A DNA stretch of 36,590 nucleotides, taken from Candidatus Zixiibacteriota bacterium. Its GTDB lineage: Bacteria > Zixibacteria > MSB-5A5 > GN15 > PGXB01. The notes under the pieces are model-generated. The model was not told where the DNA came from. It saw nothing but the letters and a program-made list of their open reading frames with translations, and made no database searches. This document shows, one piece after another, positions 1 to 36,590 of the stretch. The position numbers were made by a program, and so were the translations under genes. The number at the start of each line of letters is the position of its first letter. Positions within the stretch are counted from its first letter, which is position 1. The DNA is taken from contig JBFMEF010000015.1 of assembly GCA_040753495.1 (NCBI GenBank), forward strand, positions 1 to 36,590, in the 5' to 3' direction.

Positions 1-1277
1 TTGAATATCTTGCCGACATTGCGGAGATAATATTCCAGGTCGAAACAGGCATCGATTTCATTTTCGCTGAGGTATTGGCGGATTTCGCGGTCTTCCTTTA
101 CAAGGTCCTGAAAACCGTCGGGACCTTCGTAGGCTTTCATGGCGTTTCTTTGCACCAGATGATAGGCGCGGTCCCGGCTGCCGAGTTTATCTGTCAGGAG
201 TAACAGCACCCTTTGCGAGAAGACAATTCCGCCGTAGCGATAGATATTCTCAAGCATTCTTTTCTCATCGATTACCAGCCGCTCCAGGATGTCATTGAAT
301 AGTTTCAGCCCGTAATCGACGATGATAGTGCTGTCGGGGATTATGATTCGCTCGACCGAGCTGTGGGCGATATCGCGCTCGTGCCAGAGGGGGATATTCT
401 CCATGGCGGAAAGCGAATAGCCGCGGACAACGCGGGCAATTCCGGTCAGTCTTTCGGCTGTTATCGGGTTTCTCTTGTGCGGCATGGCGGAGGAGCCTTT
501 CTGGCCGCGGACGAAGCCCTCCGCCATCTCCCCTATTTCAGTCCTCTGAAGATTTCTGATTTCGGTGGCAAATTTCTCAAGAGAGGAGGCGAGAATCGCC
601 AGGGCGGCAATATAAGCGCCGTGACGGTCACGTTGAATAACCTGGGTGGAGACTTTGTCGACCTTCAACCCCAGTAAACGACAAGCGGCGGTTTCGATTT
701 TAGGGTCAATATTGGCAAAGTTGCCGACCGCTCCCGATATAGCGCCGACTGCGCAGGCCTCGGCCGCCTGACGAAAGCGCTCCCGTCCCCGCTCCAGTTC
801 CGTGTACCAAACGGCAAATTTCAATCCGAGGGTGGTCGGCTCCGCTATCACTCCATGAGTGCGCCCGATGACAGGGGTCATTTTGTACTTAAGCGCCAGA
901 TTCCTGATTTTATCGAGGGCGGCGACAATTTTCTTGTCGATGAGAGTTGCCGCTTTTTTCATCTGGAGAGAGAGAGCGGTATCGAGCATATCGGAGGAGG
1001 TCATGCCGAAGTGGATATACTTGGAGTCGTGGCCCACAAATTCGCTGACGGAAGTGAGAAAAGAGATGACATCATGATTGGTTGTCGCTTCAATTTCGCT
1101 AATACGCTTGACATCGAAGTCGGCTTTCTTGAGGATATTCTTGAGAGCCCTGTGTGGAATCATCCCGGCCTGCGCCATAGCGCGGCAGACCGCCAGTTCA
1201 ACATCGAGCCAGTGGCGAAATTTCGATTTTTCCGACCAGAGCTCCCCCATCTGGGGCAGGGTGTAACGGCTTATCAT
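1..1277 (-). CDS. purB: Adenylosuccinate lyase (C-terminus cut by window edge)
   Basis: Catalyses two fumarate-releasing steps of purine synthesis (SAICAR to AICAR, adenylosuccinate to AMP) in the cytoplasm. I translated the minus strand from an ATG at 1277; 425 codons are in view and no stop is reached. The fumarase/aspartase-superfamily signature [11 protein letters not shown] lies at residues 261-271, with Ser263 in the mobile catalytic loop. His68 (in TNHDV) and His141 (in GRTHG) fall where the known general acid/base histidines of Bacillus-type PurB lie. The family is usually about 430-475 residues and the last visible residues match the usual C-terminal segment, so only a few residues should be missing. 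The start overlaps the stop of the upstream transaldolase gene by ATGA, implying translational coupling at the end of the ecfT-truA-tal-purB operon. Confidence 0.95.
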
Positions 1278-1921
1278 CCTTGGTTCACTTTCTTCCAATC
1301 GTCAAGAAACTTCTGCAGGCCGATATCGGTCAGAGGATGCTTGATTAATTGCTCAATCACTTTGAAAGGGCAGGTGGCGACGTCGGCTCCCATCATAGCG
1401 GCATCCACCAAATGCAGCGGGTGGCGGACTGAAGCGACCAGGATTTCAGTGCCGAAAGCATAGTTGTTGTAGATTTGCGAAATCTGGCTTATCAGTTCCA
1501 TTCCGTTGTGGGAGATATCATCGAGCCGTCCCACAAAAGGAGAAACAAAGGTAGCGCCGGCTTTAGCCACGAGAAGCGCCTGCGACGGCGAGAAACAGAG
1601 AGTGGCATTGGTCATAATCCCTTTACCCGACAGCGCCCGAATCGCTTTTAGTCCCTCCTTGGTGGTGGGAATTTTGACGGTGATGTTTTCGGCTATGGAG
1701 GCAAGGTCGAGCCCTTCCTTTATCATCCCTCCGGAGTCAAGCGCCACCACTTCGGCCGATACCGGTCCCGGGACGATTTTGCAAATCTCTTTGAGAATTT
1801 CCCGGAACGGCATTTTTTCTTTAGCGGCAAGCGAGGGATTGGTTGTCACACCATCGATAACCCCCATGGCGGTCGCTTCCCTGATTTCATCAAGATTGGC
1901 AGTATCAATAAATATTTTCAT
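1274..1921 (-). CDS. tal: Transaldolase, small TalC/fructose-6-phosphate aldolase type
   Basis: Class I aldolase of the pentose phosphate pathway, transferring a dihydroxyacetone unit between sugar phosphates in the cytoplasm. At 215 residues it fits the short TalC/FSA subfamily. N-terminal [14 protein letters not shown] near residue 27 and TVKIPTT with the Schiff-base lysine Lys83 are visible, as is [10 protein letters not shown] later. The reading frame is open for 45 more codons upstream, but the ATG at 1921 is chosen because the protein family starts with MKIFIDTAN and a GAGG ribosome site lies about 9 bases before it. Transaldolase and the related aldolase cannot be separated from sequence by eye; the many TalC-like residues favour transaldolase. 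It ends by overlapping purB by 4 bases. Confidence 0.9.
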
Positions 1922-1947
1922 AATTCTTAACCTCGTTTTCGTTGTGG

Positions 1948-2679
1948 TCAATATCCGACATCGGCCAAATATAACCCTCTTGCCGGAGCGACATGTTTGA
2001 TTCGCGTATGGTCGCCGGATGTCATAATATCGCCAAATTCCTTCAAAGTCAAGCAATCGTTGGGCTTGGCGGTTTCGACCATCAGTCCGACCAGAGACCG
2101 GACCATGCTATGGAGAAAGCGGTTAGCAACGACATCAAAGATAAAGAGGGAGCCATCATTTTGCCAGCCCGCCTGCATAATCTGGCATGAGTTCTCTTCC
2201 TTCTGTGACGCCACCGTGCAGAAAGCGGAGAAATCATGCTCTCCCAGGATTTTGGAGGCGGTTTCATTCAATCTGGATAAGACAAGTTCATGCGCGATTT
2301 CCCAGCGATATTCGAAATGGAGGGCCGATTTGGCGGTGTCAATTAGATAACGATAGTGACGCCAGCGGGCGGAACGCCGCGCATGAAAGGAATCATCGAC
2401 GACAGCAGCATCTTTGATTAATATGGTTCGAGGAAGATAATAATTGAGGGCATTCTTGTACTTTTCAGGCGGGAGGGAATGCTCAATTTTAAAATTGGCG
2501 AACTGATGGAGGGCATGCACGCCGGCGTCGGTTCTTCCAGCTCCGATTACCGCGACATCTTTTCCGGTCGTCTTTTTGATCGCCTGCTCAATTTCTCCCT
2601 GGATAGTCGGCAGCCCCGGCTGATATTGCCATCCGGCGAAGTCTGTTCCCTTGTATTCGATATCCAGCCTGATATTCAT
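1948..2679 (-). CDS. truA: tRNA pseudouridine(38-40) synthase TruA
   Basis: Converts uridines 38-40 in the anticodon arm of many tRNAs to pseudouridine. The 243-residue protein has the family motif [11 protein letters not shown] with the catalytic aspartate at residue 51, N-terminal [12 protein letters not shown], and the late motif [11 protein letters not shown], all typical of TruA. The frame stays open 24 codons further upstream, but the ATG at 2679 overlaps the ecfT stop (ATGA) and matches the usual N-terminus [11 protein letters not shown]. It lies second in the operon, 26 bases before the transaldolase start. Confidence 0.95.
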
Positions 2680-3488
2680 TGTCGACTTAATTCTCCGGTC
2701 AAAAAAAACAGAACTGCCGCGGAGGACAAAGCGGCGGCAAGGAATAACCAATCGGAAGCGCGGAAGCGGAATATATGGTAGGCGCTTCGCGGCTCACCGC
2801 TGACATACCCGCGCGATTCAATAGCCATCGCCAGTTCATCAGCCCGGCGAAGAGCCGAATGAAAGACCGGTATCAGAAGGTACAGCAGTTTGCGTCCCCG
2901 CTCACGGAGTTTACCCGATAAAGTGACGCCGCGGACCATCTGGGCTTTACGAATCATATCGAATTCCTCCGCCAGCACGGGAATGAAGCGCATGGCTATG
3001 AAGACGATTAATCCGATATCTTCGGCCGGGATGCCGAATCTCCGGAACGGCTTAAGCCAGCTGACCAGGGTTTCGGCTAATTCATCCGGGGCGGTGGTAA
3101 GCGAGACAAAGAAAGCGATAGTCACAAAAACCAGGACTCGCAATGAATACGACACCGCCATTTCGATGCCGCCGGAGGTGAGGGCAAAACCGAATATCTC
3201 CATCACTTTTTCGGTATCGCGGGCAGAAAAGATAAGATGATACAGGGCGGTGATGAGCGCAAGAATCAGAAACGGTTTGAGATTGCGCAGAATAATGGCG
3301 GCGGTTATGCCGGAAAAGATAAGCAGGATGGTGACACCGGCAATGATGCCGAGATAGAAGTAGATTGACGTGGTAAAAATGCTGAGGAGCATGATAAACA
3401 GGGCAAAAAATATTTTTCCCCGCGGGTCGAGCCGGTGTCCAAAAGAATTGGAGGGGCGGTACTGGCCTAAAATGAGTCTATCGTTCAT
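2676..3488 (-). CDS. ecfT: Energy-coupling factor transporter transmembrane protein EcfT (CbiQ family)
   Basis: Membrane scaffold that couples the two ATPases of an ECF-type vitamin/metal importer to its substrate-binding S component. The 270-residue protein starts with the typical SNSFGHRLDPRGK segment, has about six hydrophobic spans, and carries the two Ala-Arg-Gly coupling motifs: AQMVRG near residue 184 and AIESRGY near residue 242, both known to contact the EcfA ATPases. No ATPase or S component is encoded beside it; the next genes are truA, tal and purB, so it is orphaned locally. A near-consensus promoter lies upstream (3553-3581). No clear ribosome site precedes the ATG, so the start is slightly uncertain. 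Substrate unknown. Confidence 0.88.
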   Translation of the reverse strand: MNDRLILGQYRPSNSFGHRLDPRGKIFFALFIMLLSIFTTSIYFYLGIIAGVTILLIFSGITAAIILRNLKPFLILALITALYHLIFSARDTEKVMEIFGFALTSGGIEMAVSYSLRVLVFVTIAFFVSLTTAPDELAETLVSWLKPFRRFGIPAEDIGLIVFIAMRFIPVLAEEFDMIRKAQMVRGVTLSGKLRERGRKLLYLLIPVFHSALRRADELAMAIESRGYVSGEPRSAYHIFRFRASDWLFLAAALSSAAVLFFLTGELSRQ

Positions 3489-3552
3489 GGTGACAGAAGA
3501 CGCGAGCGTTTATTCCTGCACTAAATATTCGGCCGATTTTATCAAGCAGTGA

Positions 3553-3581
3553 AATTTACAAGGAGAAGGAAAGGTTGTCAA
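3553..3581 (-). promoter_or_regulatory. Sigma-70-like promoter of the ecfT-truA-tal-purB operon
   Basis: Read on the minus strand: TTGACA (3576-3581), a 17-base spacer, and TAAATT (3553-3558). The -35 is perfect and the -10 matches four of six consensus bases. Predicted transcription would start about 60 bases before the ecfT ATG. Confidence 0.6.
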
Positions 3582-3600
3582 CCGACAAGGGGAGGAATAG

Positions 3601-3631
3601 AAAAGCCCCGTGAGATGCGGACGGGGCTTTT
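3601..3631 (-). terminator. Rho-independent terminator after the M6-like protease gene
   Basis: Perfect 11-base inverted repeat (AAAAGCCCCGT / ACGGGGCTTTT) with a 9-base loop, giving a GC-rich stem followed by T residues on the minus strand. It sits about 28 bases past the stop of the metalloprotease gene and insulates it from the ecfT operon, whose promoter lies just beyond. Confidence 0.85.
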
Positions 3632-3658
3632 TCTGCTGAGGAGCCGAATAATGCTGGC

Positions 3659-6388
3659 TTATTTAAGGAGAACCATCTTTCTGGTTTCTTTATCCGCTCC
3701 TCGGGTCAGTCTGTAAAAATATATTCCGCTGGCAACCCGGACGCCATTACGGTCGGTGCCATCCCACTCAACCGAATAGTTGCCGGGCAATTCTTTTCTA
3801 TCCACCAGAGTCCTGATTTCCTGCCCAAGAATATTGTAAACTCTGATATTGGTATTAGGTATTTCCGCTCCGGTGACTGCCTTGAGAGTATAGTCAATCC
3901 TGGTGGTGGGGTTGAAAGGATTGGGATAGTTCTGGCGCAACACAAAGTTCTGCGGGAGAACCCGGGAAGTGTTATCGTCTTTTATATCGGTGGTGAAGGA
4001 GCCGAAGAAACTGATGATACGGCTCATCAGAGAATCGCGACGAACGAATCCTGCCGACGGCATCTCTTGAAGGCCCTCGTATCCAAAGTTGAAGAAGACC
4101 AGTTTGTAATTGTTATCGTATGTGAGCGCCGAGTAATTGGTCTGATTGCGGAATTTGAACGCCGGCAGCGCGCCATTGACCGGGATTATCTTGTCAGAAC
4201 TGGTGAAAATCTGATTATTGCCGCTGAAATAGCGCACTGCGATTCCCTCGCCTACAGGCGAGCCGGCGATGCCGTCATGATAGATGCTGAAACCGGCGCC
4301 GCCGTATCGGGCGTGAAGATAATTCTCAAGGAAGAGCGAGTCCTGCACCCGCAATTTATCGGCAAGATCCTGACCGGTCAGAAAGAGATTGCCGCCATTG
4401 TCAAGATAGGTCTTTATGGAAGTAATATCGGCCGCCTGCAAATAGCCTGACGCGGTATCACCGGTGAACCAGAAAACCATGCGGTAGTTGTTCATAAAAG
4501 GTCCGGGGGGAGCGCCCAGAATCCGCTTTTCCCAGATATCGGCAGGAATTCTTTTGGCGTACAGGTCGCCGAAATAGATATCCTCATAGGAGTCGCCCCG
4601 ATCATCATCGACAATCAAGACCTGCGGTCTGCCGATTACTTTTTCGACCGCGAATGCATTTGTATAGGTTCCGCCATCGGTGGAAATGTCAAGGAAGAAC
4701 GAATCATAGGTCGGCGTGATGGTGTCGGGAACAACGAAACTGAGCGGGCTGGAAATGTTGTTGGCGGAGGCGCCGTCTCCCGTAAGAGAAGAGCGAAATA
4801 CCGAGGGGTTGTTAATATTTATCGACGGGTCATTGCTGGAGAGAGTGAAATTGGCATTGGCGGCGGTGAGCCAGAGATTCTTGATGAAGAAAAAGACCTG
4901 GACCGTTTCGCCGGGGTCGAAGAAGCCATCGGAATGCTCATCAACAAAAACCAGAGAATCGAGAGCGATATAGGGACGGGACCAGCGGATATCAAGATTG
5001 GCGTACATTACCGAATCGGGGTCAGAAATATTCCAGACCGAGACCTCGGTGATAGTCGGTCCATAGCCGCGGCTGTCGGGAACCGAGAGGTCATCAAAGG
5101 AGCGCTTATTGACGCTTCCGGGCCAGGGGTCGCCGGCGTCACCGTCGTTGTACAAGGTGAACTCCAGATTGCGAAGTCCATCTGCTTGCTCCAGAGCGAC
5201 GCGATAAGGGATACCGGAATTGTTGCCGTCGGCATCACCCAGAATATCATATACATGATAGATAAGAAGCCCTTCGCCCGGCAGATAGGCGTCAAAACCG
5301 GTTAACTGGCGATTCTCCACCAGGAAGTACTGCAACCCATAGGTGCCATCTGACCAGAGCCGATAGATGACCGGGTTGGTTTCGACCTGGGGAATAGGCG
5401 CATTGACAAGATTGCCGGTCACATTGGTTTCGGTAACAAAACCGGCGGCTATTTTGCTGAAGGCATCGAAATGCGCCGGTGTGCGGGAATTATTGTTGTA
5501 ACTGCCGCTTCCCATGAGCGACCAGCGACCCAATCCGGCGGAGGTATTATCGATATCGGCGATATCATAAAGGTCGGGCAGACCGATAAAATGACCATAT
5601 TCGTGGCAGAAGACACCGATGGGAGAGATCCCGGGAACGGCGTCAGACTCTTCAGGCTCCATCGTGTAATTATAGACTTCAACGCCGTCTCTTGTCTGTG
5701 GGACACTGAGGTGCCACTTATGCGAATGTATTTCGGCTTCGTCGCCCGATTCCTCGAAACCAGTTCCGGCATGCACCACAAAGAGGCCATCCACTTTCCC
5801 ATCCGGTCCACCGCCGAGCCCCCAGGAATCATAAACCGAGAAATCGACATAATCATCGGCGGAATCGACCGCGATTTCAGCCAGGCGCTGAGCATTGTTA
5901 GGGTAGGACCCAATGCCATTGGTCCCGTATGGGGAATAATAGCTCATCGGCTCCGGCATCCGGAACCAGCCATAGACATCACCGATGATGAAAAATGTGC
6001 CGTAAGAGTTCTCGAGATAGTATTCCGTCATGGAGCCGCTCGGGTTCTTCCCTTCCGAAAATAACACCGAATCAAATAGTGGCGGAGTGGCCGCAATAGC
6101 GCCGGCGGTGTACGGTTTATCGCTGAAATCAACCAGAATTACGAGGACTCTGACGGTATCGACTTGATTGATATCGGTGGCAAGTTTGTCTTTGGCTTTG
6201 ATAGCGGCGGGTGCATCCATACCGCGGCTTCGGGCATCATTGAGCCGATTGACAAAATCATCAAATATGCCTTCGGCTTTCAACTTCTCGATAACCTCCG
6301 GCGACGGCGGCACGGCGTAAGCCGCAGGGTAAATAAGCGCCAGCCAGAGCAGGAGGACGGCATATTTAATCATGTATCTACTTTTCAT
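3659..6388 (-). CDS. Secreted M6-like zinc metalloprotease with GATase-like domain and Por-type sorting domain
   Basis: A 909-residue exported protease. Residues 1-25 form a signal peptide (charged start, VLLLWLALIYPAAYA). The catalytic region (about 75-340) contains HEYGH at 262-266, the HExxH zinc site, followed by GLPDLYD and later GRWSLMGSGS, the pattern of the M6/immune-inhibitor-A family. Around residues 588-790 lies a segment starting VLIVDDDRGD, with WFTGD and GGNLFLTGQD, that looks like a GATase1-like Rossmann module seen in secreted FCB proteins (fold inferred). The last 80 or so residues have NYPNPFNPTT, YNILGQE, ASGIYFYRL and KMVLLK, a Por/type IX-like sorting signal, implying export across the outer membrane. 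An AGGA ribosome site precedes the ATG. It lies 56 bases downstream of the subtilase gene, probably one transcript. Substrate unknown. Confidence 0.88.
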   Translation of the reverse strand: MKSRYMIKYAVLLLWLALIYPAAYAVPPSPEVIEKLKAEGIFDDFVNRLNDARSRGMDAPAAIKAKDKLATDINQVDTVRVLVILVDFSDKPYTAGAIAATPPLFDSVLFSEGKNPSGSMTEYYLENSYGTFFIIGDVYGWFRMPEPMSYYSPYGTNGIGSYPNNAQRLAEIAVDSADDYVDFSVYDSWGLGGGPDGKVDGLFVVHAGTGFEESGDEAEIHSHKWHLSVPQTRDGVEVYNYTMEPEESDAVPGISPIGVFCHEYGHFIGLPDLYDIADIDNTSAGLGRWSLMGSGSYNNNSRTPAHFDAFSKIAAGFVTETNVTGNLVNAPIPQVETNPVIYRLWSDGTYGLQYFLVENRQLTGFDAYLPGEGLLIYHVYDILGDADGNNSGIPYRVALEQADGLRNLEFTLYNDGDAGDPWPGSVNKRSFDDLSVPDSRGYGPTITEVSVWNISDPDSVMYANLDIRWSRPYIALDSLVFVDEHSDGFFDPGETVQVFFFIKNLWLTAANANFTLSSNDPSININNPSVFRSSLTGDGASANNISSPLSFVVPDTITPTYDSFFLDISTDGGTYTNAFAVEKVIGRPQVLIVDDDRGDSYEDIYFGDLYAKRIPADIWEKRILGAPPGPFMNNYRMVFWFTGDTASGYLQAADITSIKTYLDNGGNLFLTGQDLADKLRVQDSLFLENYLHARYGGAGFSIYHDGIAGSPVGEGIAVRYFSGNNQIFTSSDKIIPVNGALPAFKFRNQTNYSALTYDNNYKLVFFNFGYEGLQEMPSAGFVRRDSLMSRIISFFGSFTTDIKDDNTSRVLPQNFVLRQNYPNPFNPTTRIDYTLKAVTGAEIPNTNIRVYNILGQEIRTLVDRKELPGNYSVEWDGTDRNGVRVASGIYFYRLTRGADKETRKMVLLK

Positions 6389-6444
6389 TTATGATTCCTC
6401 ACTTCAGTCTATAGGTATGTTTCCCGTTATCTCTCATTCAAGTT

Positions 6445-9360
6445 TTATTTAACAAGCATCATCTTGCGGGTCAGGACGGCGGTTTCGGTCTTCAGGACAT
6501 AGAAATAGAGTCCGGAGCCAACTGCTTCTCCCCTGTCGGTACATCCGTTCCAGAGCGCTTCGTGACGACCGGCGTCAAGAGAGCCATGCAGCAGAGTCGT
6601 TACTTTCTGCCCAAGAATATTGTAAACGGAGAGAGTTATTTCAGAGCGACGAACCAGGTCAAAGCTGATGGTAGTCGCCGGATTGAAAGGGTTGGGGTAA
6701 TTTTGATGAAGTACAAACTGCTCAGGAAGTAACGGGGAATCGTCATTGACATCGGTGCTGCCCAGATACCTGCCCCAGGCGCGGCTGGCGGAATATTTCA
6801 AAGAATTTAAATCATGACCGGCAACAAGAGCCAGAGCGACTTCGACCGAATCTCCGGGACGAATGAAGTAAGGACCGAAAGAATTGAGGGTCATGAAGTC
6901 GGCAGCAACAAGGTTGTTTATCATAGTTCCGCTTCTCTTAATATAATCGAACTTCTGCTGCGAGGTAAGCCCAATCTTGGCGCCTCCGTTCTCCAGCGTC
7001 GATATACCATTCATGGCTTTAAGTGAAACAATGCCGATAGCGGTTTGTTCGCCAAGTTGATAGACCATTCCGTTATCGGAATCAAAACCGGCCTGGTCAC
7101 CGCTGGGGGAAAGGTCGAAATCGGTCAAGAAGCCAAAGTAAAGACCGTTTATATTTTCCAGCGAATTATTGACAAGGTAATATTTAATAATCAGATAGTC
7201 TTCTTCACCCGCTTCATCAAAACTAAGTACCGTCTGATTGACAGAAATCGGAATCGGGATAGGCGACTCGCTGTCGGCAAAACGGGAAAAACTGCTGAAA
7301 CCGCCGCTGGAGGAAAGGGTTGAGGATGTTAGGGGCGTCAGCGGCATGAAATCGGACTGGTCGGCGCGCGCCAGACTGTCGCGAACGGAAGAAGAGAGCT
7401 GCAGGGCGCTCCTGCCGATTATTATTCCGGCTTCGTAAAGCAGGTTCGAGGAGCCGTCATATTTAAATCCCTCACCGCCGGCGGAATAGATGGAATTTAT
7501 GCCCAAGCCGAACTGTCCAAAGTCGGAGACGGTGAACTGGATGGCGGCGGTGGAGTGAGTCAGCATCGAGCCGTTAGGGGCCCGTCCCACCGTCACCTGC
7601 AGAGGAAGAGTATCGATACCCATACCGAAGGGGTAGGTTATATGCAACGCCAGCGGCATCGAGGCGCCGTTAATTAGCGCGCTATCAAAGCGCAATCTGA
7701 AAGCGAATGGATTGATGGAATAGCTTCCCCCCGGCTCAAAGAAGTACGGTGAAGAACTATTGATAACAGTGGCACGAGAATCGAGGGAGACGATAGTAGC
7801 GAACAGGGAATCGACATTGGCGGCCGGGATATTGAGGCGGAGGAAGAGGTCAAAAGTCTCGCCCGGGTCGGCGATACCGTCTCCACTGATAACCTGCCCC
7901 GCGAGATAGACTTCAGGCATAAGCGGCACGGGCAGGTAGTTGAGTATGCGGGAAGCGTCGGGAAGGCCATATCCGTAATTATTATCTTCTCCGGCCGCGC
8001 CTAAATCGCGGCAGGAATTCAGGATGGCGGTCTTGATTTCCGCCACAGTGGCGTTGGGATTGTACTGCCTCATCAAAGCAACCAAACCGGCGATGAAAGG
8101 GGCGGACATGGAAGTTCCACTCATCAGGCGGTAAGTTCCGCCTTTGTAGGATGAATAGACCGAAACGCCGGGCGCGACTACTTCCGGCTTGATTTTGGTA
8201 TTATCGCAGCTGGAGGGTCCCCGGCTGGAGAAATTGGCGATAGTGAGATTGGCGGCGTCCAGAGCGCCGACAGCAAAGGAATTGAGCGGGCTGCTGGCGC
8301 GGTTGGCGGGAATCCGAAGGGTCATCGGGTCAGGACCTTCATTTCCGGCAGCGAAAATTGTCACGATACCGGCCGCTTCCACATTATCGATTACTTGATT
8401 AAAAGTCCCGTCGCAGGGCGGGAAGATAGAAGTAGGAATTCCCCATGAGTTGAGAATCACATCGGGCATATCATTAACGGTGGAGAGATTGTTATCGGGA
8501 TTAAGCGCCCATTGAAATGCGGCAATAATATCGGCTACCGTGTTGCTCAAGGTTCTCCCCTGGTCGATAACGGCGGCGGTAATCCATTCGGCATCAGGCG
8601 CCACGCCGAAACTATCGGCGGCGGCGTTTCCGACCATAATTCCCATCGTGTGGGTTCCGTGGCCCACCTTGTCGATCGGGATAGTATCGGTCAGCGCCGG
8701 AGCAAACCAGGCGGCGCTGTAAGAAGTCTTACTACCGCGCCATTTGCTTGAAAGGGCCGGGTGAGAGCCTTCAACTCCGGTATCAAAGCTGCAGACCAGT
8801 CGTCCGCGGCCCCGCAGCCCTCTATTCCAGAGATAAGGGATATTGAGCGCTGATAGATGAGTCGAGACGGTCGAGATTTTATTCAAACGGGGGAGTTGTT
8901 CATCAATGGGAGCGATATATTCAACCGGAGCATTATCGACAATCGAGGTCACCGCAGTAAGCCGGGCAATCTTCGGCAGCTGCGACAGCGGCAGGGTCAC
9001 CTGAAGAACCGGCGCCACCCAGAATTCCCGAAACTGGGCCGAAGGAGAAAAAGCTTGAATCGATTTTTTCAGGTCGGCAACAAGCGCCGAATTCTGACGC
9101 GACAGATTTTCCACGGCATGCAGCCGGGTGGCTTCAAGACTGCGCGAGGTCTCCGCAAAAGCATTAATCTTCTGAGTAGTCTCGGCTTCTGGAGTGGCGA
9201 AAACCAAGACAGAGATGATGGTATCAATGGGAGAAGACTGATTCTTATCGATCAGCTCCGAAAGCGCTGGAGAGAGAGAAGCGGCCGACGCAGGAAAAGG
9301 GGTGATAACGGCGGAAAAAGTGATGACCAGGACAAAGAGATTCGATAAGTATTTCAGCAT
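6445..9360 (-). CDS. Secreted subtilisin-like serine protease (S8) with Por-type sorting domain
   Basis: A 971-residue exported subtilase. Numbering from the chosen start, residues 1-28 are a signal peptide (LFVLVITFSAVITPFPASA). An I9-like propeptide probably occupies 40-150. The catalytic triad is visible: Asp193 in SFDTGV, His234 in GHGTHTMG and Ser417 in SGTSMSAP, with the oxyanion Asn340 in AAGNEG. A beta-rich tail follows, then a C-terminal sorting signal (NYPNPFNPATT, YNILGQKV, GSGLYFYVL, KMMLVK). The open frame runs 59 codons further upstream, but the ATG at 9360 has a strong GAGGAG ribosome site and begins a proper signal peptide. Probably first gene of a two-protease operon. Could serve nutrient scavenging from protein or processing of other sorted proteins; substrate not evident. 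Confidence 0.93.
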   Translation of the reverse strand: MLKYLSNLFVLVITFSAVITPFPASAASLSPALSELIDKNQSSPIDTIISVLVFATPEAETTQKINAFAETSRSLEATRLHAVENLSRQNSALVADLKKSIQAFSPSAQFREFWVAPVLQVTLPLSQLPKIARLTAVTSIVDNAPVEYIAPIDEQLPRLNKISTVSTHLSALNIPYLWNRGLRGRGRLVCSFDTGVEGSHPALSSKWRGSKTSYSAAWFAPALTDTIPIDKVGHGTHTMGIMVGNAAADSFGVAPDAEWITAAVIDQGRTLSNTVADIIAAFQWALNPDNNLSTVNDMPDVILNSWGIPTSIFPPCDGTFNQVIDNVEAAGIVTIFAAGNEGPDPMTLRIPANRASSPLNSFAVGALDAANLTIANFSSRGPSSCDNTKIKPEVVAPGVSVYSSYKGGTYRLMSGTSMSAPFIAGLVALMRQYNPNATVAEIKTAILNSCRDLGAAGEDNNYGYGLPDASRILNYLPVPLMPEVYLAGQVISGDGIADPGETFDLFLRLNIPAANVDSLFATIVSLDSRATVINSSSPYFFEPGGSYSINPFAFRLRFDSALINGASMPLALHITYPFGMGIDTLPLQVTVGRAPNGSMLTHSTAAIQFTVSDFGQFGLGINSIYSAGGEGFKYDGSSNLLYEAGIIIGRSALQLSSSVRDSLARADQSDFMPLTPLTSSTLSSSGGFSSFSRFADSESPIPIPISVNQTVLSFDEAGEEDYLIIKYYLVNNSLENINGLYFGFLTDFDLSPSGDQAGFDSDNGMVYQLGEQTAIGIVSLKAMNGISTLENGGAKIGLTSQQKFDYIKRSGTMINNLVAADFMTLNSFGPYFIRPGDSVEVALALVAGHDLNSLKYSASRAWGRYLGSTDVNDDSPLLPEQFVLHQNYPNPFNPATTISFDLVRRSEITLSVYNILGQKVTTLLHGSLDAGRHEALWNGCTDRGEAVGSGLYFYVLKTETAVLTRKMMLVK

Positions 9361-9654
9361 TTTGGTTCTCCTCAGCATCTTCTGATAGAGGTTCGAGCAA
9401 CCGATATGCCGCAGGAGGAGGACATTTTGGAGATGCAAATGAAGATAATCCGGAACGGACGAACCAGACTCGCCAAGCCATAAGATATTGTGGCATTGTA
9501 ACTTATATTGTTTATATAAACTGTTTATTTTATGCACAGTTTTGCTCAGGGAGATGGATTCATTTTGCAGGGCGGTCTTGAAGTATGCATATAGGAACAG
9601 GATTGCAGCCTCTTAACAGTTGAAATAAATCGTGGTTGAGTTTATTTTGGTTTG
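9361..9654. other. Intergenic region between divergent protease and glycosyltransferase genes
   Basis: About 290 bases hold the promoters of two divergent units. The clearest structure is a perfect 12-base AT-rich palindrome GTTTATATAAAC at 9510-9521, next to further A/T-rich sequence. It could be an operator or simply a promoter element. I see no convincing -35/-10 pair on either strand, and no open reading frame that looks coding. Confidence 0.4.
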
Positions 9655-11829
9655 ATGCGTCGATTCAAATTCCGAAATATCTTTTCAGACCCTCTGACCA
9701 TTGTAATCTTGCTGGGGGGATTGTACCGACTTATCTATCTTCTTCACTATTATGCCAGCCCTGAATGGAGCCAACTGCTGGTCGATTCTCTCTATCATGA
9801 CCGCTGGGCAGCGGCAATCGCATCGGGCGACTGGGTCGGAGCGGAAGCGTTCTTCCGCGCGCCGCTGTATATCTATTTTCTGGGATTAATTTACGTCGTA
9901 TTTGGGCATTCAATTCTTATGGCAAGAATCGCCGGGTGTCTCTTTGGACTCATTTCTATTGGCCTCACCTATAAGATTGCGGAGAAGGTTTTCGACAAGC
10001 GTACTGCGGTCATAGCCGCCGGAATTCATGCCCTGTATCCATTGGCGGTTTACTATGAATCGGAATTGATGGTTGAGCCGTTTCTAACATTTCTGCTGGA
10101 GGCGGCAGTTCTGACACTTCTTTCGGCGGCGCAGCAACCGGGGTATCGCCGCTATGCATATTCGGGACTTCTTATGGGACTTGCCGCCATTACAAAACCG
10201 GTAGTACTGCCGCTTTTTATTGTTATCGCGGGGTACATTTTTCTCAGAAGCGGCGGAATCAAGAAGGCAGTCGGATTGTTTGCAGTTTTCATGGCAGGCG
10301 TTATCCTTGTCATTTTGCCGGTAACAATCAGGAATTATGCTGTCTCCAAAGACCCGGTGCTGGTGGCATCATCAGGAGGAATCAATTTTTATATTGGCAA
10401 TAATTCTCGCGCTGACGGCTTGACGGCATCAGTCCCGGAAATCGGCGCTAACTGGCAAATTGAAGATATTCGATATCTGACAGAGAAAGAGACGGGACAA
10501 TCGCTCGCCCCGTCAGAAATATCCGATTACTGGTACAGGAAGGGATGGCAGTGGATAGTTGAGAATCCTGCAGATTTCGCGAGGCTGTACATAAAAAAGA
10601 TATATTTCTTCTTGAATAACTATGAAGTTTCCAATAATCGGAATCTCAACGCGGTATTTGCGGCGAATCCGATTTTGAGAATATCGCCGTTGAATTTTGG
10701 CATGATTCTGGCGGGGGCGCTTTTATCCCTGTTCTTCCTGAGAAGACTCAAAGAGAGAAGACAGGATGTCATCTTAGTTCTGGGGATGATTCTTCTCTTC
10801 GCCGGGACAACCGCGCTCTATTTCATTAACGCCCGTTTCCGGCTGCCGATATTGCCGTTCCTTTTCTGCCTGGCGTCGTTTGGCGCAATTTCTCTGATGG
10901 ATACGATAAGGATGGGGCGGCTTCTGCTGAGCGGATTATGCCTGGCAACAGCGGGGGCAGTATATATCTTCTCTATAAGTAATCTCTATCAGATTGACAC
11001 TGAAAACATAAAGAGCGCTTATTTTAACCAGGGAAACTACTTCTTGTATTCCGGGGACTTTGAGCAAGCGCGCGAAAATTATTACCGTCTTCTTGACGAC
11101 GACCCGGAATTTCCGGAGGCGAATCTGAATCTTGGGGCAACATTCCTGCGGCAGGGCGAAACCGATTCGGCCGAATTCTATTTCATGAAGGAGCTGGCAT
11201 ATTATCCTGCCAACGCCAGGGCGCTAAGCAACCTGGCAACTGTATTCTATCTGAGGAAAATGATGGATTCGTCGCTGACTTATGCCACCCGGGCGATTGA
11301 GGCTAAGCCATATTTCCTTGATGGATATCTGGCGAAGACTCGCGTCCTCGGCGCCAAGGGGGACCTGGAAAGCCTGGAAGAGCTCTTGAAGGAAGCGGAT
11401 AGAAATCTGCCACGAAGAGGGCGACTTTATCTTGATGCCGGCATCATTTTCGGAGAGAAGAAGGAATTTGGCAAAGCCGAACTTTATCTCAAGCGAGCGC
11501 TGGCTGAGGAAGCAGCCCCGGTAGAAATGGATGATAATGCCTTCCTCTATTCCACCGAGGCGTATGACGCCGGACAGAGACGTCTCAAGGCAAAAGCCTT
11601 CTATGAGCTGGGATATATTTACGGAGTGCAGAATCTTTTGACAGAGTCAATCGAAATGAGCCGTCAAGCGATAGCGCTCGATTCCAGTCTGGCAGAGGCA
11701 TACATCAATCTGACGAGCGGTCTGCTCCTGAGCGGGCAGGTGTCGTCGGCTAAAGCAACGTTAGAAACAGCCCGCCGTCGTTTTCCGGAGAATGCCGCCA
11801 TCAAACAGATCTGGGAATCAATTAAATAA
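9655..11829 (+). CDS. Membrane glycosyltransferase (GT39/ArnT-like) fused to TPR repeats
   Basis: A 724-residue integral membrane protein. Residues 1 to about 430 contain roughly ten hydrophobic spans. An acidic residue in the first periplasmic loop (LVDSLYHDRWA) is followed by FFRAPLYIYFLGLIY and YYESELMVEPF, the pattern of PMT_2-type lipid-linked sugar transferases. These use polyprenyl-phosphate sugars to glycosylate proteins or lipids on the outer face of the inner membrane. Residues from about 445 to the end are helical TPR repeats (for example AYFNQGNYFLYSGDFEQARENY and EANLNLGATFLRQGETDSA), probably periplasmic and binding partner proteins. The ATG at 9655 is preferred over the adjoining TTG at 9652; no strong ribosome site is seen. 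Monocistronic, closed by the terminator at 11828-11866. Acceptor unknown; the fusion suggests a protein substrate, perhaps the secreted proteins nearby (inference). Confidence 0.8.
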   Translation: MRRFKFRNIFSDPLTIVILLGGLYRLIYLLHYYASPEWSQLLVDSLYHDRWAAAIASGDWVGAEAFFRAPLYIYFLGLIYVVFGHSILMARIAGCLFGLISIGLTYKIAEKVFDKRTAVIAAGIHALYPLAVYYESELMVEPFLTFLLEAAVLTLLSAAQQPGYRRYAYSGLLMGLAAITKPVVLPLFIVIAGYIFLRSGGIKKAVGLFAVFMAGVILVILPVTIRNYAVSKDPVLVASSGGINFYIGNNSRADGLTASVPEIGANWQIEDIRYLTEKETGQSLAPSEISDYWYRKGWQWIVENPADFARLYIKKIYFFLNNYEVSNNRNLNAVFAANPILRISPLNFGMILAGALLSLFFLRRLKERRQDVILVLGMILLFAGTTALYFINARFRLPILPFLFCLASFGAISLMDTIRMGRLLLSGLCLATAGAVYIFSISNLYQIDTENIKSAYFNQGNYFLYSGDFEQARENYYRLLDDDPEFPEANLNLGATFLRQGETDSAEFYFMKELAYYPANARALSNLATVFYLRKMMDSSLTYATRAIEAKPYFLDGYLAKTRVLGAKGDLESLEELLKEADRNLPRRGRLYLDAGIIFGEKKEFGKAELYLKRALAEEAAPVEMDDNAFLYSTEAYDAGQRRLKAKAFYELGYIYGVQNLLTESIEMSRQAIALDSSLAEAYINLTSGLLLSGQVSSAKATLETARRRFPENAAIKQIWESIK

Positions 11830-11866
11830 ATAAGGGTCGAAGAAGTGGTATCTTCGACCCTTATTT
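11828..11866. terminator. Strong bidirectional terminator between convergent genes
   Basis: A perfect 16-base inverted repeat (stem starting AAATAAGGGTCGAAGA) with a 7-base loop, flanked by A-rich sequence on the left and TTTT on the right. It separates the plus-strand glycosyltransferase gene, whose stop overlaps the stem, from the minus-strand lipoprotein gene ending at 11883, and should act for both. Confidence 0.92.
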
Positions 11867-11882
11867 TCTAAATCAGAAAATT

Positions 11883-14225
11883 CTATTCTTCGACAATATT
11901 CCGCAGCAGGCCGGCTTTCTTCTTAATCTGCATATCGCGCAGGACATTATCCAGCTCCTGAAGTTGCTGTTGCGAGCCGGAGAAAGCATTGGGAGCCAGT
12001 TTGCCGGCGCCAAGGAATGGCTGCTCAGCCAACCAATCCATCATCGGTTCGAAGACACCGAGGGCGGCCTCTCTCTCGAAAGGCAGCAATGTGAAGGTGA
12101 AGTGAGCCGTGCGGAAAAACGGAGTGTTCCGTTTAATCGCCACCACCGTGCCTTCGTACTTCAAAACATTGCCGGTTCTAATGGTGCTACAGGTATAAGA
12201 CAGCTGCGGCGTATTGGTGCCGTACTTTGATTTGTAGAGGTATAAAGCTGTGTCGCTGAAGCTCTGCTTGGCGACATATCCGACCTCTGGATAGGCCCCC
12301 ACCACCATCGGACCGGTAGCGGTAGCGCAACGGAAAGGAAATCTCAGAGCGCCGTATGAGGGCGGGCGATGCCAGTAGTAGCGAGATTCCAGCAGGAGAG
12401 TATCGATATTGAGGTCGGGCATATTCGGGTCAAGACTGTAGGCGCCGACAAAATCCTCAATACGAATCTGTCCATAGGGACCCCAGAAAGCGGGAGGACC
12501 AAACTGCAGATAACTTACAAATTCAGCCCAGGCTGTAAAGGATATCAGGTCGACGCCGAAAGCGATACGGTATTCAGATGGCGCCGACTGCAGGAGATTG
12601 GGTGGAAGCCCGTCGAATATATCGGTTCCGCTGGCGAAGGGACGGCGCATCATGGCCCAGCAACTCATACCATTGCGAATACCTTTCAGAATCGACTCCC
12701 CTTCAACCGATTCAAGATTTATCACACGGGTGGCATTGTCCTTGACCAGAAGAATTATCTTGTGCTTGAGCACATCTCTCAAGGAAATTACCGGCATGCC
12801 TCCGAGAGGATATTTGAGCAGGGCCGCTATCGCATAATAGTCCTGCGTGCAGCGGAAGGTACTGTAATAGACGAAGTAAGGGCCCTCGCCAGACAAATTG
12901 TAGATGGTATCATCAGGCAAGATATTATCGGTGTCAAAAGAGCCTGGTTTCCAGGTATTTATCAGGTCGCCGTATACAGTCTTTATCATGGGTGGCGTCG
13001 ATTCCGGATATCCATCACGTCCCGGGAAAAGCGCGTAGTTGTAGTTTCCGGCTGTGGTATTGCCGTACTCGGTGAGGTCAAGGAGTATGACCTCGCGTTC
13101 AAATTTCGGTTCGATTACCGAGGTCCATTTATAATCCGGAACCGGGTCGGGGACTTTAGAATCATCGCGCGCCTGGCACCAGATAACGAAGTATTTCAGT
13201 CGCGTGGTGTCGCCCGCGGTTGAGACAGTGTCGTAACGGAAGACGTCATAAACATTGATATTCTCGTCATTCACCCAGGGCTGACCGGTTAAGGGATTAT
13301 ATGATTCGCCAATCACTCTCTGGAAGCGAGGCGGCAGGGAATCAATATAGAAGAACATATCCCAGGAGCCGTAGGGATTGCCGCCTTTTAGAGTATCGAC
13401 CAGTATGAAATTGAAGACGGTATCGAAGGTCGTATCCCACGGAATCGTGGTGGTATCAATGGTAGTGTCGATTCTATTGACAGTCTTATAGAAATCACCC
13501 AGATAGTAGAAGTCGCCGAAGTTGTCGACAAAGACCGATTCAACGTAAAGCATATTGATTGTATCCATCTGAAGGCTATCAAACGGACCGTACATCTTCC
13601 ACTGATACTCAAAAGGAGGCGGGTTGCGCGGGTAATCGATCGGGTCAGTGGCGGAAAACTGAATGCTGACACCCTCCAGTGAAATTGAACCGATTCCGGG
13701 GGATTTGGCGTTGATATACGGGTCATGAATCGGATTGGCCGTTACCAGCGTAATCGGGAAGTGATTATTCTTGCGATACATCCGGTACACAACACGGGAG
13801 CCGGCATCGAGATTATCCACGGCCTGAATGAAGATGTAGGATGCGACAAACTTGCGCACCGGGTCGCTGACATCAGCCGACATCTTCACCTTGTCCTTCG
13901 TTCCGGGACTCTGCAGAGTTACCGGCACTACAATCCAGGGTATGGAGTTACTCGGGGCAGTGCTAATAAAGCCATCGGGGTCGTTTCCGACGATAGTGCT
14001 TTCCACCACGGCATAGCGGAAATACTTGATAAAGCCATCAACATCGGTGCCATACCAGTAAATGGTGGTATCCGATGAGAACTGGGCGCCATCCACCGGA
14101 ATATTCACGAATTCCACGATGGGGGGAATATTCGCGCGGGGAGGCCCCTTGATTTCTTTGTCACATCCCCCCACAATATATAAGCCGAGAAGCACTGCGG
14201 AAATTAACAATAAGCTCCGCTTCAT
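11883..14225 (-). CDS. Large outer-envelope lipoprotein of unknown function
   Basis: A 780-residue lipoprotein that I do not recognise as a named family. The signal peptide MKRSLLLISAVLLGLYIVGG is followed by the lipidated Cys21. Near the N-terminus (residues 30-75) the pattern PPIVEFVNIP...YWYGTDVDGFIKYFRYAV resembles a fibronectin/Ig-like beta domain common in FCB surface proteins. The C-terminal half (from about 490, LKHKIILLVKDNATRVINLES) has alternating strands and helices, possibly Rossmann-like; no catalytic motif is seen. The ATG at 14225 is chosen over an upstream in-frame ATG at 14264 because GGAGGAAT lies just before it and it starts the lipoprotein signal. It is last in the operon with the TonB receptor and PorV-like gene, suggesting it is their surface or periplasmic partner. 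Confidence 0.75.
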   Translation of the reverse strand: MKRSLLLISAVLLGLYIVGGCDKEIKGPPRANIPPIVEFVNIPVDGAQFSSDTTIYWYGTDVDGFIKYFRYAVVESTIVGNDPDGFISTAPSNSIPWIVVPVTLQSPGTKDKVKMSADVSDPVRKFVASYIFIQAVDNLDAGSRVVYRMYRKNNHFPITLVTANPIHDPYINAKSPGIGSISLEGVSIQFSATDPIDYPRNPPPFEYQWKMYGPFDSLQMDTINMLYVESVFVDNFGDFYYLGDFYKTVNRIDTTIDTTTIPWDTTFDTVFNFILVDTLKGGNPYGSWDMFFYIDSLPPRFQRVIGESYNPLTGQPWVNDENINVYDVFRYDTVSTAGDTTRLKYFVIWCQARDDSKVPDPVPDYKWTSVIEPKFEREVILLDLTEYGNTTAGNYNYALFPGRDGYPESTPPMIKTVYGDLINTWKPGSFDTDNILPDDTIYNLSGEGPYFVYYSTFRCTQDYYAIAALLKYPLGGMPVISLRDVLKHKIILLVKDNATRVINLESVEGESILKGIRNGMSCWAMMRRPFASGTDIFDGLPPNLLQSAPSEYRIAFGVDLISFTAWAEFVSYLQFGPPAFWGPYGQIRIEDFVGAYSLDPNMPDLNIDTLLLESRYYWHRPPSYGALRFPFRCATATGPMVVGAYPEVGYVAKQSFSDTALYLYKSKYGTNTPQLSYTCSTIRTGNVLKYEGTVVAIKRNTPFFRTAHFTFTLLPFEREAALGVFEPMMDWLAEQPFLGAGKLAPNAFSGSQQQLQELDNVLRDMQIKKKAGLLRNIVEE

Positions 14226-14263
14226 ATTATTCCTCCAGAAATTTGTCTTCCCAATCATAGCCA

Positions 14264-15217
14264 TTAGAAGGAAAGTCCGATTGAAAATCTATGCACCTGG
14301 TCGAGCCATCCGAAGTCCTGATAAGCGTAATCGACCGAGATATCCATTTCTTCCCCGATGGGAAGACGCAAGCCGCCGCCGGCGGTAAAACCGTCGGAAT
14401 CATAATTCAGCCTCTCCCCTATGCGGAGGCTGAACTTATTCTGAAACCAGTATTCCAATCCGACATTATATTTTTCCAGGTTGTCGGCCGGGTGGCTTCC
14501 TTCGGCTCCGATGGAAACAAGATGGTTCGGTGTGTTCAGGGCATCGATGGAAGCGCCAAACTTGAAGTTGATGGGAAGGGGAAACGCTTTGGAGATGAAT
14601 TTGAAATCGGGACCGAAATTGGATATGACCATTCCGATTTTGAAATTGCGGTAGCCCGAATTATAGAGCGTCCCGACATCGGCGGCCCACCCGGAGGCTT
14701 TCTTCAGCTCCAGATTCTCCTGGATGAATTTTGCCGTGACCCCGACCGAGAATTTATCGGTGAGGAATCGGCCATAACTGACGCCGATAGCCAGGTCGCC
14801 GGCGGAAAAATACTGGGCATTGTTATTCTGGTCAACTCCCAGGGGATAGTAGTAGTCGGTATAGAGGATATCGCCGGCGTTCAGAGAATAGGCGCTGACG
14901 CCGACAACACCGCCAACCTGCTCCAGCGGAAAGACCAGCGCAAAGAATTCATAATTGATATCCGCGGGCATATCGACATGGGTAAACATGGCATCGCGGC
15001 CAAAGACATAGGTCAGTCCGGCGGGGTTGTAGTACACGGCGGAGGCGTCATTCACCCCCGCGCAAAAAGCCTCCGCCATACCCATAGCCCTTGCGGATAC
15101 TCCTAACTCGAGGAAATTTAAGCCGGTCGTACCTACCTTTGCCTGACCAAACGCGAACATCGGCAGAGCCAGAATGGCAAGCATCAGCAATCCGACGCGG
15201 AATCTATTAGGTTTCAT
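14264..15217 (-). CDS. PorV/PorQ-family outer membrane beta-barrel protein
   Basis: A 317-residue exported barrel-like protein. A signal peptide ending near FAFGQA is followed by the diagnostic stretch VGTTGLNFLELGVSARAMGMAEA and DASAVYYNPAGL, typical of the PorV/PorQ family (UPF0164-like). Alternating beta strands run to a terminal aromatic residue (SIGLSF). In type IX secretion PorV shuttles sorted cargo from the translocon to the sortase on the outer face. Many FCB genomes hold additional paralogues beside TonB receptors, whose roles are unknown. The ATG at 15217 is chosen because AGGAG lies 9 bases upstream; an ATG 9 bases earlier directly abuts that site. It lies 38 bases after the receptor gene and 38 bases before the lipoprotein ATG, in one operon. 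Confidence 0.85.
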   Translation of the reverse strand: MKPNRFRVGLLMLAILALPMFAFGQAKVGTTGLNFLELGVSARAMGMAEAFCAGVNDASAVYYNPAGLTYVFGRDAMFTHVDMPADINYEFFALVFPLEQVGGVVGVSAYSLNAGDILYTDYYYPLGVDQNNNAQYFSAGDLAIGVSYGRFLTDKFSVGVTAKFIQENLELKKASGWAADVGTLYNSGYRNFKIGMVISNFGPDFKFISKAFPLPINFKFGASIDALNTPNHLVSIGAEGSHPADNLEKYNVGLEYWFQNKFSLRIGERLNYDSDGFTAGGGLRLPIGEEMDISVDYAYQDFGWLDQVHRFSIGLSF

Positions 15218-15255
15218 CGAATTCATCTCCTATATAAAACCATTATTTTCAAAAC

Positions 15256-18200
15256 TTATAGGCTAAGCTGCAATCCCAGTTTAATCTGCCGACCGTAATT
15301 CCAGTTCTCTGGATTGCGGTCAAAATCGGTGCCGCCCATGACATTGTAACCATCGTTCTGGTTTGTATCGGCGCGCCCGGTATTGGCGTAAACGCCCTGG
15401 ACGTTTCGGTTGTCCAGAAGGTTATCGACCCAGACGATGAAGCGCCAGTTGAGATTGACCAGCTTGAAGTATTTCTCGAAACGAACATCGAAGTTAAGCA
15501 CGGAAGGGCGACGCATCGAGTTCTCATCGATATCGACACCGGCTTCAATGTCAAGGTTGGGATATTTTTGTCCCGGAGTAAAGGGACGACCGGTCTCAAA
15601 AAGTCCCTGAATTGAAAAGGTCCAGCCGTTCGGAATGGCAATGCCAAACAGTTTCGGTTTCATAGTCTCCGGAATGACCAGCTGAACGCCGCATTTGAGC
15701 GAGTGGCGAACGTCGTTATCGAGCGGCTTCTCCGAAAGAGACTCGCGACTCAGATAAAAATCGCTGAAGTAAGTGGTGCGGGTCTGCGACTGCTTGCCGT
15801 AAGCAAAAGCATAAGTATAGCTGACTTCACCGTTGATAAGACGGCCGCCGCGCTTATCAAGCATTACTTCAAATCCGCGGCTGCGGCCGTAGTCGCGATT
15901 CTCATATCGCTGCACAACGAGAGCGCCGCCGCCGAGCTTGACATTGGCGCTGTTAATCTTATCGAATTCATCCTTAAAATAGCCGGAAACGTCTATGGAA
16001 TAATCTTCCGACATGGCATACTTGACGCCAAAGGAGTATTGAATGGTCTTGACATAGTCGAGGTTATAGTTGCCGACGACGTCATTGGCGGCAGCGGCAG
16101 TGGTATTACGGTCATACATGAAAGAATAAGACGGAAGCTGGTAGAAGTGACCATAGTTGAAATGAATTTTGGCTTTATCGGAAATCGGATAGGAGAAACC
16201 GATGCGCGGTGAAAGACGAGTCCGGTCGCCGAGAATGATGCCGCTTCCAAGGTCGTCCTGTCGGGCGACATCTTCCAGACCGCCGGACTGGATGAAGAAG
16301 TCGTAACGGAAACCGAGGCTGGCAATCATCGAGCCGTATTCCAGATTATCTCTCAAGTAGAGAGAGCCGCTGAGGGGATTGTAATCATAGAAGTCGCGCA
16401 ATTCGCCGATGCCGGGATAGCGACCGCCATCGTCGCGACCGTTGTAAATCTGCTCCAGCGAACGGATATCTTCCTTATCAAGGAACTCCTTTTTCACTTC
16501 GATACCGGCTTTAAACTCATGGGCGCCCAACTGACGGAACACCTTGCCTTCCAGAGAATACTGCTGGATGCGCCGATGGTGCCAAACGGTTTCGCTCTCA
16601 TAATTGCCGACATTCAAGAAGGAACTGCTACCGGAACCGTCATGCTGATTGTTACCGTTCAGGTCGGTAAAAGGCTCGCCCGGGTCGTAGCGACGATTGG
16701 GGGCATCATAAACGCCATTACCGTTCATATCAACAAAATCGATACCGGGTACCCAGGGTTCGAACGGATAGGTGTAGCGGGAGTTGCGGTCGATATCCAT
16801 GTTTTTGTCGGGGTCGGCCGACATGACGAAGATATCGATCCCTTCCTCGTAACTGCCATTGTTATTGACATCGATAAATTTCTCACCGAGGTTGATATCG
16901 CCATCGATATAAGGCTCTTCATTTCGCGTGTCAATGATGTCGCGGCGGTCGGAGTCATAGACGCCATTGCCGTTGGTGTCATAGAGATAGTCACCCTGGT
17001 CCCAGGCGCCATTACCGTTGAGGTCTATAAACGGCTCACCTTCGAGATAGGGACCGCGCGAGCCATCATTGAAGCGGAAATTGGTCACATAGGTGTAACC
17101 GGCCTGCGAGTTATTTATAAAGGGCGAATTGCCGTAAGTGTAAAGCGGGGCAGAAAGGTCACGACCGTAAATCATCGTGTCGGGGAAAACGTTGATAATC
17201 GGCTCGGGCGGGTCATATATGCCGTTGCCGTTACGGTCATCGAAGCTTTCGAAATCCGTGTAGCGGAGGAACTGGTCGGGGTCAAGCCCCTCCCCGGGGT
17301 TATTGGGGTCACCCGGTTTCCATTGCACATCGCGATTGTAGTAAGCGGCTTTGAGATAATAATGCATATTCTTGGAAAGCTGGTGGGTGAATTCCAGAGA
17401 ATATGACTGCCACTTAGTCTCGTTAATCGGCGCCGTATTGGGGGTGTAGCGATAAATCCAATTGAAATCGGTATAATGATTGACGCTGTTCTTATAGGAA
17501 AAGATCGCCTTCATATTGTTGAGCGGTTTCATCATCAGATTGGCATTTATGGTGTAATCATTGAGCTGCCGCTCCGGAATATCGAAACCAAGGAAGTTGA
17601 ATTTGCCGTAACGCATGGCGGTATTATCGGAGGAGTATTTGTCATAGCTGTAAGGGGTGCCGGTCTTGGTCATCTCGGCGTACAGATAGTAGGTCACTTC
17701 CTTATCTTCAAGAAAATTGAGTCCCAGCGCCGGCAGAACGCGGCTCTTGAAAATCGGATCGGGACCGCCGATACTGAATGCCAGATTGTCGTAATTATTA
17801 GAATATTTGTTGAGGGTGGCATTTCCCAGGTCATCGGTCAGATACTGCAGATAGAGATTGGTTCTTTCCGCAGAACCGGTCTGAGTGGTTATTTTAATAA
17901 TGCCAGAAAGGGCGTTGCCGTACTCGGGGTCAAAGCCATCTTTGATGATACTGATTTCCTGAATCGAGCCGGAAGTAAGCGAAAGCCCCAGTGTGGTTGG
18001 GCCATAACCGCCAAGTGGGTCGCCGATATTGACGCCGTCAACGATGTAGGCGACTTCACCGGCGCGACCGCCGCGGATAATCACTTCACCCTGGGAGGTG
18101 GTTACCACACCGGCCGTCTGCTGAAGCAGTTTATCTACATTCGTGACCGGCATAGTCTTGATGGCTTCGCGGGTCATACGAACAGTCCCGGTGAACTCAT

Positions 18201-18594
18201 ACTTGTCAATCTTGTCGCGGTCGGCGGTGACCTTGATAACTTTACCGATGTCGGTCACCGATTTTTCCATCTGAATGTTTATTTCTGTGGTCTTATCGGT
18301 GGAGACGACCACATCGGAAATCTCGACCGTATTGTAGGAAACAGAGGTGACGCGCAAGACATAAGTCTCAGTCGGCACCAGATTAATAAGATAGGAACCG
18401 TCGGGGTCGGTCATGGCACCCTGGGTGGTACCGACGATAAGAACGGAAGCGCCGGGAATCGGCTCGCCCGATTCCTTATCGGTGACACGACCTTTGATTT
18501 TGCCGGTTCCGGCGGCAAAGACGACGGATGATAGAAGCAACAGCCCGGATATGACAGCTACGAGAAGGGAAAATCTCCTGGGCAGTCCACTCAT
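15256..18594 (-). CDS. TonB-dependent receptor with carboxypeptidase-regulatory N-domain and D-x-N-x-N-x repeats
   Basis: A 1112-residue outer membrane receptor. Residues 1-28 are a signal peptide. About 31-110 is a carboxypeptidase-regulatory-like beta sandwich (GKIKGRVTDKESGEPIPGAS, DPDGSYLI). About 130-240 is the plug (VTNVDKLLQQTAGV, VIIRGGRAGEVAYIVDGV). The remainder is a 22-strand-type barrel ending in aromatic-rich strands (LGLQLSL). Unusually, residues 452-652 contain six acidic D-x-N-x-N-x(G/N) motifs at about 452, 524, 539, 575, 622 and 644, probably binding calcium in a long surface loop. A GGAGGAAAG ribosome site precedes the ATG and a good promoter lies at 18798-18827. It leads an operon with PorV-like and lipoprotein genes. 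Ligand unknown; no classical SusD partner is present. Could import oligomers or act as an export partner. Confidence 0.9.
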   Translation of the reverse strand: MSGLPRRFSLLVAVISGLLLLSSVVFAAGTGKIKGRVTDKESGEPIPGASVLIVGTTQGAMTDPDGSYLINLVPTETYVLRVTSVSYNTVEISDVVVSTDKTTEINIQMEKSVTDIGKVIKVTADRDKIDKYEFTGTVRMTREAIKTMPVTNVDKLLQQTAGVVTTSQGEVIIRGGRAGEVAYIVDGVNIGDPLGGYGPTTLGLSLTSGSIQEISIIKDGFDPEYGNALSGIIKITTQTGSAERTNLYLQYLTDDLGNATLNKYSNNYDNLAFSIGGPDPIFKSRVLPALGLNFLEDKEVTYYLYAEMTKTGTPYSYDKYSSDNTAMRYGKFNFLGFDIPERQLNDYTINANLMMKPLNNMKAIFSYKNSVNHYTDFNWIYRYTPNTAPINETKWQSYSLEFTHQLSKNMHYYLKAAYYNRDVQWKPGDPNNPGEGLDPDQFLRYTDFESFDDRNGNGIYDPPEPIINVFPDTMIYGRDLSAPLYTYGNSPFINNSQAGYTYVTNFRFNDGSRGPYLEGEPFIDLNGNGAWDQGDYLYDTNGNGVYDSDRRDIIDTRNEEPYIDGDINLGEKFIDVNNNGSYEEGIDIFVMSADPDKNMDIDRNSRYTYPFEPWVPGIDFVDMNGNGVYDAPNRRYDPGEPFTDLNGNNQHDGSGSSSFLNVGNYESETVWHHRRIQQYSLEGKVFRQLGAHEFKAGIEVKKEFLDKEDIRSLEQIYNGRDDGGRYPGIGELRDFYDYNPLSGSLYLRDNLEYGSMIASLGFRYDFFIQSGGLEDVARQDDLGSGIILGDRTRLSPRIGFSYPISDKAKIHFNYGHFYQLPSYSFMYDRNTTAAAANDVVGNYNLDYVKTIQYSFGVKYAMSEDYSIDVSGYFKDEFDKINSANVKLGGGALVVQRYENRDYGRSRGFEVMLDKRGGRLINGEVSYTYAFAYGKQSQTRTTYFSDFYLSRESLSEKPLDNDVRHSLKCGVQLVIPETMKPKLFGIAIPNGWTFSIQGLFETGRPFTPGQKYPNLDIEAGVDIDENSMRRPSVLNFDVRFEKYFKLVNLNWRFIVWVDNLLDNRNVQGVYANTGRADTNQNDGYNVMGGTDFDRNPENWNYGRQIKLGLQLSL

Positions 18595-18716
18595 AACCCT
18601 TTCCTCCTGAAATCTATAAAATTACTAACTCTTATTCGTAAGTCCATTATGGGATTGGGATTGTTATTGTTTAAATACATTGCAGAAACTCTTTGGCATC
18701 TGACGACGGAAAGTGA

Positions 18717-18786
18717 GGAGTAGCTCCATCGCAGGCCTGTCATCTCAAGCACAGGCGCTCATTCCCATACCTATCCGGTTTACTCC
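18717..18786 (-). promoter_or_regulatory. Possible folded 5' leader of the TonB receptor operon
   Basis: Between the predicted transcription start (about 18790) and the receptor ATG are about 195 bases of leader. On the transcript a 6-base outer stem (GGAGTA from 18781-18786 with TACTCC from 18717-18722) encloses an inner hairpin GCCTGT / ACAGGC (18735-18740 and 18751-18756). It does not match the TPP, cobalamin or cyclic-di-GMP riboswitch consensus by eye. The stems are short, so this may be chance. Confidence 0.3.
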
Positions 18787-18797
18787 CATAGGCATAT

Positions 18798-18827
18798 ATA
18801 ATACCTCCGTTGGCAGCGGCAAGTCAA
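18798..18827 (-). promoter_or_regulatory. Sigma-70-like promoter of the TonB receptor operon
   Basis: On the minus strand, TTGACT (18822-18827), an 18-base spacer and TATTAT (18798-18803), each five of six consensus bases. It lies about 205 bases before the receptor ATG, giving a long untranslated leader. Confidence 0.65.
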
Positions 18828-18907
18828 GCGATTTTTTCCAATTTTCCATCGGGAGAATCGCTCCCTTACCTCTTCAAAGATAAAGACTTTGGAGGCGCCA
18901 ATATTGT

Positions 18908-19696
18908 TCAATCAAATCCGCGCTTTTCCAGCGGATTTTTGGTCAGAAATGCGATTTTTACGGCAAGTTCCGCCTTATCCCGAGAGGAAAGAGAAAATTC
19001 ATTGAATTTGAGATGAAGATATTTCGCAAAAACTGCGGGAAAGAAGTCTTTCAATTCGTCCATGGAATACCCGGCGCTGCTGTTGGCTTTCGCTGCCGGT
19101 TCCATCGCTCCCTGACCGATAGCCGGGAATGGGGAGATTCCATTAAGTTTGAGCGAACCCTGGAAGATTATAAAATTGCCTTTTATTCTTTGAGCGACTC
19201 CGGCGATTTTTGAGCCTCCGGCGGTAAGCTCATACTTGGCAACCGATTGAAAACAGGCTTGCGACTTCAATGGGGAATTGGTTGGGGGGCTTTGCGACTG
19301 TCGCTGCCAATGGGCATCGATTCCCAACCGGATGAGAAGCTCTTTGAGGAGCTCGGACATTTTGGAATTCGTCGCCGAGAGGGAATGAAAGTCGGCTCCG
19401 AAGGTTTGCAGCGAAGTTGAAAAAGAGAAAGTTATCTCCGAGGTCTCATGATAAATGGCTCGGCCTCCGGTGATTCGCCGAATGACCGGAATTGGGGCAG
19501 TCATCTTTAATGGGTCGATGGCCCGCTCATAGCGTTGATTGTAGCCAAGGGTAACTCCGGGAGGAGCCCAGCTGTAGAGCCTCAGGACGGGCGGCAATTT
19601 TTTGCGGCAAACCTGGCCAAAGAGCCATTCATCCAACGCCATATTGAATATTGGCGGTTGTTCCGGCGTTACCAGGTAAAGAGCATCTCTTTCCAT
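18908..19696 (-). CDS. Lipoate/octanoyl transferase, LipM-like
   Basis: Member of the biotin/lipoate A/B protein ligase superfamily, 262 residues. It has VIRRITGGRAIYHE at about 71-84, where ligases and octanoyltransferases bind the acyl group. The segment ACFQSVAKYEL then GSKIAGVAQ places a cysteine at residue 148 and a lysine at 163, matching the acyl-thioester cysteine and conserved lysine known for octanoyltransferase LipM of Bacillus. I therefore favour octanoyl-ACP to GcvH/E2 transfer over ATP-dependent lipoate ligation, though LplA is not excluded. No strong ribosome site is seen at the ATG; it may be read through from the tRNA-Arg promoter, as the tRNA ends about 80 bases upstream. 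Confidence 0.8.
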   Translation of the reverse strand: MERDALYLVTPEQPPIFNMALDEWLFGQVCRKKLPPVLRLYSWAPPGVTLGYNQRYERAIDPLKMTAPIPVIRRITGGRAIYHETSEITFSFSTSLQTFGADFHSLSATNSKMSELLKELLIRLGIDAHWQRQSQSPPTNSPLKSQACFQSVAKYELTAGGSKIAGVAQRIKGNFIIFQGSLKLNGISPFPAIGQGAMEPAAKANSSAGYSMDELKDFFPAVFAKYLHLKFNEFSLSSRDKAELAVKIAFLTKNPLEKRGFD

Positions 19697-19777
19697 AATT
19701 TCATGAATATAATGAAGAAGGCAACTGCGGCGTCAAAATTCTTACTTGAGATTTAAGGAAAACGGGGCAATAAAAAG

Positions 19778-19851
19778 CACGCCCAGGAGGACTTGAACCC
19801 CCAACCTTCTGGTCCGTAGCCAGACGCTCTATCCAATTGAGCTATGGGCGC
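19778..19851 (-). tRNA. tRNA-Arg (anticodon ACG)
   Basis: Cloverleaf read on the minus strand: acceptor GCGCCCA with TGGGCGT, D arm GCTC/GAGC, anticodon stem TCTGG/CCAGA around the loop CTACGGA (anticodon ACG), and T arm GGGGG TTCAAGT CCTCC. The discriminator base is G. The CCA end is not encoded; a short T run follows. The A34 should be edited to inosine to read CGN codons. One acceptor pair (G1-U72) is a wobble. Confidence 0.96.
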
Positions 19852-19866
19852 GTTTCGAGTGTGAAG

Positions 19867-19896
19867 AATATAGGCAATTGCAGTTGGGTCTGTCAA
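19867..19896 (-). promoter_or_regulatory. Promoter of tRNA-Arg
   Basis: On the minus strand, a perfect TTGACA (19891-19896), 18-base spacer and TATATT (19867-19872). Transcription would begin about 8 bases ahead of the mature tRNA 5' end. The -35 also forms one arm of a longer inverted repeat (CTGTCAA/TTGACAG) with sequence just after the phosphatase gene. Confidence 0.7.
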
Positions 19897-19978
19897 GCAA
19901 AACAAAAGCTGCCGGCGACGCCCAATTTACCCGGGCTTTTTGACAGAATCAGGACGCCGGAGACGTCAGTGAAAGTAG

Positions 19979-20983
19979 TTACTTACCGGTGGTGATAATA
20001 ATTATAATGGCGGCGATAACAATAAAAATAGCGAAAATCCAGACGAGGGGACGTCTCTTCTCAACTGCCTCCACGCCCTCGACGCGGAACTGCTCGGTCT
20101 TTTCTTCTTGCTGAATTATGGCACCGATGATTTCATTCTCTCGCAAGAGAGCCTCATCGCTCTCCACCCCGACCGTCACCGGGGGCACCGCATTCTGGGT
20201 ATTTTCGGAGGAGACTTCATCAACGCGGATAGCGGCGACAGTGACATTGTCCTGCCCGCCGCGGTCGTTGGCGAGCCGGACCAGGTTTTCGACGATGCCG
20301 TTGATATCGTCACGGCAATCCTTGATGGCGGCAAAAATATCGGTATCATCGGCGTAAGCCGACAGGCCATCGGTACAGAGGATATAAATATCGCCGGGCG
20401 AGATGCGGTCGGCGCGGTAGTCTATCTCCACCTTTTCATTGACGCCCAGTGCGCGGGTGATGACATTTTTTCCCACCATCATGGCGGCTTCGGCTTCGGA
20501 AAACTGACCGGATTGTTTCAGTTCCGCGACCCAGGAATGGTCAGTGGTGAGAGGGACCAGCCCGGCGAAATTCAATCGATAGGCGCGGCTGTCGCCGACA
20601 TGGGCGATATTGATTATGCCGTTCTCGACGACAACTCCCACAATGGTGGTCCCCATGCCTGATAGATGGCTGCGGGAACGGGAACGGAAATAGATGCTGC
20701 GGTTAGCCAGTCTGATGGCTTTGATAAGAAGGTCACCCAGCGGCGGCAGCGTTGCCGGAAGACTGAGGATTGCATCTTCCATCAGGGCGCTGGCGATTTG
20801 AGAGAAACTGTAACTGACAATGGCGCAGGCGTCACGAGAAGCGACTTCCCCCGCCTGATGCCCCCCCATGCCGTCACAGACGAGGACAAGATTGTTTTCT
20901 GTATCTATCAGGAAGGAGTCTTCGTTGCCACTTCGAACCAGACCGCGGTCAGACTTGCCGAAGATAGAAATCCGTACGCTCAA
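19979..20983 (-). CDS. PP2C-family serine/threonine phosphatase with C-terminal membrane anchor
   Basis: A 334-residue metal-dependent phosphatase that removes phosphate from Ser/Thr on proteins, usually opposing a Hanks-type (PASTA) kinase. PP2C motifs in order: RGLVRSGNEDSF (Glu21, Asp22), VLVCDGMGGHQAGEVAS (Asp37), IAHVGDSRAYRL, TTDHSW, YILCTDGLSAY and GGQDNVTVAAI. The catalytic domain ends near residue 245. A charged linker leads to one hydrophobic span at about 311-331 (WIFAIFIVIAAIIIIIT), placing the catalytic domain in the cytoplasm. The start is TTG at 20983, with GGAG about 6 bases upstream; no in-frame ATG is nearby. No kinase gene lies in the window. A plausible promoter is at 21026-21054. 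Confidence 0.93.
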   Translation of the reverse strand: MSVRISIFGKSDRGLVRSGNEDSFLIDTENNLVLVCDGMGGHQAGEVASRDACAIVSYSFSQIASALMEDAILSLPATLPPLGDLLIKAIRLANRSIYFRSRSRSHLSGMGTTIVGVVVENGIINIAHVGDSRAYRLNFAGLVPLTTDHSWVAELKQSGQFSEAEAAMMVGKNVITRALGVNEKVEIDYRADRISPGDIYILCTDGLSAYADDTDIFAAIKDCRDDINGIVENLVRLANDRGGQDNVTVAAIRVDEVSSENTQNAVPPVTVGVESDEALLRENEIIGAIIQQEEKTEQFRVEGVEAVEKRRPLVWIFAIFIVIAAIIIIITTGK

Positions 20984-21025
20984 AAACTCTCCATCTCAAT
21001 AATGCCAATTCTAACAGTCAGCGAA

Positions 21026-21054
21026 ATTATATATAATTTGAGAAATGGCAACAA
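21026..21054 (-). promoter_or_regulatory. Candidate promoter of the PP2C phosphatase gene
   Basis: On the minus strand, TTGTTG (21049-21054), 17-base spacer, and a perfect TATAAT (21026-21031). Predicted start is about 36 bases before the TTG start codon. Confidence 0.5.
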
Positions 21055-21073
21055 TAAAAAAACAGTCAAATAA

Positions 21074-21098
21074 AGAAGCCCCGCCAGGCGGGGCTTCT
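21074..21098 (-). terminator. Rho-independent terminator after the sorting-domain protein pair
   Basis: Near-perfect palindrome AGAAGCCCCG-CCAGG-CGGGGCTTCT followed on the minus strand by TTTATTT. It lies about 20 bases past the stop of the gene ending at 21120 and separates that unit from the PP2C promoter. Confidence 0.9.
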
Positions 21099-21119
21099 GA
21101 ATCATCAATCAAGATAAAA

Positions 21120-22148
21120 TCATTTCAGCAGAATCATCTTCCTCACATCAGAAAACTCTCCCGCAGTGAGTCGATAAAAATAAACACCGCTGGTGCGCGA
21201 CGCCGCCGAATATTCTATGGAATGATTTCCGGCGCCAAGGTGACCCAGGTCGAAACTCTCCAACTGACGGCCCAGGATGTCATAAATCGCCAGAGAAACG
21301 TGACTCGCCCGAGGAAGGTCAAAGGAGATAACGGTCACCGGGTTAAAGGGATTGGGATAATTCTGATGGAGACTGAACGAAGCCGGCAAAAGCGGAGAGC
21401 CGTCGCCGGGAGCATCCGTCATTACAATATGGGTGGTTACCGAGCCTTCCACATAGACCGTCGGGTCAATACCAGAACTAACCCGAAAGGTGATGATATC
21501 GGTGGTATCTTCAAACAACACCGGCGGGACTAGAAAATCAAAGTACAGATAGGCGACCTGCCCGGCCGGGGCATAGGCGAAACCGAAGAAAGGACGAACA
21601 ATCCAGCCGTTGTTGGAGGTTGCCGAAATCGTGTAAAAATCAATCCCCTGCCCTGTATTCTGCACCCCGACCATGTATCGGATGGTATCGCCGGGAGTGG
21701 CGAAACGGTCGGTCGGCATGGAATAGGGAGCGATAGAGATTATGGCAGAGGCCGAGAGATTGACTTCTTTGTCATCGCCAAGAACTCCGGTCCAGGTGGG
21801 CATATCAGGACCGTGGACGGCGGCAAGACGTCCGTTAATGACAAAGGTTATGGTCTCGCCTACTGCTGACGCCCCTTCATCTATGCCCGATAACGGGTCG
21901 TCCGCATACACCGGCATGAAACCATAATTGCCGGCGGTTATGACTGTGTCGCTGCCGCAGTGAGTTCCCTGACCGTCATAGGCGTCAATTATGGAACCGA
22001 CCGGAAGCGGCTGGCCGTTGTATGTCGAGACCGAACCATAGAAATTCATCCAGACGTTAGTAGGATAGACATCCCCGAATGCCAGGGATGCCGTGAACAA
22101 CAAACTCATTCCTCCGACTATCAAAACCCTCAGTAATTTATCTTTCAC
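21120..22148 (-). CDS. Secreted protein with shared surface module and Por-type sorting domain
   Basis: A 342-residue exported protein of unknown function. Residues 1-25 are a signal peptide. From about 27 to 130 lies a module with PLPVGSIIDAYD, HCGS, YGFMPVYADDP, DEGA and FVINGRLAA. The same module occurs in the giant protein encoded just upstream. A middle beta domain (about 135-250) has PTDRFATPGDTIRYMVGVQNTG. The C-terminal 80 residues are a sorting signal: NYPNPFNPVTVISF, YDILGRQ, SGVYFYRL, KMILLK. The ATG is preceded by AAGGAAGGTG-type sequence. It starts 64 bases after the giant gene's stop, probably on the same transcript, and is closed by the terminator at 21074-21098. Possibly a surface or matrix protein; no enzyme motif seen. 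Confidence 0.8.
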   Translation of the reverse strand: MKDKLLRVLIVGGMSLLFTASLAFGDVYPTNVWMNFYGSVSTYNGQPLPVGSIIDAYDGQGTHCGSDTVITAGNYGFMPVYADDPLSGIDEGASAVGETITFVINGRLAAVHGPDMPTWTGVLGDDKEVNLSASAIISIAPYSMPTDRFATPGDTIRYMVGVQNTGQGIDFYTISATSNNGWIVRPFFGFAYAPAGQVAYLYFDFLVPPVLFEDTTDIITFRVSSGIDPTVYVEGSVTTHIVMTDAPGDGSPLLPASFSLHQNYPNPFNPVTVISFDLPRASHVSLAIYDILGRQLESFDLGHLGAGNHSIEYSAASRTSGVYFYRLTAGEFSDVRKMILLK

Positions 22149-22212
22149 AACTTCACCTTCCTTATCCGGCTCCGCATTATACGGAGCCGGACCGAAGTTT
22201 ATAGATTATACG

Positions 22213-25200
22213 CTATTTCATCAAGACCATTTTCCGGGTTTGCTCGAAGGCAGAGGTCTTCAGTTTGTAGAAATAGATGCCGGAGGCGACAGGATTGCCG
22301 TCGGCATCGATACCTTCCCAAACGACCTGATTCTCGCCGGCCTGCGCCATACCGTCAAACAGAGTAATGACCTTGCGGCCAAGAATGTTATAAACATCAA
22401 GAGTGGCATGTCCACCGGCAGGCAGAGAGAAGGAAATTGTCGTGGTGGGATTGAACGGATTGGGGTAGTTCTGACCCAGATAGAAACCGGTTGGAAGAAT
22501 TGAGCCGCTCTTACTGGTCAGCGAGGAGATTTCTACACGGGCGCCCGCTTCCGACCAGGTGAAGAGCTCATCAGATTCAATGCCGCCGATTTTAATCCGG
22601 AACTTCTCCCCTGCCGCCAGACCATCCCGTTCAGACGTCGTTGGGTCGTCGCCATAGACCGAGACAAAGCCGAATTTGCCGTCGGCTCCAACCGTTCCGG
22701 CGCCGACAATCCGGCCATCAGGGGCGATGGCAAGCAGGTCAGTTCCCGATGGCACAATCTGGCCATCAAGAGTCAAAGACTTCGAATAGATGCTCATCCA
22801 GAGACTGGATACTGATAGATTATTCGGTTTGGAAGCGCGATTAATCTGAGCAAAAGTCTGGTCAAAGACCACTTTCGGACCGATGCCAGGATAAATCAGC
22901 ATCTCGTCCTGAGTGACTTTCAGCCAGTAACCGAATCCCGGTTTCATCTCCAGCAAATCGGAGTAATTGGGAAGATTCGGGTCGTAGGTGCGACCGACGC
23001 CATCGAAGCCCAGGGCAACTATTAAATGGTCATGGACCGATGCCAGAGCCTCAGGGGTCGGGTAAACAGTATCCGGCAGATAACTGACCAGATTCCAGCC
23101 ATATTCGAGGGCAATCGGGGTGGTAGGAGCAACCGGAACGCCGGTAATGACCAGAGTATCTTCACAAGTCATCTTAATCCAGTAACCGTGGAAGTGGTCC
23201 ATATTCCAGAGAGTCGAGAAGTCGGTCAGCGCCGGGTCATAGGTGAAACCGCCCTGCTCAAAGCCGAGCACGACTTCGATACAACCGGCGATAGGAGCCA
23301 GAAGCGCCTCGAGGTCGTCCATCGGAGTATCGACATTCCAGGAAATCAGGTTCCAACCGCTGCGGAGAACAATGACACGGTCTTCGACCGAAGCGACGTC
23401 AAGGCAGACCTGCCAACTGTCGCCATTCTCGGTCCAGACCCGGTTACCGGTAGCGGTCGCAGGATAACCGTTCACGAAGAAGGAAATGGTATCGCCCGGG
23501 TCGGCGCCTTCATCTTCTTCAGAATAAGGGTCATCCCGATAGACCGGCATCAAGCCGTAGCGACCGGCCTCGGTGACAAAATAACTGCCGCAGAGAATGC
23601 CATCGGGGTCATAGGCATCGACTACGGAACCGACCGGCAGCGGAACATTGTAATAACTATTCATATCGCAGTAGAAATTGACCCATTCCGGAGTTGGTGT
23701 GATAGGCGGAATTGGGGTCAAGACTATATCAAAACCGATATTCCCGTATTCGATATCCTTGACCAGGCCGGGATAGTATCCCGTTTTGTAGGCGTAGGCA
23801 TCGAAGGGGAAAATTGAGAGCGAATTGCAGGCAAATTGGCCGTTGAAATCGGACATCGCAGTAGCCATGACATAGCCGGCCGGGAAATGATTCCAGAGTT
23901 CAACGGTAGCGCCTTCGATTTCATTGCTATAAACGTCGATGACGCGCCCGCAGACATAGCCGGAGATACTGTCAATGACGATTCCGCCATAGATAAAGGT
24001 CGGATTTATTGACATTCCGGTTGTGTCGGTAAACAGCAGATGATTCATCATAATCGAGGTCGAATCAATTTTGACAAACGAGGTGGTGGCGGAATCAGAA
24101 ACGGAGAAGTGCAGTTTTGCCAGAAGTCCGCGCCCCGGATTGATGAATGGGGTGAAAATGGTGAAAACGCCAAACTGCGCCTGCTGATTGGCGTTATCGA
24201 TAGCCACCGGTTTGGTATCAACATAACCGACACGGGTACCGTCAAATGTTATAGAATCCAATGTCACCTGATTTGAGTTCCATTGGAACGGCATTTGAAC
24301 TCCCGAGAGGAGTTCATTATTTTTGAAATATACCGGCACGATGACAGAACTCCCCGTTGTTGCCGGTACCGTGGCAATCCAGACAGAGTCTTCATAGCTG
24401 GGCGGGGCGCTGTTAATTCTGAGCATAACCGGAACGGCAACAGGAGAATTGACCGCAGCCGGGGCAGCAACCCAGATGGTATCGATATAATCGCCCGGAG
24501 CCAGACCGAAAGGATTAATCGAGAAGATTGCCGAATCTGGCGTTATGCGGGGCCAGGAAGTATTGAAGGTCAGCCATCCGCTGCTATTGGAGGCGCTATA
24601 CTGAATATGGTACCCGTTCATCTCATAAACAACCATAGCCCGGTTCATGATAGGCGCGCCTTCATAAACCTCGATGTCAAAGACGGACGGACTGACCAGC
24701 AGAGTGGTCTCGGGCGGAGTGGCATCCAGTACATTTATGGTAACATAAGCGGTATCGCTGAGAGCACCATCGGTGGCAATGAAAGTTACATCATAAAATC
24801 CCGCCTGGTCGAAATCGGGCCAGAAGTAGAAGATTACCTCTCCAAAGCCGGAGTCTTCAAAGATGGCATTGGGAGGAAGATTTTCGGCCGAAAGGAAAGG
24901 AATGGTGCCATCGGGGTCAATGGCGGAAACTTCAAAATTCAATAAGGCACCTTCGTAGACAGTGAAGACGGAACTGTCGGGAAATATGGAGATAACCGGC
25001 GGCCGAGGAATATCGACCACGGTAATCTGAATCATTTCGGAGTCGACAAAGAATCCATCCGAGGCATAGAAGGTAATATCATAAGTTCCTGACTGGTTGA
25101 ATTCAGGCCAGAAGACGAATAGTCCGGTGCCATTGGCACTGTCGAAGAAGGATGCATTGGGTGGCAGAGTTGAAGCGCTTAATATCGGTATGGTGCCATT

Positions 25201-26811
25201 GGGGTCGCTTGCAGTAATCAGGAAGAGCAGCTGGGCGCCCTCGTCGACCGATTTGTTTCCGATGGGAGCGAGAACGGGAGGGTCATTCACGTCGGTCACC
25301 GTAATGGTTACGATTTCAAGGGCGGTTTCGGTGCCGTCAAAAACCGAGAAGGTGACCATATGGTCGCCGACCTGGGATTCATCGGGAGTGAAATCGAAAT
25401 TGCCAGTGCCGTCGCCATTATCGGTGAAGGTGGCATTGAGCGGAAGATTATCGACGAGCAGCTGCAGCGGGTCACTGTCCGGGTCGCTGGCAGTAACGTC
25501 AAAATTGAGATTCTCCAATTTGGCGACCGTTTTAGGTCCAATCGGATTCAGCACCGGAGGCCGGTTTACATTATTTACGGTTATGGTAACCAGTTCCGAA
25601 TCAGAGAGGCTTCCGGCAATAATGTCGCTTACGATGAAGTGCAGAGGAATACTGCCGCTCTGATTAAAATTGGGCATGAAAGTGAAAGTGGCAGTGCCGT
25701 TATTATGATTGGTCAGCGTGGCATTCTGAAGCGGCGCCGGTTCAAAAGTAAACAGAAGATTGTTGCCGTCAGGGTCGGTTCCGGAAATCAAGAAGGAAAG
25801 GGTATCTCCCTCATCGACTGATTTATCTCCTATCGCAGCGAGAACCGGAGGACGATTGATATTGGTTACGGCAATAGTTACCAACTCGGAGTCGGCGGCG
25901 GCTTCATCATCGACCACTTTGAACCATATCGGGTAGGAGCCGGATTGGGTAAAGTCAGGCGTAAAAGAGAAACTGGCCGAGGTAGTATTTATCGGGGTCA
26001 GGGTGGCGTTGGCGGGAAGCGGCGTGGCGCTGAAAGTGAGGGGGTCGGTATCCGGGTCGGTTGCAGTGACAGTGAACTGAAGAGTGGCGCCCTCAGCCAC
26101 CGATCTGTTGCCAATGGCGCCAAGCTCCGGTGGCTGATTGGTGGGAGCATTCGGGTCGGCAACTTCCCAGCACCAAGGGTGTCCCTGCGCAATCGCATAA
26201 ATATCGGCGCCGACATCATTGCCGAAGGCCCAGTCGAATGACGGGTCATTCAGCCAGACTGAATCGATACAGATAGTCCCCGGCTGGTTAATTTGATAAT
26301 GTAACTCATAGTAAGCGGTAGGAACTGGTGTAGCGGGGAATCCCACTGAGGAAGCAAAGCCATGTCCAAAATAATCGGGCAGAGTGCCGTCAAAATTGTC
26401 TGTCTTGAAAGCAAAGGGCCAATCGGATGGCTTACCAAAGAGGCCCCAGTAGGTGTCGTTATGAAAGCCATTTTTCAAAGCGACATTATCATAAGGAGCG
26501 GGAAGCACCGCACGGTTGGTCCCGGCCGGCGCGGCAACTTTGGTAATGGTCGTCAGATTGGGGGACCGTATTTCAAGGGTAAACCCGCCACCGAGCAGGG
26601 AATCCGCCGGGACCGGTTTGAAGTCCCAGTAGATGTCAAAATAGAAAGGTTCGCCCATCCTAATTTTGTCAACTCCCCCTTGATTGAATAAGAATTGACT
26701 GGGCACTACCGGATAGAGCCGGAGAGTGTCCGTATAGACTTGAGAATTGGCCGGCCCGGAGGCAATAACAATCAGGCAGACCAATGTAAACAGAAACCAT
26801 TTCGTTCTCAT
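22213..26811 (-). CDS. Giant adhesin-like multidomain surface protein with Por-type sorting domain
   Basis: A 1532-residue exported protein. After the signal peptide (about 1-24) comes a beta-rich domain. About 224-697 holds five tandem 90-95-residue cadherin/Ig-like repeats (PPVLAPIGNKSVDEG, TASDPDSDPL, F-x-P-x-x-x-Q-S-G). A BACON-like domain (about 700-805), a cohesin-like domain (about 808-985) and a carboxypeptidase-regulatory-like domain (about 990-1045) follow. The module shared with the next gene is at about 1050-1140. Two copies of an 80-residue GWNL-(I/V)-S...GYW-(I/L)-K repeat, a diverged second copy of the shared module, and a sorting signal (NYPNPFNPTTTISF, YNILGRKV, ASGIYFYKL, KMVLMK) complete it. 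The ATG at 26811 is chosen from three because AGGAG lies 7 bases upstream. Likely role is adhesion or cell-surface structure (inference); no catalytic site seen. Confidence 0.85.
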   Translation of the reverse strand: MRTKWFLFTLVCLIVIASGPANSQVYTDTLRLYPVVPSQFLFNQGGVDKIRMGEPFYFDIYWDFKPVPADSLLGGGFTLEIRSPNLTTITKVAAPAGTNRAVLPAPYDNVALKNGFHNDTYWGLFGKPSDWPFAFKTDNFDGTLPDYFGHGFASSVGFPATPVPTAYYELHYQINQPGTICIDSVWLNDPSFDWAFGNDVGADIYAIAQGHPWCWEVADPNAPTNQPPELGAIGNRSVAEGATLQFTVTATDPDTDPLTFSATPLPANATLTPINTTSASFSFTPDFTQSGSYPIWFKVVDDEAAADSELVTIAVTNINRPPVLAAIGDKSVDEGDTLSFLISGTDPDGNNLLFTFEPAPLQNATLTNHNNGTATFTFMPNFNQSGSIPLHFIVSDIIAGSLSDSELVTITVNNVNRPPVLNPIGPKTVAKLENLNFDVTASDPDSDPLQLLVDNLPLNATFTDNGDGTGNFDFTPDESQVGDHMVTFSVFDGTETALEIVTITVTDVNDPPVLAPIGNKSVDEGAQLLFLITASDPNGTIPILSASTLPPNASFFDSANGTGLFVFWPEFNQSGTYDITFYASDGFFVDSEMIQITVVDIPRPPVISIFPDSSVFTVYEGALLNFEVSAIDPDGTIPFLSAENLPPNAIFEDSGFGEVIFYFWPDFDQAGFYDVTFIATDGALSDTAYVTINVLDATPPETTLLVSPSVFDIEVYEGAPIMNRAMVVYEMNGYHIQYSASNSSGWLTFNTSWPRITPDSAIFSINPFGLAPGDYIDTIWVAAPAAVNSPVAVPVMLRINSAPPSYEDSVWIATVPATTGSSVIVPVYFKNNELLSGVQMPFQWNSNQVTLDSITFDGTRVGYVDTKPVAIDNANQQAQFGVFTIFTPFINPGRGLLAKLHFSVSDSATTSFVKIDSTSIMMNHLLFTDTTGMSINPTFIYGGIVIDSISGYVCGRVIDVYSNEIEGATVELWNHFPAGYVMATAMSDFNGQFACNSLSIFPFDAYAYKTGYYPGLVKDIEYGNIGFDIVLTPIPPITPTPEWVNFYCDMNSYYNVPLPVGSVVDAYDPDGILCGSYFVTEAGRYGLMPVYRDDPYSEEDEGADPGDTISFFVNGYPATATGNRVWTENGDSWQVCLDVASVEDRVIVLRSGWNLISWNVDTPMDDLEALLAPIAGCIEVVLGFEQGGFTYDPALTDFSTLWNMDHFHGYWIKMTCEDTLVITGVPVAPTTPIALEYGWNLVSYLPDTVYPTPEALASVHDHLIVALGFDGVGRTYDPNLPNYSDLLEMKPGFGYWLKVTQDEMLIYPGIGPKVVFDQTFAQINRASKPNNLSVSSLWMSIYSKSLTLDGQIVPSGTDLLAIAPDGRIVGAGTVGADGKFGFVSVYGDDPTTSERDGLAAGEKFRIKIGGIESDELFTWSEAGARVEISSLTSKSGSILPTGFYLGQNYPNPFNPTTTISFSLPAGGHATLDVYNILGRKVITLFDGMAQAGENQVVWEGIDADGNPVASGIYFYKLKTSAFEQTRKMVLMK

Positions 26812-27144
26812 TACTTGCTCCTGTTTCATTTGTATATTAGAGTCATTTATTTCGTGAGGATGATTTAGAGACACTCAGCCAATATTAGAAAGCCATTTCT
26901 CGCTCGCCAATCAGGCGAAAGAAGCCACATGCGGTTCACCTTATCTTCTTTCCCTCCCGTCAGAAATAGTTATAGATACCAGTCAACACTTTAGCAAAGC
27001 TAGTACCACTTATTTCTCAAAAATATGGCAAATGCAAGTAATCTAATGGGCTCAGCAACAATAAAATATGATTGTCGAAAATAAAGTCAAGTTAAATAAT
27101 GATAACGAGATACGCAAAATTATGCACAAAAATGCCAAAACAAA
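26812..27144. other. AT-rich intergenic region upstream of the giant surface protein
   Basis: About 330 bases, notably AT-rich in the distal half. It holds a candidate minus-strand promoter for the giant gene at 27063-27090, leaving a leader of about 250 bases that contains a small CGCC/GGCG hairpin. I see no gene and no clear terminator for the VanZ-like gene ending at 27145. Confidence 0.5.
27063..27090 (-). promoter_or_regulatory. Candidate promoter of the giant surface protein operon
   Basis: On the minus strand, TTGACT (27085-27090), 16-base spacer, TATTTT (27063-27068; four of six matches). The surrounding sequence is AT-rich, so chance matches are easy; moderate support only. Confidence 0.4.
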
Positions 27145-27525
27145 TCACTTCGACTTGCGGCGCTTACTTCGCCAGAACCAAAGCAGTATCAAGATAAGTA
27201 TTGAGCCGGAAATATCAGAAATGGCGTCGGTCAAATCCGGCTGGCGACCCGGGATAAACTTTTGATAGGTTTCATCAAGGGCTGCAAAGAGGCTCAAGAA
27301 GAGCAGTGAGAGGAGAAACACGGAACGGTCGGAAAGACGCTCAGAGATATGAGAGAAGGAGCGGAAGACCAGAACCGCAAAAATTGCGTATTCCAGGAAG
27401 TGAATGACTTTATCCATCCCAATGAACCGCAGGCGGGGGGTATGAAAATGCGCCACCGAAGAGAGAATGATAATGAGAAGGCCGTAGAGAATCGCCGGAA
27501 GATGATATTTCAGAAATCTATTCAT
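27145..27525 (-). CDS. VanZ-like family membrane protein
   Basis: A 126-residue membrane protein with about four hydrophobic spans (near residues 8-25, 42-58, 68-85, 102-117). The family pattern is clear: MDKVIHFLEYAIFAVL, then ALDETYQKFIPGRQPDLTDAISDISG. Some VanZ proteins raise teicoplanin resistance, but most members in environmental genomes have no known function. A basic tail (RSKRRKSK) should sit in the cytoplasm. It stands alone between the divergent GNAT gene and the giant protein operon. No strong ribosome site is seen. Confidence 0.85.
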   Translation of the reverse strand: MNRFLKYHLPAILYGLLIIILSSVAHFHTPRLRFIGMDKVIHFLEYAIFAVLVFRSFSHISERLSDRSVFLLSLLFLSLFAALDETYQKFIPGRQPDLTDAISDISGSILILILLWFWRSKRRKSK

Positions 27526-27646
27526 GGTCGCGCTTTCAGGTCAGCGCTAATCCTAAAGGATTAATTCAATAGGGGCAAGTAAAAAAGCGGCTTGCCACAA
27601 ACATTCTGAAAATCACAGGGACGCCGAGTATTAGATAATTCGTAAA

Positions 27647-27675
27647 TTGCCTTGCCCCGATATAAGAAATAGAAT
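27647..27675 (+). promoter_or_regulatory. Candidate promoter of the GNAT gene
   Basis: TTGCCT (27647-27652), 17-base spacer, and TAGAAT (27670-27675, five of six consensus). It lies about 48 bases before the chosen start of the acetyltransferase gene. Confidence 0.45.
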
Positions 27676-27722
27676 AAACTTGCCAGAGAGGGAAAGTGCA
27701 ATGTCTTACTGAGGAATATGAA

Positions 27723-28286
27723 ATGAGCGAGAGTGAGAGGCTGATAACCATTCCGATACTGGTCGGAGAGACGGTCTTTCTGAGACCTATGGAGCCGGAG
27801 GATAACAGTCTCACCTATCCCTGGTTTCTGGAGTCCGACCCGCAGAGCCAGAGCTGTCGTCCGATAAAGATTGTGAGTGTAGAGGAAGTGGTGGAGGCTT
27901 CACGAAAAAGAGAAGCCACCGACAAAGAAGGTTCATTAATGATAGTTCGGAAAGAAGACCGGGCGCCGGTCGGCAAGATTCGGTATTTCAATCTTAATCT
28001 TCTCAATCGAACAGCCGAGATCGGATATCTGATTAATCCGGCCGAGCAGAGAAAAGGGTACGCCCGGGAGGGATTGAGTCTTCTTGCCAGGTTTCTGTTT
28101 GAGAAAATGAATCTTAACAAAATTTATGCGCAGACGGGGGCATTCAACAGCGCCTCGGTGGCGCTGCTTCGGTCACTAAATTTCAAACAGGATGCCACCC
28201 TGCGAGAGCATCATTTCTTTAACGGAAAACTGCACGACGATTATATCTTCTCGCTCCTGCGGCGGGAATTTGAAGATAATAAGTGA
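27723..28286 (+). CDS. GNAT-family N-acetyltransferase (RimJ/RimL-like)
   Basis: A 187-residue acetyl-CoA-dependent acetyltransferase. It starts with the LVGETVFLRPMEPED pattern of the RimJ/RimL group. It contains the acetyl-CoA-binding motif PAEQRKGYAREGLSLLARFLFE (Q/R-x-x-G-x-A type) and the late NKIYAQTGAFNSASVALLRSLNFK motif. Substrate cannot be told; relatives modify ribosomal protein N-termini, polyamines or aminoglycosides. The ATG at 27723 is preferred over one at 27696, because GAGGA lies about 9 bases upstream and the longer form adds only a non-conserved leader. Confidence 0.88.
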   Translation: MSESERLITIPILVGETVFLRPMEPEDNSLTYPWFLESDPQSQSCRPIKIVSVEEVVEASRKREATDKEGSLMIVRKEDRAPVGKIRYFNLNLLNRTAEIGYLINPAEQRKGYAREGLSLLARFLFEKMNLNKIYAQTGAFNSASVALLRSLNFKQDATLREHHFFNGKLHDDYIFSLLRREFEDNK

Positions 28287-28363
28287 GAGCCGCGGGCCTT
28301 TCCGCGCAGCAGGTATCCGGAAGGATTAAGAGAGGATTCCTTTCAGAAAGGACGAATTTTTCG

Positions 28364-28369
28364 TATAAT
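28364..28369 (+). promoter_or_regulatory. Candidate -10 element of the CBS-domain gene
   Basis: A perfect TATAAT 45 bases before the CBS gene start. The -35 region is weak (CTTTCA with an 18-base spacer), so an activator or extended -10 would be needed. Confidence 0.4.
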
Positions 28370-28413
28370 TTTCGGGTTGAATCTAAAAACAATCAGGGAA
28401 TGCTGGAGGCGAT

Positions 28414-28851
28414 ATGAAAGTGCGCGAGCTTCTAAAGACCAAGAGTCAGGAAACGGAGACAATTGAGCCGGATAAGAGCATTAAAGAGGCGATGGATATT
28501 ATCGTTTCAAAGCGGATTGGAGCGCTTCCGGTTCTGGATAAGGGGGAGCTGGTCGGGATTATAACCGAGCGAGATATCTTCCGGCTGCTTCATAAGAATG
28601 GCGCTGGGGCGTTTACTTTCAAAGTCTGCGACGTCATGACCAGAAAACTGGTGGTGGGGATTCTTGAAGACGATATCGAGATGGTGCAGGCGGTGATGAC
28701 CAATAATCGTTTTCGACATCTACCGATTATGGACGGCAGAAAGATGGTCGGAATTCTCTCTATTGGAGATATTGTCAAATCACACGTCAAGAATCTTCAG
28801 ATTGAGAATCGCTACCTGATTGACTATATCACCGGCAAGTATCCCGGTTGA
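28414..28851 (+). CDS. CBS-domain pair protein
   Basis: A 145-residue cytoplasmic protein made of two CBS domains (about 8-60 and 72-128), each with the typical pattern ALPVLDKGELVGIITERDI and HLPIMDGRKMVGILSIGDI. Such stand-alone pairs bind adenine nucleotides or S-adenosylmethionine and sense energy state. No effector domain is attached. A strong GGAGG lies 5 bases before the ATG. Neighbouring genes give no clue about its partner. Confidence 0.93.
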   Translation: MKVRELLKTKSQETETIEPDKSIKEAMDIIVSKRIGALPVLDKGELVGIITERDIFRLLHKNGAGAFTFKVCDVMTRKLVVGILEDDIEMVQAVMTNNRFRHLPIMDGRKMVGILSIGDIVKSHVKNLQIENRYLIDYITGKYPG

Positions 28852-28978
28852 ATTGATATTTTTCTGTTGTTTTAATTCTGTGGGATATGGGGCTGTCACT
28901 CTAAAATTCTGTCGCGTTTTTCCGATTATTTAATATGAATAATAGGAAGATTGAGCTTAGGACTTCTATGGGACCGAT

Positions 28979-29674
28979 ATGCATCTGACAGGCAATCCTG
29001 AAAAAGCAAGCGGTTATTACGACGAGATTTACGCCCGGGGGTACAACACCGGCGGCTATTACCCTCTGTATAGGCAAGTTCTGCGGATGGTTAATCAGAT
29101 TCCCGAACCGCGGGTGCTGGAAATCGGCTGCGGGGTTGGCGACTTAGCCAAGATTCTGATTGAGAATGATATACCTTATCGCGGCTTTGATTTCAGCGAA
29201 AAAGCGGTCGAATGCGCGAAGAACCTCTGCCCGACGGGGAATTTTATTGTCGGCGACGCCTATGAGCGGAGCTGCTATCATCCCGAAGATTACAATATCG
29301 CCATTGCCCTGGAGGTTTTGGAGCATCTCGATGACTTTCGTGTCATTGAAAATATACCGGAAGGGGTGGAATTGATAGCTTCGGTGCCGAACTATTACGA
29401 CACCGCCCATCTCCGTCTTTATCAGGACCCGCAGCGAGATATTATCGAAAGGTTTCGGCCGTATCTCAAGGTTTCTCATGTCGGCATATTGTCGCCGGAT
29501 AAACTGGTGACTTCCCAAAGCAAAGTCATTTACCTGTTTCAAGGCACGCGAAAACAGTCGACAGTTAAAAACGAAACTCCCCATGAGAGCAAAATGGGGA
29601 TGGTCGGACGAAATGAACTCTGCCCCTGCGGCTCCGGTAAAAAATTCAAAAAGTGCTGTCTGCTGAATATTTGA
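28979..29674 (+). CDS. Class I SAM-dependent methyltransferase with C-terminal SEC-C motif
   Basis: A 231-residue protein in two parts. Residues about 30-150 form a Rossmann methyltransferase: VLEIGCGVGDLAKIL (motif I), GFDFSEKAVECAK, and IAIALEVLEHLDDF in place of motif IV. The last 22 residues carry a SEC-C zinc motif, NELCPCGSGKKFKKCC, as at the end of SecA, where it binds SecB and ribosomes. The fusion suggests methylation of a target recruited by the SEC-C tail, possibly at the ribosome (inference). Ribosome site is weak; an ATG 11 bases upstream is out of frame and quickly stops. It meets the RlmI-like gene tail to tail, 41 bases apart. Confidence 0.85.
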   Translation: MHLTGNPEKASGYYDEIYARGYNTGGYYPLYRQVLRMVNQIPEPRVLEIGCGVGDLAKILIENDIPYRGFDFSEKAVECAKNLCPTGNFIVGDAYERSCYHPEDYNIAIALEVLEHLDDFRVIENIPEGVELIASVPNYYDTAHLRLYQDPQRDIIERFRPYLKVSHVGILSPDKLVTSQSKVIYLFQGTRKQSTVKNETPHESKMGMVGRNELCPCGSGKKFKKCCLLNI

Positions 29675-29715
29675 CCGACTCGAATCGTCGATTTTCTCAA
29701 TATCAAGTTTTCAAA

Positions 29716-30909
29716 TCACCGTCGCACCCGGCAGATAAACGATTTCAGGTACATTGATTCCGGGAAATAAAAGGAAACAGGATGGTCTGGGCTCTGCCGG
29801 ACAACTTGGAGCAGCTCCAGCGAGAGATTAGCCTGCACCGAGGCGCGGCGGAGAGTGAAAGCGAGGTCATCTTCGGAAAAAAATGACGAGCAGCTGGAAG
29901 ACACAAAGATGCCGCCGTCATTCACCAGACGAAGCGCCGCCCGGTTAATGAAGTGATATGCCTTCTGCCCTGATTCCCGGTCATTCCGGGATTTGATTAG
30001 AGCCGGCGGGTCGAGGAGAACAAGGTCATATTCCGGTTTGCTCTGAGCGGCAAGCCAGTTGAAAATATCCGCCATCTTGAAATTATAGATATCGGCGGAA
30101 ATATTATTCAGCTTTCTGATTCTTTCCGATAAGGCGAGCGCCTGCTCGGAACTATCGACATTCATCACAGAAACCGCCCCTCCTTTGAGAGCGGCAATAC
30201 CGGAGGCGCCGGAATAGGAAAAGAGATTGAGCGTCTTCCTTCCGGCCGACACCCTGGCTGTTTCGGCGCGCAACTCTTTCTGGTCAAGATAAAAACCGGT
30301 TTTCTGACCATTCATGACATCAGCCAGGAAGTCCAGTCCGTTCTCTTTGAATTCCACAAGTTCCGGGGACTCGCCAGAAAGGATTCCTTTTGCGTCCGAT
30401 AACTTTTCCTCGGCGCGCACCGGTATATCGCTTCGCTCCACAATTGCTCTGGGCTGGAATAATTCCAGCAGGACATCGACTATCTGATTTTTCAGAAGAT
30501 CCGCCCCGGCGGTGGAAAGTTGCAGAGCGAGAATTTCATCATAGCGGTCGATTACGATGCCGGGAAGAGCGTCCGATTCGCCGAATACAAGACGGTACCC
30601 GGTGGTGGCAGTTCCCGGGCCATAGCCAATAGCGGCTCGCCTCTCTGAAGCCGCGGAGAGTTTGCGCCGTAGCCATTGCCTGTTTATCTCAACTTTGCTG
30701 AATTCAAAGATACGGACAGCAATGGTGGTATGCGCCGAATATGTCCCGGTGGCAAGTATATTTCCTTTTATATCAGCCACCCATACCAGCGAGCCGTGAG
30801 GGATATCCCGATCAACCGCGGCAAGCGCCCCGGAAAAAATCCAGGGATGGCGATAGACGAGATTGGTTTCTTTTCCTTCTTTCAGGGTTATAATCGGGTA
30901 GCCGGACAT
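29716..30909 (-). CDS. rlmI: 23S rRNA cytosine methyltransferase, RlmI family
   Basis: A 397-residue SAM-dependent rRNA methyltransferase. An N-terminal PUA RNA-binding domain (residues about 5-75; YRHPWIFSGALA, GTYSAHTTIAVRIF) precedes the catalytic domain, with LFSYSGASGIAALKGGA (SAM motif I), VMNVDSS, and LVLLDPPALIKSR (motif IV). E. coli RlmI makes m5C1962 in 23S rRNA; paralogues with other sites exist, so the site is inferred. The open frame runs upstream through the tRNA-Pro gene, but the ATG at 30909 starts the conserved PUA domain and avoids the tRNA. The tRNA-Pro gene lies 24 bases upstream. Confidence 0.88.
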   Translation of the reverse strand: MSGYPIITLKEGKETNLVYRHPWIFSGALAAVDRDIPHGSLVWVADIKGNILATGTYSAHTTIAVRIFEFSKVEINRQWLRRKLSAASERRAAIGYGPGTATTGYRLVFGESDALPGIVIDRYDEILALQLSTAGADLLKNQIVDVLLELFQPRAIVERSDIPVRAEEKLSDAKGILSGESPELVEFKENGLDFLADVMNGQKTGFYLDQKELRAETARVSAGRKTLNLFSYSGASGIAALKGGAVSVMNVDSSEQALALSERIRKLNNISADIYNFKMADIFNWLAAQSKPEYDLVLLDPPALIKSRNDRESGQKAYHFINRAALRLVNDGGIFVSSSCSSFFSEDDLAFTLRRASVQANLSLELLQVVRQSPDHPVSFYFPESMYLKSFICRVRR

Positions 30910-30933
30910 ATTCTGCTCGCGGAGAAGATTATA

Positions 30934-31008
30934 TCGGGGTGAGAGGATTCGAACCTCCGACATCCGCGTCCCAAACGCGGCGCGCTGACCGGGCTGCGCT
31001 ACACCCCG
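30934..31008 (-). tRNA. tRNA-Pro (anticodon UGG)
   Basis: Cloverleaf on the minus strand: acceptor CGGGGTG with CACCCCG, D arm GCGC/GCGC, anticodon stem CCGCG/CGCGG around TTTGGGA (anticodon TGG) and T arm GGAGG TTCGAAT CCTCT. The C1-G72 pair is typical of bacterial tRNA-Pro. Discriminator A; CCA not encoded. Confidence 0.97.
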
Positions 31009-31025
31009 ATGAATACCGTACACTC

Positions 31026-31053
31026 AATATATCGGCGAATAAATCGAAGTCAA
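31026..31053 (-). promoter_or_regulatory. Promoter of tRNA-Pro (and perhaps rlmI)
   Basis: On the minus strand, TTGACT (31048-31053), 16-base spacer and TATATT (31026-31031). Start would fall just ahead of the tRNA. As no terminator is seen between the tRNA and the rlmI-like gene, read-through is likely. Confidence 0.65.
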
Positions 31054-31082
31054 GATAACAATGGGGACTTCAGCCGACGTGG

Positions 31083-31688
31083 TCATCGGGCATTTTTGTT
31101 CAGGCGAGAGATTATTTTGCCACGCGCCGCGAGGAGCGCCCTTCCGCGGTGCGATACGGCGTTTTTCTCTTCCAGGGTCATCTGCGCAAAGGTCTTCCCG
31201 GCCGGCGGGTAATAGAAGACCGGGTCATATCCAAAACCGGATTTACCGGTCTTATCGGAGGCGATTACCCCTTCGACCCGTCCCTCGACAACATCTATTT
31301 CCGAAACGCTCCAGGCGATGGCGATAACGGTGCGAAAACGAGCGGTTCGTTTTTCGGCCGGAACGCCCTTTAATTCCTGCAAGAGTTTTCGATTGTTGTC
31401 GTCATAAGTGCAGCCTGGTCCGGCGAAGCGGGAAGAATATACTCCTGGCGCGCCTTTCAGATTTTCGACCTCCAGGCCGGAGTCATCGGCCAGCGACGGG
31501 AATCCGGAATGCTGGTAGATACCTTTTGCCTTCAGGATGGCGTTTTCTTCCAGGGTGGCGCCGGTTTCCTCGATATCCGGGAAGTCGAGGAAGTCATCAC
31601 AGGTGAGGATAGTCAACGGCAGGTCGGCGAGCGCCTGCCGGATTTCTTTGATTTTGTCTTTGTTTCTGGTGGCGAGGAGAAGTTGCAT
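31083..31688 (-). CDS. rdgB: RdgB/HAM1-family non-canonical purine NTP pyrophosphatase
   Basis: Hydrolyses dITP, ITP and XTP to monophosphates, cleaning the nucleotide pool. The 201-residue protein has the family landmarks ATRNKDKIKEI at the N-terminus, TLEENAILKAKG, LADDSGLEVENLKGAPGVYSSRFAG, GKSGFGYDPVFYYP and a late SHRGRAL. Normal family length is about 195-210. An AGGA ribosome site lies 8-9 bases before the ATG. It is followed at 31053 by the tRNA-Pro promoter. No overlap with other genes. Confidence 0.95.
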   Translation of the reverse strand: MQLLLATRNKDKIKEIRQALADLPLTILTCDDFLDFPDIEETGATLEENAILKAKGIYQHSGFPSLADDSGLEVENLKGAPGVYSSRFAGPGCTYDDNNRKLLQELKGVPAEKRTARFRTVIAIAWSVSEIDVVEGRVEGVIASDKTGKSGFGYDPVFYYPPAGKTFAQMTLEEKNAVSHRGRALLAARGKIISRLNKNAR

Positions 31689-31750
31689 ATTAATATCCTG
31701 GCAGGTCTGGAGTGGTGCTACTCATATATCAAATGGCTCAGTCAGGTCGA

Positions 31751-31831
31751 GCGGCAGGTCACAATTTCGCACGAGAGAAGTTGTAGTCCCAAGGGATTAC
31801 AATACGGGCTTGCGAAATCAGGACCTGCCGC
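31751..31831. repeat. 81-base imperfect palindrome, possible REP/MITE-like element
   Basis: The outer 21-base arms (31751-31771 and 31811-31831) are inverted copies with 18 matches, including a perfect 10-base end GCGGCAGGTC. The centre contains a second inverted pair, TTGTAGTCCC / GGGATTACAA, with 9 of 10 matches and only AA between. The whole could fold into a long two-part hairpin. No target-site duplication is evident. Whether it is repeated in the genome cannot be seen here. Confidence 0.7.
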
Positions 31832-31882
31832 AACTCTTAAGTCTCGTGAACTGTGATTGCTGATAATGTCAAAATCTCTATT

Positions 31883-31903
31883 GATTTGCGTGTAGCGCAA
31901 ATC
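31883..31903 (-). terminator. Possible terminator hairpin after the citryl-CoA-lyase-like gene
   Basis: Perfect 8-base stem GATTTGCG / CGCAAATC with a 5-base loop, about 17 bases past the stop codon. A T run after it on the minus strand is poor (TAGAGATTTTG), so termination is uncertain. Confidence 0.4.
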
Positions 31904-31920
31904 ATTGGGGGAATTTCGAC

Positions 31921-32691
31921 CTACGGACGAATCTTCCTATCCCCGGGGCCATCGTACTTGAATGCCGTATTTCCCAATTGACGCATCGGTTTCTCGCGGG
32001 TAAGTTCTTCGTAGGCGTGCGCCAGAAGGCCCGGGACGCGAGATATTATGAAAAATCCTTTTCCCAGTCGCCAGTCAAATCCCATATCGGAGATAACGGC
32101 AGCGATAGCGCCATCGACATTGATAGGGAGTTCTTTTCCGGTTTTTGTTTTGAGAGCTGATTCCACCGCCTTACAAAATTCGATATGCCGTCCGGAAAAC
32201 TTGTTTCTTGCCGCAATCTCAAAAAGTTTCAGAGTACGGGGGTCAACATTATGCAATCTATGCCCAAAACCGGGCATTCTCTTTTTTCGGGCGTTGAGGT
32301 CATCAACCAACTGATTTGCCAGCGCCATTACCTCCCCTTCCTTTTTTGCCCACTCCTGCAGGATTTTTGCCGCCTGCTCAATGGCGCCGCCGTGACTGTC
32401 GCCGATGGTCAGAATACCGCCGGCAATGGCGGCGTTGAGCGGATTGCCGCCGGAGATGACATTGCGCGTTCCCAGACTCGACGGCGGCGAGCAACCGTGG
32501 TCAACAGAAGAGACCAGTATCGCCCGCATCATCTCCCCTTCGGCTTTAGTGGGAAGTTCCCCTTTCAGAATCAGGAAGACCGTTTCGGCAAAGGAGAGAT
32601 TCTCCATAATGTCGGTGATATCATATCCGCGAACCCGGATTCGTCCGGGACCGATATCGGTTATCGCTGAGCGCCATTCGTTTTCTGCCAT
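31921..32691 (-). CDS. Citryl-CoA lyase / citrate-synthase-superfamily protein
   Basis: A 256-residue protein matching the short citrate-synthase-like fold. It shows RGYDITDIMENLSFAETVFLILKGELPT, SSVDHGCSPPSS, SHGGAIEQAAKIL, and MPGFGHRLHNVDPRT with the conserved catalytic-type histidine. At about 260 residues it lacks parts of a full citrate synthase (370-430). It resembles the stand-alone citryl-CoA lyase or the C-terminal lyase domain of ATP-citrate lyase, which splits citryl-CoA into acetyl-CoA and oxaloacetate in the reductive TCA cycle. Other CoA-lyase or synthase reactions are possible, and no citryl-CoA synthetase gene is nearby. A GGAGGATAA ribosome site precedes the ATG. It lies 11 bases after the lipoprotein gene. 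Confidence 0.75.
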   Translation of the reverse strand: MAENEWRSAITDIGPGRIRVRGYDITDIMENLSFAETVFLILKGELPTKAEGEMMRAILVSSVDHGCSPPSSLGTRNVISGGNPLNAAIAGGILTIGDSHGGAIEQAAKILQEWAKKEGEVMALANQLVDDLNARKKRMPGFGHRLHNVDPRTLKLFEIAARNKFSGRHIEFCKAVESALKTKTGKELPINVDGAIAAVISDMGFDWRLGKGFFIISRVPGLLAHAYEELTREKPMRQLGNTAFKYDGPGDRKIRP

Positions 32692-32702
32692 TTATCCTCC
32701 CG

Positions 32703-33488
32703 TTATTGAATCTTCGATGAATCTATCACCATCAGGGTGTCGGTTTTTATTCCCTGATAGAACTGTCGGGCAAACTTATGCCAGCCGTCTTCGAATCGTC
32801 TGAGGTCCACACCGTAGAGTTGCCTGACCGATTCCTCAAATGTCGCCGTGGACTGCCAGAGCATTTTGAAGCGGTTGATGCCGAAATTGTAAGTCAAGAA
32901 CGCCACCAGCGACGCCGCCTCCCAGTTGCGGTAGAGGCTGTCGGCGCGGGCGTAACTCTCGTTATTTATCAGAGTATCCAGAGGAATATATTGCTTGATT
33001 TCAAGCAATGAAATGGTGTTGTGGTGATAATCCTGGCTGGAATAATCAAGCAGAGTGGCAAGGCCATCATATAAGACTTTGAAATCGGTCATCCGTATAT
33101 CCATCTTTCGAATTATGAAGCGAGCCAGTTCCAGGCCATAAGGTGACAGTCCATCCCAGTGGACCTGATTTTCCGTGGAAAACGGGACCGCCCGTCCGGT
33201 CAATTTCTTTCCCGCCTCGGGGCTATCATGAATGTAGAAATGTATGGTGTCACTGGGGACTTCTATGGCGAGATAGTCGCAATCTTCTTTAAGATATCGC
33301 TCATAGGCTTCGGCAAATTCAGCCATTTCGTCTTTATAAAGGGAGGTGGGCGGGTAATAGAAAACGAAGTGGCGGTAGGTGTATTTGAGCCATCCGGGGA
33401 ATTGCGGGAGCGGCTCGACTTTCTTGCCGCAGCCGACAAGAGAAAGTATCAATGTGAAAAGCGCCAAGACCGGCGGAATATTTCTCAT
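32703..33488 (-). CDS. Lipoprotein with peptidase-MA-like fold but no zinc motif
   Basis: A 261-residue lipoprotein: the signal peptide IPPVLALFTLILSLVG precedes lipidated Cys20. The mature part looks like a gluzincin/peptidase-MA-type domain: YRHFVFYYPP near the start, a single ELARFIIRKM helix where the HExxH helix would lie, then LYDGLATLLDYS and the late pattern SLVAFLTYNFGINRFKMLW...YGVDLRRFEDGWHKF. HExxH is absent, so it is probably not a zinc protease. Function unknown. A strong GAGGAG lies upstream, but 12 bases from the chosen ATG; an out-of-frame ATG is closer. First gene of an operon with the citryl-CoA-lyase-like gene. Confidence 0.7.
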   Translation of the reverse strand: MRNIPPVLALFTLILSLVGCGKKVEPLPQFPGWLKYTYRHFVFYYPPTSLYKDEMAEFAEAYERYLKEDCDYLAIEVPSDTIHFYIHDSPEAGKKLTGRAVPFSTENQVHWDGLSPYGLELARFIIRKMDIRMTDFKVLYDGLATLLDYSSQDYHHNTISLLEIKQYIPLDTLINNESYARADSLYRNWEAASLVAFLTYNFGINRFKMLWQSTATFEESVRQLYGVDLRRFEDGWHKFARQFYQGIKTDTLMVIDSSKIQ

Positions 33489-33517
33489 AGCATCAGTAAT
33501 CTCCTCTCAAGAGCGAC

Positions 33518-33546
33518 AAGATAGCAAGAGCGGGCGGCAATGTCAA
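33518..33546 (-). promoter_or_regulatory. Promoter of the MA-like lipoprotein / citryl-CoA-lyase operon
   Basis: On the minus strand, a perfect TTGACA (33541-33546), 17-base spacer and TATCTT (33518-33523). The predicted transcript starts about 23 bases before the lipoprotein ATG, just upstream of its GAGGAG ribosome site. Confidence 0.65.
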
Positions 33547-33606
33547 AATGAATTGCATTATGAGGGGTCAGTCGAGAGAGTCGGGATTGAATGCCGTCAA
33601 GAAGAA

Positions 33607-34023
33607 TCAGCGCACCGCGATTCTGGTATAACGAAGCGCCTTGGAGGGGCAGAAATGGGCGCAGGCCGGGTCGCCTTTGCAGAGGTCGCACTTGACAATT
33701 TCATCATGGACTTCATCGACTAAGGCGCACCCAAAGGGGCAGGCGGCGACGCATGCCATACATTTGACACAGCGGGCGACATCAAGGTCAACAGCGCCGG
33801 TCTCCTCGTTACGCCGAAGGGCATCAAACATGCAGGATTTGACGCAGGCGGCATCATCGCATTGCAAACAGACCACCGGCACATATTTGTCTTTAGCGTG
33901 CGCCAGCGGATATATGCGGCTTCTCCCCTGCTTGAGGTTGCGGGCATGGCTGAAAGCGCACGCCAGTTCGCAGGTACGGCATCCGGTACATAGAGCGGGG
34001 TCAACGATGAAGCGGTATTTCAT
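33607..34023 (-). CDS. Four-cluster 4Fe-4S ferredoxin-like electron-transfer subunit (HycB/CooF-like)
   Basis: A 138-residue cytoplasmic iron-sulfur protein. Sixteen cysteines fit four [4Fe-4S] clusters in the DMSO-reductase-beta-like pattern: Cys12/15/18/22 (CTGCRTCELAC), Cys52/55/60/64, Cys85/88/91/95 (CVKCMACVAACPFG) and Cys112/115/121/125. Such subunits carry electrons between a catalytic subunit and a flavin or quinone module. Its ATG overlaps the stop of the HydA-like gene (ATGA). It is the last gene of the redox operon in the window. Catalytic partner not visible here. Confidence 0.9.
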   Translation of the reverse strand: MKYRFIVDPALCTGCRTCELACAFSHARNLKQGRSRIYPLAHAKDKYVPVVCLQCDDAACVKSCMFDALRRNEETGAVDLDVARCVKCMACVAACPFGCALVDEVHDEIVKCDLCKGDPACAHFCPSKALRYTRIAVR

Positions 34024-34796
34024 TTGAGAATCTCCTGTGCCGCTACCACGATTTTGCCCATGGTCTTTGCCGTTTCGATACGTTTGCAGTCATCGCAAAG
34101 CTCGAAATATGCCGCCGGTAGATTCCGCTTTTTCATGAGATACTGGGCGAAATCATGAGTGATGGTCTTTTTTCCGCAGGATTTGCAGGAGAGCAGTTCA
34201 AACTGCCGCTCCCAGATAGTCCGGGTGCCGTTCAAGTCCTGCCATTTGATAAAACCGGTGGGGCAGATATGGGCGCAACTGAGGCAGCCGATGCAGTCAG
34301 GCGGAGGCTGGCGCAGCGGTCCCGAGATTTTCTTGTCATGTCCGCGGTCCACGGCCGATATGGCGAAGCAACCCAGTTCCTCGCAGATACGTGTGCAGGC
34401 ATAACACATAATGCAGTCGTCGCCATCAGGTATGGTCTGAAAACTGGAATGAGTGATGCCGTACTGCTCCGCCATTTTCTGAATGACTTCAGAATGGGGG
34501 CTGCGCGCCAGGTAGAGGTCGAGTATAGTCTTGCGCAGTTCCAAAAGTTGCGGGGTGTGGGTGCTGACGATTAATCCCGACTCAACAGGATAAAGGCATG
34601 ACGTCACCGAGCGGGTCCAGCCCTCCCATTCTTTCTTTGTAATCTCCACCATACAGAGTCGGCAGGAGCCACAGGGTTCGACGGCGCCGTGATGACAGAG
34701 AGCCGGAATCTCAATTCCCTGCCTGCGGATGACGGCGAGAAGCATCTCCCCTTGGTGGGCTTGAACCGCTTTACCGTTTATAGTAATAGTTACCAT
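34020..34796 (-). CDS. HydA/NuoG N-terminus-like [2Fe-2S]/2x[4Fe-4S] subunit without H-cluster domain
   Basis: A 258-residue iron-sulfur subunit. Residues 1-75 are a [2Fe-2S] ferredoxin domain (Cys34, Cys45, Cys48, Cys67; CGSCRLCMVE). About 125-180 is a two-cluster [4Fe-4S] ferredoxin domain (CIMCYACTRIC at 128-138, CIGCLSCAHICPTG at 168-181). Two further CxxC pairs (204/207 and 234/237) may bind zinc or another metal. The order is that of HydA, HoxU and NuoG N-termini, but the expected His-ligated [4Fe-4S] site and the [FeFe] H-cluster domain are absent. It starts 6 bases after the NuoF/HydB-like stop, with a weak ribosome site, and should form a complex with it. Confidence 0.87.
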   Translation of the reverse strand: MVTITINGKAVQAHQGEMLLAVIRRQGIEIPALCHHGAVEPCGSCRLCMVEITKKEWEGWTRSVTSCLYPVESGLIVSTHTPQLLELRKTILDLYLARSPHSEVIQKMAEQYGITHSSFQTIPDGDDCIMCYACTRICEELGCFAISAVDRGHDKKISGPLRQPPPDCIGCLSCAHICPTGFIKWQDLNGTRTIWERQFELLSCKSCGKKTITHDFAQYLMKKRNLPAAYFELCDDCKRIETAKTMGKIVVAAQEILK

Positions 34797-34802
34797 ATTT
34801 GC

Positions 34803-36590
34803 CTACTTGACTTCAATCGCATCGAACTGGCAGACAGCGTAGCATGAGCCGCACTGGTCGCAAATCGCCTGGTTGATGAAGTGTTTCTTCTTTCTTTCGC
34901 CGCTAATAGCGCCGACCGGACAGACCGGAATACAGGCAAGGCAGCCGGTACAGGCGTCGGTGATTTCATATTTTATCAAAGCGCGGCAGACACCGGCCGG
35001 ACATTTCTTATGATTTATATGGGCTTCATATTCTTCGCGAAAATATTCCAGCGTACTCATAAAAGGATTAGGTCCCGACTGACCCAGACCGCAAAGAGAA
35101 CCTATTTGGATATATTTGGAGAGCTTTTCCATCAGTTCCAGATCACCCGGTTCCCCCTTGCCTTCCGTGATGCGGACGCAAAGAGCGTGCAGTTGGTACA
35201 GCCCCTCCCGGCAGGGGACACATTTACCGCAAGATTCTTCGACGAGGAATCCAAGGAAATATTTGGCGACATCGACCATGCAGGTACGGTCGTCCATAAT
35301 AATCATGCCGCCGGAACCCATCATGGAGCCGGCCTCGGTCAGGGAGTCGAAATCGACCGGAAGGTCGAGTTTGGCTTCCGGAAGACATCCGCCCGACGGC
35401 CCGCCGGTCTGGACCGCCTTGAATTTGCGGCCATCGGGGATACCGCCGCCGATATCAAAAATGATTTCGCGCAGCGATATGCCCATCGGAACCTCAATTA
35501 GCCCGGTGTTGTTGACTTTTCCGGCAAGAGAGAATGCCTTCGTTCCGGTGCTGCGGGAGGTGCCGATAGTGGAAAATTTCTTGCCGCCTTGACTTATAAT
35601 TACCGGAATCGTGGCAAATGATTCGACGTTGTTAAGGACGGTCGGCTTATCGTGGAGTCCTTTAATGACGGAGCGGATATATTTGGCGCGCGGCTCGCCG
35701 ACTTCTCCGGCAACGGAGCGCATCAGGGCGGAGGATTCGCCGCAAACAAATGCCCCGCCGCCGCGGGAAATCCTGATGTCAAAGTTCAAACCGGAGCCAA
35801 GAATATTCTTACCCAGTAAACCAAACTCGCGCGCCGCTTCAATCGCTTTCTGAAGATTCACGATTGCCAGCGGATATTCTTCACGGACATAAATGTACCC
35901 TGAGGTCGAGCCGACCGCATGGGCGCAGATAATCATCCCTTCCAGAACCGAATGGGGGTCCCCTTCCATAATGCAGCGGTCCATAAAGGCGCCGGGGTCG
36001 CCCTCATCGCCATTGCAAATCACATATCGGATTTCGGAATCGACCTTGCGGCAGGTTTCCCATTTCTTGCCGGTGGGAAATCCGGCGCCGCCGCGGCCCC
36101 GGAGACCGGAAGTCTTGACTTCGCCGATAACCTGCTCCGGCGTCATGGTCAAGGCTTTCGCCAATGCCTGATATCCGCCAACAGCAATATAATCCTTAAT
36201 ATTTTCAGGGTCGATTTGTCCCACATGACGCAAGCCAATGCGCATCTGACGGGAATAGAACGGGATATCTTTCCACTTTTCTATTTTTCGACTTTTGCCG
36301 GGTTCGGAATAAAGCAGTTTTGTTATAACTTCATTCTTCTCCAGAGTTTTTTCGATTATTTCCGGCACTCCTTTGGCCTGAACTCTGGTATAGAAAATCC
36401 CATCCGGCTCAATGGTAACCAGCGGACCCTGAGTGCAGAGACCATGGCAACCGGTCTTCTTGACGGCTTCGACCGTAACGTCTTTGATATTCTTCCTGGC
36501 GATATGGTCGAGGACAGCGTCGTAGATGCGGTCTGAGCCTGCCGCCAGACAGCCGGGCCCAAGGCAGACCAGAATCTTTCGCGGAAACCT
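34803..36590 (-). CDS. NuoF/HydB-type NADH-binding flavoprotein (N-terminus beyond window)
   Basis: Flavoprotein that oxidises NAD(P)H with FMN; 595 residues are in view and the frame continues off the right edge. In order: a thioredoxin-like [2Fe-2S] domain (CLGPGC, later CHGLC), the NADH site GRGGAGFPTGKKW, the FMN site CNGDEGDPGAFMDR, a SLBB-like region, the N3-type cluster motif SCGKCVPCREG, and two extra C-terminal [4Fe-4S] sites (CTGCLACIPVCPVGAI, CDQCGSCYAVCQFDAI). The extra C-terminal ferredoxin domain is characteristic of HydB/HndC-like subunits of bifurcating hydrogenases and related Bfu complexes rather than complex I NuoF. An apparent GTG start at 36368 is internal, since conserved residues lie upstream in frame. 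It heads the redox operon as far as the window shows. Confidence 0.93.
   Translation of the reverse strand, partial: RFPRKILVCLGPGCLAAGSDRIYDAVLDHIARKNIKDVTVEAVKKTGCHGLCTQGPLVTIEPDGIFYTRVQAKGVPEIIEKTLEKNEVITKLLYSEPGKSRKIEKWKDIPFYSRQMRIGLRHVGQIDPENIKDYIAVGGYQALAKALTMTPEQVIGEVKTSGLRGRGGAGFPTGKKWETCRKVDSEIRYVICNGDEGDPGAFMDRCIMEGDPHSVLEGMIICAHAVGSTSGYIYVREEYPLAIVNLQKAIEAAREFGLLGKNILGSGLNFDIRISRGGGAFVCGESSALMRSVAGEVGEPRAKYIRSVIKGLHDKPTVLNNVESFATIPVIISQGGKKFSTIGTSRSTGTKAFSLAGKVNNTGLIEVPMGISLREIIFDIGGGIPDGRKFKAVQTGGPSGGCLPEAKLDLPVDFDSLTEAGSMMGSGGMIIMDDRTCMVDVAKYFLGFLVEESCGKCVPCREGLYQLHALCVRITEGKGEPGDLELMEKLSKYIQIGSLCGLGQSGPNPFMSTLEYFREEYEAHINHKKCPAGVCRALIKYEITDACTGCLACIPVCPVGAISGERKKKHFINQAICDQCGSCYAVCQFDAIEVK

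Follow-up and report, generated by a model that had tools for sequence, protein, structure and literature searches.

What does a bacterium do with an operon that joins a TonB-dependent receptor, an outer-membrane barrel of the PorV type and a large lipoprotein? The window, meaning the whole 36,590-nucleotide stretch of DNA analysed here, carries such an operon; among named organisms, its nearest relatives are Candidatus Zixiibacteriota (GN15). From the letters alone it had been proposed as a candidate for an undescribed system, either an uptake machine or a receptor-assisted export or anchoring system. The answer depends on whether the three genes form a unit, on what each protein is, and on the company that the genes keep elsewhere in the phylum.

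Layout and conservation of the three genes

Read on the minus strand from 18594 to 11883, receptor, PorV-type barrel and lipoprotein are three consecutive open reading frames. With starts chosen behind good ribosome-binding sites (ATG 15217 for the barrel, ATG 14225 for the lipoprotein), both intergenic gaps measure exactly 38 bases. The features, from upstream to downstream, are:

18827-18798, minus strand: promoter-like site TTGACT-18-TATTAT upstream of the operon, a 10/12 consensus match only
15256..18594, minus strand: TonB-dependent receptor, 1112 aa, first operon gene, an open reading frame with a signal peptide-like start
18238..18498, minus strand: CarboxypepD_reg-like N-terminal domain, receptor residues 33-119 (PF13715, E 8e-20; PF13620, E 2e-19)
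17902..18189, minus strand: Plug domain, receptor residues 136-231 (Pfam PF07715, E 6e-10)
16630..17238, minus strand: receptor insert of ~200 residues between barrel strands, with five EF-hand-like DxNxNG motifs of calcium-binding type (motif count)
14264..15217, minus strand: PorV/PorQ-family outer-membrane barrel, 317 aa, second gene (NCBIfam NF033709, PF19572)
11883..14225, minus strand: large lipoprotein, 780 aa, third gene, with an invariant lipobox Cys21
13104..14135, minus strand: two FN3/Ig-like domains, lipoprotein residues 31-374 (AlphaFold model; VIA-align Z 8-10 to FN3 modules)
12024..13100, minus strand: alpha/beta domain, lipoprotein residues 376-734 (VIA-align to 5xb7)
11866-11828, minus strand: terminator-like hairpin, a 16-bp stem then a T-rich tail, directly behind the lipoprotein gene

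The barrel gene has a further in-frame ATG at 15226. The nearest upstream gene is lipoate-ligase-like (18908-19696) and lies 313 bp from the receptor gene; this leader gave zero Rfam matches, and a riboswitch or other RNA within it was rejected. One transcript for all three genes is plausible, because the promoter-like site falls inside the 313-bp gap and the terminator-like hairpin, which is common to the operon and a convergent GT-TPR gene, stands right behind the lipoprotein gene. Sites of this promoter-like kind occur here at roughly twice their frequency in shuffled sequence, mostly inside genes.

The three-gene unit is a real, phylum-wide operon and not an accidental one. Profile searches recovered the lipoprotein family in 129 of 132 phylum genomes and in all 78 good genomes (≥90% complete, ≤5% contamination), and a protein search found it in 113 of 117 relatives. 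Loci in relatives were gathered with the receptor alignment as query, with other phyla thinly sampled. Among the 77 receptor loci having downstream sequence, the PorV gene lies within the next three genes at 63 and the lipoprotein gene follows it at 55, while eight of the 14 loci without PorV in the next three genes end at a contig edge. Median gaps in relatives are ~29 bp between receptor and PorV and ~20 bp between PorV and lipoprotein. That the three are chance neighbours with unrelated functions is highly improbable and strongly disfavoured: the flanking lipoate ligase-like and GT-TPR genes are also conserved neighbours, so general synteny contributes, but the intergenic distances stay at tens of base pairs phylum-wide while the flanking genes vary, and receptor-cargo-PorV cassettes recur independently as paralogues elsewhere in the same genomes.

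The sequence-only reading had described three co-directional genes with gaps of about 38 bases, forming a single conserved envelope unit lacking a SusD partner, and had set adjacency in relatives as the test of that unit. The open reading frames and their 38-base gaps were recovered, adjacency held so that an accidental unit is not supported, and both the phylum-wide loci and the negative searches with SusD models agree with its description of the unit.

The genes are not equally conserved. Receptor orthologues across Zixibacteria share 36-97% identity, with >100 invariant columns in an alignment reaching down to 37% identity, and the barrel orthologues have >50 invariant columns, while lipoprotein sequences diverge to 20-30% identity across relatives. 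The closest receptor record, 97% identical, is labelled Ignavibacterium and is otherwise surrounded by Zixibacteria. This pattern would suit a constrained shared membrane part (receptor and PorV) combined with a looser scaffold (lipoprotein).

Receptor, barrel and lipoprotein

The Plug domain of the receptor, a mark of TonB-dependent transporters (TBDTs), scores 40 bits with PF07715 (cut-off 23.9). Its barrel has no PF00593 match; a low-confidence model (pLDDT 59), used for barrel type and strand positions only, matches TBDT structures (E 2e-17), and the matches listed for this low-confidence model are TonB-dependent transporters throughout. In the same low-confidence model the DxNxNG insert lies outside the predicted strands. 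Five such motifs compare with a mean of 0.2 after shuffling, and they number 5-14 in 76/76 receptor orthologues against 0-1 in two paralogues of the same genome. With the SusC/RagA model TIGR04056 the receptor reaches 73.5 bits against a cut-off of 368, and falls outside that family.

The barrel belongs to the PorV_fam family of NCBIfam (NF033709, 210 bits against a curated cut-off of 90). It scores 43 bits with PF19572 (PorV), and its profile matches the Flavobacterium johnsoniae PorV structure 6H3I (E 4e-19). It lies below the cut-offs of the PorV equivalog NF033710 (79 bits against 250), the PorQ equivalog (102 against 220) and PorV2 (83 against 325), and it also weakly matches Toluene_X/FadL (Pfam).

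The lipobox Cys21 of the lipoprotein is invariant across the family alignment. Zero family matches were returned by Pfam, NCBIfam or PHROGs, a PDB sequence/profile search matched zero chains, and a SusD match was absent both for the lipoprotein (Pfam, NCBIfam) and for 20 of its relatives (Pfam). AlphaFold pLDDT is mostly 85-95 over the FN3/Ig-like domains, with the exception of an insert at 240-285. The alpha/beta domain aligns with 5xb7 residues 397-613 (VIA-align Z 13.8, 200 residues, rmsd 3.2) and in its predicted structure resembles domain B of GH42 enzymes, which we take to be a class-I-amidotransferase-like fold. The catalytic residues of this domain are not conserved and, because the family alignment contains zero invariant cysteines and no other obvious catalytic set there, the lipoprotein is more likely a non-enzymatic scaffold than an enzyme. 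All three of the initial gene assignments are borne out: a TonB receptor by the CarboxypepD_reg and Plug domains and the TBDT-like low-confidence model, a PorV/PorQ-like barrel by the PorV_fam score, and a lipoprotein of no recognised family by the Pfam, NCBIfam and PHROGs negatives.

A universal, single-copy barrel with a lipoprotein also recalls BamG, a FadL-family barrel, and BamH, a surface lipoprotein, of the Bacteroidota BAM, which have been reported in 6/7 other FCB phyla (PMC12611786). An outer-membrane assembly accessory of this kind, with the receptor as client or partner, is nonetheless improbable. In a searched PDB set that may not include BamG/BamH, the barrel profile matches PorV, at the E-value given above, and no BamG chain, and the profile of the lipoprotein finds no chain at all. 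The modelled lipoprotein, FN3 plus amidotransferase-like, also differs from the carbohydrate-binding fold described for BamH (PMC12611786).

Sorting-domain cargo and the type IX context

Most other families of the class have an additional, fourth gene between receptor and PorV. It encodes a secreted protein of 830-940 aa and lies directly upstream of porV, with gaps of 0-45 bp. The last 65 residues of this protein align end to end with the TIGR04183 type A sorting domains of three window proteins. The two examples scanned gave zero Pfam/NCBIfam matches, and in these two the sorting domain passes no curated model of the type IX secretion system (T9SS). Judged by sequence, the type IX sorting domain of this secreted in-operon cargo is a diverged one. 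Between receptor and PorV there is no cargo gene in the order to which the window belongs, nor in one other family. A gene bearing a C-terminal sorting domain (CTD) immediately precedes the carrier gene in other families of the class, and also in two further cassettes of the window's own genome, but not at the window locus. Two nearby genes are candidates for the cargo in this genome:

6445..9537, minus strand: S8 (subtilase) protease, candidate cargo (PF00082, E 2e-49; T9SS type A sorting domain TIGR04183, E 1e-7)
3659..6388, minus strand: M6 metalloprotease, candidate co-functioning cargo (PF05547, TIGR03296 and the T9SS type A sorting domain TIGR04183)

An S8 gene with a sorting domain lies just downstream, behind the convergent GT-TPR gene, at 27/29 loci without in-operon cargo, and an S8-CTD protein lies downstream at 1/7 loci retaining it, a contrast that is not independent evidence because it follows phylogeny. 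The cargo-family profile matches the S8 protease at E 1e-11 over residues 639-1030, the C-terminal third, in four weak pieces, and similarity to the in-operon cargo is undetectable in about half of S8 proteins. Since the similarity is piecewise and missing in some S8 proteins, a move of the cargo from the operon to the downstream S8 gene is offered as a hypothesis only. The M6 gene often adjoins the S8 gene in relatives.

The arrangement recurs beyond this locus. Within the genome, a PorV-family gene follows each of the three receptors most like the operon's (the operon receptor included), and the two paralogous cassettes, on contigs 151 and 41, have a cargo-like gene between receptor and PorV. 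Across seven genomes, 16/50 plug-domain matches are followed by a PorV-family gene on the same strand within 8 kb (~0.6 expected by chance), and the receptor-to-PorV distances fall into three classes of 2.8, 4.8 and 5.5 kb, which points to conserved paralogous cassettes.

PorV is known to carry CTD cargo out of the SprA pore (PMC10994853). In the window's genome SprA reaches 646 bits (cut-off 200) and PorU 662 bits (cut-off 420); a canonical-type PorV with a large insertion adjoins PorU at 189 bits, under its cut-off of 250, and a PorQ-like barrel scores 184 bits against 220. The genome also holds 45 matches to the TIGR04183 sorting domain and ten PorV_fam barrels, and among relatives SprA exceeds its cut-off in 92/98 and PorU in 27/30. 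The outer-membrane set (SprA, PorU, canonical PorV and many CTD proteins) looks complete. Searches for the GldL/GldM motor, run without a positive-control genome, gave zero matches in 21 and 30 genomes. A literature search found no paper combining Zixibacteria with type IX secretion, or with TonB plus a secretion system. The initial suggestion that the PorV-type protein points to type IX export is supported by these results. The idea of an undescribed system stands in part: the conserved triplet held, and its status as a free-standing system did not, given the cargo gene in relatives, the paralogous cassettes and the T9SS set of the genome.

Nutrient uptake independent of the T9SS would read the same genes otherwise, with the receptor importing a ligand, the lipoprotein assisting at the surface or in the periplasm, and the barrel, as a member of the FadL-like superfamily, serving as channel or structural partner. 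The plug-bearing receptor with its TBDT-like low-confidence model, the TonB proteins encoded in the genome, the weak Toluene_X/FadL match and the common occurrence of lipoproteins beside uptake receptors are all in keeping with this. It is nevertheless rather unlikely: receptor and PorV flank a sorting-domain cargo gene in relatives as well as in the two paralogous cassettes, and it would be unusual for an ordinary nutrient receptor to be retained phylum-wide in single copy with >100 invariant columns.

Also unlikely, and to be given less weight, is a TonB-energised export machine, with the receptor powering the export or release of the cargo. The precedent is Oar of Myxococcus, a receptor with the same CarboxypepD_reg-Plug-barrel architecture that the bacterium needs in order to secrete the protease PopC (PMC6434023). 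Secreted proteases adjoin the operon, and GldL/GldM went unmatched in those 21-30 relatives despite strong SprA and PorU scores, although this missing motor match came without a positive control. The Oar layout is not diagnostic because 28% of TBDTs have it, and the T9SS-type signals on the cargoes and the presence of SprA argue against such a machine.

Proposed mechanism and comparison with known systems

The reading we tentatively prefer, and which may well be right, is that the operon encodes a surface module linked to the T9SS, where receptor and cargo have a PorV-type carrier of their own, probably feeding an importer. It draws on the cargo gene in relatives, the receptor-cargo-PorV paralogues and the complete-looking T9SS set. 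A cargo ending in a type A-like sorting domain would leave the cell via the SprA translocon. The dedicated barrel, presumably specific for this cargo, would pick it up in place of the general PorV. In most other families the exported cargo would be the product of the gene between receptor and PorV; for the order of the window the S8 protease is the probable cargo, perhaps together with the M6 protease. The cargo would be held at the surface beside the TonB-dependent receptor, and receptor, barrel, cargo and lipoprotein may form a physical complex. With its conserved calcium-binding-type surface loops and TonB-dependent plug, the receptor would most likely import substances, such as peptides, that the displayed protein captures or sets free. 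A displayed protein serving import, as SusD does for SusC, is suggested because a TonB receptor heads the cassette, and the inward direction of transport is likewise argued by analogy; a peptide ligand is reasonable but unproven, given the flanking CTD proteases. The lipoprotein would connect the parts as a non-enzymatic scaffold. A T9SS-delivered partner would thus take the place of the SusD lid of SusCD.

A bolder version is distinctly unlikely: the TonB receptor, dedicated to one PorV-type carrier, would itself be a working part of the type IX branch, either driving the release of CTD cargo or acting at the surface as the energised partner. Secretion and uptake would then be joined in a single complex, in a phylum perhaps without GldLM.

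The T9SS-linked module gives a phylum-wide, single-copy envelope operon a concrete, testable hypothesis and, within the literature searched, is the first link of TonB receptors to T9SS carriers. It also extends a T9SS with many PorV-type carriers to Zixibacteria, a phylum outside the coverage of two T9SS papers (PMC12618676, PMC10994853). Should the carrier prove cargo-specific, PorV-type carriers would also follow the one-carrier-one-cargo principle of type B substrates.

Several known systems share parts of this design. Like PorV/PorQ of the Bacteroidota T9SS, the operon barrel is a PorV_fam member that matches a solved PorV, in a genome with SprA, PorU and CTD proteins; unlike them, it lies far under the PorV, PorQ and PorV2 equivalog cut-offs and is encoded with a TonB receptor and a lipoprotein; the better canonical PorV adjoins PorU elsewhere. 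In F. johnsoniae, the genes for dedicated PorP/SprF shuttles immediately follow those of their type B cargo, which the shuttles guide to its location (PMC12618676). The cargo-bearing cassettes of relatives and of the window's genome resemble these pairs in having the carrier gene directly behind the presumed cargo gene and in the presence of several carrier-cargo pairs per genome, and differ in that the Zixibacteria carrier is of the PorV family, the cargo tail is type A-like and a TonB receptor heads the cassette. SusCD/RagAB shares a CarboxypepD_reg-Plug receptor followed by a lipoprotein and possible peptide or glycan import, whereas here the receptor scores ~73 against 368 bits with the SusC/RagA model, the lipoprotein has no SusD match and PorV lies between. 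The likeness to the Oar TBDT of Myxococcus (PMC6434023) is one of N-terminal domain layout, with adjacent secreted proteases, and no PorV/CTD link is known for Oar. BamG-BamH (PMC12611786) is likewise a universal barrel and lipoprotein pair in an FCB phylum, with no sequence match here (in a PDB set that may not include them) and a lipoprotein fold that, as modelled, differs. The operon, with its tentatively proposed mechanism, is best described as a variant of T9SS carrier-cargo modules that is neither SusCD nor canonical PorV/PorQ.

Type IX secretion proteins in Zixibacteria

The type IX secretion (T9SS) translocon SprA and a PorU-PorV pair are encoded in Zixibacteria (contigs 48 and 65, loci L083 and L075, of the window's own genome). 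The GldL/GldM motor gave zero matches among 21-30 relatives in a search run without a positive control. Four proteins of the window end in a TIGR04183 T9SS type A sorting domain at the C-terminus:

3659-6388, M6 protease
6445-9537, S8 protease
21120-22148, 342-aa protein
22213-26874, 1553-aa cadherin/cohesin-like protein

The receptor of DYGG01000002.1 (L085), labelled Ignavibacterium sp., is 97% identical to that of the window's Zixibacteria genome; this record is probably misnamed.

Genes flanking the operon

The receptor-PorV-lipoprotein operon lies between two genes:

9652-11829, + strand, running convergently with the operon and encoding a glycosyltransferase-like membrane protein that has TPR repeats at its C-terminus
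18908-19696, - strand, lipoate-protein-ligase-like gene, directly upstream of the operon

The former is found at every one of the 29 loci without the in-operon cargo (the secreted protein encoded between receptor and PorV in relatives), and its product is a possible glycosylation partner of surface cargo. The ligase-like gene lies immediately 5' of the operon in 46 named loci with its spacing kept, mostly at 150-320 bp, and an Rfam search of this gap matched nothing.

Other PorV-family barrels

The PorV adjoining PorU (L075 7139-9901) is 920 aa long, its barrel being divided after the first 70 residues by an insertion of ~590 residues, and the PorU-adjacent PorV of other Zixibacteria is likewise interrupted (frames of 870-946 aa). 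Further PorV-family barrels, one fused to a TPR-like C-terminus, adjoin sorting-domain proteins of 1451 aa and 840 aa (L080 3406-5235; L081), which suggests several additional carrier-cargo pairs.
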